From a virus, in the IMG/VR virus record IMGVR_UViG_3300021197_000748, positions 1 to 57,038 of that record: a stretch of 57,038 nt of DNA. One strand, written 5' to 3'. The notes under the pieces were generated by a model, which saw only the letters and a list, made by a program, of their open reading frames with translations, made no database searches and had not been told where the DNA came from. Position numbers and translations under genes: made by a program. Positions 1 to 57,038 of the stretch are shown piece after piece. Positions within the stretch are counted from its first letter, which is position 1, and every line of letters begins with the position of its first letter.

Positions 1-3000
1 CCATCTTCCTCGGCGGTACGCGCCACAGGTCGAACGACGTCGCCCGTGCTGGCAGTACCTCGGTCCGCGCTCTTCGGCGGGGGAGGTCCCATCAGCGGGG
101 CAGTGGTTTCGGTCTTAGTGCCCGGCTTCACCGGGTCATCACCGATCGCCTTGGGTCGCTTCTTACCCTTGGTCTTAGGCTTCGGCTGCTCCGGAGTCAG
201 GATCTTATCCTGGAGCTCCGTGAGGAAGGCACGGCCACGCTTGGCGTTCTTGACGACATACGCAGCGTCTTCCTCAACCGTCTTCCCAGAGATACCGCGA
301 AACGGTGAGTTCTCGGGAACAGTGTAGTTAATAGCTTGGACTGAAACGTTGGGATCGTCCATAACGATCTCGGACTTGGTAGTCTCGCGTTCCAGCCATC
401 CCAGCTCGACAAGAGCGTCGAGCGCCAGCTCGGAATCCTCGGACTCATACTGCTTCTGCTTCATGGCTGCCATCTGCTTCGCAAAGTCTGCGCGCTGGGT
501 AGCCGAAAGCTTAGAGTTGAGGTTATGAGGAACGTACTTCCGGGGATCCATACCGTTCGAGTCCATGGACCCGTTACGCTTGGCATTCTCAAACACCCGC
601 TGGAAGTAATCAGTGAGCTGGTTGTTCATAGCGAACACATCATCCAGCATCCGGTCAGCATCCCCACCATACTTCTTAATAAGGTCGGGCATCTGCTCGG
701 TAATAGCCTTAGACAGTGCGGCTCGTGCTTCGGGCGTATCATTAACCAGAAGACCGCGCATACGGAGCTGCTGCACCGCTGACTGGAACTGCTGGTAAAC
801 CTTCGGCCCGAGCTTGGCTGCCATGTCTCGCGTAAGGCGACGCACGGCAACGGTTTCCATCATCGCCGCATTGGCGACACCTTCGATGCTCGAAAGGTCG
901 GAGCGACCACCGTAGCGCCGACGTCCGATGTGCTGGTTACCAATGAACTGGGCACCGGCACGGATCAGTCGGATGTTACTACGGAACAGTCGAGCCTGAC
1001 TCTGGGGAAACAGAGCCACCCGAGAGAACATCGCCTCAATCTTATCACCGATAGGAGTCTGCTCAAACATATGCTTGAGCATGTGCCGGTCAGCGCTTGC
1101 ACCAGTGGTGCTCACGAGCTCGGGGTCCACACGGTCAACCAGACGCGTCAGGGCGTTGGACATAAGCATCCGCCGCTCGATGGGCGTAAGGTTTTCATAG
1201 GTCTTAGTCTCGGCCTCAATCCGGTCAAGAGCAGTCTTGGCATCATAGTCATCGACACCGAGCGCCTTGTAGTCAGCACGAAGCTTCTCTTCCTGCTTGC
1301 GGATCTTGTTGAGTGCCTCGTTAAGGTCGGCCGCGCTGCGCTTAAAGCGGTTGCGGGCACCTTCGTATGCAGCCACGATACGCTTGCGCCGTGCGGCGAG
1401 ATCGCGAACCTTCTTGTAGGCTTCACTCTTACGGAACGCGGCGAAGTCGTACGAAGCGTTAGCCTCGTCAACCACCAGGTTCTTAGCAGAGCCTTCTTCC
1501 CACAGCTTGTTGATGATATCAGCACCTGCGGGGTTGTCGTTCAGGAGCTTGGCTCGGGCCGTGGCGTTGCCAGCGGTACCGATATAAGAGTCGATGAACC
1601 TAGCGATCTGCCGGGTGGTCATACCGAGACCACTCGCGGACTTAGTAGTCAAATCATTAGCCACGTTAGTCATGATCGCGCGGAGCTGGATAGCACGCTT
1701 GAGCGTGGGGTCAGCCGCGATAGCCTGACGGCCAGCGATCTTCATCTCAGCCAGGTCGGCAACAATACGGCCGATCTGATCTTCTGACATATAGGCTTTG
1801 AGATTATTATCAATAAGGAACTTAGTAAACTGGTCGAGAGCACGTCCATCGCGGACGGCCGTCATGATCTTAACGAGATCAGTGACATCCTCGGCCTTTA
1901 CGTCCTCGCCGCGCATCATCTTGGCCATAATGTTTTCGGCCTTGTTACGCGTGGTAGGCGACGGGTCGTTAGTGACCCGAGCGCTGGTGGCGAAGTTGTC
2001 GGCAGCCTCAGCATCACGCTGGGCCATCGCACGCTGGAGCCGCTCGGCTCGGGAAACAACCGCGGCCGGCTGAGGTCCTTCGACCTCGGGGCCACGCTTG
2101 CCTGCAGCAAGATCTTCGAGCGACACAGGACCGCGCTTGACGGGTCCCGGCGCCTGAGCGATCGAGCCACCGCGCGTTGCGATCTCTCGCTGAGCCACAT
2201 AGCCCTTCCACAGGGTATCGAGTTCAGCCTTGCCGATCTTACCGTCGACGCCGAGGTCAGATGCCACCGCGAACAGGAAGTTAACGACTTCCACGCGGGA
2301 CATACCGATCGAATCGAGCTCAGCAGAGTTGAGCATGGCCGCGGCGCCGTCCGACGCTTCCACCGGGCCATCATTTTCGACGTGCCGCTGGAAGAAGGTG
2401 TTAGCACTATCGAGTGCGGCCTGACTGCTCGCCTGTACACGGACAGCAACCTCGGGAGGCAGACTACCGTGGGACAGAGCGAATTCGAGTTCATCATTAT
2501 TAAGAGTTCGAGCAATATCATATGCCTCGGCTCGCATCTTCGCATCATCGCCGAACATACCCATACGGGCACCGGCGCGGGACGCGTTGCTACCGAGCTT
2601 GCCAATGCCGCCAACGGTCTTGGCGACACCGGTGAGACCAAGCGGGAGGGCCAGACTGAACCCGGCGCCCATGGCACCAGTGAACGCGGTATCCTCAGCC
2701 GCAAGGCTCGAGTCGAACTGAACGGAGGTACGGCCGCGCTGGTAGTTACCGAGCTGAGCGTCAATCGACGACACAAGCCCACTACCCGCAGACATAGTAC
2801 CTTCCATCACGGCGTTCTCAACAAGGAACCGGCCAGAGCTTCGCCAGAAGCCTGCACCAGCAACCTTGGCTGCCGTAAACCTAACTGCACCGGCCCCGCC
2901 AGTAAGCGGACCACCGATAGTCATATCAAACATAGCCATCGGATCATCAACCATGCCGCGGTACATATCACCGCCGAAGCGCATGGCACTACCGAACCAG

Positions 3001-4307
3001 GAGCCCTCGCCGTATTCACGGTCGATAGCCCGGGTACGCATCTTGTGGCCTACGATCTGGAGGATCTCGCGGTCGGCGAGCATGATGAGCGAAGCCTGGT
3101 TACGAACCATAGCCTGCGCATCATTGTCTGCCCCGTTCATGAAGACCTCGAACGTGATGCCGTTCTCTTCAAGAATATTCCGACGGTTTTCATCGAGCGC
3201 AGCCCAACCCTTTTCCGGGGTGAAGCCGTGCTCCTGCTGCATGGCCAGAGCTTCCGTAAAGAAGTCCTGCCCAAAGACTCGTGAGGCCGCAGCAACGCCA
3301 GCAAGGCCTTCTGCTCGCTCTTCAGGAGTCTTACCATTAATAAATTTATTAGCACCTTCCATACCGAGGTCCTGAACCTTGCGGATCATGAAGGCACCGG
3401 TGAGCTCGCTCTCCGCTGCATTCAAGTCCAGCCCAAGCTCACGAGCCTCGGCGAACCACTCCTGCGCCTCGGGGAGGGCAAGCGCGTTCTTGAGGTAACC
3501 CATGTCGTTTGCACCGAGCTGGAGCCGCTCGCCCGCCAGGCGGGTGTGCAACTGCTTGATCGCATCGACGTCACCTGCTTCAGCAGCCTGGACCACACGG
3601 TCGTTGGCGCCAAGCAGGGACTTACCGGCACGGATCATCTCGGGCAGAAGGCGATTGCGCACCGCTTCGCTGTCCATGTTCTCAACTCGCTCGGCGAGCA
3701 TACGGTCAGAGCCGGAGGCTCGGATCGCAATGCCCAGCACGGAGTTGTCGTACAGTCCGATAGCGCTAGCCGCGTCACTGATGGTATCGCCAGCCATCTG
3801 GAAGATGTTCTGTTCCATACCAACCTGTCCCGTGCTAAAGCCGGGGATGTTCTGCTCGCCGAAGACGCCCTCTCGCCCGCCAAGGCGGATACGCTCTTCT
3901 TCGCGCGTAGCTTCACCAGCGATCTGGTCGAACATAGCCATCGTCTCGATCTCACCGAGCTCATAGTGAGCAAAGATTGACCGGACACTGTTCTGATGTG
4001 AAGCCCAGCGGATGTTGTACTTAACTTCCTGCAAGTTCTCGTCCATACCCATGGTGATACGCGAGTTTGCGGTGTCAGTGTCCTCGGCAGCACCAAAGGC
4101 ACGAGCGCCGTAGTGGTCGGGGTTCTGCCACATCAGAGTATCAGCATCGATGCCAGACATCTTAGTTACCACGCCGTCGAGTCCTGGCATTTCAACCATC
4201 TCGTTATCGATACGGTACTGGTCAGCCTTGGCATCAAACATGTCATACTCGCCGTATGTCATCGGCTGGGCACGGGTGCCCATCAGCTTATCATAAGAAT
4301 TACTCAT
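1..4307 (-). CDS. giant internal virion (ejection) protein, gp16-like, C-terminus cut by window edge
   Basis: An open frame starts at ATG 4307 (MSNSYDKLMGTRAQPMTYGE) after an AAAGGTTAAC ribosome site and stays open to the left edge, giving at least 1435 residues; its stop lies outside the window. The protein is Ala, Glu and Arg rich, with long predicted helices. Around residues 500-640 there are two Gly/Ala-rich hydrophobic stretches that could insert in a membrane. A Pro/Lys-rich segment (PEQPKPKTKGKKRPK) lies near the left edge. It is the last of three consecutive genes after the large terminase (252, 1140 and at least 1435 residues), the size progression of T7 gp14-gp15-gp16, which leave the capsid and form the trans-envelope channel. 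T7 gp16 has 1318 residues and an N-terminal transglycosylase domain; I see no clear lytic motif in the visible part. The assignment rests on size, order and composition, not on a recognised domain. Confidence 0.72.
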   Translation of the reverse strand, partial: MSNSYDKLMGTRAQPMTYGEYDMFDAKADQYRIDNEMVEMPGLDGVVTKMSGIDADTLMWQNPDHYGARAFGAAEDTDTANSRITMGMDENLQEVKYNIRWASHQNSVRSIFAHYELGEIETMAMFDQIAGEATREEERIRLGGREGVFGEQNIPGFSTGQVGMEQNIFQMAGDTISDAASAIGLYDNSVLGIAIRASGSDRMLAERVENMDSEAVRNRLLPEMIRAGKSLLGANDRVVQAAEAGDVDAIKQLHTRLAGERLQLGANDMGYLKNALALPEAQEWFAEARELGLDLNAAESELTGAFMIRKVQDLGMEGANKFINGKTPEERAEGLAGVAAASRVFGQDFFTEALAMQQEHGFTPEKGWAALDENRRNILEENGITFEVFMNGADNDAQAMVRNQASLIMLADREILQIVGHKMRTRAIDREYGEGSWFGSAMRFGGDMYRGMVDDPMAMFDMTIGGPLTGGAGAVRFTAAKVAGAGFWRSSGRFLVENAVMEGTMSAGSGLVSSIDAQLGNYQRGRTSVQFDSSLAAEDTAFTGAMGAGFSLALPLGLTGVAKTVGGIGKLGSNASRAGARMGMFGDDAKMRAEAYDIARTLNNDELEFALSHGSLPPEVAVRVQASSQAALDSANTFFQRHVENDGPVEASDGAAAMLNSAELDSIGMSRVEVVNFLFAVASDLGVDGKIGKAELDTLWKGYVAQREIATRGGSIAQAPGPVKRGPVSLEDLAAGKRGPEVEGPQPAAVVSRAERLQRAMAQRDAEAADNFATSARVTNDPSPTTRNKAENIMAKMMRGEDVKAEDVTDLVKIMTAVRDGRALDQFTKFLIDNNLKAYMSEDQIGRIVADLAEMKIAGRQAIAADPTLKRAIQLRAIMTNVANDLTTKSASGLGMTTRQIARFIDSYIGTAGNATARAKLLNDNPAGADIINKLWEEGSAKNLVVDEANASYDFAAFRKSEAYKKVRDLAARRKRIVAAYEGARNRFKRSAADLNEALNKIRKQEEKLRADYKALGVDDYDAKTALDRIEAETKTYENLTPIERRMLMSNALTRLVDRVDPELVSTTGASADRHMLKHMFEQTPIGDKIEAMFSRVALFPQSQARLFRSNIRLIRAGAQFIGNQHIGRRRYGGRSDLSSIEGVANAAMMETVAVRRLTRDMAAKLGPKVYQQFQSAVQQLRMRGLLVNDTPEARAALSKAITEQMPDLIKKYGGDADRMLDDVFAMNNQLTDYFQRVFENAKRNGSMDSNGMDPRKYVPHNLNSKLSATQRADFAKQMAAMKQKQYESEDSELALDALVELGWLERETTKSEIVMDDPNVSVQAINYTVPENSPFRGISGKTVEEDAAYVVKNAKRGRAFLTELQDKILTPEQPKPKTKGKKRPKAIGDDPVKPGTKTETTAPLMGPPPPKSADRGTASTGDVVRPVARTAEED

Positions 4308-4344
4308 TGTTAACCTTTCAGTTGGGGTTCATTCGAAGCCATAC

Positions 4345-4386
4345 TTTTTAAAAGAAAGCCTACGGCCCCTGTTACGGGACCGTAGG
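4345..4386 (-). terminator. stem-loop between the two giant ejection-protein genes
   Basis: On the minus strand CCTACGG (4386-4380) pairs with CCGTAGG (4365-4359), extended by a CCC/GGG inner helix around a short loop. It is followed by a T-rich run, CTTTCTTTT. It sits about 10 bases after the stop of the 1140-residue gene and about 40 bases before the next start. It could be an intrinsic or phage-polymerase terminator of partial strength, or a stabilising 3' hairpin. The T run is broken by C, so termination is uncertain. Confidence 0.5.
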
Positions 4387-4397
4387 TATAAGATGTA

Positions 4398-7300
4398 TTA
4401 ATCGCCAACACGGAATCTGCGAGGCTCTTCGTTCTCCTGCAGCTTACGTGCGTTCGCAGCCACGATAGCTCTACCTTCGAGCTCACCCGGGCTGGTCTTC
4501 TGGTTACTGGTACTAATAATACCACCACCAGCGACGGTGCTACCACGTCCACTTTGGGCCGCGACTGTTCGTCGTTGCTTCTCATTAGCAATCTGTACTC
4601 GTTGTTCCTCAGTAGCCGGCACGCGTACAACATTACCGCCGACGCCGACAAACAATTGAGCAGCACTTGAATGCTGGTCACTAGACTCGTAAGCAACTTG
4701 ACCACGGAAGTGCATCTGCTTGTCGCCCACGGGAAGATCGTTATTACGGCTAAGGCTCCACTTTGCGGAGACCTTTTCATTGAGTGCATCCTCAACAGCC
4801 TGCATAAACTTGCCACCAGCAAAGCCACCACCCATAGCCCAGGTTTCAATAACCTGTTCTGCTTCAGCAGGGTCCATGCCGTAGTCAGCGATATCGATAT
4901 CAAGAACCTCAAGCATACCGAGCGTAGCCGTAGCAGCGCTATCGGCAACTTGAGTACTATTCTCACCGCGACCGGCAGCGTTGAGCCACATCTGGCGGCC
5001 AACACTAACCTGCACGGTACCGCCAACGCCGTTGAGATCAACAGTTCCGGCATAAGCCGTCTCAATATCCATCGGCGGACGAACGCCATTAGAGGCACTC
5101 ATACCGCTGATAATTGTAACCATTGCTTCCTGAGCGCCAACTGGCGCCATGGCATCCTGGCTAGTCATCATAATATCCTCAAGACCACCACCAGCAAGGC
5201 TGCGGGCCCAAACCTCTTCGGTCTTGGCAAGAGCGAGGTTACGCTCAATCCACATGCGGGCACCAGCTGAGGTCTCCGGATCTAGCAGGCTCGCCTGAAG
5301 CGGCGCATTGCCGGGAGTCTTCTCCCACTGAGCGCCGAGTACCTGCATGATCGGATCACGCTCAAACTTCTCCAAGTTCTGCGCAAGGGTACGTTCGTCC
5401 AGCCCGGGGTTCAAGATCCCAGCAACGGGAGCCATGTAGTCCGTTTCAACCATAGCCTGCATAGCCTGGCTGGTCGCGGCACCGTAGGCTGCGTTCATCC
5501 ATTGGTCTCTACCCTCCGCGGGCAAACCCATGGCGTCGTAGAGCCCAGCGAGCTTCGTGCCCTGGGTGAGCTCCCAACCAAAGCGGCTAACGTTTTCCGG
5601 ATCAGCCGAGCCCGTCGCAATACGCATAGCGATATCACGGGTTTCGGTCCGGCTGTACAGCGCGGCAAGGTTATTAACCTTAACCTGTTCACTCTGAGCC
5701 AGGGTCCCGTTTCGCAGCGCCTCGATGCTCACCTCAGTAGGTCGCATAGTCTGGAGCACCTGCTCATGGTCGGGGCCTTCAAGCATCGCCGAGATGGCGA
5801 CGACTGAATCGGCCGGGGTGAACGGGCTCGCAAGAAGCATAGACAGCTCCTGCGCACTTTCGGGCCGCAACGGATCGAAGGTGTCGAGCAGCGTTTTTGC
5901 TGCGCGGTTCACCTGATCCGGGGTCGGTGCATTGGGGTCAAAAGCAACGGGCTCGTTCGGGTTTTGCATCTGCTCGAACCGAGCGTTCTGATAACCACGA
6001 ACCATTTCAACATTCTGCAGTTCCTTAACCTTCTGACGGTGGGCAGCGATTGCTGCACCCATACCGGCGGGCGGACGCTGGCCATCTGAGCCAACGTACA
6101 CGAGCGGGCTGTCACCGAGAGCGGACGCAAGCCCGTGCGTGTTTTCTCGGCCGTCGAAGTTAAGCCGTATGGCCCAACCAGAGTCGAGCATACCCGGGTT
6201 TTCGCCGAGCGCGCGATTAAGCTCGCTCATGGAGGTAAACTTATGCATCGCCTGGCCGTCGGCGCCTACGAGCGCGATGTCCATAGTGCCGTCGAGGCCA
6301 GATGCCGCAGTAGCCACATTACGCACAAGTGTGTTGGTCGCACCGCGGTATTGGCTGAGGCTCTGTATCTTAGGCACAGCGGCCGACCACTCGTCGACGT
6401 TGCTGGCAATACCAGTCATCATATTATCCTGTCGACCTTCCACCAGCTTCTTACGGAGGCTACCAATCGTACCATTCCAGTCTTCTTCACTCGTAAAGCC
6501 ATACTGGCTGTAGAAGTCTACATCACCGTTAAGGGCCACGAGCATTGAATCAAAAGCCTGGTTACGCTGGTTGATAGACATATCACCATGGATGATCGCA
6601 TCCGCGGCGCTACCGAGATAGTCAACCAGCGCCTTGCGCGACTTGGTTCTACCATCGTCGTCTTCCGTGGCAAAGGCGGCAGTAGTGCCAACCGAGCCAT
6701 CGATCACCGCGGCCATAGCCGTAAGATCGCCACCTGCGGCAGCGGTACGGACCAGCATCGCCGGATCGGTGGGACCAACCTTGGGAGCAGCAGCCTTACG
6801 CGTGGACGTGTGGTTCCGTGAGAACCCGCCGTGCGACATAACAGTTGCCAGCTCGTCAAATCTATTAGTATCAATCAAATCGGGGTTATCGAGGGGACCG
6901 GCAAACTCGCCGAGGTCCCTCGCCACCGCTTCAGCCATCTCTTCACCGATATTACCAGCGAAGTGACCCTGATGGACTACGCCTTGGTTATCTCGATACT
7001 GGATACCACCATCCGGAGAGATGACGATACGATCACCATTCTCACCACCGCCCATGAGCGAATACATTCGCGCCACGTCGTTGGCCTGTGGAGTCGAGAG
7101 ATCATAGGCGCTTACGCCAGCCTTGGTCAGGTTCTCACCGAGCTCGAAGCTCGTACCCTGAACCGTAGACTTGTACATCATGTTCTGGATCTGTCGGCCA
7201 GTACCAGCCACGGACCCGTTGAGCCGGATCCGCTGCTTGTTCAGCTCTGCGAAGTAGCGAGAGTCCGGGTCGGCCGTAGCCAGCATCCGGTTAACCTCGT

Positions 7301-7820
7301 CGAGCGCGTCGCTATCGTTCATCTTCGAGAGGATACCGAGGGAGTTGTTGAGCTTTTCATTCTCAAATACCATCTCCTCCTTACCCTCAATTTGCGCCAT
7401 GGCAGTATTGTACTTCTTAGCCGTCACGTCGTTAGGACGGTACGTGTGGCCTCGAGCCCACTCAGCCATCTTGCGGGCGTCTCCACCCGTCAAGCGCTGC
7501 TGCTCGGCCATCTCGCTTTCAAACTGAGCATACTCCTTTTCGGAGGTATACTGATACATCTTCTGATAGTTCTGGATACCCTGCTGGGCACCAACGGCCG
7601 CACCCTGAAGAATGGTGAACAGCTTGCTGCCGTCATCCTTGATACGAGCCTGCTGGCCGATCTGGATCTGAGACGGTGCGGACTCCTGGAGCTTGGAGAT
7701 CGCAGCACCAATGGCTGCTCCCTCTGCTCCAACAATTCCGCCTACACCTTCCGGGTTAACCGTCTGTCCTTGTAGCTGTGTCGCGCTGCCGCGAGCTCGC
7801 TTATTATCTGGTTGTGGCAT
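4398..7820 (-). CDS. large internal virion (ejection) protein, gp15-like
   Basis: The protein has 1140 residues. The ATG at 7820 follows AAAGGATTAACT and lies 11 bases after the stop of the gp14-like gene. The N-terminus is Gln/Gly rich and low in complexity (MPQPDNKRARGSATQLQGQT). It is followed by mostly helical, Ala- and Glu-rich sequence with many Met residues, no signal peptide and no clear enzymatic motif. Size and position between a gp14-like and a gp16-like gene suggest the gp15 role: a soluble core protein ejected into the periplasm that helps motor DNA into the cell. T7 gp15 is 747 residues, so this version is about half as long again. I recognise no domain, so function is inferred from position, length and composition. 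Confidence 0.65.
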   Translation of the reverse strand: MPQPDNKRARGSATQLQGQTVNPEGVGGIVGAEGAAIGAAISKLQESAPSQIQIGQQARIKDDGSKLFTILQGAAVGAQQGIQNYQKMYQYTSEKEYAQFESEMAEQQRLTGGDARKMAEWARGHTYRPNDVTAKKYNTAMAQIEGKEEMVFENEKLNNSLGILSKMNDSDALDEVNRMLATADPDSRYFAELNKQRIRLNGSVAGTGRQIQNMMYKSTVQGTSFELGENLTKAGVSAYDLSTPQANDVARMYSLMGGGENGDRIVISPDGGIQYRDNQGVVHQGHFAGNIGEEMAEAVARDLGEFAGPLDNPDLIDTNRFDELATVMSHGGFSRNHTSTRKAAAPKVGPTDPAMLVRTAAAGGDLTAMAAVIDGSVGTTAAFATEDDDGRTKSRKALVDYLGSAADAIIHGDMSINQRNQAFDSMLVALNGDVDFYSQYGFTSEEDWNGTIGSLRKKLVEGRQDNMMTGIASNVDEWSAAVPKIQSLSQYRGATNTLVRNVATAASGLDGTMDIALVGADGQAMHKFTSMSELNRALGENPGMLDSGWAIRLNFDGRENTHGLASALGDSPLVYVGSDGQRPPAGMGAAIAAHRQKVKELQNVEMVRGYQNARFEQMQNPNEPVAFDPNAPTPDQVNRAAKTLLDTFDPLRPESAQELSMLLASPFTPADSVVAISAMLEGPDHEQVLQTMRPTEVSIEALRNGTLAQSEQVKVNNLAALYSRTETRDIAMRIATGSADPENVSRFGWELTQGTKLAGLYDAMGLPAEGRDQWMNAAYGAATSQAMQAMVETDYMAPVAGILNPGLDERTLAQNLEKFERDPIMQVLGAQWEKTPGNAPLQASLLDPETSAGARMWIERNLALAKTEEVWARSLAGGGLEDIMMTSQDAMAPVGAQEAMVTIISGMSASNGVRPPMDIETAYAGTVDLNGVGGTVQVSVGRQMWLNAAGRGENSTQVADSAATATLGMLEVLDIDIADYGMDPAEAEQVIETWAMGGGFAGGKFMQAVEDALNEKVSAKWSLSRNNDLPVGDKQMHFRGQVAYESSDQHSSAAQLFVGVGGNVVRVPATEEQRVQIANEKQRRTVAAQSGRGSTVAGGGIISTSNQKTSPGELEGRAIVAANARKLQENEEPRRFRVGD

Positions 7821-7831
7821 AGTTAATCCTT

Positions 7832-8590
7832 TCAGCCTGTGTAGAACCGAGAAAGCCCGGCAAGGTTTGTCTGTGCCTGGCCGATGCTGTTTCCACCAGC
7901 GCCAAACATGCTAGACATATAGTCATTAGCGGAGGATGCCTCGAGTGCACCACCACCGCCCTGTGAGCCATCATACATACCGGCTGCGCCACCGATGACC
8001 TGACCCATAGCGCCAAGTGCGGTAGCCGCAAGCTGGCCGCTGGTATCGGGCATCGGGATCGGGCTGCTCGGGAAGTACGTCGGCGGCTTCGGCGTTGCCG
8101 AGCCGCTGAACAGCTGGGCCATAGCGGCATTACGCTTGTTCTCGAACTGGTCACGCTGGTTGCTGAAGTTCACCCGGATCCGGGCGGAGTCAGCAGCAGC
8201 ATCACGGTCGAGCTGAGCGCGGACCGCATCGGCGGTACCACCACGGCCAGCACCACGGCTGGTCATGGACATCTCCGCTCGAGCCTTCTGCTGGCGGAAG
8301 TTACGACTGAACTGGTTAGAGGCGTAGGCCTCCTGGTTACGCGACGCCCGCTTCTGGGCGAGCATCGTAGCCAGGCTTTCCTTCTGGCCTTGGCTCTGTC
8401 GCAGCACCTTCTGCATCTCAGCGAGACCCATCTGGCCACGCTGCTGCTCAAGGTTGTACTGCTTCTCAAACTCCTGGAGCTGGCGGTTCATTTCTGCCTG
8501 AGCTGCCTGAGCCTTCTGCTGCTGGCCCTGTGCGGCCGAACCCATAATGGACCCAACGGCACCGAGCGCCAAACCTGCAAGCATAATCAT
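7832..8590 (-). CDS. internal virion protein, gp14-like
   Basis: The protein has 252 residues, with start ATG 8590 behind AAGGAGATAAATT. It begins with a short hydrophobic Gly/Ala segment (MIMLAGLALGAVGSIMGSAA). A Gln/Glu/Lys-rich coiled coil follows (about residues 20-85), then Arg/Ser-rich sequence and a Gly/Ala/Ser-rich C-terminal half. A hydrophobic N-terminus followed by a Gln-rich coiled coil is the usual look of podovirus gp14-type ejection proteins, which form the outer-membrane part of the DNA channel. The ribosome site overlaps the end of the terminase gene, so the two are probably cotranslated. T7 gp14 is 196 residues, so the size is comparable. Family membership is inferred from architecture and position. 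Confidence 0.68.
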   Translation of the reverse strand: MIMLAGLALGAVGSIMGSAAQGQQQKAQAAQAEMNRQLQEFEKQYNLEQQRGQMGLAEMQKVLRQSQGQKESLATMLAQKRASRNQEAYASNQFSRNFRQQKARAEMSMTSRGAGRGGTADAVRAQLDRDAAADSARIRVNFSNQRDQFENKRNAAMAQLFSGSATPKPPTYFPSSPIPMPDTSGQLAATALGAMGQVIGGAAGMYDGSQGGGGALEASSANDYMSSMFGAGGNSIGQAQTNLAGLSRFYTG

Positions 8591-8593
8591 AAT

Positions 8594-10300
8594 TTATCTC
8601 CTTAAGAAACTTCCGCGCTTTGGGCGGTTGTTGCCAAAAATAGTTGTTACACGAGATGTACCACTGCCACCGCGAGCGTCGCTGATGACCTGGCCTCGAC
8701 GTGAGTCGTCGACCCACATCTGAATATAGTCTTCCTCGGCCTTCGCAATGTTACGAGCGGCCATCTCATCAACATCCACCTGCAGCCCGTCCCGCCAGTG
8801 ATCACAGGCAGCCGAGAGCACATCAACACGGTCATCGTGCTTGAGCGCTCCCTTCATGTCCGTGAGACGGGTGAGCTGGATCTGGTTCGGCTCCTCGCGG
8901 ATTGCCTTGGTGTTGAACACCAGACGATGAGCAGCCATAACAGGTTCGATATTACTAATCATTCGAGCCTCCTTCATACCGGAGACCCTATATTCCTCAA
9001 CGCCCACCTGGCCACAGATCCTGCCCACCACAGGGCGGAGCAGCGCAGCCACGGTACCATCACCGAAGTTGCTTTCAACGTGGATCTGGTTTGCGTTGTA
9101 CTGTAGAGCGTACTTGGCGATCTTCTCGAGTGTCGGCTCATCATAGCCACCCTCGAGTCCCACCAGCTCATGGACAACAATATATCCATTAACCAGTGAA
9201 GCCACGCACAGGCCCGTTTCATCCTTACCGCGGCCAGACGGGTCAACGAAGACGCACGTCTGGGTGTAGGGGATGTACTCGCCGGACACGTACATTGGCT
9301 TGTAGATCATATCACCGGACATCCCGAAGCTAGGCACCTTTCTGTGCGCCTCGCCGTTGGCCCAGACGATCTTGGCCGGGAACATCTCGGGGTCTACATC
9401 GAGCACGATCAGGTCAGCAAGCCGCAGTGGATACTTGTCCACATCAGCCAGCGAGCAGTCGAGCCTGTAGTGTAGGTCAAACTTGGCGGGGCCGATCTTG
9501 GCCCGTCGCTCATCGAGCAGCTCACTGCTGAACCGCTCGGGCTGGGTCGAGTCCCCGGGCTCCAGCGGCAGATCCTTGATCCACTGAGCCACGTTCTCGC
9601 TCTGCGACTTGATCGTAGGATCAGGCATGCAGGCAGGGAACTTGACCTGTGGGTAGCCAGCGGCAAGCTGGTTGTAGATAGAATCGCGCGTCTGAGGCGT
9701 TCCGAGCATGATAACTCGTCCACCGGGGTTACGGATCTGCTCGAGCTCATGGAGCCGTCCCAGCAGCTTCTCGCGCTGCTCAGCGGTGTCTGAGTTGCCT
9801 TCGATCTCGATATCATCGGTGATGACGATATCAGCATGGCTACCGGTAATCTGACTGGTAATACCACGGGCAAACACCGAGCTGTCCTGGCCCACCTTGG
9901 ACCGGGCGCCACTGTTAAACGCGAAGGCGTTGTCAGTCATGTGGTCACCCGGTGCTAGGTGCTGGCAGTAGGGTACGAGGTCACAGATCCGCCGGGTCAT
10001 GGAGATAAACTCCACAGCCTTCTGAGCCGTAGCCGACAGGACCATGATCGTGCAGTTGGGGTCTCGGAGCAAGAACCACGATACGAGGATCGAGGTCAGC
10101 ACCGACTTGCCGGCACCACGGCCGGCCTGGAGCTGCATGTCCTCGCCATGGTGCTGCAGCGATTCCATCATCGCGTACTGCAGGGGCGTGGGCTCAACTC
10201 CAAATAGATATTTAATACACGCATACAGATGGTTACGAGCATCCTCGACCATCTCCATGGGGACGTCATCTGGGATGTCGTCATGTGAAATTGGATTCAT
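8594..10300 (-). CDS. terL: terminase large subunit (DNA maturase B, gp19-like)
   Basis: The protein has 568 residues (T7 gp19: 586). The ATPase domain carries Walker A QAGRGAGKS (about 58-66) and a Walker B hydrophobic strand ending in TDD (IVITDDIE, about 158-165). The RNase H-like nuclease domain shows the acidic motif VFVDPSGRGKDE (about 350-361) and the late motif HDDRVDVL (about 488-495). It powers DNA translocation into the prohead through the portal and cuts the concatemer. Start ATG 10300 follows AAGGAGTACAAC. The gene lies after a probable small terminase and, unlike in T7, before the internal virion protein genes rather than at the end of the late region. Confidence 0.96.
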   Translation of the reverse strand: MNPISHDDIPDDVPMEMVEDARNHLYACIKYLFGVEPTPLQYAMMESLQHHGEDMQLQAGRGAGKSVLTSILVSWFLLRDPNCTIMVLSATAQKAVEFISMTRRICDLVPYCQHLAPGDHMTDNAFAFNSGARSKVGQDSSVFARGITSQITGSHADIVITDDIEIEGNSDTAEQREKLLGRLHELEQIRNPGGRVIMLGTPQTRDSIYNQLAAGYPQVKFPACMPDPTIKSQSENVAQWIKDLPLEPGDSTQPERFSSELLDERRAKIGPAKFDLHYRLDCSLADVDKYPLRLADLIVLDVDPEMFPAKIVWANGEAHRKVPSFGMSGDMIYKPMYVSGEYIPYTQTCVFVDPSGRGKDETGLCVASLVNGYIVVHELVGLEGGYDEPTLEKIAKYALQYNANQIHVESNFGDGTVAALLRPVVGRICGQVGVEEYRVSGMKEARMISNIEPVMAAHRLVFNTKAIREEPNQIQLTRLTDMKGALKHDDRVDVLSAACDHWRDGLQVDVDEMAARNIAKAEEDYIQMWVDDSRRGQVISDARGGSGTSRVTTIFGNNRPKRGSFLRR

Positions 10301-10340
10301 GTTGTACTCCTTAATTTAAAGGACGAACGAGGCGTTAGCC

Positions 10341-10556
10341 TCATCCGCCCGTGTTGAGTTTGAACGGGGCCGAGTCACGGAGGATATTCTTAATCTCCTC
10401 GGACTTGACGGTAGGCATGTCATCCATGTTCCCTCGGTAATCCGAGAGAAGACCACGAGCAACCTGCGCCCAGCCCGCGGTGGGCTCGCGCTCGAGCTCG
10501 TTGATGACAGCCGAGAACAGAACCTGTTCCAGCTGTTCAACCTTGTTATCTTTCAT
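10341..10556 (-). CDS. probable terminase small subunit (gp18-like)
   Basis: This is a 71-residue acidic protein (MKDNKVEQLEQVLFSAVINE...). Its ATG at 10556 overlaps the stop of the gene before it (TGATG), so translation is coupled. It contains a helix-forming N-terminal half and a segment resembling short small-terminase proteins of marine podoviruses (RGLLSDYRGNMDDMP). Its position directly before the large terminase and its size close to T7 gp18 (89 residues) support the call. No diagnostic motif is visible, so another packaging accessory cannot be excluded. An upstream GTG in frame (10559) is possible but less likely than the ATG. Confidence 0.55.
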   Translation of the reverse strand: MKDNKVEQLEQVLFSAVINELEREPTAGWAQVARGLLSDYRGNMDDMPTVKSEEIKNILRDSAPFKLNTGG

Positions 10557-10837
10557 CACTTCTTCTTTCTGGCGGGAGCACGCTTAGGCTTGCCACCCGC
10601 TCCGTTGCGAGCCCTGTTCTTGGACGGGCTCTCGAGAAATGTCGAACCGTCAGCGCGATGGGAGACATCCTTGCCACCCTTGCCCATAATGCCACGCTTG
10701 CGGCGGTTACGGGCAGACTCGCGTCGCTTCTTCTTCTCTTCCGGTCGTCTGTTGATCTTGGCCTGAGCCTTCAGCCGGCGCTTGCGCGCCGCGGGGTTCG
10801 AGGCAAAATACTTAGCAGTTCTAGACTTTGCAGCCAT
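10556..10837 (-). CDS. very basic small protein, function unknown
   Basis: The protein has 93 residues and about one third are Lys or Arg (runs such as RRPEEKKKRRESARNRRKRG). It starts MAAKSRTAKYFASNP and ends in KPKRAPARKKK. There is no signal peptide or hydrophobic segment. The ATG at 10837 lies directly after the stop of the next basic gene and the stop overlaps the small-terminase start. Its extreme charge and position in the late region suggest binding to DNA or RNA, for example DNA condensation in the capsid or a nucleoid-targeting role. That is inference; I recognise no family. The start MAAKxx is shared with its neighbour, which hints at duplication. Confidence 0.75.
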   Translation of the reverse strand: MAAKSRTAKYFASNPAARKRRLKAQAKINRRPEEKKKRRESARNRRKRGIMGKGGKDVSHRADGSTFLESPSKNRARNGAGGKPKRAPARKKK

Positions 10838-11101
10838 TCAGCACCTCCATCGTTTGCGGGCAGCCTTGCCACGTTCACCAGTCCAGCCCTTCGAGCGGGC
10901 GCAGAACGACTTACGTCGACCCGCAGCCTTGCTACCGGGCTTGACCTTACCGGTGACGGCGGTCTTGAGCTTACTCCCGGGGTTAGCCTTACGGTACTTG
11001 GCGACACCCTTCTTGGTGAGGCCAGCGCCCTTCTTGACCGAGCGCTTCTCGCCACGGCCAACGGACATCTTAACGTTCTTGCTCTTTCTTTTTGCTGCCA
11101 T
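10838..11101 (-). CDS. very basic histone-tail-like small protein
   Basis: The protein has 87 residues and is rich in Lys, Arg, Gly, Ala and Ser, with spaced Lys pairs (GAGLTKKGVAKYRKANPGSK; GKVKPGSKAAGRRK). Composition recalls histone H1 tails or the Alba/HU-like basic tails of bacterial nucleoid proteins, but no fold can be named. Two Cys sit near the C-terminus (SFCARSKG and the final RWRC). Start ATG 11101 overlaps the stop of the 35-residue basic gene by one base (TAATG). It is most likely a nucleic-acid binding protein expressed late; its role in packaging, transcription shut-off or lysis timing is unknown. Confidence 0.75.
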   Translation of the reverse strand: MAAKRKSKNVKMSVGRGEKRSVKKGAGLTKKGVAKYRKANPGSKLKTAVTGKVKPGSKAAGRRKSFCARSKGWTGERGKAARKRWRC

Positions 11102-11208
11102 TACTTACCCTTTCGGTAAGACTTCTTCAGCTTCATAGTCTTAGACTTCATCGACTTCTTGGCGGGAGCCTTCTTAGCCTTAGTACTTCGTCCACATGAT
11201 TTAGCCAT
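11101..11208 (-). CDS. 35-residue basic microprotein
   Basis: This short frame (MAKSCGRSTKAKKAPAKKSM..., ending YRKGK) starts at ATG 11208 with a good ribosome site (GAAAGGAACGCA). It stops with a TAA that overlaps the ATG of the next gene. Sixteen of 35 residues are Lys or Arg. The AKKAPAKK segment is typical of histone H1 or HU-tail repeats. Its stop/start coupling on the downstream side and clear ribosome site make it likely real despite its length. It belongs to a run of consecutive basic microproteins. Function unknown. Confidence 0.65.
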   Translation of the reverse strand: MAKSCGRSTKAKKAPAKKSMKSKTMKLKKSYRKGK

Positions 11209-11329
11209 TGCGTTCCTTTCGCTTTTCTTCCTTTGCTTTCCGAGCTTCTGCTGGCCTCACTCGAGGCAGCCGCTTCGGGTTAGGAGTTTTCTTCTTTTGA
11301 CTTCTCAAGTAGGGTAATCCTTGTTTCAT
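11201..11329 (-). CDS. possible 42-residue basic microprotein
   Basis: A frame from ATG 11329 to TAA 11201 encodes MKQGLPYLRSQKKKTPNPKR and then more Arg/Lys/Glu-rich sequence ending KRKERNG. It fills the only gap in this otherwise fully coding stretch, and its stop overlaps the start of the 35-residue gene by eight bases. Its composition matches the next three genes. Against it: no ribosome site is visible before the ATG, and it overlaps the end of the membrane coiled-coil gene by 50 bases. Coupled translation from the gene above would be needed. Confidence 0.35.
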   Translation of the reverse strand: MKQGLPYLRSQKKKTPNPKRLPRVRPAEARKAKEEKRKERNG

Positions 11330-11489
11330 GGTGTTGAAGATGGTTGCGCATATCGTGGATACTACGTCGGTTGGTATCCGTTTCCTTAATCACATTATCC
11401 AGCTTATTTTCAATAGCCGGGATCTTCCATACCCTCATGAGCACAAAGCCAACCATCCCTGTAATAAGATACAGGAAATATTCAATCAT
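11280..11489 (-). CDS. small membrane-anchored coiled-coil protein (possible spanin or lysis accessory)
   Basis: The protein has 69 residues. ATG 11489 is chosen because AGGAGGAAGTA precedes it; an ATG at 11504 is an alternative. There is one N-terminal transmembrane helix (YFLYLITGMVGFVLMRVW, about residues 4-21). A polar coiled coil follows (ENKLDNVIKETDTNRRSIHD onward). One TM helix plus a coiled coil, just after a holin, fits an inner-membrane spanin (Rz-type) or a holin modulator. It is much shorter than typical Rz (about 150 residues) and I see no partner lipoprotein, so the lysis role is only suggested by context. Confidence 0.6.
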   Translation of the reverse strand: MIEYFLYLITGMVGFVLMRVWKIPAIENKLDNVIKETDTNRRSIHDMRNHLQHHETRITLLEKSKEENS

Positions 11490-11507
11490 TACTTCCTCCT
11501 GCATCGT

Positions 11508-11915
11508 CTACCTCCCTCTGGCAATCGAAGAACCGCCAAGATAGAAGCCAACAGCGGCGAGCAAAGCAGCCCGCAGCTCAGGCAGTACAACGATACCAGT
11601 AAGACTCTCCCAGCCTCCAGTGAAGATTCCGAGGAAGTCCCAAGGGGCTCGCTCGGACTCGACGTAGGTGGGCATTCCAATGAGTCCACCGATGAAGGGG
11701 GCGATAGCCACGACCCAGAGTACCGTGAAGACGAGCACCCGACGACCGACATGAGAACCACGCACAGCAGCGCGATCAGCGGAATCGTCAGCCACAGCTT
11801 GCTTCTGTAGCAACATCTCTGTAGTCTTCTGCTGGTTCTCAATGGACGTAGCCATAAAACGAAAGATGAAGCCAGCAAGGCCACCACCTAACATACTAAT
11901 AAGTTCCATACTCAT
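11508..11915 (-). CDS. holin, three transmembrane helices (GTA-holin-like)
   Basis: The protein has 135 residues. ATG 11915 forms an ATGA overlap with the stop of the peptidase-like gene; an in-frame TTG at 11927 is less likely. Three hydrophobic segments are visible: near the N-terminus (ELISMLGGGLAGFIFRFMA), about 60-80 (VLVFTVLWVVAIAPFIGGL), and a C-terminal one (LTGIVVLPELRAALLAAVGF) followed by YLGGSSIARGR. The 3-TM layout, length and the C-terminal aromatic-Gly-Ser signature fit the alphaproteobacterial gene-transfer-agent/phage 3TM holin family. It would form inner-membrane lesions that trigger lysis. The family call is by pattern, not alignment. Confidence 0.72.
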   Translation of the reverse strand: MSMELISMLGGGLAGFIFRFMATSIENQQKTTEMLLQKQAVADDSADRAAVRGSHVGRRVLVFTVLWVVAIAPFIGGLIGMPTYVESERAPWDFLGIFTGGWESLTGIVVLPELRAALLAAVGFYLGGSSIARGR

Positions 11916-12535
11916 CGCATAATCCAATCTTTATTAAAGGGCTTGAACCACCATTCTGTGGTGTCTCGCATCTGCCAGCCGTCATTGGTCACACCAATCC
12001 AGCCATCGGTTCCGTGTGCCTCCTGCACCAGGTTAAGCCAAGCGTTGAAGGCTTCCCCGTAGAACCCTGCGTTGTCGAGCACCATAACAAGGTGGCGTTG
12101 AAATTCAGACGTATCACATCCGATATTAGTGGGCGGCGTAGGATCCCAGCTGCAATAGGCAGCATGGAACCAGACCGCACCGTTGTTTGCAATGAGTTGG
12201 TGATCGCCTGCAGCCCACATAATAGCCGCTGCAGACCAAGCACCCACTCTATCTCCCGCGATAGTTACCAATCGAGGATGGGCTTCCATCTTCCAATAGA
12301 GACCCAAACCAGCATAGGCGTCACCGCCGCCGCTGTCAATGGTCAGGAGGATTACACGATTACCAGCCCGCGAGACAAGAAAGTCCCAGAGGTAGAGATC
12401 GATGCGCTCCACAGTACCAGTGTAATGAACGGAGATGGATACACCATCCTCGTCCTTCACCTCGAACCGTCCTGCACTTGCTGAGGAACACAGCGATGCG
12501 ACAAGCACCAGTGCTCCCATAATAAAGTTTCTCAT
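11912..12535 (-). CDS. secreted ClpP/crotonase-fold serine peptidase-like protein
   Basis: The protein has 207 residues from ATG 12535, preceded by AAAAGGATATTACC. A start further upstream would add 28 residues but would spoil a clear signal peptide: MRNFIMGALVLVASLCSSAS followed by A and the mature GRFEV. The mature part has the ClpP/crotonase order. A strand ends in the oxyanion loop DSGGGDAYAGL (67-77). GDRVGAWSAAAIMWAAGD follows, with a Ser at the ClpP nucleophile position (S101). Then comes GAVWFHAAY with His124 at the ClpP histidine position. It resembles periplasmic ClpP-like proteins (COG3904 type). The signal peptide places it in the periplasm or secreted. It overlaps the holin start by four bases, so the two are coupled and probably act in the same late step. 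Substrate unknown; it may prepare the envelope for lysis or DNA release. A catalytically dead binding protein is also possible. Confidence 0.7.
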   Translation of the reverse strand: MRNFIMGALVLVASLCSSASAGRFEVKDEDGVSISVHYTGTVERIDLYLWDFLVSRAGNRVILLTIDSGGGDAYAGLGLYWKMEAHPRLVTIAGDRVGAWSAAAIMWAAGDHQLIANNGAVWFHAAYCSWDPTPPTNIGCDTSEFQRHLVMVLDNAGFYGEAFNAWLNLVQEAHGTDGWIGVTNDGWQMRDTTEWWFKPFNKDWIMR

Positions 12536-12577
12536 GGTAATATCCTTTTCATTTATGTAAACTACTTGTTGTGTTGT

Positions 12578-12617
12578 CATAATAAGGGGACACAGGCCAC
12601 AGCTGACCTGTGCCCCC
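12578..12617 (-). terminator. strong stem-loop separating the fibre island from the lysis genes
   Basis: On the minus strand GGGGCACAGG (12617-12608) pairs with CCTGTGTCCCC (12596-12586), with one bulged base, around a short GC-rich loop, followed by TTATTATG. It is the strongest hairpin in the 246-base gap between the stop of the last spike gene (12782) and the start of the peptidase-like gene (12535). I see no convincing gene in the rest of this gap, only an 18-codon frame without a ribosome site. It could be a terminator or an RNA processing or stability element that separates late-gene dosage. Confidence 0.6.
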
Positions 12618-12781
12618 ACTATGAGAAGTTCCGACGCTGCTGCCCTGGTATAATTGAAGGTTATACGTTAGGCTGCGGCACTGAATTAGGCGTAACATTT
12701 GGCGTTCGCACCACCATCCACGATTTGTGGGATACATTCTAATTACAGCTGCATCTGCAGCAGACGGTCCTAAGGTTCAAA

Positions 12782-15124
12782 TTAATCGGGATCCTTTGGT
12801 AGGTATCCCATTTGAGGTGAAGTATTACTTCTATGAATATCCTTACGATAGCTGCCGAGGCCAGGAGTATATCCTGAACCCGATTGCTCATAAGACCACG
12901 TGCCTGGGAAAGAGCCCTCGACCCCGACTGGAGTATATACCAGCGAGATTCGGTCAGCATCAGTAGCAGGACTAGAGAGTCGTACTACATCCTGTTCATC
13001 GAAAGACGGAACAGAAGAGCCAGAGCCCTGGTCGGCATCGAGACAACTAATCATACGAACGCCGGGAGGCAGCTTGTCAGTCTTGTAAACCATATCAAAG
13101 TTAAGCGGGTAGGTGGGGTCTGGGTTATCCCAGGCAGCACCCGCCGCCTCGCTACGAATAGCCTCAAAGACGCAATTACGTATGATAAAGTTCTTTGCAA
13201 TAAATGCCTGGTTGGGAAGAACAACTTCATTGTCGCCAGGCTTTCCGCTAGGATCAGAACTGTCCCAATGATCTCCTACATCTGCTCCCGGCTTAACCGA
13301 GCGCCAGGGAATGTACTCGTGGTATCTTCCATTAAGCTGATATTCAGAAGTTTGCATCCAAGGTTCCGGTCGCAGCCATTCGACAGCCTCATGAACACTG
13401 CTCAAAGGCTTAGGATGATCGAAGTCAGGACGGAAGACCGTAGACTGATCTAGGATCGTAAGATTCTCAAAGAGAATATGCCTAGCCCATGACGCATGTT
13501 GGGAAACCACAATAATTGTACCCTCGAGGTTCTCAAAGATGCAGTTAACAAATGCTTGGTTACTATGAGCCGAGTCCGTCTTACCGATGAGGATGTTCTG
13601 CACATCTCTATCTTCAGTAGCCTGGAAGCCGAAGTGAATAATATTATTACTCGGACGACCCTGGATCTGGAAGTGGTCACAATGCCACAGGTTTCGATTA
13701 TAAGGACTAGCAGCACTCCAGGTCTGATCGTCTTCAATCGACGCGCCAGTACCCAGAGTAAGCTGCGGGTTCCCTAGCTCGTAGGCTCCCGCTCCTCCGG
13801 GAAGAGATGGATCCCTAGTCGCGGGGTCATCATTAACCAGCTGATTCTGACGGCATGTACAGTCTACGCTAAAGGTAGTCCGCGCCATAGAATCATGAGT
13901 AATCGCTTCCTGATGGGTGTTTCGGACCATGTCCAAACCACAGGCACCGTAACGCACACCGAAGAATGTGGAGTTCTCAACAAAGTTTCCTCCACCATCA
14001 AAGGAGTCATTAGCGCGGATAGGATAGCTCTGGGACGTACGCAGCCAATCGCCACGTACCCAGTTCCACTTACTATCTTCGAATTTACAGTCAGAGAACA
14101 TCCAGATGGTTGCATCCTTTTCTGGGTGCACTCCTGGGTCGGTGTCTTCTGCTACCTCCCCGTACAGCTGACCGATATGCTCAATCATAAAGTGAATACC
14201 GGTGCAGTGGATTCTTCTATGCTGAGGTCGCCAATCAAAGCGCTCAGGGTCTCCTCCAATAGGAGTACCATCCTGAGGCTTCAGCTGTACGCCGACGCCG
14301 TCAGTCTGCTCGCTCCAGCTGAGACCAGGACCTGCTTCAATCTCTAGCGGATGAAGTGGGTTATCTCGCTTAAACGTGATCGGAGCCTCGTACACTCCAA
14401 GGTCGTTTATGATAATCTTCAAACCGGCGCTGCCGATAAGATCTAGATCAGTTGTATCTACGGCCTTTTGAGGATTGCGGTAAGGAGAGCCGATAGTACC
14501 ATCGCCCGTGGTATCGTCCCCGTTAACGGAAACATACTTGATAATTTTATCAGGCTTCGCAGGGAGCATCAGCAATGACTGCAGCCCTGAGCGGTTCGTT
14601 CTGTATCTGTAGGGCTCCGTATCCTCGTTGCCGGTCCACATAGGGGACTGAAGGACAAGAGGGATCCCCGAGCCTACGGGATAAACCCGAGCTCGGAGCT
14701 CTACGTAACCCTTAGCATCTACATTGTTGGCGTCAGTAAGGGTAAGCTTACCCCAATACTCTCGGTTACCGGTGCGAGGGTTGTTAACCAACCCCCGCGC
14801 CGTAACCCAAGTACCACCATTACAGGAGAACTCGACGCGATCAATACCGTTCATATGAAAAGCAATGACCCCGATCTCGTACTCCGTATTCAGCTCCCAC
14901 GTCTTATAGGGCATCTCTGCCCAGCGCGCAATCGCTGTTTCATCGTAGCCAGCGGCTGTGCCGTAGCCAGCGATCTCAGGAGTAACCGCGGTAAAGCCAG
15001 TTCCCACAGGGATCACCGGATGAACCGGATCAATGTCCCAATCACCGACACCAATTTCAATACCGTCAGCAATGACTGACCACATTGATGTGTCGTTAAT
15101 TGTGAATCTATTTTTATTAGTCAT
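12782..15124 (-). CDS. tail spike-like protein, right-handed beta-helix, NRFT-type N-terminus
   Basis: The protein has 780 residues. Start ATG 15124 follows AGGAGAGCTAT. The N-terminus MTNKNRFTINDT matches two other spike genes in this island. About residues 85-160 form a beta-sandwich-like module (GIDRVEFSCNGGTW ... LRARVYPVG) also found in the 1025- and 1477-residue proteins. A pectate-lyase-type opening follows (KYVSVNGDDTTGDGTIGSPY, about 194-213), then repeated short strands typical of parallel beta-helix spikes. It probably binds or degrades a surface polysaccharide; no catalytic residues can be assigned. It is the last gene of the island and has no hairpin in its leader, unlike its relatives. 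Confidence 0.78.
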   Translation of the reverse strand: MTNKNRFTINDTSMWSVIADGIEIGVGDWDIDPVHPVIPVGTGFTAVTPEIAGYGTAAGYDETAIARWAEMPYKTWELNTEYEIGVIAFHMNGIDRVEFSCNGGTWVTARGLVNNPRTGNREYWGKLTLTDANNVDAKGYVELRARVYPVGSGIPLVLQSPMWTGNEDTEPYRYRTNRSGLQSLLMLPAKPDKIIKYVSVNGDDTTGDGTIGSPYRNPQKAVDTTDLDLIGSAGLKIIINDLGVYEAPITFKRDNPLHPLEIEAGPGLSWSEQTDGVGVQLKPQDGTPIGGDPERFDWRPQHRRIHCTGIHFMIEHIGQLYGEVAEDTDPGVHPEKDATIWMFSDCKFEDSKWNWVRGDWLRTSQSYPIRANDSFDGGGNFVENSTFFGVRYGACGLDMVRNTHQEAITHDSMARTTFSVDCTCRQNQLVNDDPATRDPSLPGGAGAYELGNPQLTLGTGASIEDDQTWSAASPYNRNLWHCDHFQIQGRPSNNIIHFGFQATEDRDVQNILIGKTDSAHSNQAFVNCIFENLEGTIIVVSQHASWARHILFENLTILDQSTVFRPDFDHPKPLSSVHEAVEWLRPEPWMQTSEYQLNGRYHEYIPWRSVKPGADVGDHWDSSDPSGKPGDNEVVLPNQAFIAKNFIIRNCVFEAIRSEAAGAAWDNPDPTYPLNFDMVYKTDKLPPGVRMISCLDADQGSGSSVPSFDEQDVVRLSSPATDADRISLVYTPVGVEGSFPGTWSYEQSGSGYTPGLGSYRKDIHRSNTSPQMGYLPKDPD

Positions 15125-15137
15125 ATAGCTCTCCTAC

Positions 15138-17930
15138 TTAGCTGTAGTTAGACCAGCCGCTGATGTCACCTGGGTCTTGCGAAAGACCCACGACAACCAG
15201 GGTATCACCAGCGGTCGGAACCGTGCCGCCCAGAGTATACTGCTGAATCTGACCGGAGTCGGTCTGCCACGCATGCGTAGTCCACACACCAGTAGTAGCA
15301 TTCCAGACAGCGATGTACGGGACATCTGTCTCGTAGGCTGCGGTTACAGTCCCACTAAGATCTCGAACCTGAACCGCACTAGTAACTCGTAGTTGTGAAA
15401 TATCAAAGAGCTGACCGGTAGGAGTCATAGTCACTCCAGTTACCCAAGTACTGCCGTTGGAGACGATCGAACTCGTCTCGGCAATGGCGTAGGTATCCCA
15501 GTCATCGGCCACGCCCGGAGGAGCCATCTTAAAGCTAAACAGAGAGATACCTCGTCCGTTAACCAAACCAGAAGGCGCAAACCAACCGAAGTTGTTCCCG
15601 TGATCGGTCACAAGACTGCCGTCAAAACTTTGGTCACAGAACTGAGTTCCTGTATCATCATCGCCAACCCAGCCTTCCAGCGTGTAGTCCACCCCGTCGT
15701 AAGTAAGACGAAGGAACATGTGAGCTTCGGGATTCGCGGCAAGATCGCCGGGGAACATATCGAAAGTCTGATTGCTTTCTGAATTATTAGTATACATCGT
15801 AATAGCGGATGTATTAGTACCGGCCTTAGGGGCAATACCAATCACCGTATAATCACCGTCGGCTCGATCTCCACCATTGATAATAAAACCAAAGACTGCG
15901 CCAAGAGACGACTGCGCACCACGGGCAGCCTTACCTTCCATTACCCAGCCACCAGACGGGGGCGTGCCCAAGTCCGTGACAAAGGAGTCTTGCCATGTGG
16001 CATCGCCGATAACACTCTTAGAGATGTGTGTATCTAAATACCAACCATTACTGCTTGAGGAAGACTGCAGAGCCCACGTAGGTCCGCTAGTGTCCTGTAC
16101 GCCGTAGTTCTCAAAGACACGCCCACCGGATACCCCAAAATCGGTAGTAGTACTATTGTCAATAACCCCTGAGGCAGTCGCCATCGAAGTAAAATCGATA
16201 TCAAAGTACGGAACCTCAGGAGCTGGTTCAGGCCGCGAGGCAATAGCACCGGTCGAGAGATCAATTACATACTGATGGAACTCAGCAGCGGTTACTACCG
16301 TGCCTTCCCCGTCGGTCATAGACCCTACGGGATCTCCACCGGCTCCAACAATCAGACCAGCCTTGTGCATATCATACAGCACCTGCTTAAGAGTAAGCCA
16401 GTTAATATCCATAAAGGGCTGAACCTCTGTCTGATTGCCCCAACGTACGGTACAATGTACCTCGGTATCCGAACCAAACTGATCAGCACTTCCCGTTACA
16501 GCGGGGTTACCAATAGTAGCAGACGTAGCATTATCGCTAGCATCAGCATTAAACACCGTGAGATTCTTTTGGATGTTGAGAGCATTACCATTAGAGTCAA
16601 GTCCACTGTAGCCAATCACCGTACCGAACAAACCAAGACAGGCGCTAGTGGTATAGATACCCGCGTTGTCTCCTTTGTACATTTCAGTGGTAGCATTAAA
16701 ACCGGCCATAGGGATAGACTCAACCATGGGGCTAAACCCTAGTCCCGTGAAAACATTCGTCAAACGAGCGCTGCCCGGACGGGCGGCAATAGCGTTCTGA
16801 CCCGTACCTTCACGTACCATACCCTCGGAATTAAACCAAAGCCTTGCTCCGGTATCGAGGCCAATTTCATTAAAGCCCATGGAATACAGCCCAGCCGCCT
16901 CAACATCCCACCAGCCCTCAAACTTTTCGTTAGAGCTCGAGATGCCGGGGTTATTAGCATCAACGTAATCAAAACCAGGCTGGGGGTTATAAGAAGGATT
17001 ATTTCCACCTGCGTCCGGATCCCAGCCGTCGATATCACTAGGCGAAGACGTTCCGAGAAACGTGCGATCGTAGGTTGCCATATCGTTATTAGTATAATTA
17101 GGTCGATACCCGGAGTAAGATTGAATCTTGGGTGGTCCCGGTGCTGGGCCAACTCTAGCAGCAATGCGATCTTTAATCGCCGTGATTGCTGTAGTCCAAG
17201 CAGCTTCGGAGTCACCAATAGTACCATCTATGCCGTTAGGCGTGAAGGGGCTAGTAGTAGTTCCAGTACTAAAGTTACCAACCCAGGGCGCTGTGGACTG
17301 CGACAGACTACTATAGGGATTAGCTGGATATTCAGGGGCATAACCCCCGCTTCCGTTGTTCTGGTTGATGTAGCCAGCTGGGTTCCAGATTCCAACCCTG
17401 TCAAACCCAGCATCAATCGCCGGGTAGATCTTATTTTCTGTCCAAAGCAATCGCCCATTGGTTTGTGAATCAGTCATATCATTACCCGCTGCAGGGGTTT
17501 TACGATATTGCGTTTGGGGAACACCCCACGCTTCACCGTCTGAAACTCCGCCAGGGGCATTATTTGTAGCCGGGCCGTCAGTGCTTGTGGAAGTAGCAAA
17601 TCCAGAAACAAGCATTGGTCGTCGATCGGCCTGGAAAGTGATGCCAACGAACTCCACGTTAGTTCCCGACCAGGACGTAATGTCCGCGGGAGTGGTAAAG
17701 CCCGCATCGGAGTAAGCCTCGATGTCGTAGAGCTTACCCTGCTCCATCGAATCGTAATCAGTGATAGGATTCTCGGAGTCTCCGGTCTCGAAGACCTTGA
17801 GGTAAAGAGCACCGCCGGAAGCCGTGGTGAACGTAGCCATAAAAGCTGGGTCTTGACCCGCAGTTGCGGCGGTCAAGGTGAACGTCACGTTCTCGCCCGC
17901 AGGCGTAGTAAATGTAAGTGAATTAGCCAT
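15138..17930 (-). CDS. large virion surface protein, possible glycan-active enzyme
   Basis: The protein has 930 residues. ATG 17930 sits in the shared leader (ACAAGGAGAGCC). The N-terminus (MANSLTFTTPAGENVTFTLT) differs from the NRFT proteins and looks like an immunoglobulin-like domain. Residues about 90-470 contain strand-helix units with DAGFDRVGIWNPAGY, LYSMGFNEIGLDTGARLW and SPMVESIPMAGFN. The acidic strand ends and their spacing suggest a TIM-barrel glycoside hydrolase, but I cannot name a family. Around 590-780 lies a lectin/LamG-like beta-sandwich (YFDIDFTSMATASG ... FLRLTYDGVDYTLEGWVG). The phrase DDWDTY near residue 795 recurs in the 1477-residue protein. It is probably a depolymerase or adhesin carried on the tail. 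Confidence 0.6.
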   Translation of the reverse strand: MANSLTFTTPAGENVTFTLTAATAGQDPAFMATFTTASGGALYLKVFETGDSENPITDYDSMEQGKLYDIEAYSDAGFTTPADITSWSGTNVEFVGITFQADRRPMLVSGFATSTSTDGPATNNAPGGVSDGEAWGVPQTQYRKTPAAGNDMTDSQTNGRLLWTENKIYPAIDAGFDRVGIWNPAGYINQNNGSGGYAPEYPANPYSSLSQSTAPWVGNFSTGTTTSPFTPNGIDGTIGDSEAAWTTAITAIKDRIAARVGPAPGPPKIQSYSGYRPNYTNNDMATYDRTFLGTSSPSDIDGWDPDAGGNNPSYNPQPGFDYVDANNPGISSSNEKFEGWWDVEAAGLYSMGFNEIGLDTGARLWFNSEGMVREGTGQNAIAARPGSARLTNVFTGLGFSPMVESIPMAGFNATTEMYKGDNAGIYTTSACLGLFGTVIGYSGLDSNGNALNIQKNLTVFNADASDNATSATIGNPAVTGSADQFGSDTEVHCTVRWGNQTEVQPFMDINWLTLKQVLYDMHKAGLIVGAGGDPVGSMTDGEGTVVTAAEFHQYVIDLSTGAIASRPEPAPEVPYFDIDFTSMATASGVIDNSTTTDFGVSGGRVFENYGVQDTSGPTWALQSSSSSNGWYLDTHISKSVIGDATWQDSFVTDLGTPPSGGWVMEGKAARGAQSSLGAVFGFIINGGDRADGDYTVIGIAPKAGTNTSAITMYTNNSESNQTFDMFPGDLAANPEAHMFLRLTYDGVDYTLEGWVGDDDTGTQFCDQSFDGSLVTDHGNNFGWFAPSGLVNGRGISLFSFKMAPPGVADDWDTYAIAETSSIVSNGSTWVTGVTMTPTGQLFDISQLRVTSAVQVRDLSGTVTAAYETDVPYIAVWNATTGVWTTHAWQTDSGQIQQYTLGGTVPTAGDTLVVVGLSQDPGDISGWSNYS

Positions 17931-17959
17931 TCGGCTCTCCTTGTAAAAGTTAAGTAAAG

Positions 17960-17990
17960 TCCCTGCTGCCCCGCTAAGAGCAGCAAGGGA
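17960..17990 (-). terminator. intergenic hairpin of the repeated fibre-island cassette
   Basis: On the minus strand TCCCTTGCTGC pairs with GCAGCAGGGA (one bulged T) around an 8-10 base loop, then ACTTTACTTAACTTTTAC and the ribosome site of the next gene. The same order of hairpin, A/T-rich leader and ACAAGGAGA occurs before three other genes of the island. The tail of T residues is interrupted, so RNA processing or mRNA stabilisation is as likely as termination. Confidence 0.5.
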
Positions 17991-18001
17991 AGTGTTGGTT
18001 A

Positions 18002-20029
18002 TCAGCTAGGGGGAGTATTGTCTCCACCCCAGGCAGTGCTGTACGAAGTTGCTCTTGGCAGCGTCTGAGGAATGTGCGTATCAGTCCAATCGACCGTGAT
18101 GTTTTCCAGCTCGGCCTGAGTAGGAATACTTGACCAACGTACACCAATAGAACCTCCATCGGCTGCTGCCGTCGTGGCAACGCCCTGAGTGGTAAGAGTC
18201 AACCGATCAAATACATCCGAAGTTGTATTAAAGAACGGAAGGTCGGTAGAACCCCAAGAGGTAGTGCCGATTGCACTCCCGTTGATAGGAAGGAACAAGT
18301 TTGCAAATCGCTTAGAAGGTCCACCGAGACCGTTGTCGCTCTCAAAAGCAGTCATCATTCGACCAGCTACGTTTGACTCCAAGGTAAGCGAGGAGTTTAT
18401 AAGGTTGCTCATAATCGCACTAAATGATGTTGAGATACTGCCCGTAAGAATAGTATCATCAGCAAACAGAGTGTTATGTCGGAACTCCACTAGCTGAGAG
18501 GCGTTAAGCACCGTGTCCACACCGCCGTTAAATGCAAGAACTGTCTGACCGTTTAGAACCTCATTGTTAGGCTGTACGGTTGCGTTAGTTACGATAAGGT
18601 TATTATTAAACTTCATCGAACCTGTAGTCGTATGAGGATCACTATTGTAAGGCTGAAAGGACATAGCCCGTGCGCAGTTGAAGAAGATGCAGTTCTCGAC
18701 CGTGGCGTTAATCCAGGAATCTTGGTACAGAGAGATACCCTGACCGTGACCTGTGGTTGGAAGACTGAAGTAACATCCGCTAATAAGTGAGGGCTCGATA
18801 ACGGTCGTCCCGACCTGGTCACCCATATTACTAATAGCCGATTTATTCTCCATGCCTCTAAACGTACTGTTTACAATACGACATCCGGGTCCTGTGATAA
18901 TAGCCGAGGATTCCAGCCGATAAAAGGTACATCGCTCTACGTCGTTAGCCGTTCCATAGCACGCATACTTACCAAAGCTAAAGCTGCAGTTCTTAAGGGT
19001 ACTCTTACGAGTGCCGTCAGTACGAGCCGACAGCAGACTGGCGTTGTAGGTTCCCTGAGAGCCTCCGATGAAGGTAGTCCCGTAAAACTGAATGTCCGCC
19101 AGACCGCCACTAGAGACCTCAAAGATATGAGGCCGAAGCGGCATTGCGGCAGACTGCGGTACCCCATTAACGGGGTTGTAGTAAATCTTCCCGTTATTGA
19201 TATCGATAGAGTACTCACCGGGCGCTAGATCCTGACCACCATACATGCAGAAGGACAGGTAGCCATTATAAGTAATACCAAAGTCCTCCGCAAAGGTCAT
19301 AACACCGGTGTTTGAATCCCAGGCTGTAGGTATCCTGAACGCAGTCACGTTAGGTCCAGCGTGGATGTTAATACCAACGGAAGAAATACCTACCGCATTT
19401 ACGCGGGCAGTGATCTCATTTCTAAGGGTCGGGTCTGTCACAGTAAATCCGGTGATTAGCTCGCCCTGCGCGTCGTCTCCGCCATCCGTTTGGGCAGTAC
19501 CGTTGTTGATCCCGTTAGACGTCGAGTTGACCTTAAGCCAGTTGCTGTTCACGGAAAATCGATTATTTCCATAACCAGAAGGGACTGCCGGGTAAACCTT
19601 CAATGCTGGAGCATCGTCTTGGTCGGCATCTACTAGATAGTTTCTCATGTCGTCGAGCCAACTCAGGTTAATATCCGAGCTATATACCCCGCCGCCTAGA
19701 TCTGTCCAAGAGGACAAAGCCTTTGCTGCGGTGAGGTATCCTCCAACCACGATCAGATCCTTATTATTGTTAGTTGGAAATGGATCGGTATTGTCTTCAG
19801 GCTCGAAGCCTTGTCCACGAAGATCCAGGGATCCCCCGTCGGGCGTAGCGTCTAGAAGTGTCTGCAAGCTAGACCACGTTCCCATAGTTGCGGGTCGCGC
19901 TTCGCCGACACCGTTCGGTCCAGTCCCTTGGTCAGGGATACCACCTTGGATCTGCACGCTATCGTTCTCAGTCGCAGCCTCAATAGACCAGACGAGATCG
20001 GAGGTAGTAAATCGATTTCTATAAGCCAT
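18002..20029 (-). CDS. tail spike-like beta-helix protein, NRFT-type N-terminus
   Basis: The protein has 675 residues. Start ATG 20029 lies in the shared leader (ACAAGGAGAGCCAC). It begins MAYRNRFTTSDLVWSIEAAT, a variant of the conserved N-terminal peptide. From about residue 280 it is a series of short turns and strands typical of right-handed parallel beta-helix spikes (STLKNCSFSFGKYACYG, NDVERCTFYRL, RIVNSTFRG, ATVENCIFFNC). Asn and Cys ladders stack in such helices. A short C-terminal region (about 600-675) may be the trimerisation cap. It likely recognises or cleaves cell-surface glycan; catalytic residues are not recognisable. The stop is followed by the island hairpin. Confidence 0.78.
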   Translation of the reverse strand: MAYRNRFTTSDLVWSIEAATENDSVQIQGGIPDQGTGPNGVGEARPATMGTWSSLQTLLDATPDGGSLDLRGQGFEPEDNTDPFPTNNNKDLIVVGGYLTAAKALSSWTDLGGGVYSSDINLSWLDDMRNYLVDADQDDAPALKVYPAVPSGYGNNRFSVNSNWLKVNSTSNGINNGTAQTDGGDDAQGELITGFTVTDPTLRNEITARVNAVGISSVGINIHAGPNVTAFRIPTAWDSNTGVMTFAEDFGITYNGYLSFCMYGGQDLAPGEYSIDINNGKIYYNPVNGVPQSAAMPLRPHIFEVSSGGLADIQFYGTTFIGGSQGTYNASLLSARTDGTRKSTLKNCSFSFGKYACYGTANDVERCTFYRLESSAIITGPGCRIVNSTFRGMENKSAISNMGDQVGTTVIEPSLISGCYFSLPTTGHGQGISLYQDSWINATVENCIFFNCARAMSFQPYNSDPHTTTGSMKFNNNLIVTNATVQPNNEVLNGQTVLAFNGGVDTVLNASQLVEFRHNTLFADDTILTGSISTSFSAIMSNLINSSLTLESNVAGRMMTAFESDNGLGGPSKRFANLFLPINGSAIGTTSWGSTDLPFFNTTSDVFDRLTLTTQGVATTAAADGGSIGVRWSSIPTQAELENITVDWTDTHIPQTLPRATSYSTAWGGDNTPPS

Positions 20030-20058
20030 GTGGCTCTCCTTGTAAAGTTAAGTAAAGT

Positions 20059-20087
20059 CCCCGCCTCTCCGGTAAGAGAAGCGAGGG
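20059..20087 (-). terminator. intergenic hairpin of the repeated fibre-island cassette
   Basis: CCCTCGCTTCTC and GAGAGGCGGGG (minus strand) form an 11-bp stem with two G-U pairs around TTACCG, starting a few bases after the TAA of the 1025-residue gene. It is followed by ACTTTACTTAACTTTAC and AAGGAG of the next gene. The helix is maintained while its sequence differs from the sister hairpins, which suggests the RNA structure itself is selected. Confidence 0.55.
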
Positions 20088-20092
20088 AAGGG

Positions 20093-23000
20093 TTAAGATG
20101 ATTTAATAAGACCGAAGGGAATAGCCTCTGTAACACCGTCTGCCGTAAGAAAGCAAGTCAAGGACTTACCCACGTCCTCAGCCTGAACAGTATAGCTAGA
20201 GGCTGTACTTACCACCGTACTTCCAAGCATCCACTTGTAAGATCTCGGGGCAGCATCGTTTTCTAGTAGTTCTCCTTCATACTCAAGAGCAACTACGTCA
20301 GTAGGAACCTTTCGAGTTGCGTTATTTGATGCAGGGGGAATACGAAAGCGATTAAAGGGAAGCAATGTGGTAATGGTTTCATTGCCAGTGCTTCCCGTTT
20401 CAATTGCATCAATAGGATGAGGCAACGAGTTGGCAGTTCGAGGGTTACCCTTAATATCATAAGGAAGAACCGAACCGAGATCCAGAGTAACTGGGTCGCT
20501 TACAAGTGATGTATGCAGCAGTCCTCCGTCTTCGATAGCCCCATACTTAGAAACGCCCCATTCCTTATTACCTGAATTAGAAACGTAGTTAGCCACCATA
20601 GTATTACTAGCGGCGGGGACTACGTTAGGGTTACCGAGCCAGGTCGTACTAAAAGTACCAACTGTACCCAGAGCCGAGTCCTTGAACTGAACGTCAAAAG
20701 CGCCAGGAGGGCTGGAGCTGTTTGAAGTACCATCAGTCTGCGAAATCGAGGAGCCTTCAATATGGAGATGGATATCCTCCGCATCTGCTTCTCGCGTTCC
20801 TGTACTCATGTTCACCCAGTTATCCATGTTTGTTCCCTTGATACCAAGCCGCATAGGAGCTGGCTTCTCAATCTTGAAGAGAGTATCAGCCCTGACATCC
20901 TTAGGATCCAAGAACAAAGCATTAGAGAAGACGCAGTCCGAAACTGCGCCGCTCGCTTGGAACAGGAACTGCTGTTCCATGACTGAAGTGTAGTCGTGAA
21001 ATAGCGTATTGTTCATTGTGGCGGGTGAGTTGGATGTTTGTACCCCATCCTGGTGAGCCCAGAATATTGGGCAGACTCGATCGCCTGCTTGCATATCCAT
21101 GGTAAGGATGTTGTCAATAAACGCTTGAGCGAGAAGACCGTTGGCAGGGGTGTCCGTCACTGGGTTTAAACCACCCGAGCTATAGTACGCCGCGACAGTA
21201 TCTGTGTTAATATCAAGACCTTCGGCGGCAAACAATGGAGCACCGTCTGGGTTGTCATACCGAGCAGGGCTGTACATTCGCATGTATGGTAGGGCCGGAT
21301 CGAGCGGGTCGACGCCTTCTCCAATAGGAAAGGACGGCCTGCTGTTAGACCAAGACATTAGGGCCTTTCCGTTGCCATCAATAACTCGGTTACCAACAGT
21401 AGCGGGGTATGGGTTTCTTCCCCAGTCAGCATCGTCAACATACGTAAGACAGGCCGAAGATGAGACATACGACTTGGCAGCAAACGTCCTGCCAGCTGGG
21501 GTCAGAGGCTGACCGCTCTTCCACACAAAGAAATCAAAGTCGTAAAAGCGAGTACCGGCGGTGCAGTCGCCGTAAGTGCCGTCAATGTCTGAGCTCTGCT
21601 TATATCTAGCAGGCCATGTCGTAGGGGGCGTAACAAGATATGCGCGCCACTCTAGGATGTTCTTACCAGCATTAATTACATCAGTATCAGTAGCGTAAAA
21701 CGTACCGTCCTCAGCTACCCACGTAATCCGACTGATTTCGCAAGTACCGCGCGCGATGCTATCGTTACCAACGGAGTCAGCATAGTCGTAATAGTACTTA
21801 CCATTTACATCAATTCCTCCAGTACTGAGACCAAAGCCGTTCGATACATAGCGTTCGGTATCGAGGTCAGTCCCTGAGGCATTAGGCCCATAGGAGGTAA
21901 TGTGTCGGAAGTTGTTTACGCCAGCCTCAGCTGCGGTCGTTAGGAAGTAAAGCGTATCCCACCAAATAGCACCATCGCAATTAAAGATGGAGCTTGGGCC
22001 GCCGCAGACGATTGTATTGATGAAGGTATTATAGAGTCCTACATTAAGACGAGCGTTAGCATCCGAGCCTCTAAACAACGTCTGCTCGTATGGGTTCTTA
22101 GTGGAGGCTCCTGGGTCATCCGCCTGGTCTGACCTAATAGCCGGGTTCTGGCGTCCAGTAGGCGACTTGCCATAACTCATGCTCGAATCTTTAATAGTAC
22201 ATTCATTAAAGACCAGAGGAATAAAACCCTCAGATCCAAGAGTAAAGGCCAAATTGTTATACATATCAAGCGTGATATTTTCAAACAGAATAGGATCCCC
22301 GTTACGCAGAGAACAAGTAGTCCACGTAGGATCAAAACTGTCTGCATCCTCCTCGGTAGTACCTGGGAAGTCACTCGATAAGATAATAGTCACATCATTC
22401 TTGTCCCCCGTCGACGACCTAATTCTCCGGTAACCCGCAGTAAGAGGATCCGTTGAGTCTAGAGCAGGGAAGGTAGAAACACTTTGAATCGTATATAGCC
22501 CAGGGGTAAGAACAAAATCAATCGCCTTATACTGGGTACTGTTATCTTGGTTGTACCTACAGATGTTCGAGTGAAGGTTAGGTGAGTACAAGGTACCATC
22601 AGGCTCCACATAGTCAATTCTTGTGTTCTTAGTTAGGTCAAGGTCTGCAGCGTTAAGATTAACCGTGTGAATCTTCGTAGCATCTTCCATGACTCGAATC
22701 GTCCGTGAGACAACACGAGCAGGAATAACCGATGGGGATCGTGGGATAGCCTCGGCGTACAGAGTACGATCTTCGTAGTCCGTAGGGGCTGTATTAGAGT
22801 TGTCAATGCGAACCCAGTATCCCTGTACCTTTGTTCCATCGGGCATAATGCGCTGAGTAATCTCAGTGACAGTTTGTGCCGAAGAACCACCGTAGTAGAA
22901 GTTTACCTGTTCAATGCCAGTAGAGTCGTAAGTATCCGCAGAAGCGCAGGCATACAGTGCATCGTCGTCTGCCACGTAGAATGTTTCAGCAAGGAACAGA

Positions 23001-23170
23001 TGTACAATCGTAGCTTGCTCATCTTCAGTAAGCGTAGGGGAAGACTTAGTATAGTTAGCATCCCCATTCCAGACTACAGCGCTTACAGGCGCTGAGACAC
23101 CAATAGTCTCTCCATTGGCACTTACCTGCCAAAACGTATCTGTAATAGTAAATCTATTTTTATTAGCCAT
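20093..23170 (-). CDS. large tail spike-like protein, NRFT-type N-terminus
   Basis: The protein has 1025 residues from ATG 23170 in the shared leader. The N-terminus MANKNRFTITDTFWQVSANG is the best copy of the island's conserved peptide. Residues about 85-165 contain the beta-sandwich module (GIEQVNFYYGG ... LYAEAIPRSPSVIPARVV) shared with the 780- and 1477-residue proteins. The centre (about 170-900) is strand-rich with Asn/Gly turns, compatible with a beta-helix or beta-propeller. The last 80 residues form an immunoglobulin-like domain (YKWMLGSTVVSTASSYTVQA then EDVGKSLTCFLTADG) of the kind common in surface adhesins. Probable receptor-binding protein or depolymerase; no enzymatic motif seen. 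Confidence 0.75.
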   Translation of the reverse strand: MANKNRFTITDTFWQVSANGETIGVSAPVSAVVWNGDANYTKSSPTLTEDEQATIVHLFLAETFYVADDDALYACASADTYDSTGIEQVNFYYGGSSAQTVTEITQRIMPDGTKVQGYWVRIDNSNTAPTDYEDRTLYAEAIPRSPSVIPARVVSRTIRVMEDATKIHTVNLNAADLDLTKNTRIDYVEPDGTLYSPNLHSNICRYNQDNSTQYKAIDFVLTPGLYTIQSVSTFPALDSTDPLTAGYRRIRSSTGDKNDVTIILSSDFPGTTEEDADSFDPTWTTCSLRNGDPILFENITLDMYNNLAFTLGSEGFIPLVFNECTIKDSSMSYGKSPTGRQNPAIRSDQADDPGASTKNPYEQTLFRGSDANARLNVGLYNTFINTIVCGGPSSIFNCDGAIWWDTLYFLTTAAEAGVNNFRHITSYGPNASGTDLDTERYVSNGFGLSTGGIDVNGKYYYDYADSVGNDSIARGTCEISRITWVAEDGTFYATDTDVINAGKNILEWRAYLVTPPTTWPARYKQSSDIDGTYGDCTAGTRFYDFDFFVWKSGQPLTPAGRTFAAKSYVSSSACLTYVDDADWGRNPYPATVGNRVIDGNGKALMSWSNSRPSFPIGEGVDPLDPALPYMRMYSPARYDNPDGAPLFAAEGLDINTDTVAAYYSSGGLNPVTDTPANGLLAQAFIDNILTMDMQAGDRVCPIFWAHQDGVQTSNSPATMNNTLFHDYTSVMEQQFLFQASGAVSDCVFSNALFLDPKDVRADTLFKIEKPAPMRLGIKGTNMDNWVNMSTGTREADAEDIHLHIEGSSISQTDGTSNSSSPPGAFDVQFKDSALGTVGTFSTTWLGNPNVVPAASNTMVANYVSNSGNKEWGVSKYGAIEDGGLLHTSLVSDPVTLDLGSVLPYDIKGNPRTANSLPHPIDAIETGSTGNETITTLLPFNRFRIPPASNNATRKVPTDVVALEYEGELLENDAAPRSYKWMLGSTVVSTASSYTVQAEDVGKSLTCFLTADGVTEAIPFGLIKSS

Positions 23171-23199
23171 GTGGCTCTCCTTGTAAAGTTAAGTAAAAG

Positions 23200-23227
23200 C
23201 TCCGCCTCCCCGGTAGGGGAGACGAAG
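23200..23227 (-). terminator. intergenic hairpin of the repeated fibre-island cassette
   Basis: CTTCGTCTCCCC pairs over 12 positions with GGGGAGGCGGAG (minus strand, G-U pairs allowed) around a TACC tetraloop, followed by CTTTTACTTAACTTTACAAG. It is the most stable of the set and lies between the stop of the 1477-residue gene and the start of the 1025-residue gene. Confidence 0.55.
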
Positions 23228-23239
23228 ATTAGAGGTTAA

Positions 23240-26200
23240 TTACGGGAATAGTACTGTGGGCTCAGTCCATCCATCGGTACCACCGTTGCCGGTAGCTCCG
23301 GTGTAGTCAGACAAATATACAACACCAATACTGTAGACGTCGGAGTTGTTCCAGAGACCGCCGTTAGTTCCGTCAGAGCCGCCCGTAGGCCACGCATGCG
23401 GGACCCAGTTGCTGTGGCCGTTTGCACCAGGATTCTCGTCGACCTTCGGTCCGAAGACGTACCAGCCTGCGTTATCTGCATGTCCAAACGCACCAGCTGC
23501 AGCTTCTTCAGCCGTGATGTAGATGCCCATGTATTCAGGCATCTTGTCTCGGTTAGCTGAGGTCGCGAAATAGCTTCTGGTGTTGTTCGTGTATCCGCTG
23601 AAGGTGTTCAATGCTACTTCGGTGTTTGCATCCAGAGGGAAGTTAGCGTCAAAGGTAGGGTTCAACTGACCGCTGCCATATCCGGGAGCCGTACCAGCAC
23701 CGAGCTGATACGTATCCCAGTCATCAGCCGAAGAAGGAGAAACAAAGTCCTCCCAGACACTAACGTCACCGTCGTACTGCGTAAGAGCAATGACACCCAT
23801 GTCGTTTACTACATAAGAACCTGACGACGGGAAGGAATATCCATCGACAAGTACATAGCGATTGCCAGAGCTGGTTACACCATTCCACTCAAGGATAGAC
23901 CATCCAAGCCCGTCAACCCAAGTTGCAAGGTATGCAGGGTATTGACTTGGATCGTTTGGCGGCCAGTTACCACCGTTGACACGAAGTCTCAAGTTTCCAC
24001 TCGAACTGTCTACCTGAGTAATCTCGAAGTAGGTTGTTGGCGCGGTTGTGGTAACCATAGTCGAAGAAGTGGAAGGCGGAGTACCATAATACTCACCATC
24101 TGCGTAAGTAGTGTAATCTACCGGAGGAACATTACTATATAGCAGGTTATTTAGATTGTACGTATTCCAAGAAGGAATCACCGTAGATACTGCATCAATA
24201 GCAATTGTCTCGTCATCAAACTCCTGACCGTTGGTAACAAGTCCGCTAGAGAACTGGACCGTAGACTGAGCAACACCAGGCTGAATAGCTCCGGTGTCCT
24301 TGTCCATGTCTTCACCAAACCACCAGAACGAATTCTTCCGAGTAAAGCTATAGGTATCGCTATCGTCCTTAGAACTATTCCTTGCAGACGGCGTAGTAAC
24401 GCTATCAATATGAACATTATGCGTCACAAGATCCAAAGCCGCTGGCGTCGAAGGTGGAACATATCCAGGAGCCAAAGCTGCTGGGTCGTTTAGGTCACTC
24501 GACCAAGAGCCTGCGGTAAAGCCGTACTGTCCCAGAATAGTGTTATTAATCACAATATCCTTAAAGACGCAATCAAAGACGCGGCAAGGTCTGTCACCAC
24601 CAGCAACATCAATGACGTTATTATTAGAAATAAACACACCCTGTGATGCGTTCAGGCCCTGATAATCTTCCGTTCCCAGGTATCGGTAGATAACACCGTT
24701 ACCTAGTACCGCTATCTGGATCTGCGTGAAGTCCTTATGGACATCGTGGAGAGGGTCACTCTCCGGGATAGCGCCAAAGTCAAAGTCTGAGGCACTATTA
24801 GAAATATCATTTGCGTTAGGAACACAAACCACTGAGAGATCAACGCCCTGCGGCTTGCCCGTAGAGGCATCTACGGTATATGACGTCTCGGCATAGAACG
24901 AATTCAATACACCATTGTTGTAATCCTGAAGAATTTGCTGATCACTTGCCTTGTTAAAGTAAGCGATGGACCCAATGGGCCACACAAACTCAGCAACATT
25001 CTTAACCGTAGCGTTAACACACAGGCCACGGGCATTCATACAATCACGAGTAAGACCATTCTCAACCGTGCAGTTTACGGACTCGTTAATAGAAAGTCCC
25101 CAGTCGGCCCATTCTGCTGTGCAGTTAAACATACAAAGAGCTGCACCACCGCCCGCAGAGTTATCAGAGGGAACAAACGTACCCAAAGCACTCTGACCAT
25201 TTACAGGCGTCGTGTTAGGGTCCATAAAGTGAGCGGCAGCAGCCGCTGCGTTATCGTCAGTAATATAACCAGTTCGACAATTTTCAATCTGGAAATAGCT
25301 ACTGTAGTTAGGATCCTTCATTTGCCAGAGGTAACTAGGGTCGGTAGTTTCTGTGGTAATCGTAAGATTATCAAAGATCGTACCCGTAATTTTTCCGGTG
25401 GCTCCTGAGGTACCAGTCGATTGGATAGTCTGATCCTGAGTAGTACCAATTAGCTTGCCGGGAAGAATTACATCACTGCCGGAATAACCACGCGGCCATA
25501 CTCCAACTGATCCGTTAGTAGAATCAGCGGGGTACTGAGGAAGACCATCCGGGGCACTACCTCCGAGAAGATACCTAGTACCCGCGAATGAGGTACCCAT
25601 GAGATAAACCTTCATGTTACGGAAGTATAGCTCCCCACTTGCCCCGACGATGCTGAACATCGTCTCCTTAGGTGTAGATGAACTAAGCCCATCATTGGCA
25701 TCACTTCCATTGACCGGATCTAAGTAGTATTGCTTAGTCCAGCGGCACAGGTTCACACCTCGGTTATTGAATTCTTCCGCGTGAGCTACCAATTCTGCGG
25801 TAGTAGGTGTACCCTCTATTCGGCCGTTGTTTGATTCAAACTCTGGCCCTTGAAGAATACGAGTCTTTCCAAGTGTCGGGTAAACAACGGCTCGAACCTC
25901 AAAGCCCCGCGAATCAGTCGTAATATCTGTGGGGTTAAAGGGGCACACGTAGACTTCGTTGCCTTCAGCATCAATAGTAGTTGATGTCACTGAATAGGCG
26001 GGACCATCGTTAATATAGAAATCAACGCGCTCAACGCCATTTCGAGTATACGTGTTGTTTTCGGTGTCAATCGCTGAAACACCACCAGCGTAAGCAAAGA
26101 CGCTTACAGAGCTTTCGTTTTCTACGTCAGTAAACAAAGGACTAATAAAGCGAGCAATCACTCGCTCGTCGTACATACGTTCATTAGGATCGGATCCCTG

Positions 26201-27673
26201 CTGTTCAGTAATAGTACCACCGTCGCCGGTAAAGGCGAGGGGAGTCCAGTCTGCAGGCGCGGTAGATCCCACCTCAGCAAGGATAGTAGGACCAACCCAC
26301 GTAACCGTAGCATCAATCAGTACACCCTTATCAGTATAAGCATAAGCATACAGCTGAGTATTCGCCGGGGGATTATTGGTCACCTCAGTACCTGAAGGAC
26401 CGATGCCCGTAAAGAGCCTAATCTCAGCAACATCTGCGGACGGAGGAGGCTCAACAATAATGACCGGAGGTGCAGCGTCTTGAGTGCTCTGGTAAAGCTG
26501 ACCATTGAACGCCTGAATAGCAGTGACCTCGCAGGTATAAGTACCCGGATCACCGTTGAAGTTATAGAAGGCATCTGCGTTGTTCTGAACCGTAGCATTA
26601 TTCTTCATAAACTCATTTTGATAGATCAAGCTACCGCCCTGACCGGTTCCGGTGGACTGGAAGCTAGCGTCAAACGTAGGAGTAACCTGAATGGTCTGTC
26701 CCACAGTGGATTCAAACAATCCCGGATCGCTAGTCCACGTCCAGATCTGTCCAATAACGCCGGTAGCTTCGGAGCTAGTGATCCCGGTGGAAGTGCTATC
26801 GAGATAGAAGAGCTCGACTTCACAGCGAAGCCGAAGACCTGCGTAGCTTTCGGGAGGGGTATACGAGCTAGAAGAACCAGTCTGCCGCTCAGTCCAGTTA
26901 AGACCGCCATCAGAGCTAGTCGACCACGTATACACCGTATTGACGGGGATACGAGAATCAAGACCATCAACGGTGAAGTCAGCTTCGTACGCAACACCAA
27001 CCAAGGGTGTCTGCTTAGGGAAGCTGAGGTTTTCGTTGGTCAGTGCCGGGATAACCTCGGCGGGCAAGCTGATCGCATTCGGCAAAGGCTTATCAGTACG
27101 AACCTCAAAGCTGTAGCTAGTATCGTACCGCGCCGGGACCACAATGGTCTGCAGCGGATCGGCAAGCAGAAGCTGTTCCGTAACATTCCCAACAACAAGT
27201 AGGTCTTGCTGCATCGAGTTCGTGGTACCAGCCCACAGATCCTTGTTAAAGTTACGAAGTGTACCGATGAACTCACCGTTCTGGATCTTCTGAGACATGA
27301 GGTTATCCCCATCCTCGTCGATCTGCCCGAGGCCATCCTGCACCAGTTCGCTGATCATAAACTCGAGGCCGTCCTGCGTAGCACCCGCGTGGATAAAGCA
27401 TCCAACGAGAGCACCAAGAGCGGTGGCCTGCGAGGGGAAACGACCGACAAGATTATACTGATTGATAATCAAGGTCCAGTCGTCTCCGGCATCGTTCGCG
27501 ATAACAGAGAACGAGTTCACAGCGCGGAGGTCACCTCGATGAGAAGCGATACCCGCAGTGGAAAGCTCCACCGGATATTCCGATGTTGCGTTTACAATAA
27601 GGTTGTCGGTACCGTCAAGAAGGTAGTTACCTGCACCATCCTTGAGGTATTGAAATACTAAGAGTCTGTCCAT
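23240..27673 (-). CDS. giant multidomain tail fibre/spike protein
   Basis: The protein has 1477 residues. Start ATG 27673 (MDRLLVFQYLKDGAGNYLLD) is preferred because ACAAGGAGATCCATA precedes it; the open frame extends 105 codons further up, but there it overlaps the previous gene in another frame. The first 40 residues look like a fibre attachment segment. Several immunoglobulin-like domains follow between about 220 and 440 (VYTWSTSSDGGLNWTERQTG; GTYTCEVTAI). The shared GVERVDFYIN ... EVRAVVYPTLGK module is near 575-650. The pectate-lyase-type opening YYLDPVNGSDANDGLSSSTP (about 680-700) leads into a beta-helix. The C-terminal part is Ser/Thr/Gly-rich and holds a DDWDTY phrase. The largest protein of the fibre island, most likely a long adhesin. 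Confidence 0.75.
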   Translation of the reverse strand: MDRLLVFQYLKDGAGNYLLDGTDNLIVNATSEYPVELSTAGIASHRGDLRAVNSFSVIANDAGDDWTLIINQYNLVGRFPSQATALGALVGCFIHAGATQDGLEFMISELVQDGLGQIDEDGDNLMSQKIQNGEFIGTLRNFNKDLWAGTTNSMQQDLLVVGNVTEQLLLADPLQTIVVPARYDTSYSFEVRTDKPLPNAISLPAEVIPALTNENLSFPKQTPLVGVAYEADFTVDGLDSRIPVNTVYTWSTSSDGGLNWTERQTGSSSSYTPPESYAGLRLRCEVELFYLDSTSTGITSSEATGVIGQIWTWTSDPGLFESTVGQTIQVTPTFDASFQSTGTGQGGSLIYQNEFMKNNATVQNNADAFYNFNGDPGTYTCEVTAIQAFNGQLYQSTQDAAPPVIIVEPPPSADVAEIRLFTGIGPSGTEVTNNPPANTQLYAYAYTDKGVLIDATVTWVGPTILAEVGSTAPADWTPLAFTGDGGTITEQQGSDPNERMYDERVIARFISPLFTDVENESSVSVFAYAGGVSAIDTENNTYTRNGVERVDFYINDGPAYSVTSTTIDAEGNEVYVCPFNPTDITTDSRGFEVRAVVYPTLGKTRILQGPEFESNNGRIEGTPTTAELVAHAEEFNNRGVNLCRWTKQYYLDPVNGSDANDGLSSSTPKETMFSIVGASGELYFRNMKVYLMGTSFAGTRYLLGGSAPDGLPQYPADSTNGSVGVWPRGYSGSDVILPGKLIGTTQDQTIQSTGTSGATGKITGTIFDNLTITTETTDPSYLWQMKDPNYSSYFQIENCRTGYITDDNAAAAAAHFMDPNTTPVNGQSALGTFVPSDNSAGGGAALCMFNCTAEWADWGLSINESVNCTVENGLTRDCMNARGLCVNATVKNVAEFVWPIGSIAYFNKASDQQILQDYNNGVLNSFYAETSYTVDASTGKPQGVDLSVVCVPNANDISNSASDFDFGAIPESDPLHDVHKDFTQIQIAVLGNGVIYRYLGTEDYQGLNASQGVFISNNNVIDVAGGDRPCRVFDCVFKDIVINNTILGQYGFTAGSWSSDLNDPAALAPGYVPPSTPAALDLVTHNVHIDSVTTPSARNSSKDDSDTYSFTRKNSFWWFGEDMDKDTGAIQPGVAQSTVQFSSGLVTNGQEFDDETIAIDAVSTVIPSWNTYNLNNLLYSNVPPVDYTTYADGEYYGTPPSTSSTMVTTTAPTTYFEITQVDSSSGNLRLRVNGGNWPPNDPSQYPAYLATWVDGLGWSILEWNGVTSSGNRYVLVDGYSFPSSGSYVVNDMGVIALTQYDGDVSVWEDFVSPSSADDWDTYQLGAGTAPGYGSGQLNPTFDANFPLDANTEVALNTFSGYTNNTRSYFATSANRDKMPEYMGIYITAEEAAAGAFGHADNAGWYVFGPKVDENPGANGHSNWVPHAWPTGGSDGTNGGLWNNSDVYSIGVVYLSDYTGATGNGGTDGWTEPTVLFP

Positions 27674-27708
27674 TATGGATCTCCTTGTAGAATTAATAAA
27701 GTAAAAGA

Positions 27709-27734
27709 CCCTCACCCCATCTCTGGGATGAGGG
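27709..27734 (-). terminator. intergenic hairpin of the repeated fibre-island cassette
   Basis: CCCTCATCCC pairs with GGGGTGAGGG (minus strand) around AGAGAT, followed by TCTTTTACTTTATT. Of the set, this one looks most like a true intrinsic terminator. It lies between the 187-residue accessory gene and the 1477-residue fibre gene. Confidence 0.55.
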
Positions 27735-27761
27735 CCGGTCGTCAGCTCGTGCTGAGAAGTG

Positions 27762-28325
27762 TCATCGGGGGAACTTGAGGAGATACTCCTGAAGATCCTG
27801 CGTGATGGTCGCGGTGAACGCCTCGTCCCCAGGAGGGATAGAGCCGGTACCGGCCATGAGCAGTAGAGCTTCGAGGCAACCCTCGACGGACCCTGCAGTA
27901 GCCATGTTGAGCGCGTTACCGTAGGCAACGAGCGAGGCAGCACGACCAGCAGCGTCCTGGTCCTTAGCGTAGAAGTACGAGATCGCACCTCGCCGCACGT
28001 CGGTCAAGATACCCTCGTCACGAAGCATCATAGGCTTCACGATCGAGATAACCTGATCAGGAGTCATAGACGAGTAGTTGTTAAAGAGGTGTGAGAGCAC
28101 CGCGTCAGCTGCTTCGTCGTCCGTGAGGTTAGCAACGACCGCAAGAGGACCGTAGTCCGTAGCATCGTTGCCCGTAAGATTCGGTCGATGATCCTTAACC
28201 ATAGTCCATCGAACGTTACCGTTCATGCTATCGGTCGTGTCATGAATGATATAAAGCGCGGGATCGGTGATACCGGCGTCGAGATTCTGAATCATCTTAT
28301 ATGTATGTTCTTCAAACAATGCCAT
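27762..28325 (-). CDS. 187-residue accessory protein of the fibre island, unknown function
   Basis: It starts MALFEEHTYKMIQNLDAGIT; the ATG at 28325 overlaps the stop of the 951-residue gene (TGATG), so it is coupled to it. It is compact and mostly helical (about 75-160: LTDDEAADAVLSHLFNNYSS, DAAGRAASLVAYGNALNMAT), with no signal peptide, membrane segment or coiled coil. The final residues (QEYLLKFPR) are basic. Position between two fibre genes and translational coupling suggest a fibre assembly chaperone, adaptor or small virion protein. I recognise no family. Confidence 0.6.
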   Translation of the reverse strand: MALFEEHTYKMIQNLDAGITDPALYIIHDTTDSMNGNVRWTMVKDHRPNLTGNDATDYGPLAVVANLTDDEAADAVLSHLFNNYSSMTPDQVISIVKPMMLRDEGILTDVRRGAISYFYAKDQDAAGRAASLVAYGNALNMATAGSVEGCLEALLLMAGTGSIPPGDEAFTATITQDLQEYLLKFPR

Positions 28326-31180
28326 CAGTCGATCCCTTCAATAGCGGCATCGAAGCCGTTGCCTGAGTAGTCCTTGATCACGCCAGTGCTGAGGTCATCA
28401 GCCATGGGGTAATAGAGGCGCATCGTAGCGCCGTCAACAGTGTCCAGCCAAGTCCGCAGGTCGACCGCGGAGTTCATGGCCGTGTGCAGAGTAGCAATCG
28501 CGTCACCTTCGAGAGGGGACGTAAGAGTCCACTCATTCATCGACGTACCACCACCGTAGTAAGTGTTGGAGAAGTCAGCGTTGTACGAGCGCATACCAAT
28601 GAAAGCATCCGAGCCATCACTGAGCCAGTTCACGGGATTGTTACCTGTGTTCGTCTTGGAGCCAACATGTTCACCGTTAATGTGGAACGACCAACCAGAT
28701 TGGGGAACAATATGCCCGTGAGGGAATCGCTCGCCGTCGATCAGAGTACCAGCGCCGGGGCCGTACTCCGGGGAGTTAATGATTGTCTGGTTGTAGACGT
28801 TAGCGCCACCGCTGTTGAGAGCATGCCAGTTCGACAGGAACCGGGTCCAGTTACCAGCGGCATTCATTGCAAGCGACCAGCTATTGCCGGGGTACGCGGC
28901 GTACTGCCACAGGTAGGCACCGTTGTCATCAGGGGTGAAGATCTTGGTGGTTTCGTCATAGAACCCCTTGAGGTCCGTGCGAAGCCACTTCTGAGTACCA
29001 CTCGTACCAAACGTACCATGGCGGGGAAGAACGCTAGCGCTCTTACCAGTCCAGGTGTACGTCATGGCATTGACGCTGCCGTTGTAAGCCTTGTCGTACG
29101 AATCGTACCAGACGTCTGAGCTGGTGTTCCACGTTGCGTCGTGAGAGAACGTCTGCATATATCCGTAGTAGCCAGTGGAAGCGATGTCGAAGGACATCTC
29201 AGCCGTGGTGTACAGGGGATACCGCTTCGAGATCGAGCCATCAAACTGGAACTGCGCCGACACGGAGAAGGCGGAGTTGTCATCCGGGTGGTAAGCCTCA
29301 GCATTGATCGCAGCGCCGGGGATCCGGATGCGGTTGTTCACCGAGTCAAAGTCCACGCCAGACGTATGAGGACCGGGCCAGGTGTCGCCAACCGGAGGGT
29401 TGGGATCATTGACGGCTGCGCCCGAGGGCTGCGGCCAGACCTGATGCCTCTTGGAGAGAATATAAATATCAATACCATTAGTAGCAAAGCCATCAACCAG
29501 CGCTCGAAGGGAGCGACAGATAATGACGCCGTCTACCAGCATTTCCAGGCGGAGGTCACCAGCACCCATGTCCGCGATACGCCACGTCAGGTCGACGTTG
29601 GTGAGATCAGCGGGAGTGTAGTTGCTGCCGGGGGTAACCGGGGTCATGCCACTGGCGTACGACGAGGTACCGATGTACGGTCGAACGTAGCAGTTGTGGC
29701 CGAAGACCTTGGTCGTGTCGGCAGTTCCTTCGACGTAGTAGTTGTAGCCCGAGCCCACATCAGTGTAGACGTAATCCTCGAAGTCCACGGTGTAGCCACC
29801 CTGAGCGTAGAAGAACGCGGCACGGTAGTAGTACGATCCGAAGCTATCGAAGTCCACGCCCTGCAGGGTCACAGCATCACCAGCGCTCTTGAGCGTAGCG
29901 AACTTGACCGTAGCATCGGTGGGCTTAAACGAGCCGCCATTAGCCTGGAGGTTGCCGTTAGGCAGTGCGTCCCAGATAGCGGAGTCAGCATTCATCCAGC
30001 CGTAGCCAGTCTGAGTGCCGTTGTCGTCACCGTAGGAGTAGACGTAAGGAACGTCAGCGACCGGAGCCGCGTCTTCGCCCTTAGCCTCAACCCAGTCAGA
30101 CGTATCACCGTCATAGATCCAGATCGAATCAGTATCATCGTTGATCGCCCACTGCCCAGCCGTAGCGGCGGGGAGCGCAGCCTCGTTGGCGAAGTTGCCC
30201 TTGAAGCTAGCGCTGAACAGGGGGTCGGCCTCAACCACATCAGGGAACTCAGGCACGCCGACGAGATCCATCGTGTGCTTCTGAGTACCGAACTGATAAC
30301 CAACCTCTTCGACCGTGAACTCGTTGTGTCCCTCGGCGAAGCCCGAGCTGGTGGACAGAGCCAGCAGCCAGATGTCTTCGTCAGTTCCCTTGGTTCCGTC
30401 CGAGAAGGAGGTAGACTCAGGGAGCTGGATACGCTGAGCCTCAGCGATCTCAGGGTGGACTGCCGCAGTGTGCTCGGCATCGCCAGTGTAGACGAGGTAT
30501 CGACCGTCAGGCTTGTTCTGGAGAAGCTGACCGGAGTCATCATCCCAGTTGATGCGAGACTTGTACCACGAAGCGTCACCGCTGCCGGTGGGCTTGGTGT
30601 AAGCCTGCATGTAGAAGTAACCGTTCACCAGGTTAACCACGGCCCACATCGTAGCGAGGTTGCCATAGTTGGTTTCGGTGAATACACCGGTGCCTCCGTA
30701 GAAGTACCAGTTGATCTTGTTGTTAGTCGTATTCTTGTAGTACCAGCCGGGGTTCTGCCCGGTGGGGTCAGCTCCGCCAAGCTCCGAGCCAGCAGCGATG
30801 CTGACGTTGGTGCTGAGCAGGGTCTGCCGGGAGTTAGCCGCTGCAGCAATGCTGCGAGGGACTCGATCCCAAGAGGTGCCATTGTACTTAACGATATCGT
30901 GAACGTCAACGTCAAGACCCTCGATCGTACCAGCCACATCAACGAAGAACCAGTCTCCGTTAGCGGGGCTAGGAAGAACGATGCTCGAGTTAAGATTAGC
31001 ATCAAGCGTACCGTTGTAGTTACCGCCGGTCATCCCAAAGTCAAGGACATCCTGACGATACTGAGAGACGGCGAACTTGCATGATTGACCAGTCGACTCA
31101 TCCCATACAAGGAAGTAGTCGCCCGTCGTGAAGTTTGGATTAGTGAGCGTAGGAAGCTCATTCACTGTAATTTTAGACAT
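28325..31180 (-). CDS. tail fibre-like protein with lectin-type beta-sandwich domains
   Basis: The protein has 951 residues. ATG 31180 follows AAAGGAAAACTAG. The N-terminus MSKITVNELPTLTNPNFTTG with YFLVWDESTG resembles the start of modular tail-fibre proteins that use a short N-terminal anchor. Residues 50-400 hold repeated strand motifs (GDWFFVDVAGTIEGLDVDVH, ATAGQWAINDDTDSIWIYDG), typical of fibre shaft repeats. The C-terminal third (about 620-951) looks like concanavalin/LamG-type lectin modules (GWSFHINGEHVG, MRLYYPMADDLSTGVIKDYS with GNGFDA at the end). It probably binds carbohydrate receptors. A 647-codon open frame runs antisense through it but is a shadow. Confidence 0.7.
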   Translation of the reverse strand: MSKITVNELPTLTNPNFTTGDYFLVWDESTGQSCKFAVSQYRQDVLDFGMTGGNYNGTLDANLNSSIVLPSPANGDWFFVDVAGTIEGLDVDVHDIVKYNGTSWDRVPRSIAAAANSRQTLLSTNVSIAAGSELGGADPTGQNPGWYYKNTTNNKINWYFYGGTGVFTETNYGNLATMWAVVNLVNGYFYMQAYTKPTGSGDASWYKSRINWDDDSGQLLQNKPDGRYLVYTGDAEHTAAVHPEIAEAQRIQLPESTSFSDGTKGTDEDIWLLALSTSSGFAEGHNEFTVEEVGYQFGTQKHTMDLVGVPEFPDVVEADPLFSASFKGNFANEAALPAATAGQWAINDDTDSIWIYDGDTSDWVEAKGEDAAPVADVPYVYSYGDDNGTQTGYGWMNADSAIWDALPNGNLQANGGSFKPTDATVKFATLKSAGDAVTLQGVDFDSFGSYYYRAAFFYAQGGYTVDFEDYVYTDVGSGYNYYVEGTADTTKVFGHNCYVRPYIGTSSYASGMTPVTPGSNYTPADLTNVDLTWRIADMGAGDLRLEMLVDGVIICRSLRALVDGFATNGIDIYILSKRHQVWPQPSGAAVNDPNPPVGDTWPGPHTSGVDFDSVNNRIRIPGAAINAEAYHPDDNSAFSVSAQFQFDGSISKRYPLYTTAEMSFDIASTGYYGYMQTFSHDATWNTSSDVWYDSYDKAYNGSVNAMTYTWTGKSASVLPRHGTFGTSGTQKWLRTDLKGFYDETTKIFTPDDNGAYLWQYAAYPGNSWSLAMNAAGNWTRFLSNWHALNSGGANVYNQTIINSPEYGPGAGTLIDGERFPHGHIVPQSGWSFHINGEHVGSKTNTGNNPVNWLSDGSDAFIGMRSYNADFSNTYYGGGTSMNEWTLTSPLEGDAIATLHTAMNSAVDLRTWLDTVDGATMRLYYPMADDLSTGVIKDYSGNGFDAAIEGID

Positions 31181-31192
31181 CTAGTTTTCCTT

Positions 31193-33211
31193 TCAACCAG
31201 CGCCAAGGCCGGGGAGGTCAAGTACAGGGGGATCAGGCATAGTGCCGGGAGCAGGTCCAGGAGTTCCATTCTCAAGAGCCGCGATACGATCGTTAAGGTT
31301 CGTGAGGAACGGGGTCAGATCATTAATAAGATAATCGTCAAGCGCCTCAATAGCGGTAAACGAATCATCGCTAAGATCCTTAAGCTCTGCAGCAGCCTTG
31401 GTCAGAAGACCTGTCATCGAAAGAGTCTCAAGGGTCTGCGTAGCAGTCGTAGCAGCGGTGCCGCTAGAAGCATCGGTTTCATCCGTGGCTTCTTCAGTAG
31501 GACCAGCAGGCAGCTGGTTATCAACGCCCTTCGCAATGTCCAGACCGACAGCCGCGAGATCCTGAGTAGTGGGACCGTAGTGGTACACACCAGGATTATC
31601 CTTATACTCCCAAGCACCGAGAGTCGAGAGGCTCTGAACCTTGTCGATAACCGAACCGGAAGGATCCTGTCCAGGGACGTAGTCCTTGATAGTCGCATCA
31701 GAGCCTTCGGTCACAGTACCGTCGACCGTAAGGTTACCGCGGAAGTAGGCATTGCCGTCATTGTCGATTTTAGCAATATTCGTTTTCGTCCCGCTAATAA
31801 GCTTCGTAGCAGAGAAGACCTCTCCGCCAATGTCGCCTGGGGACATAACATAGGTATATGTATTTGCATCATCTCGCCACATACTGCGGTTCGAGTGATC
31901 GTTAATGACATAATGATTTTGATAGCTGTCACCTCGGTTCCAGTTCAGTACACGAGAGTAATTCTCACCGGAACTAGACTGCGTAGCACGGGGATCAATA
32001 AGAATCGCCCCGTCTTGACGCCAGGTGGACGTATCAGTGAAGTCGTTACCAGCCTGATAGAACCACTCATAGCCAGAGGCGTTGGTGTTACGGATAACAC
32101 TGCCATCCTGGTTTCGAGTAACGTATGAACCACCGCCGGTGTCAGTACCGGGGATGTTCAGCTGAACGTTGTTGTAAGTACCATTGGTGGTATTGTCGAA
32201 CGTAAGGTTCGGCGGGGTTGCGTCTCCGTTGTCGAGCACATACTTGACAGCTGAGATATCACCAGTAGCTGAGATATCGCCAGTCGCTGAGATATCACCA
32301 CCGCCTTGTTGGGGATGAGACACTGTGGAAATATCACCAGTGAACGTAGTGGTAGGCACACCTCCAGGCTGGTCGTAGTCTTGCTTCTGGGTTACCGACT
32401 CTACAGCGCTTACGCGGCTACCAAGATTGGCATTCTCCGCGAACAGCGGTGCAACGACCTCACCCTGGATATCAAACCATTCGGTGTCACCGTTGGCCGC
32501 ACTTGCCTTGGCAAGCACGAACCCGTCCGCTCCGCCAGTCGGCACAAGGCTTCCGCCTGCGCCAATGACGATATTCGTTCCATCATACTCGAGAATACCG
32601 TTGCCAGCTGGGATGCTGACGTTGCCAATGTCCCAGAGGACGTTACCCGAGAGATCGAGAGGTCCGGTGTTTCCGCCACCACTACCACTACTAGAGGAGC
32701 CACCGCCAGAGAAGGCAGAGAGTTCCTGAGAGGCGTGCAGCAGCTGGGTCGCGCTCGCGTTCAGCATGCCTGACGTAAGTCGAGCGCCCGGCGCAAACGT
32801 GACAACCGCGGAGTTAATATCAGTTGATCGTCGAATAACGATCGGTGTACTCGAGGAGGCGTCAGCCACCTGAGGCCGGTAGTAGATCGTACTTACGCCG
32901 GGAATACTAATCGCAGTATCACCAAGAGGCGAGACCGTGACGGTGTTCTGATCAGTGTCAACAGAGTACAGAGTGCCAGGCAGGACAATAATCGCCTCCT
33001 GAATCTTAGGAGTCAGGCTGGAAACCTCAACCGACGTGCCGCCACCGCCCTGGGTATTATCAGCATACACGATCGTAGGGTTGAATCGAATCTCAACCTG
33101 GCTAGCTTCCGGAAGACTGTCCGAAAGAGGCATGCCACTGTAGCTATAGACGGAGCCATTAGCGTTAGTGACATAGGTGATTTGAATATTCGTTGAATCA
33201 AAAGTGGCCAT
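31193..33211 (-). CDS. tail fibre protein, gp17-type N-terminus with S74-like C-terminal chaperone
   Basis: The protein has 672 residues. ATG 33211 follows AAGGAGCCTACA. The first about 160 residues match the T7 gp17 N-terminal domain that docks on the tail tube: strands ending in an arginine-rich strand (PIVIRRSTDINSAVVTFAPG) and LTSGMLNASATQLLHASQEL, like IELRR and LNVAQIQTMHVAEEA in T7. After a Gly/Ser linker comes a beta-rich shaft with a GDISAT tandem repeat. The last 169 residues resemble peptidase S74 intramolecular chaperones: SDATIK gives Ser504 and Lys509 at the Ser/Lys spacing of endosialidases, followed by a Leu-rich coiled coil (LNDRIAALENG). The chaperone would fold the trimer and be cleaved off. 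It is probably the primary fibre to which the following proteins attach. Confidence 0.85.
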   Translation of the reverse strand: MATFDSTNIQITYVTNANGSVYSYSGMPLSDSLPEASQVEIRFNPTIVYADNTQGGGGTSVEVSSLTPKIQEAIIVLPGTLYSVDTDQNTVTVSPLGDTAISIPGVSTIYYRPQVADASSSTPIVIRRSTDINSAVVTFAPGARLTSGMLNASATQLLHASQELSAFSGGGSSSSGSGGGNTGPLDLSGNVLWDIGNVSIPAGNGILEYDGTNIVIGAGGSLVPTGGADGFVLAKASAANGDTEWFDIQGEVVAPLFAENANLGSRVSAVESVTQKQDYDQPGGVPTTTFTGDISTVSHPQQGGGDISATGDISATGDISAVKYVLDNGDATPPNLTFDNTTNGTYNNVQLNIPGTDTGGGSYVTRNQDGSVIRNTNASGYEWFYQAGNDFTDTSTWRQDGAILIDPRATQSSSGENYSRVLNWNRGDSYQNHYVINDHSNRSMWRDDANTYTYVMSPGDIGGEVFSATKLISGTKTNIAKIDNDGNAYFRGNLTVDGTVTEGSDATIKDYVPGQDPSGSVIDKVQSLSTLGAWEYKDNPGVYHYGPTTQDLAAVGLDIAKGVDNQLPAGPTEEATDETDASSGTAATTATQTLETLSMTGLLTKAAAELKDLSDDSFTAIEALDDYLINDLTPFLTNLNDRIAALENGTPGPAPGTMPDPPVLDLPGLGAG
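32250..32301 (-). repeat. 18-base tandem repeat encoding GDISAT units in the fibre shaft
   Basis: About 2.8 copies of an 18-base unit (plus-strand consensus gctgagatatcaccagta) lie inside the 672-residue fibre gene and encode GDISAT-GDISAT-GDISAV. Unit length equals a multiple of three, so copy number can change without frameshift. Such repeats lengthen or shorten a fibre shaft and are prone to slippage. Confidence 0.75.
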
Positions 33212-33239
33212 TGTAGGCTCCTTATGTTAGATGTTAAAG

Positions 33240-33267
33240 CCCCCGATTACCTTTCGATAATCGAAGG
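33240..33267 (-). terminator. intergenic hairpin before the tail fibre gene
   Basis: CCTTCGATTA pairs with TAATCGGGGG (minus strand, two G-U pairs) around TCGAAAGG, then CTTTAACATC and the ribosome site AAGGAGCC of the fibre gene. It lies between tail tubular protein B and the fibre, a place where fibre expression could be uncoupled from tail-tube expression. Same layout as the hairpins further down the island. Confidence 0.5.
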
Positions 33268-33283
33268 CCAGAGGAGGAGAACA

Positions 33284-36211
33284 CTACAACACGGAGGAAG
33301 AGGTTTGCTTAAACTTACCTCGTATTGTGATGTTCGTAATGTTCATTGGGGTCCAGTAATCACTGGCAATAAAAACGTTTGTCTTGTCTGAGAACCCGAG
33401 GATCTTACTCGTGAGCTCGCCTTGGTACTCGAGATTCGGCACCGAGAGATACGAGTTGACGGACGTGTCAGCCTGACGCGCCGCAAACGAGGTCATGGCA
33501 GTCCGCAGAGCGACGTTGCCGGCTCGATCATTATAGTCTTCGATAATCATCTGAGTAGGCCGTCCGCGCCGCTGGGCGATGACGTCATAGTTGCCGGTAT
33601 CGAAGTGACGAGTAATCATGGACGCGAGATTAAGCACGCCCTCCTGAGGGTTGTTCTCACCATCGCGAACGAACTGCTGACTGAGCTCGGCGTAGGCCGT
33701 GTAGTCAGTACCGATCCAGATACGAGAGCCGTCAGCCGGAGCTTCAGTGATGATCGCATTCTTGACCACGATCTCGGTATAGCCTGAGTTCTGCGTAACA
33801 GTACCCGGCACCAATGTCGCAGAGATGAATGCTGCGTTATCGAAGTCTGGTGAGGTAACGATAGTAAGCTTGTCCTCGTCGTAGCGGTAGGGCACTCGAA
33901 TCGTAGTCTCGCCGGCCGCGGCGTCGAAGTGAGCATTGTAGCCAACAGCGAGGGCCGGGTCGACGATATCAGTGCTATCGAGCGGAGTGTCCTTGAAGTA
34001 CAACGCCACAGACTGGCGGTTGTCAAGTCGAGGAACCTGCTCTTCAGGCTGTCGCATGTTAAGACGTTGAATAGTATATTCATCATCCAGCTTGTTAACC
34101 ATATACAGATCATTCTCCCACACGTTCATAGACAGAGGGTCACCAGTGACCATGTACTCATAGAATGCGTTCTGAAGAACCTGATCACCCTGATAGCGAG
34201 TCGTGTACATCACGAGCCGGCCGGGGATATCAGCGTCTGCGGCGATCATGGTATCCTGAGCGGTAGCAACCGCTACGGCACCGTAGTTTACGGGCAGATA
34301 GTTCGGGCAGTGCTGTGACAGCTCAACGGCCGTCGACAGCGAGCCACCGCGACCAAGGTAAAGATACAGCCTCTGTCTATCGTAGAAGAAGATGTTGTTA
34401 CCAAGAGTACGCGGCTTTACCAGGGGTGCGGTCGAGTAGAACGTCATCGGCTGAAGCTCAGCAGTGAACGGAGTGATCTGGTTCTCAGATCCCATCAGCT
34501 CGTACTGAGTATCAGCATTAGTGTTGACGAACATATACTCGTTAAACGGCACCATGGCGGTGATCGGGGTATACTTGTTAGACGAGGCCGCGATGTCGAT
34601 AGGATCGCTATCGATGATCAGACCGGGATCGTCAAGCCACAGATCAGTGTAGTCACCGGCTCGAGACGAGAACACGACGTCGCTCGCGGAGAACCAGAGG
34701 CGATCTCGGAAGAAGGCCACGGTCTTGAGAGCAGCAGTCTTGCCGTCCTTGAACGGTGATGGTCCAGGGTTAGTCTCGACAGTGCCCGAGGTACGGTGCT
34801 CCCATTCGAGAGTAGACCATTCCCACAGCGTCTTGCCGTTGTCCACGCCTGCGAACTCGAGCTCAACCGGCATGCGGTTAGGATCAAGTACAGAGTAGGC
34901 GTCAGGGGTACGAACCTTCATAGTGTGCGGAGAATCCACAGACTTCATAAGGTAGTAGCCTGGAGGGTTGCCTTGATACCCGGCGTTCACGTAGTAGATC
35001 TTACCTTCAGCACTGTTAGTAGTGCTTGATAGCTCGAGACCATACAGCGCGGCCAACATGTCTTCAGCACCATTGTTACCAGTAGTTACGTCGACCTCCG
35101 GCGGAGGGAACTTGATGTCAGCAAACGTAGGCACGGACTGGCCGTACTGAGGCTTGCTTGAGTCTGGGTAGATCCAGTCTTTGACATTGATTTCGATCGG
35201 AGTACGAGCTGGATCAAGAGCCGGCAGCGGTTCGGTGTAAGACGGTAGAACAAAGTTCGAGTCAGTGGTAGCAACCACAACCCAGTTGCCCTTGTCTCCC
35301 AGCTCTGCATTAGGGGCAACTACGGCCGCAACAGCCTGTAGAATGTAATAATCCACATTAGGAATTGGCCCATTCGAGTGCAGACCGTTGTCGCTGGACG
35401 TTGGCCCGGTGGTATCTGTATGCTGACCAGGCAGCACGAGCACCTCGGTACCACGAGCGTACGAGGAGTATGAGTCCCAGTAGACCGCGATACCCTGAGG
35501 GTCAACCTTGGTAGCCGTGGTGTAGGCAACCTCGAGTCCCTTGGGATCACGAACGTAGTCCTTAGGATCACCAGGATTATTAGTAGTCTTGAACTGACCA
35601 TCGAGCCCGAGCATACACCATTCGGTGTCTCCGACCTCGGTGTCAGCGCCGTCAAGCTTCTCGTCGGCCGTGAACGTGTGGAGGCGGCTAGTGTAGCCAG
35701 CCTGCACCATGGTGTTCAGGAAGACGAGGTTCTGACCCTTGGCTACGAACTCGAGCGGAGTGTCCGGCTCGTACACAAGGTACGCCCAGAGATCCGCATC
35801 GATCGAGCTCTGATCTTCTTGAGTATGATTCTCGAAGATGTCAGTGTTCTGATTAAAGAAGTAAACGTAGAACAGTTTATCTACGCCAGACACAGCAGCC
35901 CTGTCCACGACGATCAGATAGCGAGCGTCGTCAGACAGCGAGTGCCAGAAGAAGTCGGGCTTAGCCGTGGTAGGCAAGCCGAGCTTCTCGAAGTTGTAGT
36001 CGTTGGGGTTTTCACCGTCAAGATTCTGAAGCTTCATAACCTCCACACCGGGTCGCTTTTCCATGGACCGCTCAACGGTCACCATCATATTGGAGAGCTC
36101 CTGTGCTTCGGTAGGCAGACGCTTCGACGGGGCCTGACGGCCAACACCGCCAGAAAGAGTGTTGATAGGAATATTAGTGGACAACATCCGTCCCCGCTGG
36201 TTGTTAATCAT
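33284..36211 (-). CDS. tail tubular protein B (nozzle, gp12-like)
   Basis: The protein has 975 residues (T7 gp12: 794). I choose ATG 36211 (MINNQRGRMLSTNIPINTLS) because GGAGAGG lies nine bases before it and it forms an ATGA overlap with tail tubular A; an ATG six codons earlier (36229) is possible. The N-terminal IPINTLSGGVGRQAPSKRLP and NMMVTVERSMEKRPG match the start of podovirus nozzle proteins (polypeptide that lists conserved S-G-G and Q-P-x-x-R). It forms the beta-propeller nozzle at the tail tip, below gp11. The extra length may carry docking sites for the unusual number of fibre and spike proteins encoded next. Confidence 0.9.
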   Translation of the reverse strand: MINNQRGRMLSTNIPINTLSGGVGRQAPSKRLPTEAQELSNMMVTVERSMEKRPGVEVMKLQNLDGENPNDYNFEKLGLPTTAKPDFFWHSLSDDARYLIVVDRAAVSGVDKLFYVYFFNQNTDIFENHTQEDQSSIDADLWAYLVYEPDTPLEFVAKGQNLVFLNTMVQAGYTSRLHTFTADEKLDGADTEVGDTEWCMLGLDGQFKTTNNPGDPKDYVRDPKGLEVAYTTATKVDPQGIAVYWDSYSSYARGTEVLVLPGQHTDTTGPTSSDNGLHSNGPIPNVDYYILQAVAAVVAPNAELGDKGNWVVVATTDSNFVLPSYTEPLPALDPARTPIEINVKDWIYPDSSKPQYGQSVPTFADIKFPPPEVDVTTGNNGAEDMLAALYGLELSSTTNSAEGKIYYVNAGYQGNPPGYYLMKSVDSPHTMKVRTPDAYSVLDPNRMPVELEFAGVDNGKTLWEWSTLEWEHRTSGTVETNPGPSPFKDGKTAALKTVAFFRDRLWFSASDVVFSSRAGDYTDLWLDDPGLIIDSDPIDIAASSNKYTPITAMVPFNEYMFVNTNADTQYELMGSENQITPFTAELQPMTFYSTAPLVKPRTLGNNIFFYDRQRLYLYLGRGGSLSTAVELSQHCPNYLPVNYGAVAVATAQDTMIAADADIPGRLVMYTTRYQGDQVLQNAFYEYMVTGDPLSMNVWENDLYMVNKLDDEYTIQRLNMRQPEEQVPRLDNRQSVALYFKDTPLDSTDIVDPALAVGYNAHFDAAAGETTIRVPYRYDEDKLTIVTSPDFDNAAFISATLVPGTVTQNSGYTEIVVKNAIITEAPADGSRIWIGTDYTAYAELSQQFVRDGENNPQEGVLNLASMITRHFDTGNYDVIAQRRGRPTQMIIEDYNDRAGNVALRTAMTSFAARQADTSVNSYLSVPNLEYQGELTSKILGFSDKTNVFIASDYWTPMNITNITIRGKFKQTSSSVL

Positions 36212-36867
36212 GACGTTGTGCCTCTCCATCGACGGAAGTCGGGCGAGCTCGAGTTGCCGCGGAACACGGCGCGCTGGGTCTGAGCTGAGCTCGAGTCCCA
36301 GATGGTCTTGCGCTTGCTGTCCACGTCACGAGCCTTGCCCTTCATGTTATACATAGCCTCATCCTGAGCGAGGTACGCATCTGCACCTTGGTCACCCTGG
36401 GTCAGCATTTGATATCGACGAGCAGCAGAGGCTACGATTGCTCGCTGCCCAGGCGTATCGATATCTTCCCACTCAACAGACACGATGAGCGTAGCCTTGA
36501 TCTCTTCGGTCGAGTAGGCCGAGAAGTCAGACGTCTGATCGGTCACGTTCCAGAGGTAGAAGGATCCATTATTATTCTTAATGGAGACTCGTACCACATT
36601 GCCTTCGGCATTGGTGAGGAGCGAGTTAAAGTCGAGGCTGATGATGGTTGCCGGAAGTCGGACAAGCCCATCAGCATCGAGAGTAAGAGTCTTGCTGTAT
36701 CGGTTGTTTGCCAGCCCGCGGAACTGGTAGTCGTCCGTGAACTGGTTCAAAAGGTATTCAGCGATGGACGTATCAACGCCACTTTGGTTTTCCAAGTCTG
36801 AGACGATAGCTTCGCCTGCAGCGAGGAGACACTGGTTGACAGCATCAATTCTAGTCATAGCACCCAT
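36208..36867 (-). CDS. tail tubular protein A (adaptor, gp11-like)
   Basis: The protein has 219 residues (T7 gp11: 196). ATG 36867 follows AAAGGAGACTATC. The N-terminus MGAMTRIDAVNQCLLAAGEA and the LPATIISLDF strand are characteristic of gp11-type adaptors, which form the dodecameric ring between portal and nozzle. YLLNQFTDDYQFRGLANNRY matches the family's helical part. It is followed directly, with overlap, by tail tubular B, the standard podovirus pair. It stands after the double terminator that follows the capsid gene. Confidence 0.92.
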   Translation of the reverse strand: MGAMTRIDAVNQCLLAAGEAIVSDLENQSGVDTSIAEYLLNQFTDDYQFRGLANNRYSKTLTLDADGLVRLPATIISLDFNSLLTNAEGNVVRVSIKNNNGSFYLWNVTDQTSDFSAYSTEEIKATLIVSVEWEDIDTPGQRAIVASAARRYQMLTQGDQGADAYLAQDEAMYNMKGKARDVDSKRKTIWDSSSAQTQRAVFRGNSSSPDFRRWRGTTS

Positions 36868-36897
36868 GATAGTCTCCTTTCAAATGAGATTAGGGTT

Positions 36898-36929
36898 AAA
36901 AAACCGGTAGCCCCGCTAGGAGCTACCGG
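36898..36929 (-). terminator. intrinsic terminator after the capsid gene (second of two)
   Basis: On the minus strand CCGGTAGC (36929-36922) pairs with GCTACCGG (36911-36904) around a 10-base loop and is followed by six T. Perfect 8-bp GC-rich stem plus T6 is a textbook terminator, also the form used by T7 RNA polymerase at T-phi. Location between capsid and tail tubular A is the same as T-phi, so it probably reduces transcription of tail genes relative to capsid. Confidence 0.85.
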
Positions 36930-36984
36930 CTACGGGGGCGTCATCACCGCTAGATAGCGCGGCGACTGTCATGGAAGACAGCAC

Positions 36985-37015
36985 AAAACCGACGACCCCA
37001 GTTAAGGGGCCGCCG
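36985..37015 (-). terminator. terminator-like hairpin after the capsid gene (first of two)
   Basis: CGGCGGCCCC (37015-37006) pairs with GGGGTCGTCG (36999-36990) over 10 positions, two of them G-U, around TTAACT. It is followed by GTTTTG. It lies about 70 bases before the second terminator, and a small hairpin (CTGTC/GACAG, about 36966-36981) stands between them. The 249-base gap between capsid and tail tubular A also holds two direct copies of GAGCAGGTG and a 22-codon frame I do not call as a gene. Confidence 0.7.
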
Positions 37016-37116
37016 GCGTGTAGATCGTTAGATCAGTAGATACACCTGCTCATGTATGATCACCTGCTCTCTGTTTGTAATGAAGTTAAAAACCATCATC
37101 CTTACAGAGAGTAGTG

Positions 37117-38286
37117 TCACGCAGAGACGTACCCGAACTGGCCGGCGCTGGTGTCCAGGAGACCGAGGTAAGTCGAGCGACTAACGACGGCGCCCTTGGC
37201 GTCACCAACGAGAACCTTAGCGAGCTCAGGCTTCAGGATACCGGTACCGGAGAACATCGAAGCCACGGTAAACGTGGTGTTACGACGGATGTCGTCTTCG
37301 GTGTCAACGACGAGGCCAGTCTTGCGGATCGAAGCAACGGCTTCGGAGCAGAAGATGAGGCCACGGACCTTGGCGGTCAAACCATTGACGGTGTAGCGGT
37401 CCTGACCAACGACTTCGCCGTCAGTCACGGGGATGTGGTTGCTCTTGAGGATCGTGACACCCATGTAGGTGAGACGGTCGCTGAGCGAGTTCATGCCCTG
37501 GGTGAACTGAGCACCGAGGCCACCGGCGGCGGCAACGCCACCGAACATCGGCTGCATGTTCATCGCCGTATCCGCGCCGTCGGCAACGCCGAGACGACGG
37601 ATCTGCTGGAAGAGCTTCGGCGGGACAATGCAGTAGCAGCCCTGGACCGGAACGTCGTTCTCCTGGAGCTCGACGCAGAACTCTTCGATGCCTTCGAGAA
37701 CCGCGAGGGCCTCGTCAGCGGTGTTGCCCGAACCGATCGCGAACGGCGCAGCGTAGCTGAGGCCGATACGGGGATCGTCGATGAGCTTATCAACGCCGGC
37801 AGCGCCAGCGAGGAACGCAGCGATCTGCTTGTCTCGCGCGTTGGCGAGGGTCTGACCAGCCTGGCGGGCGAGTTCCTGACGGTACTCCCACTGGGTGATC
37901 ATGAGGTCGATGTTGTCGAGCTCGAAGTGAGCGGCCATCGGTCGCTTGTCGAGTTCCACGGAGAAGGTGGTGGCCTTCGAGTTGTTGTCACCCATGAGGT
38001 ACTCACCAGCGTCCCACGCCGGCTTGAGGCTGACGGTACCCGTGATCGGGAATTCCATCAGACGACCGGAGGAGATGGTCTTCGAGGTGACCATCGGCTC
38101 GAACATGCGGTACTCGTCGTACGCGTGGAGGACTTCGCCGCTCCAGATGGGCAGCCAAAGCTTACCAGCACCGGCAATGCCGGACTGGTCGCCGTCGGGG
38201 GCGACGCCAGGGTTGACGCCAGAGGTGGCGGCAGTGTTATCAATACGGTAAGCCATATCAGTGTTAGTCAGATCGGGGTAAGCCAT
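37117..38286 (-). CDS. major capsid protein (gp10A-like)
   Basis: The protein has 389 residues (T7 gp10A: 345). ATG 38286 follows AAAGGAGCCTAACA. It has the HK97-like podovirus capsid layout. The N-terminal arm is Ala/Gly/Asp-rich. LWLPIWSGEVLHAYDEYRMF with VTSKTISSGRLMEFPITGTV is the E-loop region, then the long helix region (QWEYRQELARQAGQTLANAR), and PVQGCYCIVPPKLFQQIRRL is near the middle. It follows the scaffold gene and precedes the tandem terminators. No slippery sequence is visible at the stop, so a T7-like 10B frameshift product is not supported. Confidence 0.95.
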   Translation of the reverse strand: MAYPDLTNTDMAYRIDNTAATSGVNPGVAPDGDQSGIAGAGKLWLPIWSGEVLHAYDEYRMFEPMVTSKTISSGRLMEFPITGTVSLKPAWDAGEYLMGDNNSKATTFSVELDKRPMAAHFELDNIDLMITQWEYRQELARQAGQTLANARDKQIAAFLAGAAGVDKLIDDPRIGLSYAAPFAIGSGNTADEALAVLEGIEEFCVELQENDVPVQGCYCIVPPKLFQQIRRLGVADGADTAMNMQPMFGGVAAAGGLGAQFTQGMNSLSDRLTYMGVTILKSNHIPVTDGEVVGQDRYTVNGLTAKVRGLIFCSEAVASIRKTGLVVDTEDDIRRNTTFTVASMFSGTGILKPELAKVLVGDAKGAVVSRSTYLGLLDTSAGQFGYVSA

Positions 38287-38354
38287 TGTTAGGCTCCTTT
38301 TGTTTATGAATCATTATTAAATCGAACAAGTAAGTGAACACGTTGCTTAGACTG

Positions 38355-38380
38355 AGCTTGATACTTCCGGAAGAGGTTGC
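38355..38380 (-). promoter_or_regulatory. weak third copy of the candidate phage promoter, upstream of capsid
   Basis: Within the 168-base leader of the capsid gene the minus strand reads CTCTTCCGGAAGTATCAAGC. Eleven of 14 core positions agree with the CTGGAAGTAATAAG core of the two strong copies, preceded like them by CTCTT. The position is where T7 has its strongest promoter (phi10). The rest of the leader shows no gene; it ends in an A/T-rich stretch before the ribosome site. The match is partial and it includes a CTTCCGGAAG palindrome that could have another cause. Confidence 0.3.
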
Positions 38381-38454
38381 TCCTGCTGAGGGAATCACAT
38401 CCGTTAGATCAATGAGTCAGGTGAGAGCCAGCTCTAAAGAGGGGATCACCGTTA

Positions 38455-39441
38455 TCACTGAAGCGTACGCCAATCAGTATAGGCAGCCCGCTGGTCCACG
38501 GCCATTCGGAACTTCTCGTCCCGAGCGTACCGCGGGTTGGACTTGTCCATGCTGTATTCAGCCATAGACTTATAGCCCGGGAGTCGCACAGGTTGGGCGG
38601 TTGCGGGAGTAACCGTATCAACCTTACGTGCGGGTTCAGCGTCAGCGTTAGCCGCATCAAACGCCGAGGTAAGTCCTCGAAGAGTCAGCTCCGACGAGGG
38701 GCCAGCGAGTCCCGTCTGGAGAGCTTGAAGTTGCTCGCCAGAGAAATTGTTCGCGGCCCATCGCAGGATCTTCGAGAGCTTGGCTCCGTCTCCAACCACG
38801 GCCGCTGCCTTGTTGAATGCCTGCTGGCGCTTGGCCTGCTGTGCTTCAAGAAAGTCATCGACCATGGCTTCAGTGAAGCCAGTCTTTGCGCGAAGCTCGG
38901 TGCGGCTCTCGGGTGAGAGCTTACCGGACGTCGCGACTTCTACATTCCACTTTTCGTAGTCCGCTTCAGACACGGGACCGCTGACAGGAGCTTCCGGTGC
39001 GGGAGCTGCTTCAGTGGTCTCGGGAATACGAAGCTCATCAAGCATAGGCTCGGCCGGGGTAATGGCCGGGGCTGCTTCAGGAGCCGGTTCAGCGGGAGCA
39101 GTATGGTTCGGGTTGTTAGTTGACCCGGACATTTCGTACTGCCTCTTGAGATCAGCGATCTCCTGCTGAGTCTGGGTGTACTTAGCCTGAGCTCCCTTGA
39201 GGGAGTCGAACCAAGCACCAGCATCAGCGAAGTTCTCGGGAATCTTAGAACCCTGGTCTGCGACGTGTCGCTCGAACATGGCTCGCTCGTGGGCAGCCTG
39301 AACAGCGGCGGGATCCGCCAGCGGGTCAGCCTTAACCTCAGCGAGACCAGCCATAGCTTCGGTCGTCATAGGTGCATCAGCACCAGGAGTGGTAGATTCA
39401 ACGGGAGCTTCTTCACGGTAATCGGGATTTTCTTCTGACAT
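38455..39441 (-). CDS. capsid assembly scaffolding protein (gp9-like)
   Basis: The protein has 328 residues (T7 gp9: 307). ATG 39441 follows AGGAGAACACT. It is very acidic at the start (MSEENPDYREEAPVESTTPG), with an Ala/Pro/Glu-rich disordered middle (about 110-160: PAEPAPEAAPAITPAEPM). A helical C-terminal part follows (VDDFLEAQQAKRQQAFNKAA) and a basic/aromatic end that would contact the capsid protein. These features and the order portal-scaffold-capsid identify it. It guides prohead formation and is lost on DNA packaging. Confidence 0.9.
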   Translation of the reverse strand: MSEENPDYREEAPVESTTPGADAPMTTEAMAGLAEVKADPLADPAAVQAAHERAMFERHVADQGSKIPENFADAGAWFDSLKGAQAKYTQTQQEIADLKRQYEMSGSTNNPNHTAPAEPAPEAAPAITPAEPMLDELRIPETTEAAPAPEAPVSGPVSEADYEKWNVEVATSGKLSPESRTELRAKTGFTEAMVDDFLEAQQAKRQQAFNKAAAVVGDGAKLSKILRWAANNFSGEQLQALQTGLAGPSSELTLRGLTSAFDAANADAEPARKVDTVTPATAQPVRLPGYKSMAEYSMDKSNPRYARDEKFRMAVDQRAAYTDWRTLQ

Positions 39442-39457
39442 AGTGTTCTCCTAAAAA

Positions 39458-41086
39458 TCACATAGGCGGAGCGGCCGGGTTGGCCTGTCCACCCATCATT
39501 TGCATTGCAGCTTCAGTGATACCAGTCTGTGCAGCCTGGCCGACACCCTGCGCGACTCCCTGGGAGACGGCGCCCTGTGCCTGCATCTGCATCTGCTGTT
39601 GCATCTGTTGCTGTTGCGCAGCTTGCTGCTCCTCCTCAGAAGCAACCCAGTTGCGCGGGTCAAAACCAATGGCGGAGATAAGCGATGATGCATACTCCGT
39701 CCACTTGAACGACTGAATAGCTTCGGGCGGGAGGTTACGAACCATCTCACCCATCTGCATCAGCTTGGTTAGATCCGAGTCACGGCTAAGAGCCTGCAGA
39801 CCGGTAACCACGTTCACTGAGAGCTGACCATCCGAGGTAAGCTCGGCGGCCAGGCGTTCATCAATCGCACCTTCCTTAATCATAAGGGTGATAGTACGGC
39901 GGATGATCGGCTGGAGCATAGCACGAGCGATCGAGCTGAAGGCACCGCCGAGAACGTTCTCGATCTCCATGCCCATCATTCGAACTTCCGTAGCCGTAAC
40001 GCGCTCAGCCGAGCGGACGCCTGCCGAACCGAGGAGGAAGGCGTTGCCAACCTCGCGGCGCATCTGTTCAACGGCCGTCTGACAGGCGCTCAGCTGTGGG
40101 CTGATCGTCTGGGCAGGCGAGACCGTGAACACATCCTGCTGTCGGGCACCGACGAAAGCTCCGTTGGGAGACTCCGCGATGTCGTCCAGCTCGGTGATAC
40201 CGGCGGGATCCACGGCCACCCAGAAGGTGGACGCAGCCGTCATACCATCAATCATCGACTTGGTATACGCTTCGAGCGTTTCCATATCGCCGAGGATTTC
40301 CTCACAGTGGCTTCGACCGTAGTCTTCACCGGTGACGCCCATCCATCGCATCGCCATGAAAGGCGAGGCGGCGAAGACGCCAGAATCAATCTTATTTCCT
40401 TCTGCGTCCTCAGACCAGAAGTCCCAGGTTCCTTCCTTGTCGTTCCACACCACGCGGTTGAAGTACGCCTCGTAGTCAGGCATAGCCGACATAGCGTTCC
40501 ATGAGCTGGGGAAGAACTGGTTATCAAATGCCTCGTACGCCGGGTTGTTGGGATCCTTGGGCTTCCAGTCGAGATAGATAATCTCAACAACGGAGCCGTC
40601 GATGTCCCGTCGGACCACGTACTGGTCGAGGCGGTAGATACGGAAAGAATAATCATCATCCATAACGACAAGCACATCACCAGAAACGATAAGATGCTGG
40701 AGCGCCATGAAGATGGACTCACGCATGTTGTTCGCGGTAAGCTTAGCGTACACCTGGTGTGCCAGGCTTTCCATGTAGCCATACGCCTCGCTTGAAGGCT
40801 CAGTCCCATCATTCAAGTCAAACTTAAAGAATGGAAGATCGTTGAGCGGGATCAGAGCGGACAGCATACGGCTGGCCATGTTGGTAACGCCTCGGGCTGC
40901 AACAGAGCTATAAGGCTTGGGCAGTTCCGAGGTGTTGGTGATGCCGTTGGGCGGCAACAGAGTGGGAAGCGTGAGGGATGCCATGTATCGGGATCGCTCG
41001 AGCTTCATGTCACGCACACTGTCAAGGTGATTAAACCGAGCAGCGATCGTAGTATCTTCAGTAGGCTTGGCCAGGTTCTTAGGCAT
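39458..41086 (-). CDS. portal protein (head-to-tail connector, gp8-like)
   Basis: The protein has 542 residues (T7 gp8: 536). ATG 41086 follows GAGGTGATCT. The N-terminal part (RFNHLDSVRDMKLERSRYMA and SLTLPTLLPP) and SSVAARGVTNMASRMLSALI are typical of T7-type portals, as are the Gly/Met stem region and the conserved RVTATEVRMMGMEIENVLGG helix. The C-terminus is a Gln/Met-rich run (QQQQMQQQMQMQAQ), the barrel segment inside the head. It forms the dodecameric DNA entry ring and docks the terminase. Confidence 0.96.
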   Translation of the reverse strand: MPKNLAKPTEDTTIAARFNHLDSVRDMKLERSRYMASLTLPTLLPPNGITNTSELPKPYSSVAARGVTNMASRMLSALIPLNDLPFFKFDLNDGTEPSSEAYGYMESLAHQVYAKLTANNMRESIFMALQHLIVSGDVLVVMDDDYSFRIYRLDQYVVRRDIDGSVVEIIYLDWKPKDPNNPAYEAFDNQFFPSSWNAMSAMPDYEAYFNRVVWNDKEGTWDFWSEDAEGNKIDSGVFAASPFMAMRWMGVTGEDYGRSHCEEILGDMETLEAYTKSMIDGMTAASTFWVAVDPAGITELDDIAESPNGAFVGARQQDVFTVSPAQTISPQLSACQTAVEQMRREVGNAFLLGSAGVRSAERVTATEVRMMGMEIENVLGGAFSSIARAMLQPIIRRTITLMIKEGAIDERLAAELTSDGQLSVNVVTGLQALSRDSDLTKLMQMGEMVRNLPPEAIQSFKWTEYASSLISAIGFDPRNWVASEEEQQAAQQQQMQQQMQMQAQGAVSQGVAQGVGQAAQTGITEAAMQMMGGQANPAAPPM

Positions 41087-41094
41087 AGATCACC

Positions 41095-41487
41095 TCAAAC
41101 CGGCCGGGTGTTAGCACCAGTGGTGCCGCGACCGAGGCCTGTTGCGAGAGCAGCTTCGAGCTTGCCGAAGTCTGCCTCTAGGTCATCTTCTTCATCCACA
41201 TCCTGCTGGGCATCGAGCTCGACGTCAAGCGCCTTCTGAGCCTTGGCGAGGTCCTGCTGAGTGCGGCGTTCCTGCTGTTCCATAATCAGCTTCATTTCGT
41301 CGTCCTTCTGGGCGAGCTTGTCCTGAAGCGCGGCTGCCTCATCGGCAGCGTTGGCCAGCATACGATCGTTGTCAAGCGCTTGGCGCTCGAGCATGGCGGT
41401 CATCTCAGCCTGAGACATACCGCCTTGAATGACAGGCGAACCTCCAAAGAAGAGAGGCCCACCCTTGAATGCTCTATAGTGGTGCAT
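41095..41487 (-). CDS. coiled-coil protein before the portal gene, possible gp7.3-type tail assembly protein
   Basis: The protein has 130 residues. ATG 41487 follows AGGAGGTACTAC. A Gly/Phe-rich start (MHHYRAFKGGPLFFGGSPVI) is followed by a long acidic coiled coil (about 25-105: DEAAALQDKLAQKDDEMKLI, LDVELDAQQDVDEEDDLEAD). The C-terminus is Gly/Thr-rich (GLGRGTTGANTRPV). Position immediately before the portal is that of T7 gp7.3, a small virion protein needed for tail function, but there is no sequence resemblance I can point to. Function unknown. Confidence 0.6.
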   Translation of the reverse strand: MHHYRAFKGGPLFFGGSPVIQGGMSQAEMTAMLERQALDNDRMLANAADEAAALQDKLAQKDDEMKLIMEQQERRTQQDLAKAQKALDVELDAQQDVDEEDDLEADFGKLEAALATGLGRGTTGANTRPV

Positions 41488-41498
41488 TGTAGTACCTC

Positions 41499-42899
41499 CT
41501 ATTGGGGTCGAATGTTACTAAATGAAATGCTACCGGCTTCATCTTCAGAAGCACCGTAGCTCGAGAGAGTTGACGCGTACTCCTGCTTCTGCTGTTCCAG
41601 CGTCATCTCGTACTTACGCTTTTCCTCAAGCAGCGTCTGCTGCCTATCCTTGTTCATCTGGTTACGACGCTCAACGTCAAGAGCGGTTGACTCCGCGAGA
41701 CTCTTGCGACGATTGAACTCATCACGAGTACGATTGATATCCTGCAGATCCCCGATTTCAAATCGAGCATGGGTATCAAACGCCATGTCTTCGAGTACCT
41801 TGTTGATATCATAATCCTGAGCTCTCATGAGAGCTTGAGTACCGCTGACTGCCGTACCTTCGCCCTGGTAGGTGTTGCCGAAGTAACCCTCGGTACCACC
41901 GCTGAGCTCGGCCAGAGTACGATACTCTGCGAACTTCGTAACTTCGTCATAAGATTCAATAAAACGCTTAGCATCGTTATAGCTATCGTTAGTAAAGCCA
42001 GTGTCACCGAGCTTAACGTAGCCCTTACCAATACCGCCTTTGTCCTTGTACAGAGCATCGGCCGAGTTGAACGCGGACATGAAGTCTGAATCAGCATCAA
42101 AGTCCTCGACGCTAAAGCCCTTATCTGAGGCCATTTTACCATAGAGGTCTGACGTGATCTCATCACGGCGCGTCGTGTACTTGGTGTTAACGAAGTTACG
42201 AGCGTCGTCAAGAGTAGCCATGCTGTTGTAAGCGCCGGCTTCGTCGAACTCATCAGTAAAGCTACGCGTGGCACCAGTGACAGGATCCTTAAAAGTAAGA
42301 TCAGACTGCATTGCCTGCGGTGCCGTTGCACCACCAAGCTCAGCAATAGTCCGCTGTGTAGCCTGCATCTGCCGCTTGGCAGCCTGCGAGTAAGCACCCA
42401 TGGATGAGGTCTTACTAGGACCACTGGCAAGCCCAGCTCGAGCCTTATCAAGATCGGCCTGCATGCTCATGTAGGCTTCGTCCTGTAGACCAGCCGTCTG
42501 CATTATGCTTTCAACCTGAGCTTGGTATGTGGAACCCTGACGAGCCCAGTCTTCATACTTCTCCATATCCTCGGCACCACGCTCGGCCATGAAGCGCTGA
42601 GCTCCGTAGCTGGCCACGCGAGCGCCGGTCGACTCGAACAGATTCTGTGAGAACACAGGACCTGTTGCTTCTCCGAACATACCACCAGAAGCCTGCGGTC
42701 CAGTAGCGCCGGCCCACTTCTGATGCTGAAACGAGTAGCGGCCGGGGGTGCCCTGCTGAGAGTCACCCATATACTTGAAATCCTTAACCCAACCGAGATC
42801 ACTGTAGCCGCTCTCATTAAGAGTGTCGCCTACATTGATCCCGGTCGTGGCAAGGAAGTCGTTATACATATTATCAAAATTATAGATGCTGGCACTCAT
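41499..42899 (-). CDS. 466-residue protein upstream of the portal, unknown, possibly virion component
   Basis: It starts MSASIYNFDNMYNDFLATTG at ATG 42899, which overlaps the stop of the 66-residue gene (ATGA). The composition is rich in Ala, Gln, Met, Asp and Gly, with long helical stretches (about 105-200) and a C-terminal coiled coil (about 385-455: NRRKSLAESTALDVERRNQM, EEKRKYEMTLEQQKQEYAST). There is no signal peptide, TM segment or catalytic motif. The helical, Met/Gln-rich look resembles ejection or head-interior proteins, and it is grouped with the head genes. The function is not known. Confidence 0.6.
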   Translation of the reverse strand: MSASIYNFDNMYNDFLATTGINVGDTLNESGYSDLGWVKDFKYMGDSQQGTPGRYSFQHQKWAGATGPQASGGMFGEATGPVFSQNLFESTGARVASYGAQRFMAERGAEDMEKYEDWARQGSTYQAQVESIMQTAGLQDEAYMSMQADLDKARAGLASGPSKTSSMGAYSQAAKRQMQATQRTIAELGGATAPQAMQSDLTFKDPVTGATRSFTDEFDEAGAYNSMATLDDARNFVNTKYTTRRDEITSDLYGKMASDKGFSVEDFDADSDFMSAFNSADALYKDKGGIGKGYVKLGDTGFTNDSYNDAKRFIESYDEVTKFAEYRTLAELSGGTEGYFGNTYQGEGTAVSGTQALMRAQDYDINKVLEDMAFDTHARFEIGDLQDINRTRDEFNRRKSLAESTALDVERRNQMNKDRQQTLLEEKRKYEMTLEQQKQEYASTLSSYGASEDEAGSISFSNIRPQ

Positions 42900-43096
42900 T
42901 TGGTGCCCTCCTTCCAGCGGAACTCAAGAGACTCGAGCTTCTGCATAGCCCAAAGCTGTCCCGCATAAAAGGCCTGCTCACGTGCAATGTCCTCAGCGCT
43001 CTTCGTCGAGCTGTACTTTGGAACTGTCAGCAGTTTTCTTAGATCCGCGATTCCCTCCTCGAGGGAGGGCATCGAGCTTACTGTTGAGTGCTTCAA
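42896..43096 (-). CDS. 66-residue protein, TTG start, overlapping its upstream neighbour
   Basis: The frame is MKHSTVSSMPSLEEGIADLR ... AEDIAREQAFYAGQLWAMQK, ending KEGTK. The start is TTG 43096, with GGAGG six bases before it; an ATG at 43072 has no ribosome site. The stop overlaps the ATG of the 466-residue gene (ATGA). The C-terminal helix (REQAFYAGQLWAMQKLESLE) is natural protein sequence and resembles short helical proteins common next to podovirus head genes. It overlaps the 74-residue gene by 104 bases in another frame. Function unknown. Confidence 0.55.
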   Translation of the reverse strand: MKHSTVSSMPSLEEGIADLRKLLTVPKYSSTKSAEDIAREQAFYAGQLWAMQKLESLEFRWKEGTK

Positions 43097-43217
43097 GTTG
43101 AGCCTCCATTTCCTCGATGAGGGTTAGAATATCACCAATAACGAGGGACATTTCCCCCGCCCCAAGGCTAGCTCCACGGCGGAGCTTAGCCTTGAGGATC
43201 ATTTTAATATCAGTCAT
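42993..43217 (-). CDS. 74-residue coiled-coil protein
   Basis: ATG 43217 follows GGAGAACAACG and lies eight bases inside the end of the RNR gene. The sequence MTDIKMILKAKLRRGASLGA is followed by an amphipathic helix (LIEEMEAQLEALNSKLDALP) and a polar basic/acidic tail. A short dimeric coiled-coil protein is likely. It overlaps the following gene by 104 bases; both frames look like real protein. I recognise no family; it marks the transition from nucleotide metabolism to head genes. Confidence 0.6.
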   Translation of the reverse strand: MTDIKMILKAKLRRGASLGAGEMSLVIGDILTLIEEMEAQLEALNSKLDALPRGGNRGSKKTADSSKVQLDEER

Positions 43218-45099
43218 CGTTGTTCTCCGTGATGTCTACGACTTCGCAGGAGTTGCCCGAACAGGCGAACGTCTGCGAGCCCTTAGTGTTATCCTCAGCT
43301 TCATATTCAGACAGCCGGTCCCAGTCAATGACAGGGAAGGCGGCCACGCGGCGCGCGTATTCTTCGTGGCTGATCTCCTCGTAGGGAGCTTGCTTGTACA
43401 CATGCTCGCTCCGGGGAAGGAACGACAAACCCTGGGCAATATCCCAGTGAGTATCGTACAGATCAGCGCCTAGCGCCATAAATTCTTCAGACTTGTATTC
43501 GATCGTGACCGACGGGTTATGGTCGGTCCAAAATCGCTTGATGACGGACCAGTCGTCCATCATGTCCTTGGCCGTGCCTCGAGTCTTCGGGCCGTCATAG
43601 CCGACGACGAAGTCGAACACGTAGGTGTTGGTGGGGTTGTTGACACAATCCTCACCTGGCACACCAGAGTCGAACATGAGCTGGAACAGTGGGTCCTTCT
43701 TGTCGATGCGGACTCGCCGGATATAGAACGGTGCGTAGCGGTGGTGGATACCAGACGCTGAGTCCACGAGGCAGGACACGGTGCCCGAAGGCTTGACCGT
43801 GGTGACAGCGCGGCTTGACTCGATGCCGAGCTTGTGAGCCCAGATATCGTTGGTCTGCACGGCCACGAGACGGGCGTCGCGCAGGGCCGTAGTGTCGAGA
43901 GCGAGGTCGCGGTTGTCCTGGATGCCCGTAAGCGAGACGCCGAGCAGTCGTTCCTCTTCAGAGTTACGCTGCCAAGCCTTCCGCAGGTACGGGAAGTGGG
44001 TACACATGGACTGTACCGTGCCGATGATCGTAGCGATCTCGACGCGGCGGTTGAGCTCGACCGTACTCATGCCCGGCCGGACCACGACCTCGGTGAGGTT
44101 GCAGAACTGCATTGGGCGGAGCGTAATCTCACCACAGGGGTTAGTCCCGAAGTGATGATCACCGTCTCGATCAATCTCCTTGGAGCAGTTCTGTGCAGCT
44201 TCACGATTGAAGATGCCACGCTCGCCGGAGTACGACCGGTAGATGCTGAGCCACTCTTCCATGAACACGTCCATCTCAGGACGGTGAGTGTAAACAGCCG
44301 AGTTGTTAGCCAGGGAACGGTAGGAGTGCTTCTCCCACCAGTTCCCTGACTTCGCTCGGGCCATCTCATGGTCATCCAGATCGGACAACGAGATCATGGC
44401 CGAGCGGCGCACGCCGCCAACGATTACAGAGTTAGCAATGACACACGCAATGTCATGCACCTCAATGGGGCGGAAAGCGCGGCCGCGGGCGTTGTACACT
44501 GCGTTGGTAATAAACCGAAGGCAGTCTTCCAACGGACCCGGGCCACTTGCACGCCCTCCGAAGGTCTTAAGACGAGCACCAGCCGGGCGAACCCCGCTGA
44601 TGTCCCAGGTGGGGTGTACGCCATCCATAAGGTTGGTGAGCAGTGCCTTGACGGCATCAGCCCAGCCAGCCTTTGAGTCTGCCACCTTGATCACGACGGA
44701 CTCGTCGCGGGTGATATCCTCGGGGATGGTACCCCACTTATCGATGACCCGTTTCTCCACCGAGTAGCCTACGCCGGTACCATTCATCAGAATGTACAGG
44801 AGCTCGGCCATAGCGATGGGGGAATCGAGATCGATATATGAACAATTATAAACAGAGGTGTTGTCGCGGTCGGCTGCATTGCCTGCGGTCATGAGAGCAC
44901 GCATGCTCGGCATCACCTCAAGATTATATACAGCTTCCCGGATCTCAGGTCGGTCGCTGAGAGCTGGCGCTTTGGTAAGCATCCAGCCCCACCAGCGGTC
45001 GACGGTCTCGCCCCAGTTCTCGCGGCGACCGAGGTCGTCCCGCCAGCGGGCGTACTTGGACTGGTGGATGAAGGTCTGAAACGGGGACATGTCCATCAT
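43210..45099 (-). CDS. adenosylcobalamin-dependent (class II) ribonucleotide reductase, monomeric type
   Basis: The protein has 629 residues. It reduces ribonucleotides to deoxyribonucleotides for phage DNA synthesis using coenzyme B12, without oxygen or a second subunit. Seen: the first redox Cys in VYNCSYIDL (Cys86), and the radical loop FGTNPCGEITL with thiyl Cys322 and Glu324. KPSGTVS (about 436) is the phosphate-binding turn. A C-terminal CSGNSC pair (Cys613, Cys618) would be the thiol shuttle. No ATP-cone and no class I small-subunit gene is near, which supports class II. It is shorter than the Lactobacillus enzyme (about 740). ATG 45099 overlaps the dUTPase stop (ATGA). Class II RNRs of this kind are known from roseophages and marine podoviruses. 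Confidence 0.9.
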   Translation of the reverse strand: MMDMSPFQTFIHQSKYARWRDDLGRRENWGETVDRWWGWMLTKAPALSDRPEIREAVYNLEVMPSMRALMTAGNAADRDNTSVYNCSYIDLDSPIAMAELLYILMNGTGVGYSVEKRVIDKWGTIPEDITRDESVVIKVADSKAGWADAVKALLTNLMDGVHPTWDISGVRPAGARLKTFGGRASGPGPLEDCLRFITNAVYNARGRAFRPIEVHDIACVIANSVIVGGVRRSAMISLSDLDDHEMARAKSGNWWEKHSYRSLANNSAVYTHRPEMDVFMEEWLSIYRSYSGERGIFNREAAQNCSKEIDRDGDHHFGTNPCGEITLRPMQFCNLTEVVVRPGMSTVELNRRVEIATIIGTVQSMCTHFPYLRKAWQRNSEEERLLGVSLTGIQDNRDLALDTTALRDARLVAVQTNDIWAHKLGIESSRAVTTVKPSGTVSCLVDSASGIHHRYAPFYIRRVRIDKKDPLFQLMFDSGVPGEDCVNNPTNTYVFDFVVGYDGPKTRGTAKDMMDDWSVIKRFWTDHNPSVTIEYKSEEFMALGADLYDTHWDIAQGLSFLPRSEHVYKQAPYEEISHEEYARRVAAFPVIDWDRLSEYEAEDNTKGSQTFACSGNSCEVVDITENNDD

Positions 45100-45518
45100 G
45101 CACCGCCAGTCGAACCGAAGCCACCAGCACCCCGCTCGGTGACCGTCAGGTCCTCGAGTGAGGTAACTTCCTCAGCCATGGTGTCGCAACGGACGACCAC
45201 GAGCTGAACAATACGATCGCCAGGCCTGATAGCCATCCACCCCTTGGTGGTATCGCGGCGGGCCTTAACGATAATCTCTCCCCTATAATCAGAGTCAATG
45301 ACCCCGACCGTGTTGGCAAGCGTCCAGCCGCTTGACCCCCAGCTCGAGCGGGGTAGGAGCAAGCCCACCCAGCCCTTAGGGATCTCCACGTGGATGCCAG
45401 TCTTCACGGTAGATTCATGGCCATTGTTGGTAACCTCGTTAGCGCAGAGGTCGAAACCCGCCGAGCCATCAGTGGCAACGATCGGGTTGTAGTTTCCATT
45501 ATTATAATACTTAATCAT
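45096..45518 (-). CDS. dut: deoxyuridine triphosphatase (dUTPase)
   Basis: The protein has 140 residues, the normal size of trimeric dUTPases. All five motifs are visible in order: AGFDLCA (1), PRSSWG (2), GVIDSDYRGEI with the catalytic Asp (3), GDRIVQLV (4) and the C-terminal GAGGFGSTG (5), the flexible arm that closes over dUTP. It hydrolyses dUTP to dUMP and PPi, keeps uracil out of phage DNA and feeds dTMP synthesis. ATG 45518 follows TGAGGAAACACTATC. It is cotranscribed with the RNR behind the candidate promoter at 45554-45578. Confidence 0.96.
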   Translation of the reverse strand: MIKYYNNGNYNPIVATDGSAGFDLCANEVTNNGHESTVKTGIHVEIPKGWVGLLLPRSSWGSSGWTLANTVGVIDSDYRGEIIVKARRDTTKGWMAIRPGDRIVQLVVVRCDTMAEEVTSLEDLTVTERGAGGFGSTGGA

Positions 45519-45553
45519 GATAGTGTTTCCTCAGGTTAGTAGATCTTAACGTC

Positions 45554-45578
45554 TTCTCTTATTACTTCCAGTTAAGAG
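45554..45578 (-). promoter_or_regulatory. candidate phage RNA polymerase promoter before dUTPase/RNR
   Basis: On the minus strand this 25-base stretch contains CTGGAAGTAATAAGAGAA, preceded by CTCTTAA. It is identical in 24 of 25 positions to the stretch before the RNA polymerase gene (56002-56026) and lies in the only gap between exonuclease and dUTPase. The end TAATAAGAGA recalls the TATA and initially transcribed GGGAGA parts of T7-type promoters. The A/G-rich +1 region and a distance of about 35 bases to the ribosome site fit. The weak CTCTTA/TAAGAG inverted repeat is not conserved in the other copy, so a hairpin function is less likely. Confidence 0.6.
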
Positions 45579-45586
45579 TAGGCCCC

Positions 45587-46354
45587 TCAGAAGGGGTCAT
45601 AGAGCGCCACTCCGCCCTCTCGGGACCACTCGCCGGCCCGCAGAATGCGAGCACAACGAGCCATTGCGAGACAGTATTCCAGGTCGAAGCCCTTGGCCTC
45701 GTACGTAGCCAGGACTAGAGCGTCCCAGTTTTCGCGTCTGTTAGCCCGCAATAATTTTTCAGCAGTTTTTGGGCCCACCCTAGGGAGGCCAGGGTAGTTA
45801 TCAGTCATGTCGCCCATGAGCCACTGCTTGAAGAACAGCTCATCGGCTCGCCACTCGGGCTGATAGATAATCTCAGCCTCATGTGTGACCTTGCCCTGCT
45901 TGCCATTCTCATCCCGCTTGCCGGTGTGAGAATACTGTGGGCGGTAGTGCCACCCCGGGCAGGACAACAGGTCCTTGTCCAGGGTGACCGCCACGGCCTT
46001 GCCTGAGGAGCAAGCGATGCCCATCAGGTCGTCGGCCTCGAGGGTCGGGACGTACTTCTTGTGGAAGTCGTCCTCCTCGAGTTGCTCTCTAGCGTAGCTC
46101 AGCTTGGCCGCGAGGTCTTCGTCGACCTCGAGCTTATCACGCTGAGCCTTGTAGTCCGAGTACACCGTGCGACGGTAGTTGTTGGATCGGCTGTCCGAGA
46201 GCGCTACGAGCACGTGAGTACACCCAGGAGGCGTCCACGCGCGCAGAGTCTGATTGAGGACCATCGGCAGGTCCTCGATATCGTTAGTAATATAAGCCGT
46301 GCGGTGGGCGACCATGTCGCCATCAAGCAGGGCCGTCGTCGGCATCGTCATCAT
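45587..46354 (-). CDS. 5'-3' exonuclease (gp6-like, FEN/PIN family)
   Basis: The protein has 255 residues (T7 gp6: 300). Acidic metal-binding residues appear in the FEN order: LLDGDMVAHR (Asp near 11-13), the arginine arch RTVYSDYKAQRD, EADDLMGIA (about 107-110), LDKDLLS, and GDMTDNYPGLPRVGPKTAEK, the helix-two-turn-helix that binds DNA. It removes RNA primers and degrades host DNA to supply nucleotides. ATG 46354 follows AAGGAGGATCTAGAAG; alternative Met at positions 2 and 4. It overlaps the end of the dNMP kinase gene by 32 bases. Confidence 0.9.
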   Translation of the reverse strand: MMTMPTTALLDGDMVAHRTAYITNDIEDLPMVLNQTLRAWTPPGCTHVLVALSDSRSNNYRRTVYSDYKAQRDKLEVDEDLAAKLSYAREQLEEDDFHKKYVPTLEADDLMGIACSSGKAVAVTLDKDLLSCPGWHYRPQYSHTGKRDENGKQGKVTHEAEIIYQPEWRADELFFKQWLMGDMTDNYPGLPRVGPKTAEKLLRANRRENWDALVLATYEAKGFDLEYCLAMARCARILRAGEWSREGGVALYDPF

Positions 46355-47219
46355 CTTCTAGATCCTCCTTGAATGTGGTCCACCAGTCTTGGGCGAACAT
46401 ATCCTGTACGGACATCTCGCCACTCTCGATCTTAGCAACAAGCTCATCAAAGTGTTCGATGATCTTATCCTTCATCTCCTGGCTCATCTCTTCGTCTTCC
46501 AGCACCTGACGCTTGGCTTCGTTAAAGCCTTCGATCAGTTCATCTGGCTGGACGTCGAACTGGAATGCCCGGCACTCGGCACAGTCGCATGGGTTAGCGA
46601 ACCTAGACGGGTGATCTCCCACGAAGTGAGGCATACGCTCCTCGATCTTTTCCTCGAGCTCTTCGACACTCTTATCATTAACGATGGCCCAGTTGAATAG
46701 GCTCTCGTAGTCAGGATCGCCACCTTCGACCTTCTGGGCGAGCCACTCGGATTCGTGAGCACGCCACGCGGCATCAGCCTCGTCGACCTCACGCTTGCCC
46801 TTAAAGATAAAGAGGCGGATAGCCTCGAACTGCTTGACAGCGTTGAGCTCGTTGTGGTAGCGGCAGTCGTCACAGATGATGACGGTTTCCTTCCAGTCAC
46901 CATCAACCACTGGCTGCTCAGTTTCCTTACACTGTTCTTCCGCCACCATCTCGAGCCACAGGTTGACCCAGTGGTCCTCGTTCTGCTCTCGCTTGCCCGC
47001 GCCGAGCTCCTGGCATTCCTTGCGGTATACATCAGGCATCTCGGCCTTGAACTTGCGGGCATCCTTATAGCCGTGCTTCTCAGCGCACGCCTGCTTGAGT
47101 GGGGTGGAGAATGAGATACGCTTGGGGTTCTTCCCCAGCATGGCTGCTTCCATCTCGATGATGTCTGCAACCTCAGTCTTACCGACTCGGGCGATTCCGC
47201 CCAGTACGATTACTTGCAT
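46323..47219 (-). CDS. deoxynucleoside monophosphate kinase-like P-loop protein with C-terminal extension
   Basis: The protein has 298 residues. ATG 47219 follows GAAGGAGTTCTACAC. The P-loop GGIARVGKTEVADII is at residues 7-21, followed by a lid-type segment (FSTPLKQACAEKHGYKDARK). IICDDCRYHNELNAVKQ (about 113-129) matches the Walker B/substrate strand of phage dNMP kinases, which turn dNMPs from degraded host DNA into dNDPs. From about 170 there is an acidic, coiled-coil-rich extension with a CDCAEC cluster that could bind a metal. Placement between polymerase and exonuclease and upstream of dUTPase/RNR supports a nucleotide role. Substrate specificity cannot be read. Confidence 0.72.
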   Translation of the reverse strand: MQVIVLGGIARVGKTEVADIIEMEAAMLGKNPKRISFSTPLKQACAEKHGYKDARKFKAEMPDVYRKECQELGAGKREQNEDHWVNLWLEMVAEEQCKETEQPVVDGDWKETVIICDDCRYHNELNAVKQFEAIRLFIFKGKREVDEADAAWRAHESEWLAQKVEGGDPDYESLFNWAIVNDKSVEELEEKIEERMPHFVGDHPSRFANPCDCAECRAFQFDVQPDELIEGFNEAKRQVLEDEEMSQEMKDKIIEHFDELVAKIESGEMSVQDMFAQDWWTTFKEDLEDDDDADDGPA

Positions 47220-47644
47220 GTGTAGAACTCCTTCATCAGTTTGTTTGGTAGGAACCGCTCGTTGACATCTAGTCCGATAATCTTCAGGCAGCGCCAGACG
47301 AGATCGGTACAGGACTTAGGCGTAGGCAGAAACCGACCGGTGAAGTTATAGAGATAGAGATACGGCCTGTTGATCGAGCCGTAGTCATTGAGAAGCTGAG
47401 AGATAGCAGGCATAGCACCCTGCGGTAGTGGTCTCGTGCACGTCAGCACATTGGGTGCACAGTACACCTTCTCGAGCACTCGAGTCTGACGCCAGTAGGC
47501 GCCATACTGGTTAACGAAGGTTTCAAATGGCCCAATGCGAAGAGCAACATGGTTGATCTTGGCTTTGGACCAGTATGATACCTGCTTATTTTCCCAGTGG
47601 AACTTGGACCAGTCGTATCCTACGATTCGGTATGTCAGTGGCAT
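47210..47644 (-). CDS. NlpC/P60-like (permuted papain-fold) protein
   Basis: The protein has 144 residues. ATG 47644 (MPLTYRIVGYDWSKFHWENK) is preferred to the in-frame TTG 47653; GGAAAGGA lies about 10 bases before it. Two motifs fit circularly permuted NlpC/P60 enzymes: an early His in INHVALRIG and a late Cys in PKSCTDLVWRCLKIIG. Members cleave or modify amide bonds in peptidoglycan peptides or other substrates. No signal peptide. It sits between DNA polymerase and dNMP kinase with overlaps on both sides, an unusual place for a lysis enzyme. T7 has its amidase (gp3.5) before gene 4, also in the middle region, so an endolysin role is thinkable but unproven. Confidence 0.5.
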   Translation of the reverse strand: MPLTYRIVGYDWSKFHWENKQVSYWSKAKINHVALRIGPFETFVNQYGAYWRQTRVLEKVYCAPNVLTCTRPLPQGAMPAISQLLNDYGSINRPYLYLYNFTGRFLPTPKSCTDLVWRCLKIIGLDVNERFLPNKLMKEFYTCK

Positions 47645-49326
47645 TCGGACCAATCCTTTCCAATCTGGTATTCAGCATCAACAGGCATGGCAAAACCGAG
47701 GCGGTCACCGGCATCAAGAGCCGACTGCACCAACAGCTTGCCAACCTCATCAGCATACTCAGGCGGGCATGAAACCTGAAGCTCATCGTGGACCCACGCC
47801 ATCATCTCGTGCGGAATATCCTTGAGGTACTCCGTAGCGATAACGAGCCACGCCTTGCTGATAACGGCGCCCGCACCCTGCAGGAGGGTGTTGAGTGCCT
47901 TGTGATCCGAGCGGATCAGCACTTCCCGACCATCGAGAAGCTTGAGCTTGCCGGTACGCTTAGCCTTGAACTGCGCAGCCTCGATCAGCTTCTGCAGTGC
48001 GGGGATAGCCTTGAAGAATGATGCCTTCAGTGCCTTACCCTGCTTAGCCTTACCACCGGTGATCGAGCCGATCTTAGCGTCGCCTGCGCCGTAGATGAGG
48101 GCGTAGATGAACGTCTTAGCGTTGGCTCGAGTCGGCAGCCCAGCAGCGTGCTGGTTGGTGGTATGGATATCACCGTTGAGGATCTCGTTAGCATAGGCGC
48201 CCTTATCGTAAGGAGCCATGTAGTGAGCGAGGCAACGGAGCTCGATACCACTGAGGTCGCAGCCGACCTGCACCCAACCATCGGGAGCGGGACCGAACAA
48301 CGCGCGGCAACGCGGGTCGGACGGTACCTGCGCGAGGTTAGGCTGTGAGTGTGAAGCACGGCCGGTAGCCGTACCCTGAGCGTTGGTACGCCCACGGACA
48401 CGACCATCGACAGTACGCTTGATCCAATCGGTAACCATGCCGATCTTCTTGTTGATGTCACGGTACTCGAGCCCGAGCTTCGCCTCGGGGTATGAGAGAG
48501 ACTTGAGCGTCTCTTCATCCACGATGGCGTTACCGCTGTCGGTAACCTCAGGCTTCCATCCGTACTTCTCAGTGAGCCGCTCGGCCCACTGCTTGCTCGA
48601 GCCGGGGTTGAACTCCTCAACCTTAGACTTGAGCTCCTTGCCGGTCTTATCACTGAACCGGCGATGGACCTTAGTTGGGAACACCTCGCGAAGCGTATCC
48701 TCGAGCTCGGCACGGCGTGCCGTCATCTCATACTCGAGCTTCTCGGCGGCATCGGTATCAAACCCGAAGCCAGTGTTACCCATCTTAGCACAGAGCACAG
48801 CAACCTGCTGCTCGAAGTTAACCAGCTTGTGGTTCTCCACGATCCAGCGTTCCTGTGCCTTGAAGATCGAGATGTTGGCAGCGACATCCTGCACGCAGTA
48901 CGTGAGCATATCCTGGCTGAAGATTTCCCAGCCACCATCATAGTCGATCTTGTAGTCACCGACGAACTGTGCCCAGTTGGCGAGCGAGTGGCCCTTCAAC
49001 CCCTTCGGCAGGTTCGTACGGTCGGGGTGCATCAGCCGCCCCACGATCAGCGTGTCGATCAGCTTGCAGGTGGGAGTCCACCCACAGAGCTTCTCGAGCA
49101 CGCGGTTATCATAGTCAATGATGTTGTGGCCGATGATCACATCAGCCTGCTTGAGCAGCTCGACGGCTGCCATGTGCTGTCCGGGCGTGAACTTGAACAC
49201 CTCGTTAGTGTCCACGTCGATGACCACGATACAGTGGATCGTATCCACAGTGGTCTTCATGTTGCCCTTCTTGTCCAGCTCATTGTTCACGAGTCCGTTA
49301 GCTTCGATATCATAGCATAGTCTCAT
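47635..49326 (-). CDS. DNA polymerase, family A (gp5-like)
   Basis: The protein has 563 residues. ATG 49326 follows AAAGGAGTAATC. The 3'-5' exonuclease domain shows DIEANGL (Asp6, Glu8), GHNIIDYD (about 66-73) and CVQDVAAN (Asp147). The polymerase domain has motif A GCDLSGIELR (Asp357), motif B RANAKTFIYALIYGAG (about 400-415) and motif C HDE (513-515). It replicates the phage genome together with the helicase-primase. T7 gp5 has 704 residues; the difference probably reflects loss of the thioredoxin-binding loop and compact thumb, so processivity may not depend on host thioredoxin. That last point is inference. Confidence 0.95.
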   Translation of the reverse strand: MRLCYDIEANGLVNNELDKKGNMKTTVDTIHCIVVIDVDTNEVFKFTPGQHMAAVELLKQADVIIGHNIIDYDNRVLEKLCGWTPTCKLIDTLIVGRLMHPDRTNLPKGLKGHSLANWAQFVGDYKIDYDGGWEIFSQDMLTYCVQDVAANISIFKAQERWIVENHKLVNFEQQVAVLCAKMGNTGFGFDTDAAEKLEYEMTARRAELEDTLREVFPTKVHRRFSDKTGKELKSKVEEFNPGSSKQWAERLTEKYGWKPEVTDSGNAIVDEETLKSLSYPEAKLGLEYRDINKKIGMVTDWIKRTVDGRVRGRTNAQGTATGRASHSQPNLAQVPSDPRCRALFGPAPDGWVQVGCDLSGIELRCLAHYMAPYDKGAYANEILNGDIHTTNQHAAGLPTRANAKTFIYALIYGAGDAKIGSITGGKAKQGKALKASFFKAIPALQKLIEAAQFKAKRTGKLKLLDGREVLIRSDHKALNTLLQGAGAVISKAWLVIATEYLKDIPHEMMAWVHDELQVSCPPEYADEVGKLLVQSALDAGDRLGFAMPVDAEYQIGKDWSECH

Positions 49327-49338
49327 GATTACTCCTTT

Positions 49339-51078
49339 CTAGAATCCGCCTTCAACCTCTGGGCTGAAGCCAATTGTACCATCATCACCAACCACGAACT
49401 CAGTTTCTTCCATGCGGCCTGATTCGTGATTGAAGAAGATAGCGCTTGCTACACCGGATCGACCATCGAGCCGGTTCTTGAGGACGCGTACGGTCGTGGT
49501 GTTCGCCGTCTTAACGTCAGGGTTCTGACGGTCACGCTCGAGAGCGACAACCGTGTTGGGCACCGACGCGAGAGCGCCGGAACCGCGAAGGTCCTGCATG
49601 GTGATGCGGGAGCCTTCTTCGAAGGACTTGTCAGTCTTCTTGAGCTGGGAGACCACGTCGATGTGGACACCAGTTCGGACCGACAGTGCGCGCATGTCAC
49701 GCATCATGGCATCGATGATGAGCCGCTCTGAAGCGCCACCCTCGACATCCTTGCCCGTCGTATTCATCAGGCCAGCCGCAGCTGCCGTGATGTGGTCGAG
49801 CATGATGACGTCAACACCGAGGCTGACCGCCATATACTCCATGCGAGCCATGAGGTTAGCCATGGCATTGTTACCAAGGTGATCGTAGATGTAGAGGCTC
49901 GTGTCACCGAGCTCCTTACGAGCATTGGCATACTCCTCATCGGTCAGGTCGTCGATGACGTCCATCTCGATCGTGGGCTCACCCATCGACTCGAGCAGCT
50001 GGTTCATCATACGCGTGGACCTGATCTTACGCACCGGCTTGTTGAGGATGAGTGAGATCATGTCATCCATGGTCTCCTCAGGTGATTCCTCGAGCATGAT
50101 CATGCCGACACTGCGACCGGACTTGAGGTGGTGGTGGGTGAGCTCACGCAGGAACGTGGACTTACCGGAACCAGTACCCGAAGCGTAGAGCGTGATCTCG
50201 CCACTACGCTGGCCGGTGAGGAACTTCGTGAGATCCTTGAACGGGAACGGCCACACCTTGCCGGCCGACATATCAGTCGGGCGCTCGGTGATGCTGCTCA
50301 CGTGAAGGATCTCATCAGGTGAGTAAACCTTGGCCTGCCAGATCGCATCAATGATGGATCTGCTGCTGCCCTTGGTCAGACACTCGTTGGCGTCCTTGAA
50401 GGGCAGCGAGGCGATCTTCGCCTTACCGGGCGGGAGGATGTCACAGACAGCCTTCGCCGCAGCTTGACCAGGTTCATCCATATCAAACATCAAGATCACC
50501 TCACCGAACGAGCTCACGAACTCGAGGTTGTTCTTGATATCACGCACCGCGCCGGCCGCACCGTTAGGGAGCGACACGACGGGCCACTTACAATCCTGCA
50601 TCTGCGCCACGGTCAGCGTATCGATCTCACCTTCAGTGATGACGATCTTTTTACCGCCGTTGCCCCACAAGTGCTGCCCGAACAGCTCGCAGCCGCGCGG
50701 GCTGCCTGCCCAGTGGAACGTCTTGTCAGGACCGCGCATGTGCTGTGCGACCAGCGTGCCGTCCTTGAAGTAGTTGGCGATCTCGATATCCTTGTTACGG
50801 ATGTTCGCAGTCTGATAGCCGTACACGCGGCACGCCTTGGTGTCGATGCTACGGTGGTCAAGACTCTTGATCGACCCGCGGTACGTCTTGAACGAGGAAG
50901 GGGGCGGCTCAGAGACCGAGCCGTCCCCCTTTTCGTAGTACTCGCAGGAGAAGCAATAGGCACCACCGTTGCTGTAACGGGCCAGATTATCCTTGGAATT
51001 ATCTCGGCCGGCAGCAGCGCACTTAGGGCACTGCTCTCGACCAACGACCACGCTCTCAGCTTCGGTAATATCGCTCAT
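49339..51078 (-). CDS. DNA primase-helicase (gp4-like)
   Basis: The protein has 579 residues. I use ATG 51078, after AAAGGATTGCG and overlapping the previous stop (ATGA); the frame extends 10 codons further up. The N-terminal zinc finger has CPKC (17-20) and CFSC (42-45). The TOPRIM primase core shows IVITEGEID (about 145-153) and MFDMDEPG (197-204). The hexameric RecA-type helicase has Walker A ASGTGSGKST (299-308), Walker B DVIMLDHITA and the later DVVSQLKK strand. It unwinds DNA and makes RNA primers at the phage fork. All catalytic motifs are intact. Confidence 0.96.
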   Translation of the reverse strand: MSDITEAESVVVGREQCPKCAAAGRDNSKDNLARYSNGGAYCFSCEYYEKGDGSVSEPPPSSFKTYRGSIKSLDHRSIDTKACRVYGYQTANIRNKDIEIANYFKDGTLVAQHMRGPDKTFHWAGSPRGCELFGQHLWGNGGKKIVITEGEIDTLTVAQMQDCKWPVVSLPNGAAGAVRDIKNNLEFVSSFGEVILMFDMDEPGQAAAKAVCDILPPGKAKIASLPFKDANECLTKGSSRSIIDAIWQAKVYSPDEILHVSSITERPTDMSAGKVWPFPFKDLTKFLTGQRSGEITLYASGTGSGKSTFLRELTHHHLKSGRSVGMIMLEESPEETMDDMISLILNKPVRKIRSTRMMNQLLESMGEPTIEMDVIDDLTDEEYANARKELGDTSLYIYDHLGNNAMANLMARMEYMAVSLGVDVIMLDHITAAAAGLMNTTGKDVEGGASERLIIDAMMRDMRALSVRTGVHIDVVSQLKKTDKSFEEGSRITMQDLRGSGALASVPNTVVALERDRQNPDVKTANTTTVRVLKNRLDGRSGVASAIFFNHESGRMEETEFVVGDDGTIGFSPEVEGGF

Positions 51079-51296
51079 CGCAATCCTTTCTGCACAGCCT
51101 TCCGCCATGCCTTCAGTGTCTCTTCATACTCGGGCGTACCGTGCTCGAGCGATCCCAGTTTGATGCCTAGCTGGTAGGCTTCGCTCTGGGTATTCGTTCG
51201 TGGCACGTCGCCCTTACCACCTTGGCCAGAAACAATCTGGCGCCGGCGTCGATCCGCTTTGGCCTGCTTGTTGTCAGACCATCTATCATCATCCAT
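51075..51296 (-). CDS. 73-residue charged protein between RusA and primase-helicase
   Basis: I use ATG 51296 (MDDDRWSDNKQAKADRRRRQ) because AAGGAG lies seven bases before it; the frame is open 17 codons further up but would overlap RusA more. The N-terminal half is highly charged and probably unfolded. The second half is helical (SEAYQLGIKLGSLEHGTPEY). It overlaps RusA and the primase-helicase starts (ATGA). Small proteins at this position are common in marine podoviruses but their function is unknown. I recognise no domain. Confidence 0.6.
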   Translation of the reverse strand: MDDDRWSDNKQAKADRRRRQIVSGQGGKGDVPRTNTQSEAYQLGIKLGSLEHGTPEYEETLKAWRKAVQKGLR

Positions 51297-51747
51297 CTGC
51301 CATCTCCTTTCCGAGCTTGCGCTCCTTGAAGATTGGGGCATCCGCATACTCAGGGACGACCTTCCAGGCTACGCTGAAGTAGCTGTCTTCCAGAGAGTCG
51401 TTCCATCGCTTGTTGATCGTCTCAGACTGGATCTGCCAGTCATCGATCCACAGGATGTCCGTGCAAGCATCGAGGATAGCCTTACTAAAGTTATCCACGT
51501 CACCTTGCGGGAATGGGAACTTCGACTTCTTGGGGGACGCCGGACGTACCTCTACGGTAATGTCCAGCGGCTCCCACAGGATGTCAAAGTCGGCACACGC
51601 AGCCTCGAGAGGTGCTACCACCTCCTTGCGGAACTGCGTGTACGTCTTCGATCCCCAGCTACCACCGTGCCCGCGGAAGGTTGGCTTCCAGACTGGCTTC
51701 GTAATTGGTTTGATAGGGATCACAATCTTGCCTTCAGGGCGATACAT
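51289..51747 (-). CDS. RusA-family Holliday junction resolvase
   Basis: The protein has 152 residues. The conserved RusA signature is GDVDNFSKAILDACTDILWI followed by DDWQIQ and K/R: the Asp cluster DVDN (about 83-86) and DD (about 102-103) coordinates Mg in the dimeric active site. It resolves branched replication and recombination intermediates before packaging. It takes the place of T7 endonuclease I (gp3), located as there after the SSB and before helicase. ATG 51747 overlaps the SSB stop by one base (TGATG), so the two are coupled. Confidence 0.88.
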   Translation of the reverse strand: MYRPEGKIVIPIKPITKPVWKPTFRGHGGSWGSKTYTQFRKEVVAPLEAACADFDILWEPLDITVEVRPASPKKSKFPFPQGDVDNFSKAILDACTDILWIDDWQIQSETINKRWNDSLEDSYFSVAWKVVPEYADAPIFKERKLGKEMADG

Positions 51748-52304
51748 CAGAAGGGCAGATCGTCATCACCACCGTCGGTGGCAGGGACGTCCGGTTCTTC
51801 GTCAGCGTCAAACGCCGTGTCAGCAGCAGGCGCAGCAGGAGCTGCGTCAGCCACGTAACCACCCTCGACCACGTCGAAGCCGCTGCCGGCTCCGCCACCG
51901 AAGGTGCTGTTCTTCTCGATGATCTGCACGCCATCGAGGTAGATGCTCAGCGAGTTGTCCCGCTTGATGAGGCACGGACTGAGCAGGAGCCGGACGATGT
52001 CGCCGCTTGCCGCGGTGACGTCAGTGGGCTTGTTCTGCGAGTCCACGCAGGGGAACTTGGTTGCGCCGTTCTTAACCATGATACGGTTCTTGAACTTGAT
52101 GCGCTTGACACCTTCGTCGTTCTCCCAGACGCCGTTAACCTTCTTGGCGCCAGTCTGCTGAACAGCATCCTTGACCTGCTTCTGCAGTTCAGGGGTGATG
52201 TCAACACTGACGTTGAAGTTAGCGCTGTCCTCGCCGAACTTGTCGTCGGGCTTGTGGAGGGTGGAGAAACCGAGGGTGAGCTTTTCAGTAACGAACTTGG
52301 CCAT
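51747..52304 (-). CDS. single-stranded DNA-binding protein (gp2.5-like)
   Basis: The protein has 185 residues from ATG 52304, preceded by AAGGAATAATACT; the open frame reaches 10 codons further but lacks a ribosome site there. An OB-fold type strand series is visible (KLTLGFSTLHKPDDKFGEDS, IKFKNRIMVKNGATKFPCVD, IVRLLLSPCLIKRDNSLSIY). An Ala/Pro linker follows, then the strongly acidic tail DGGDDDLPF. The acidic C-terminus with terminal aromatic residue is the protein-interaction hook of gp2.5, used to bind polymerase and helicase. Order SSB-nuclease-primase is that of T7 2.5-3-4. Confidence 0.85.
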   Translation of the reverse strand: MAKFVTEKLTLGFSTLHKPDDKFGEDSANFNVSVDITPELQKQVKDAVQQTGAKKVNGVWENDEGVKRIKFKNRIMVKNGATKFPCVDSQNKPTDVTAASGDIVRLLLSPCLIKRDNSLSIYLDGVQIIEKNSTFGGGAGSGFDVVEGGYVADAAPAAPAADTAFDADEEPDVPATDGGDDDLPF

Positions 52305-52352
52305 AGTATTATTCCTTATACTGGGTTTAGTCATCTGACTAGTGGGTGTGAA

Positions 52353-53042
52353 TCAGTACTTCTCGAGCGGCATAGGCTCGAAGATGGGGTACTCTCCGTC
52401 GAGTACCACACCGCAGCCGACAATCGGCTTGCCCGCGTAGATCTTGCTGTAACGCATATACGGGCTGTTGGTTTCGGTTCCGCAGCCTACCTGCATACCG
52501 AACCAACGGTGCTTCTGGTTGGCACCGAAGCTTACTCCTCCTTGTGCGTGGTAGTGTCCACAGACAACCGAGCGATGCTCAGCGTCAGCCTGAGAGCGAG
52601 CAGCGTTGAACACGTTGCTCTTACCCTTGTCGCCGTGTCTGTAGAACACATCATCAATTTCAAGATCCGCGAACCGAGGGTGGACCGTCCAACCCTCCGG
52701 CATATCGAGGATCTCGCCAAGCGTTCGCATGAGCTTGGCAGGGATGCCGACGCCAGTTGCCTGACGGTTCGGCAGGTCTGAGTGATTACCAGTCATATAA
52801 TCAACAACTGGGAACCGCTCATACAGCTCAGTGAGCTGCTCGACCGCCAACTCGATCTCATTCTCGATGTTGGGCAGGTCAGTGTGCTTGAGGTGATAGC
52901 TGATACCATGGAAGTCCACGGCATCTCCGATGTGAACCACACGGTCGCAGTCCCAAGCTGCATAGATATCCTCAAGAAAGTCAGGGTAGTTCTCACGCAT
53001 GGCTGGGGCGTGCGTGTCGCCGATCACGAGTACTCTACTCAT
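52353..53042 (-). CDS. calcineurin-like metallophosphoesterase
   Basis: The protein has 229 residues. All metal motifs are present in order: GDTHAP (8-13), HIGDAVDFHG (about 37-46), TGNHSDLP (about 84-91), CGHYHA (about 160-165) and a C-terminal GCG region. This is the two-metal fold of Mre11-like and PP-type phosphatases; phage members may act on nucleic acid ends, nucleotides or phosphoproteins. ATG 53042 overlaps the stop of the CxxC microprotein (TGATG). It belongs to the replication block, which favours a nucleic-acid or nucleotide substrate, but none can be named. Confidence 0.85.
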   Translation of the reverse strand: MSRVLVIGDTHAPAMRENYPDFLEDIYAAWDCDRVVHIGDAVDFHGISYHLKHTDLPNIENEIELAVEQLTELYERFPVVDYMTGNHSDLPNRQATGVGIPAKLMRTLGEILDMPEGWTVHPRFADLEIDDVFYRHGDKGKSNVFNAARSQADAEHRSVVCGHYHAQGGVSFGANQKHRWFGMQVGCGTETNSPYMRYSKIYAGKPIVGCGVVLDGEYPIFEPMPLEKY

Positions 53043-53200
53043 CAGTCGTTCTCCTTGTTAGGGCAGTCCTCGCAGGGTGCGTCACAGCCGTCACACGGCT
53101 TGTTAGGACAGTCGTCACAGATCTCTTCGCAACCTTCACAGGGAAGATTGAGAGCGAAGCGGTCGTAGTTATCGAGGTCAGTCAGTTTGCAGCATCGCAT
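53042..53200 (-). CDS. 52-residue CxxC-rich microprotein
   Basis: ATG 53200 is preceded by TTGGAGATGCTCCC; the stop overlaps the phosphoesterase start. It begins MRCCKLTDLDNYDRFALNLP and then carries four CxxC pairs in 26 residues: CEGC, CDDC, CDGC, CEDC at Cys21/24, 28/31, 36/39 and 43/46, plus Cys3 and Cys4. The phrase CDDCPNKPCDGC is nearly repeated as CEDCPNK. Eight spaced Cys would bind two zinc ions or an iron-sulfur cluster; Asp/Glu between them suggest a protein-binding rather than DNA-binding role. It is too short for most gene finders. Coupling at both ends supports it as real. Confidence 0.7.
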   Translation of the reverse strand: MRCCKLTDLDNYDRFALNLPCEGCEEICDDCPNKPCDGCDAPCEDCPNKEND

Positions 53201-53442
53201 GGGAGCATCTCCAAAGAGCGGATCATACAGGAAGGGATCTTGTGAACACTAGAACATTCGTCACCACCGATAGTATCGGTCATGGTGATCCAGCCTTCGG
53301 GTTCAGGATCGTAGTAAAGAACGTAGCCAACCGTCTTCATGATCGGTGGCTCGCCAGTGGCGAACTCTCGAGCGTCGTCGAGGTCAACCCAGCCGGGACC
53401 ACCGTGGCTGGAAGCGTCAACCCAAGACACTCGGGCGAACAC
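53182..53442 (-). CDS. 86-residue acidic protein after RNA polymerase, GTG start
   Basis: The open frame extends far into the polymerase gene, but recognisable sequence starts at VFARVSWVDASSHGGPGWVD; I place the start at GTG 53442, eight bases after the polymerase stop, with only a weak ACGAG ribosome site. It resembles short phage proteins of one layout: VSWVDA...GWV, then VGYVLYYDPEPEGWITMTDT, then IPSCMIRSLEML. Such proteins are widespread in podoviruses near early genes; their function is unknown. Probably a small single-domain beta protein. The start is uncertain. Confidence 0.6.
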   Translation of the reverse strand: MFARVSWVDASSHGGPGWVDLDDAREFATGEPPIMKTVGYVLYYDPEPEGWITMTDTIGGDECSSVHKIPSCMIRSLEMLPCDAAN

Positions 53443-53449
53443 AGGCTCG

Positions 53450-55975
53450 TCAACCGAATAGGTACTCGGATTCGAGGACTCCTCGGATGTCGAGGGTGCC
53501 GCGCTGTGAGTGTGAATGGGCGGGGTGCTCGGCAGGGAGTTGTTCTCCCATGATGACTTCGGCACGGTCCTGAAGTCTCGCGAGCTGGTCGATTTCGTGA
53601 ATCGCATAGAAGGTTTCCTTGATAGAGTCGCGCATCATGGGCACGTAAGGTGCCATGACGCCGTAGGAATCATGAATCATAGAGAAGAACTCGATGCCCT
53701 TAGAAGCAAGGTCATCCACACAGAGGCTCATGTGAGCCGCATCGAGCGAGTGAACGAAGTTGGGCGGCATGGCCGAAGCCGCTGCCTTGGTATCGTGGCC
53801 GTCAACGTAGTATTGGAACCGCAGATCGAACTGCTTGTTCCATATTGTAACGGTGTTGCGCGAGACAACACTAGGCACATACTTGTTGATAACCTTGAAA
53901 CCACTCGGCGTAACCCACGAGAGCGGGGTATCACCGAGCCAACCTGCGAGCAAGGTAACAAACTCCTTGCCATGAGCACAGTGTGCCATCTGCACGGCCT
54001 TTGCCTTACAGATGAGCTTGCCCATCTCAGTACCGGCCGTACGTCGGCTTCCAGCATCAACCCAGTTCATATGCCCTTCGCTGAGCACGTACTTGGTGAC
54101 GCTGTGGTCTGAGATACCATATGGGTCGCACATGACGGATCGCTTGCAGACCTTACGAGGAATGCCGCCGTCCCAGTGCTCGAGAAACTTGATGCGCCAC
54201 GGATTAGGATCATCCGCACACATCTCAGTACAACCATCTGCCACAAGTTGGTAGACATCAGCCGGCTTGGGAGACGGAGTGAGGTTAACCTCGGGGCCAA
54301 CCTTCTCGTCCCGCGTGAGCGCTGCCCAATGCTGGACACCGTTGCACGCACCATCGAGCTGGACAGGAACTTGCGATCTGCCAGTATCGATAGCCATGAT
54401 AAGATCGAAGATCGCTGCCAACCGTTGGAAGGAAGCGTTCTTCTTGGGCGAGTCGTCTTCCCACACATCGGTAGTACCATGTGGGTCAGCGACCACTGCT
54501 CGCCAGTCATCCATGTGATCGTCAACATACTTGACACGATCATCGAACGACACCTTGTCCACACCCATGAGGTTGGCGAGGTTGACCTTGATCCAGTAGA
54601 TGTCCTTAGGTTGGACACTAACTGGCTCGGCTGCCATCAGCAGAGCTTTATCAAGATCGCCACCTTGCGGGTGCAGCAGGTATGAGTCGCTGTAGTAGCG
54701 ACCACGGAAGTCACAGAAGTAAGCGTGCCACAAGGTAAACGACCTGAGCTTGTTGGCTTCCTTGGAGCGGATAATCATCTGCAGGCGCGATGCCTGACCT
54801 TTCGACCATTCACCCCAGCGTACTGCCTTTTCCGCCATCCATGCGGACTTCTCTTGACCATCACCGTCTTCGGGGTAGGGCGGCATCTCTTCGAGTACCG
54901 ACGAATCATAGGCGGGGATAGTGCCGGTTTGGCGGCCGGCTTTCCAAAGGTCATCCATAACCTCGAGCACACGAGCGTTAACTCGCCACTCGCTACGTTG
55001 CAGGGTGTTGATAACTCGACGTGTCTGATCGGACATGCACGAGGGATCAACATCCTGTTCAGTGAACATCTCGTCAGTAGCACGAGCCTTCACCTGAGCG
55101 GTCTTCCGCATCTTGCGGATTGACCAGTCCATCAACCCACCTGCTTCGCCGGGGATGTGATCGACAGGGCGACACACCATTGGCAGACGGTTGGGCAGCA
55201 GCTGAACCATGTACTCGTCGATACGAGTCATTAGATGCTGTACGAGCTCGGGAGCTGGCATGACATACAGTGATACCTTGCGGTTGCGCTTAGTACCCTT
55301 TGCGGTTCGCTTTTCAAGCTCGTCCTTGGACATTTGCTCTTGGATCGGCTCGACCGTAACGAGGTTTGCTTCTCGCGCGAGCCGGAAGATACCATGAGCA
55401 AAAGTGTCCTTCTGCTTTGCAGAAAGCTTAGGAAGGGAATTAACCTTTTCGGCGAAACCATTACGCCGCTTGTTATTCCACTGCTTGAAGAATCTGCTCT
55501 GTTTTCTATACCACTCATACTCTTCTTCCTTAGCCGCCAAGAAGCGGCAAACATCCCAGCAGTTCTCAACAAAACTCCGGCATACCTGCTGTACCTTAGG
55601 AAGCGCCCACGTGTTAGACAGTGGATCATTATCCTTGAATATAGCGCTGGAATAGGTTGATTCCATTAGAGAACGTACGAAGATATATGAGATACGGTCA
55701 GGGCCGAGGTTCCATAGCATATAAGTCCACTGAGGCAAACGGTGCTTAGTGCTATCGCCCTCGCGTTCCTTCATCATCTCTTCAAGAGCGGTATGAAGCC
55801 ACTTAGAAAAGTAGCCGGACCACTCATCGACAACATCGTTGAAAGGCTGTAGATGATCGGTTGGTGTCTCTCTAGTCTTATCCATGATGTCCTGCTTCCA
55901 CTGCTCTTCACGAGCGAGCTGGAGGTTACGCAGCTTGTGTTGTTCTTGCGAACTCATTTTATCCCATTGGTACAT
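53450..55975 (-). CDS. single-subunit DNA-dependent RNA polymerase, T7 type
   Basis: The protein has 841 residues from ATG 55975, preceded by ACAAGGAGACTAC; the frame is open 33 codons further but without a ribosome site. T7 RNAP has 883. Catalytic residues align: DFRGRYYSDSY (T7 Arg425 region, about 422-432); motif A QLDGACNGVQH with Asp541 (T7 Asp537); motif B KRSVMCDPYG with Lys611 and Tyr619 (T7 Lys631, Tyr639); motif C HDSYG with Asp769 (T7 Asp812). It ends YLFG where T7 ends FAFA, the C-terminal foot. It transcribes middle and late phage genes from phage promoters. A 25-base candidate promoter lies directly upstream, which would give positive feedback. Confidence 0.97.
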   Translation of the reverse strand: MYQWDKMSSQEQHKLRNLQLAREEQWKQDIMDKTRETPTDHLQPFNDVVDEWSGYFSKWLHTALEEMMKEREGDSTKHRLPQWTYMLWNLGPDRISYIFVRSLMESTYSSAIFKDNDPLSNTWALPKVQQVCRSFVENCWDVCRFLAAKEEEYEWYRKQSRFFKQWNNKRRNGFAEKVNSLPKLSAKQKDTFAHGIFRLAREANLVTVEPIQEQMSKDELEKRTAKGTKRNRKVSLYVMPAPELVQHLMTRIDEYMVQLLPNRLPMVCRPVDHIPGEAGGLMDWSIRKMRKTAQVKARATDEMFTEQDVDPSCMSDQTRRVINTLQRSEWRVNARVLEVMDDLWKAGRQTGTIPAYDSSVLEEMPPYPEDGDGQEKSAWMAEKAVRWGEWSKGQASRLQMIIRSKEANKLRSFTLWHAYFCDFRGRYYSDSYLLHPQGGDLDKALLMAAEPVSVQPKDIYWIKVNLANLMGVDKVSFDDRVKYVDDHMDDWRAVVADPHGTTDVWEDDSPKKNASFQRLAAIFDLIMAIDTGRSQVPVQLDGACNGVQHWAALTRDEKVGPEVNLTPSPKPADVYQLVADGCTEMCADDPNPWRIKFLEHWDGGIPRKVCKRSVMCDPYGISDHSVTKYVLSEGHMNWVDAGSRRTAGTEMGKLICKAKAVQMAHCAHGKEFVTLLAGWLGDTPLSWVTPSGFKVINKYVPSVVSRNTVTIWNKQFDLRFQYYVDGHDTKAAASAMPPNFVHSLDAAHMSLCVDDLASKGIEFFSMIHDSYGVMAPYVPMMRDSIKETFYAIHEIDQLARLQDRAEVIMGEQLPAEHPAHSHSQRGTLDIRGVLESEYLFG

Positions 55976-56001
55976 GTAGTCTCCTTGTAGCAACAATGAT
56001 A

Positions 56002-56026
56002 TTCTCTTATTACTTCCAGTTGAGAG
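56002..56026 (-). promoter_or_regulatory. candidate phage RNA polymerase promoter before the polymerase gene
   Basis: The minus strand holds CTGGAAGTAATAAGAGAA preceded by CTCTCAA. One difference in 25 positions from the copy at 45554-45578. It lies between the stop of the IF3-like gene and the polymerase ribosome site, about 35 bases from the latter, as in the other copy. Two near-identical 25-mers in the two clear intergenic gaps of an otherwise packed genome point to a specific recognition site rather than shared coding sequence. Confidence 0.6.
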
Positions 56027-56027
56027 A

Positions 56028-56303
56028 TCAGCCTGCCTCCCATGGGTGGATAAAGGTACTGAGCGTCGAGCCATTCCACTTAGGTGGGTTGGCTTTGTTG
56101 CTCGGAGCGCCAGTAAGCTCGAGGAACGACGTCAGCACCTGCTGAGCTCGATCCTTGAACTGAGCCTCACGTCCGCGCAGCCGCAGCGTCACCGAGACGC
56201 CGTTGCCGCTCGTCGCAAACTTGGTGGCCTGCTTGGCCTTTCGCTCCATGTCACGGTCGTCAATACGAGCTGACAGCTGTACATTCTTAGTCTTCGTCTT
56301 CAT
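56028..56303 (-). CDS. stand-alone IF3 C-terminal-domain-like protein
   Basis: The protein has 91 residues. ATG 56303 is six bases after ACGGAG; ATGs at 56309, 56306 and 56324 are alternatives. The sequence follows the bacterial IF3 C-domain along its length: a first strand (KNVQLSARIDDRDMERKAKQ, where IF3 has VKEIKFRPGTDEGDYQVKL), then GNGVSVTLRLRGRE (IF3: GDKAKITLRFRGRE), a helix (QFKDRAQQVLTSFLE) and a last strand (TLSTFIHP, IF3 MIMVLAP). IF3 binds the 30S platform, prevents 70S formation and checks the initiator codon; the isolated C-domain is known to carry these activities. The phage copy lacks the N-domain and linker. It may bias initiation towards phage messages or shut down host translation. 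Known: domain function. Inferred: the phage role. Confidence 0.72.
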   Translation of the reverse strand: MKTKTKNVQLSARIDDRDMERKAKQATKFATSGNGVSVTLRLRGREAQFKDRAQQVLTSFLELTGAPSNKANPPKWNGSTLSTFIHPWEAG

Positions 56304-56538
56304 CATCATCTCCGTTGAGGTCATCGATCAACTTACGGATCTGCTCTTCGTCGAGATTCTCGAGCATGTCCTGCATGAGGTTGTCATGCCAGTTAGGATC
56401 TTTCTGGTCAAGCACTGCTACGATAGCAGTTAGTGCCGTGTCTTCCTCGAGTGACGTAGTGTCAGTACCGAGAGACTGGAGCATAGCTACAGAGTCATAG
56501 AGATCAAACCAGATATCACCGATTGCGCTTCGAGTCAT
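56287..56538 (-). CDS. 83-residue acidic protein, unknown function
   Basis: MTRSAIGDIWFDLYDSVAML ... ending LNGDDDEDED. ATG 56538 follows AGGAGGCAATGA and lies inside the end of the 130-residue gene; its end overlaps the IF3-like gene by 17 bases. It is acidic, helical and Leu-rich (NLMQDMLENLDEEQIRKLID), with a C-terminal Asp/Glu run. Such acidic early proteins are often DNA mimics or inhibitors of host enzymes, but nothing here identifies a target. Coupled to the IF3-like gene. Confidence 0.6.
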   Translation of the reverse strand: MTRSAIGDIWFDLYDSVAMLQSLGTDTTSLEEDTALTAIVAVLDQKDPNWHDNLMQDMLENLDEEQIRKLIDDLNGDDDEDED

Positions 56539-56908
56539 TCATTGCCTCCTGTATGTGGCGTAGGAAGGTGGAGTCAACGTGCTCCACCATGTAATCATTG
56601 GTCAGCCCGCCTTCTTGCGAGCCTGCATTCTTGATCGAGTGGTAGTAAAAGGCTACCTCGAGCATCGTGTGGGCAATAATCTTCTTGCCACTCATTACCA
56701 CGACCAGCATGAGATCGTCGTCTGACATCTCCTTGCCGGTCATCTCGTATGCCGCTTGCATAGGAGCGGGGATACGCTTGCGGTACTCTTTAACCTCGAG
56801 CTTAGCGCCAAGCAACTTGAACTTGTCAATGTTACTCTTGAGGCAGCGCTCGTAACTGTTGGCCAGTGTACCGCCGAACTTATGGATACGCTTGTTCTTT
56901 TTCTTCAC
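56516..56908 (-). CDS. 130-residue early-region protein, GTG start, unknown function
   Basis: I choose GTG 56908 because GGAGCTAAC precedes it and the gene above stops two bases earlier at TAA; an ATG at 56935 would overlap that gene. The sequence starts VKKKNKRIHKFGGTLANSYE and contains basic helices, a hydrophobic strand pair (DDLMLVVVMSGKKIIAHTML) and EVAFYYHSIKNAG. The end is charged (EAMNDSKRNR). I do not recognise a family. Position on the early side suggests a host-interaction or regulatory protein. Confidence 0.6.
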   Translation of the reverse strand: MKKKNKRIHKFGGTLANSYERCLKSNIDKFKLLGAKLEVKEYRKRIPAPMQAAYEMTGKEMSDDDLMLVVVMSGKKIIAHTMLEVAFYYHSIKNAGSQEGGLTNDYMVEHVDSTFLRHIQEAMNDSKRNR

Positions 56909-56909
56909 G

Positions 56910-57038
56910 TTAGCTCCATGCGTTAGGATCCTCATCGCCGGGATCGTGGCCGGAAGGTGTGAGTGTAACTGAGCGGTTAAGCTCGGCCAGCTGCTCACGG
57001 ATCCGCTCGAGTAGCGCAGCACAGTGCTCGCTGATAGG
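56910..57038 (-). CDS. C-terminal end of a gene entering from the right edge
   Basis: The last 42 codons of a minus-strand gene: PISEHCAALLERIREQLAEL, then NRSVTLTPSGHDPGDEDPNA and WS before TAA at 56910. The frame is open to the window edge. The helix LLERIREQLAELNRSV could be a coiled coil; the tail is acidic. Its stop is immediately followed by the ribosome site and GTG of the next gene, which supports it as real. Function cannot be judged. Confidence 0.6.
   Translation of the reverse strand, partial: PISEHCAALLERIREQLAELNRSVTLTPSGHDPGDEDPNAWS

Follow-up and report, generated by a model that had tools for sequence, protein, structure and literature searches.

A 57,038-nucleotide contig from IMG/VR (IMGVR_UViG_3300021197_000748, G000 in our set, hereafter the window) carries, directly before a candidate holin gene, a gene for a predicted exported protein whose ClpP fold is well supported by sequence profiles and a structure model. 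The protein belongs to a family of eight in T7-like viral contigs, all of which keep a signal-peptide-like N-terminus, the serine and histidine expected of a ClpP-type active site, and a pair of cysteines just beyond the histidine. The gene is accessory, and its alleles are exchanged between near-identical viruses. Our preferred reading, held tentatively, is that it encodes a ClpP-fold serine peptidase, made late, exported and independent of ATP, that would act on host envelope proteins as the phage leaves the cell.

By gene content the window is a T7-like bacterial virus, with genes for an RNA polymerase, primase-helicase, DNA polymerase, portal, scaffold, nozzle, gp14-type protein and terminase. 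The two ends of the contig share no overlap; the left one falls inside a giant gene, and the right one stops shortly beyond the gene for the RNA polymerase. The window is therefore a genome fragment from which the early region is missing. A relative of 57,266 bases (G012) has a 64-base overlap between its ends and is thus complete. Copies of the giant late gene encode 4668 aa in G001 (L010:1265-15271, minus strand) and 3489 aa in G012 (L059:1210-11679, minus strand), and a Pfam scan of the 4668-aa copy returned no family. A 98-aa protein at 56028-56324 of the window (minus strand) matches the C-terminal domain of translation initiation factor IF-3 (E = 2.8e-17) and has a relative in G004. Five contigs that duplicate others (L013, L014, L028, L029 and L032) were left out of the comparisons below, and L023 and L027 are opposite ends of one contig. 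Features of the window are collected in Table 1.

Table 1. Positions of the features discussed, in window coordinates
Feature	Position	Strand	Basis or remark
ClpP-fold peptidase gene, predicted exported, 207 aa	11912..12535	-	profile matches and structure model
Predicted signal peptide, residues 1-21	12473..12535	-	AxA|G site at residues 19-21 read by eye; rule positive in 8/8 of the family
SGGG oxyanion loop, residues 68-71	12323..12334	-	alignment; SPGG or SYGG in some relatives
Ser101, putative nucleophile (GAWSAAA)	12233..12235	-	8/8 of the family; 19/19 with head proteases and L039
His124, putative catalytic histidine (WFHAAY)	12164..12166	-	8/8 of the family; 19/19 aligned
Invariant Cys128/Cys140 pair, close behind His124	12116..12154	-	8/8 of the family
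ATGA, ClpP-like stop over holin-candidate start	11912..11915	-	in 5/6 holin-linked members
135-aa holin candidate with three hydrophobic segments	11508..11915	-	phrog_38283, a family of unknown function
+1-frame ORF in holin gene, candidate spanin-like lipoprotein	11489..11887	-	lipobox VVGC, Cys codon 11737-11735; start codon uncertain
Rz-like i-spanin candidate, 74 aa	11280..11504	-	one N-terminal hydrophobic segment and hydrophilic tail; phrog_739, E 0.022
Structured noncoding element, 140-220 bases across loci	12577-12760	-	conserved, before operon; terminator-like hairpin 12577-12624
Giant late gene, cut by window end	3-4307	-	after internal virion genes
147-aa gene next to DNA polymerase	47210-47653	-	invariant His and Cys

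The sequence-only reading had described the product of this gene as a secreted ClpP-type peptidase-like protein coupled to a holin. Its coordinates for the gene are right; the strand, which it did not give, is minus, with the ATG at 12535 and the TGA at 11914-11912. The SGGG loop, Ser101 and His124 lie where it had placed them, serine before histidine as in ClpP, and the ATGA overlap of stop and start that it reported is present, recurring in five of the six holin-linked family members, among them the window; in L015 a short gap separates the two genes. The signal peptide it proposed also stands. A home-made rule and reading by eye both find a positive n-region, a hydrophobic core and an AxA site, and this simple rule is positive for all eight family members and for none of ten phage ClpP-like head proteases. 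Among 209 ORFs of at least 100 aa from five contigs the rule was positive for seven, including one family member; the ClpP-like genes of the window and L002 escaped it in this background set because the ORF caller chose upstream starts. We rejected a lipoprotein assignment for the protein: Cys16 misfits a lipobox in the window, as judged by eye, and is missing in L008.

Profile searches, Foldseek and VIA together give good support to the ClpP fold named in the sequence-only reading. The Pfam family CLP_protease (PF00574) matches the window protein at E = 8.8e-4 and 19.6 bits, just under the cut-off of 20.2, which is passed by two of three close relatives (two of four close members when the window is counted). 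A PHROG of head maturation proteases matches at E = 1.7e-6, and NCBIfam NF045542 at E = 8e-7 and 29.1 bits, far under its curated cut-off of 120. A profile built from six relatives retrieves ClpP from the PDB at E = 1.4e-4; all matches listed are ClpP except one membrane protease, and the matches below threshold are ClpP too. A structure model from a 19-row alignment, ten rows of which are head proteases that may steer the fold, reached pLDDT 84 and pTM 0.82. Searched with this model, Foldseek gave a best E of 1.3e-5 and ClpP in all 50 PDB matches listed, and VIA aligned 144 residues with bacterial ClpP at Z 14.3 and rmsd 3.2. A model from the family alone had pLDDT 57 and was used just for the order of elements; Foldseek with this model returned no match at E <=0.001.

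The seven relatives of the window protein in viral contigs share 31-80% identity. Across the eight members Gly70, Gly71, Ser101, His124, Cys128 and Cys140 are invariant, together with some 28 further columns, and the ClpP-like genes of the window and L002 differ with a dN/dS of 0.13. When the eight are aligned with ten head proteases and L039, another exported phage protein, only Gly70, Gly71, Ser101 and His124 remain invariant in all 19. Cys128 and Cys140 likely form a disulfide. Asp177 is a plausible place for the catalytic aspartate, yet it is found in only five of the eight members. This lack of a conserved triad Asp would suit a catalytically idle ClpP-fold protein that serves outside the cytoplasm in binding or as a ring scaffold. 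Classical ClpP requires a ring, which, like the incompletely conserved Asp, counts against our preferred reading. We consider an idle protein quite unlikely, because the four residues shared by all 19 sequences, active head-protease relatives included, are those of the oxyanion loop, nucleophile and histidine.

In a tree of 21 rows, for which head proteases were trimmed to 260 aa, the eight family members group together (100/99), apart from the ten head proteases and from three further phage proteins with predicted export. The usual label for ClpP-like proteins of phages is head maturation protease, and such proteases are the nearest named families here, a point against an exit role. The family resembles such proteases (NF045542; PHROG 1684, 2976 and 133) in fold, GG loop and Ser-then-His order; two of the eight members occupy the gap between portal and scaffold, and the window gene lies at the holin candidate. 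What sets the family apart from them is an N-terminal signal peptide, an invariant pair of cysteines, a C-terminus that is short, a clade of its own and a T7-like genome. One could read the protein as a displaced head maturation protease whose export is mispredicted, as its best named families and the two portal-site members would suggest. That role in virion morphogenesis seems very unlikely to us: the signal-peptide rule separates the family, portal-site members included, from the head proteases, the cysteine pair is invariant, the tree sets the family apart, and the complete genome of G012 shares the head genes and lacks the ClpP-like protein. We know of no need for a maturation protease in T7-type heads.

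The export signal and the coupling to a holin candidate are atypical of phage ClpP-like proteins, and the sequence-only reading was justified in calling the combination unusual. The family likewise shares its fold and catalytic order with bacterial ClpP (PF00574) and departs from it in being predicted to be exported, where the envelope offers no AAA+ partner, and in its unconserved triad Asp and its cysteine pair. Three other phage ClpP-fold proteins appear to be exported: L039, XaC1_159 of Xanthomonas phage XaC1 and VPHD479_0238 of Vibrio phage D479 (annotated hypothetical). L039 is positive by the signal-peptide rule, and XaC1_159 has a signal peptide by eye. The XaC1 and D479 products (L066:1447-2022 and L065:1372-1950), hypothetical proteins of large phages, combine a ClpP-type Ser/His order with an N-terminal export or anchor segment. 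These three lie on a different branch from the family, with weak tree support, and have at the nucleophile a SAC motif, as do bacterial COG3904-type periplasmic proteins. No lysis gene was seen in the neighbourhood of L039. We found no description of an exported phage ClpP at a holin in the mainly open literature searched, including PMC6139136, PMC12596118, PMC13237592, PMC5964084 and PMC5332604.

Searches beyond the viral contigs gave no relatives. Two scans of bacterial genome contigs with family alignments found none, a plasmid collection contained none, and phage records offered nothing convincing for the window protein (best E = 4) or for L030 (best E = 0.2). These searches thus link the family to no cultured phage or host.

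Sixteen contigs with this holin candidate, the window included, were compared for the gene that precedes it. It is the ClpP-like gene in six, a gene for an 87-aa membrane-anchored protein in five (L018, L019, L021, L022 and L023), and neither in the remaining five (L016, L017, L020, L025 and L026). When the ten contigs without it at the holin, the complete G012 among them, were searched in six frames with the profile, no ClpP-like protein turned up anywhere. The gene is therefore accessory and not the sole lysis enzyme. Over 20 records, the family profile recovered the eight known contigs and a weak match in P8625 (E = 8.2e-7). The other two members, in L030 and L031, have the gene between portal and scaffold with their signal peptides kept, and nest within the family beside L015 (100/98), from which it follows that the gene has changed place. 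Genomic place alone thus does not tell its function, and the incomplete linkage to lysis genes counts against an exit role.

The ClpP-like gene also varies between viruses that are otherwise nearly the same. From the holin candidate onward, L003 and L008 share 98-100% DNA identity in nearly all 100-column blocks, and across the ClpP-like gene they share 53-81%. Synonymous divergence between them is saturated in the ClpP-like gene, compared with a dS of 0.04 in the holin candidate. The sole other low block, at 65%, covers the tail of the Rz-like gene (L003 positions 1286-1385). ClpP-like alleles are thus exchanged between near-identical viruses. The window and L002 present the reverse arrangement, with terminases at 51% identity and holin candidates at 95%, which implies that the cassette itself moves between viruses.

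Such mobility bears on the main rival to an exit role, which fits almost as well: an envelope-modifying accessory gene (moron) whose peptidase trims a surface protein, for example a receptor, and so blocks superinfection or keeps progeny from re-adsorbing to debris, with the late operon supplying timing only. Taken by itself this is a possible but somewhat doubtful reading. It would be favoured by the two unrelated genomic sites, both in late regions, by the presence of the gene in only 6 of 16 contigs, and by the allele exchange, as expected for a strain-specific target. Six of the eight copies lie directly at the holin, however, and all but one of these overlap its start, a tighter association than a randomly placed moron would require.

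A conserved structured noncoding element, present with or without the ClpP-like gene, follows the last tail gene and precedes the holin operon. It also occurs at L002:7786-7960 and L015:5132-5350 and in L016, L017, L018, L020, L021, L023, L024 and L025; L019 and L026 lack it. The terminator-like hairpin of the window has a z of -4.3. In an RNA alignment of 13 loci (L022 being a near-copy), 29 pairs are predicted; eight of these, almost all hairpin pairs, have changed on both sides. The one Rfam match to the element is at chance level (E = 1.2). A repeated phage promoter was considered and rejected, as its motif is single in the window within six mismatches, besides one weak second match.

Downstream of the ClpP-like gene, the three hydrophobic segments of the 135-aa protein suggest a holin. 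The 74-aa protein that follows may be an Rz-like i-spanin, with a weak match to phrog_739 (E = 0.022). Six of the eight family members are adjacent and coupled to these holin and spanin-like genes, themselves predicted. Within the holin gene, the +1 frame contains a candidate spanin-like lipoprotein. Its lipobox ([AVG]GCS) is present in all 16 close holin genes (window, L002, L003, L008 and L015-L026), and in 15 of them no stop interrupts the frame beyond codon 12; in L024 a stop precedes the lipobox. Synonymous codon shuffles retained both the open frame and the lipobox in <=0.5% of cases per gene, in genes that are related and so not independent. The codons behind the lipobox (xGG GTG CTC) are identical in 15 of 16, and in L026 a holin residue changes from Val to Leu with the +1 Cys retained. 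P8625 and C75C1 do not carry the +1 lipobox frame. The Cys is followed by a Ser/Pro-rich stretch, a hydrophobic segment and, in several loci, a basic tail, a layout like that of a u-spanin, although a +1 reading of transmembrane codons generally yields hydrophobic residues in any case. The start codon is the weak point of this candidate: six of the 11 loci listed have an ATG 17 codons upstream of the Cys, and the window has none there; the start-codon table covers 11 of the 16 loci, and a synonymous-site profile covers nine.

The available portion of the spanin survey of Kongari et al. (2018; PMC6139136) describes four architectures. The 74-aa protein, with its transmembrane segment plus coil, and the +1-frame lipobox ORF resemble the two-component and unimolecular spanins of that portion. 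The candidate lipoprotein differs from them in lying inside the holin gene rather than the i-spanin gene, an arrangement not among the four described there.

A further question is which enzyme degrades the cell wall. The sequence-only reading had found no standard endolysin in the window, and on this it was correct: six-frame searches of the window gave no match to PF01510, PF00959, PF01464, PF00877, PF08291, PF13539, PF05708 or PF05497, and Pfam scans of the window gave no wall hydrolase. Its suggestion that the ClpP-like protein stands in for an endolysin is not supported by comparison with relatives. Two T7-like contigs carry an i-type lysozyme (Destabilase, PF05497) in the early region, which is missing from the window: G012 (G012:C1:32281-32568, minus strand, E = 2.7e-9), whose copy has an N-terminal export signal, and G009 (G009:C1:5404-5703, plus strand, E = 2.9e-10). 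Inferring the absence of an endolysin from the window is therefore unsafe. These lysozymes occur in two of 20 records, where absence from fragments is uninformative, and the accompanying Pfam scan covered 73 of 164 listed proteins, from G012 and G009 only, leaving aside ORFs that looked antisense or exceeded 1600 aa. Relatives of the i-type lysozyme occur in Cellulophaga phages, some of them annotated as lysozyme.

A second candidate lies in the window itself. The 147-aa gene next to the DNA polymerase gene is found in all five long contigs (the other copies at L012:3284-3736, minus strand; L054:7280-7714; L057:18379-18840, minus strand; L062:3960-4436, minus strand), with its His and Cys conserved in all five. 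It is possible, judging by these residues, that it encodes a papain-like or NlpC-type hydrolase; Pfam, PHROG, NCBIfam and PDB comparisons gave no support. It appears extremely unlikely that the ClpP-like protein serves as the principal lysis enzyme in a non-standard module, as the lack of wall-hydrolase matches in the window might suggest, in view of the lysozymes in the early region of relatives, this possible hydrolase, and the viruses with the same holin that live without the gene. To our knowledge, ClpP-fold enzymes cleave proteins and not glycans. A requirement of the ClpP-like gene for lysis is contradicted by its distribution only, G012 being among the ten holin contigs that do without it.

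In the exit role that we tentatively prefer, the operon of holin and spanin-like genes would be expressed late, with the ClpP-like peptidase translated first. A cleavable signal peptide would carry it through the inner membrane, and a disulfide beside the active site would stabilise it outside the cytoplasm. In that location Ser101 and His124 would cleave host envelope proteins at exposed loops, with no need for ATP or an unfoldase. This cleavage would help the burst or free progeny from the envelope, with the peptidase acting as an accessory to the phage's own wall-degrading enzyme and not as a substitute for it. The target probably differs between host strains. The parts of this picture established by computation are the fold, the conservation of Ser/His and of the cysteines, the signal-peptide features, the position in the operon, the optional distribution and the allele exchange.

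Two observations touch on the host. Dockerin-like repeats occur in L016, L017, L019 and L053 (PF00404 in one of the 73 proteins scanned), and the Verrucomicrobia phage P8625 carries a relative of the holin candidate. Together these hint, as a guess on our part, at planctomycete or verrucomicrobial hosts. As a separate observation, made by eye, the C-termini of two further proteins (L020:6861-7535 and L021:6742-7437) resemble PEP-CTERM signals, with PGPG, a hydrophobic stretch and a basic end. A bolder proposal, which we regard as unlikely, is an exit module new to science. In it an exported ClpP-fold protease would act against a host-specific layer of envelope protein and be swapped by recombination like a host-range gene, ahead of a holin gene that hides a +1 spanin-type lipoprotein, in hosts, perhaps planctomycetes or verrucomicrobia, whose envelopes are rich in protein.

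An exported family in its own clade, located at the holin and with its cysteines conserved, would represent a new class of envelope protease in phages, and would warn against naming ClpP-like genes by profile alone. If translated, the +1 lipoprotein encoded within the holin gene would add a spanin arrangement outside those in the available part of the PMC6139136 survey. That near-identical viruses exchange alleles of the ClpP-like gene points to a target specific to the host, for which a search can be made. If the peptidase acts at exit, Gram-negative lysis would gain a proteolytic step besides the holin, wall hydrolase and spanin.

Follow-up and report, generated by a model that had tools for sequence, protein, structure and literature searches.

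The window analysed here is the whole of an IMG/VR virus record, 57,038 bases in length, and its proteins are named by their length in residues (p780 and so on). The sequence identifies the source as an uncultured T7-like (autographiviral) phage; the terminase, capsid, nozzle and RNA polymerase showed 20-40% identity to autographivirus proteins. The late genes were located on the minus strand in the order portal, scaffold, capsid, tube, nozzle, p672, p951, p187, p1477, p1025, p675, p930, p780, ClpP-like protein, lysis-type genes and terminase. The genes of interest in this region were as follows:

31193..33211, minus strand: p672, a fibre with a T7 gp17-like N-terminal anchor
23240..27673, minus strand: p1477, a candidate anchored platform with a putative docking role
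20093..23170, minus strand: p1025, a tagged spike with a full-length counterpart in the related phage G001
18002..20029, minus strand: p675, a tagged spike with a probable β-helix body from about residue 48 in the structure model
15138..17930, minus strand: p930, N-terminus MANSLTFTTPAG, without the tag, 5' cassette present, homologue of G001 g711
12782..15124, minus strand: p780, a tagged spike with an Ig-like region and a weak match to PHROG 4577 "tail protein"

The N-terminal tag of three spike proteins

A six-frame analysis of the window revealed that NRFT was present at the N-terminus of exactly three proteins, all on the minus strand: MTNKNRFTINDT (p780), MAYRNRFTTSDL (p675) and MANKNRFTITDT (p1025). 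The tags themselves were located at:

23087..23170, minus strand: p1025 tag, residues 1-28, MANKNRFTITDTFWQVSANGETIGVSAP
19946..20029, minus strand: p675 tag, residues 1-28, MAYRNRFTTSDLVWSIEAATENDSVQIQ, the most divergent copy
15041..15124, minus strand: p780 tag, residues 1-28, MTNKNRFTINDTSMWSVIADGIEIGVGD

The consensus of the tag extended over about 27 residues, M-x-[NY]-[KR]-NRFT-x-x-D-x-W-[SQ]-[VI]-x-A-[DN]-G-x-x-I-G, of which A-[DN]-G-x-x-I-G was lost in p675. A shuffle test of the first 35 residues gave a z of 12.3 for the pair p780/p1025 (0/2000), 8.5 for p675/p1025 (0/2000) and 5.8 for p780/p675 (2/2000), and the other five tail-region proteins showed no convincing pairing in the same test. 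A weak N-terminal likeness between p675 and p951 (29/2000) was rejected, 28 comparisons having been made. The likeness of the tags ended at about residue 27, and none was found between the tagged window proteins over residues 29-200 (z of -0.2 for p1025/p780 and 0.8 for p1025/p675). The initial annotation had described three proteins with a common NRFT start of about 12 residues and diverging bodies. Both the sharing and the divergence were confirmed statistically, but the shared part was longer than supposed, since it also included W14 and the A-[DN]-G-x-x-I-G segment. The similar DNA that it had noted around two of the starts was found at p780 and p1025 (ATGrCTAATAAAAATAGATT), and a larger likeness was located upstream of p1025, p675 and p930.

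Codon usage within the tag was also compared. In 8 of the 9 cross-comparisons of residues 10-28, no fewer than half of the residues that two paralogues had in common were encoded by different codons, and in the ninth this was the case for 3/8. The different codons behind the shared residues showed that the tag is conserved as a peptide, beyond any copying of its DNA. No homologues of the spikes were found among 50,697 phage records, and a search with the N-terminus of p1025 returned one match, with an E value of 5. The weak tail-protein match of p780 was the only one obtained for the tagged spikes with PHROG and Pfam, and searches of solved structures with the spike proteins and their profiles returned nothing useful.

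Leader cassettes and intergenic hairpins

The genes p1025, p675 and p930 were each preceded by a 5' cassette, which consisted of a 12-bp hairpin (12 pairs with a four-base loop), a leader of the form TTTACTTAACTTT(T)ACAAGGAGAGCC with the Shine-Dalgarno sequence, and ATGGCT:

23200..23227, minus strand: p1025 cassette hairpin, 12-bp, about 30 nt upstream of the start codon
23171..23199, minus strand: p1025 leader, CTTTTACTTAACTTTACAAGGAGAGCCAC, with Shine-Dalgarno sequence
20059..20086, minus strand: p675 cassette hairpin, 12-bp
20030..20058, minus strand: p675 leader, ACTTTACTTAACTTTACAAGGAGAGCCAC, where the block in common with G001 has its downstream seam
17961..17988, minus strand: p930 cassette hairpin, 12-bp
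17931..17960, minus strand: p930 leader, with Shine-Dalgarno sequence

The folding energies of the five cassette hairpins in the window and G001 were between -19 and -22 kcal/mol. Covariation was analysed in an alignment of four copies, three from the window and one from G001, from which one T of the p930 leader run, outside the stem, was removed by hand to keep the register. Four pairs were doubly changed and 100% of the cells were paired, a result matched in 2/500 shuffles for an alignment of four sequences only. The window and G001 copies of the p1025 hairpin differed by one missing base on each side of the loop, which corresponded to a whole pair.

Similar hairpins also preceded p672, p1477, the tube gene and the terminase, so the hairpin is a feature of the late operon, in which the three cassette copies have a similar sequence. 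Hairpins with a perfect stem and a four-base loop were observed in the late operon at 36902-36931, 33238-33269, 27707-27736, 23200-23227, 20059-20086, 17961-17988 and 10321-10350. Nine strong stems were found on the minus strand, seven of them intergenic, compared with 0-2 per strand in mononucleotide shuffles. The late-operon hairpins look like weak intrinsic terminators, and they may serve as terminators, processing sites or stabilisers. No match was found in Rfam, and a literature search on hairpins or boundary sequences at the seams of spike genes found nothing on point.

A second tagged phage and the spread of the tag

When the three tags were combined into a profile, a single record matched, IMGVR_UViG_3300001419_000005 (G001), in which two tagged proteins were recovered with E values of 1.8e-21 and 1e-10. 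The core proteins of the two phages were 33-66% identical (nozzle 34%, RNA polymerase 33% and major capsid protein 53%). The spike p1025 was more alike than these, with 90% identity to its G001 counterpart over 1,025 residues, and lay in a shared block:

20004..23239, minus strand: block 93.7% identical to G001 27842-31080

The block began at the hairpin upstream of p1025, continued through the next cassette and ended about 10 nt past the next start codon. The gene entered at this end differed between the phages: p675 in the window, and in G001 g711, which is p930-like. The sequence signature of whole-spike-gene exchange with breakpoints at similar 5' ends was present, for one exchanged gene. 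A second recently shared block, which contained the ClpP-like and lysis-type genes, showed 84.8% DNA identity with G001. At 11244-12640, the ClpP-like protein (Pfam Clp protease just below the cut-off) was accompanied by a 139-residue protein 94% identical to that of G001. The other tagged protein of G001, g701, resembled p675 in its body (residues 29-200, z 14.2; 32% identity across the alignment), and its tag scored 76-82 with p780 and p1025 and 42 with p675. This discordance suggests either a re-pairing of tag and body or a faster change of the p675 tag. The p930 protein was 45% identical to g711 over about 570 residues, and neither had a match in Pfam or in phage records. By eye, stretches of p930 and g711 resembled a glycoside-hydrolase barrel.

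These data bear on the origin of the tag, which might chiefly be a relic: gene 5' ends would have been duplicated or recombined recently, with the cassette and first codons copied as DNA, and the peptide would have no dedicated binding role. Such an origin would account for the DNA of p1025 and p675, which was almost identical across the leader and the first codons, for the coincidence of cassettes and seams, and for the presence of the cassette without the tag in p930. However, most shared residues at positions 10-28 were encoded differently in most comparisons. The tag was also retained without the hairpin cassette in p780 and g701, so the two elements are separable, and p930 and g711 retained the cassette without the tag, which showed that they were not simply hitch-hiking. 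A relic is thus considered unlikely.

The spread of the tag was examined with a terminase profile, which recovered 38 lineage loci at 53-76%. With G001 as the positive control, the tag profile found nothing in the lineage DNA beyond G001, and no tag was found in 19 other lineage records, a set with many partial records and without a positive control. The 80 terminase-related loci obtained from a broad profile did not contain the tag. A degenerate DNA scan of viral contigs for the tag start yielded one match, an unrelated internal NSFT, and further degenerate scans of viral and genome contigs yielded short, internal or unrelated ORFs only. In a cassette scan of viral contigs, only G001 was relevant. 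The search in related phages proposed by the initial annotation therefore succeeded in G001 but not in the 19 other records, and two tagged phages are known. Among the relatives whose fibre region is sequenced, the closest was G002 (terminase 75% identical), which contained the nozzle, a p672-like fibre, proteins of 239 and 275 residues and the lysis-type genes in this order, and no tagged spikes; its 239- and 275-residue proteins aligned with the N-terminal module of p1477. Since the tag was not found in the 19 other lineage records and G002 was without tagged spikes, gene content indicates that the tagged spikes are accessory in this lineage. The patchy spread of the tag itself fits an accessory spike set and an unrelated role equally well.

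Proposed docking of the tagged spikes

The presence of the tag on different bodies, its conservation as protein, its occurrence in a second phage and its apparent re-sorting are what a docking tag predicts. From these sequence patterns and by analogy with known phages, the tag is probably the common attachment plug of accessory, exchangeable tail spikes whose genes are swapped at the repeated cassettes. In each spike, the tag would precede a body that differs from spike to spike, is probably trimeric and binds a receptor or acts as an enzyme, and the tag would dock the spike onto one shared tail site, most likely p1477/g628. Because every spike would keep the same plug and the same hairpin-leader-Shine-Dalgarno cassette recurs at three spike-region genes (two of them tagged), exchange of entire spike genes would be possible. 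We infer from the seam positions that recombination in the repeated cassette could lead to the gain or swapping of whole spike genes, and new pairings of body and tag could arise just beyond the tag. More tentatively, the covarying 12-bp leader hairpin and the tag might together form a standard "socket and plug", a portable cassette with which spike genes move between distant T7-like phages as self-contained units with alike seams and dock on one shared virion platform.

In the Klebsiella KP32-type podoviruses, the conserved N-terminal peptide of the second receptor-binding protein (RBP) docks on the branching domain of the anchored first RBP, and conserved peptides down to 7 residues, which differ per phage group, were modelled as docks of second RBPs (PMC6872550, PMC13082707). 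The phage studied here is similarly T7-like, with downstream spike genes that share a short N-terminal peptide on unrelated bodies and an anchored fibre with a gp17-like N-terminus (p672). However, its peptide is unrelated in sequence, three tagged spikes are found in one phage and no T4gp10-family domain was detected; docking is suggested here by analogy. The tailspikes of K1E, K1-5 and SP6, as summarised in PMC6872550, have N-terminal peptides of 7 and 11 residues on an adaptor and likewise use short N-terminal peptides as the common part of different spikes. According to the same summary, the two spikes of K1-5 use different peptides on a dedicated adaptor, whereas one peptide is shared here and no adaptor homologue was identified. 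In the Ackermannviridae, it was proposed that genes can be exchanged through the similar 5' ends of the tsp genes, and entire tsp genes were shown to be exchanged (PMC11414711). The TSP1-4 system resembles the present one in having several spikes with genes alike at the 5' end, but it is of the myovirus type, with N-terminal XD domains where the present spikes have a 27-residue peptide, and the hairpin-leader cassette is not reported in the part of that article drawn on here (PMC11414711). By analogy, the tag system is best read as a case of the known arrangement in which exchangeable accessory spikes are attached through a docking peptide, as in KP32, K1-5 and the Ackermannviridae.

The profile of p672 matched depolymerases at 1e-7 and T7 gp17 at 4e-4, and its sequence characterises it as the gp17-like anchor fibre, the anchored first RBP. 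The C-terminal region of p672 aligned with the Peptidase_S74 chaperone region of its G002 homologue (2.8e-6 for the G002 match), with the window copy below detection. The N-terminal module of p1477 was common across the lineage, a segment at about residues 412-460 was strongly shared with G001 g628, and p1477/g628 was directly upstream of p1025 in both tagged phages. Because it was found in both tagged phages, was absent or short in G002, adjoined p1025 and contained the shared segment, p1477/g628 is the first candidate for the dock, and the p672 fibre or another tagged spike is less likely. The nozzle, the fibre and the 187-residue protein, which had been proposed earlier as partners, were not favoured over p1477 by gene content. 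PF07880, the T4gp10 N-terminal family, gave no match in the window, G001 or G002, although this model covers only the N-terminal region of gp9/gp10 and the sequence search may miss a docking domain. The AlphaFold model of p675 had a mean pLDDT of 30 with a strand-rich pattern, and that of the p780 N-terminus had a pLDDT of 47 with a low-confidence β-hairpin at residues 14-26; the low confidence is probably due to the small number of relatives. The docking role first proposed for the tag thus agreed with the sequence pattern, while PF07880 was not detected and the models were uninformative.

The position of the tag shortly before the predicted start of the p675 β-helix (a low-confidence model pattern) and the weak β-hairpin in the p780 model could also be explained by a function within each spike, in which the tag would cap the body at its N-terminus or help it to trimerise. 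This appears improbable, since the bodies were unrelated in sequence and one cap would have to suit several different bodies, and p930 and p1477 of the same gene set were without the tag. It is very unlikely that the likeness serves translation through an A-rich start (ATGGCTAATAAAAATAGATT) that keeps the ribosome-binding site open and favours similar first codons. The A-rich starts right behind a strong Shine-Dalgarno sequence, with a hairpin in two of the three, would agree with this, but the likeness reached residue 27 with differing codons and p930 had the same leader with a different peptide.

If the tag is an attachment plug, it would allow exchangeable spikes to be recognised in an uncultured T7-like lineage from the sequence alone, and p1025 would be a natural example of the transfer of an entire spike gene between distant phages, with its seams mapped. 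The plug-and-play model of phage receptor-binding proteins would also become testable beyond enterobacterial phages. Residues 60-166 of p780, the Ig-like region, matched the upstream protein p1477. The corresponding DNA was located at 25631-26191 (p1477) and 14450-14962 (p780), with a BLAST E value of 8e-5, and on this sequence likeness the region is possibly a second module exchanged among the spike genes.
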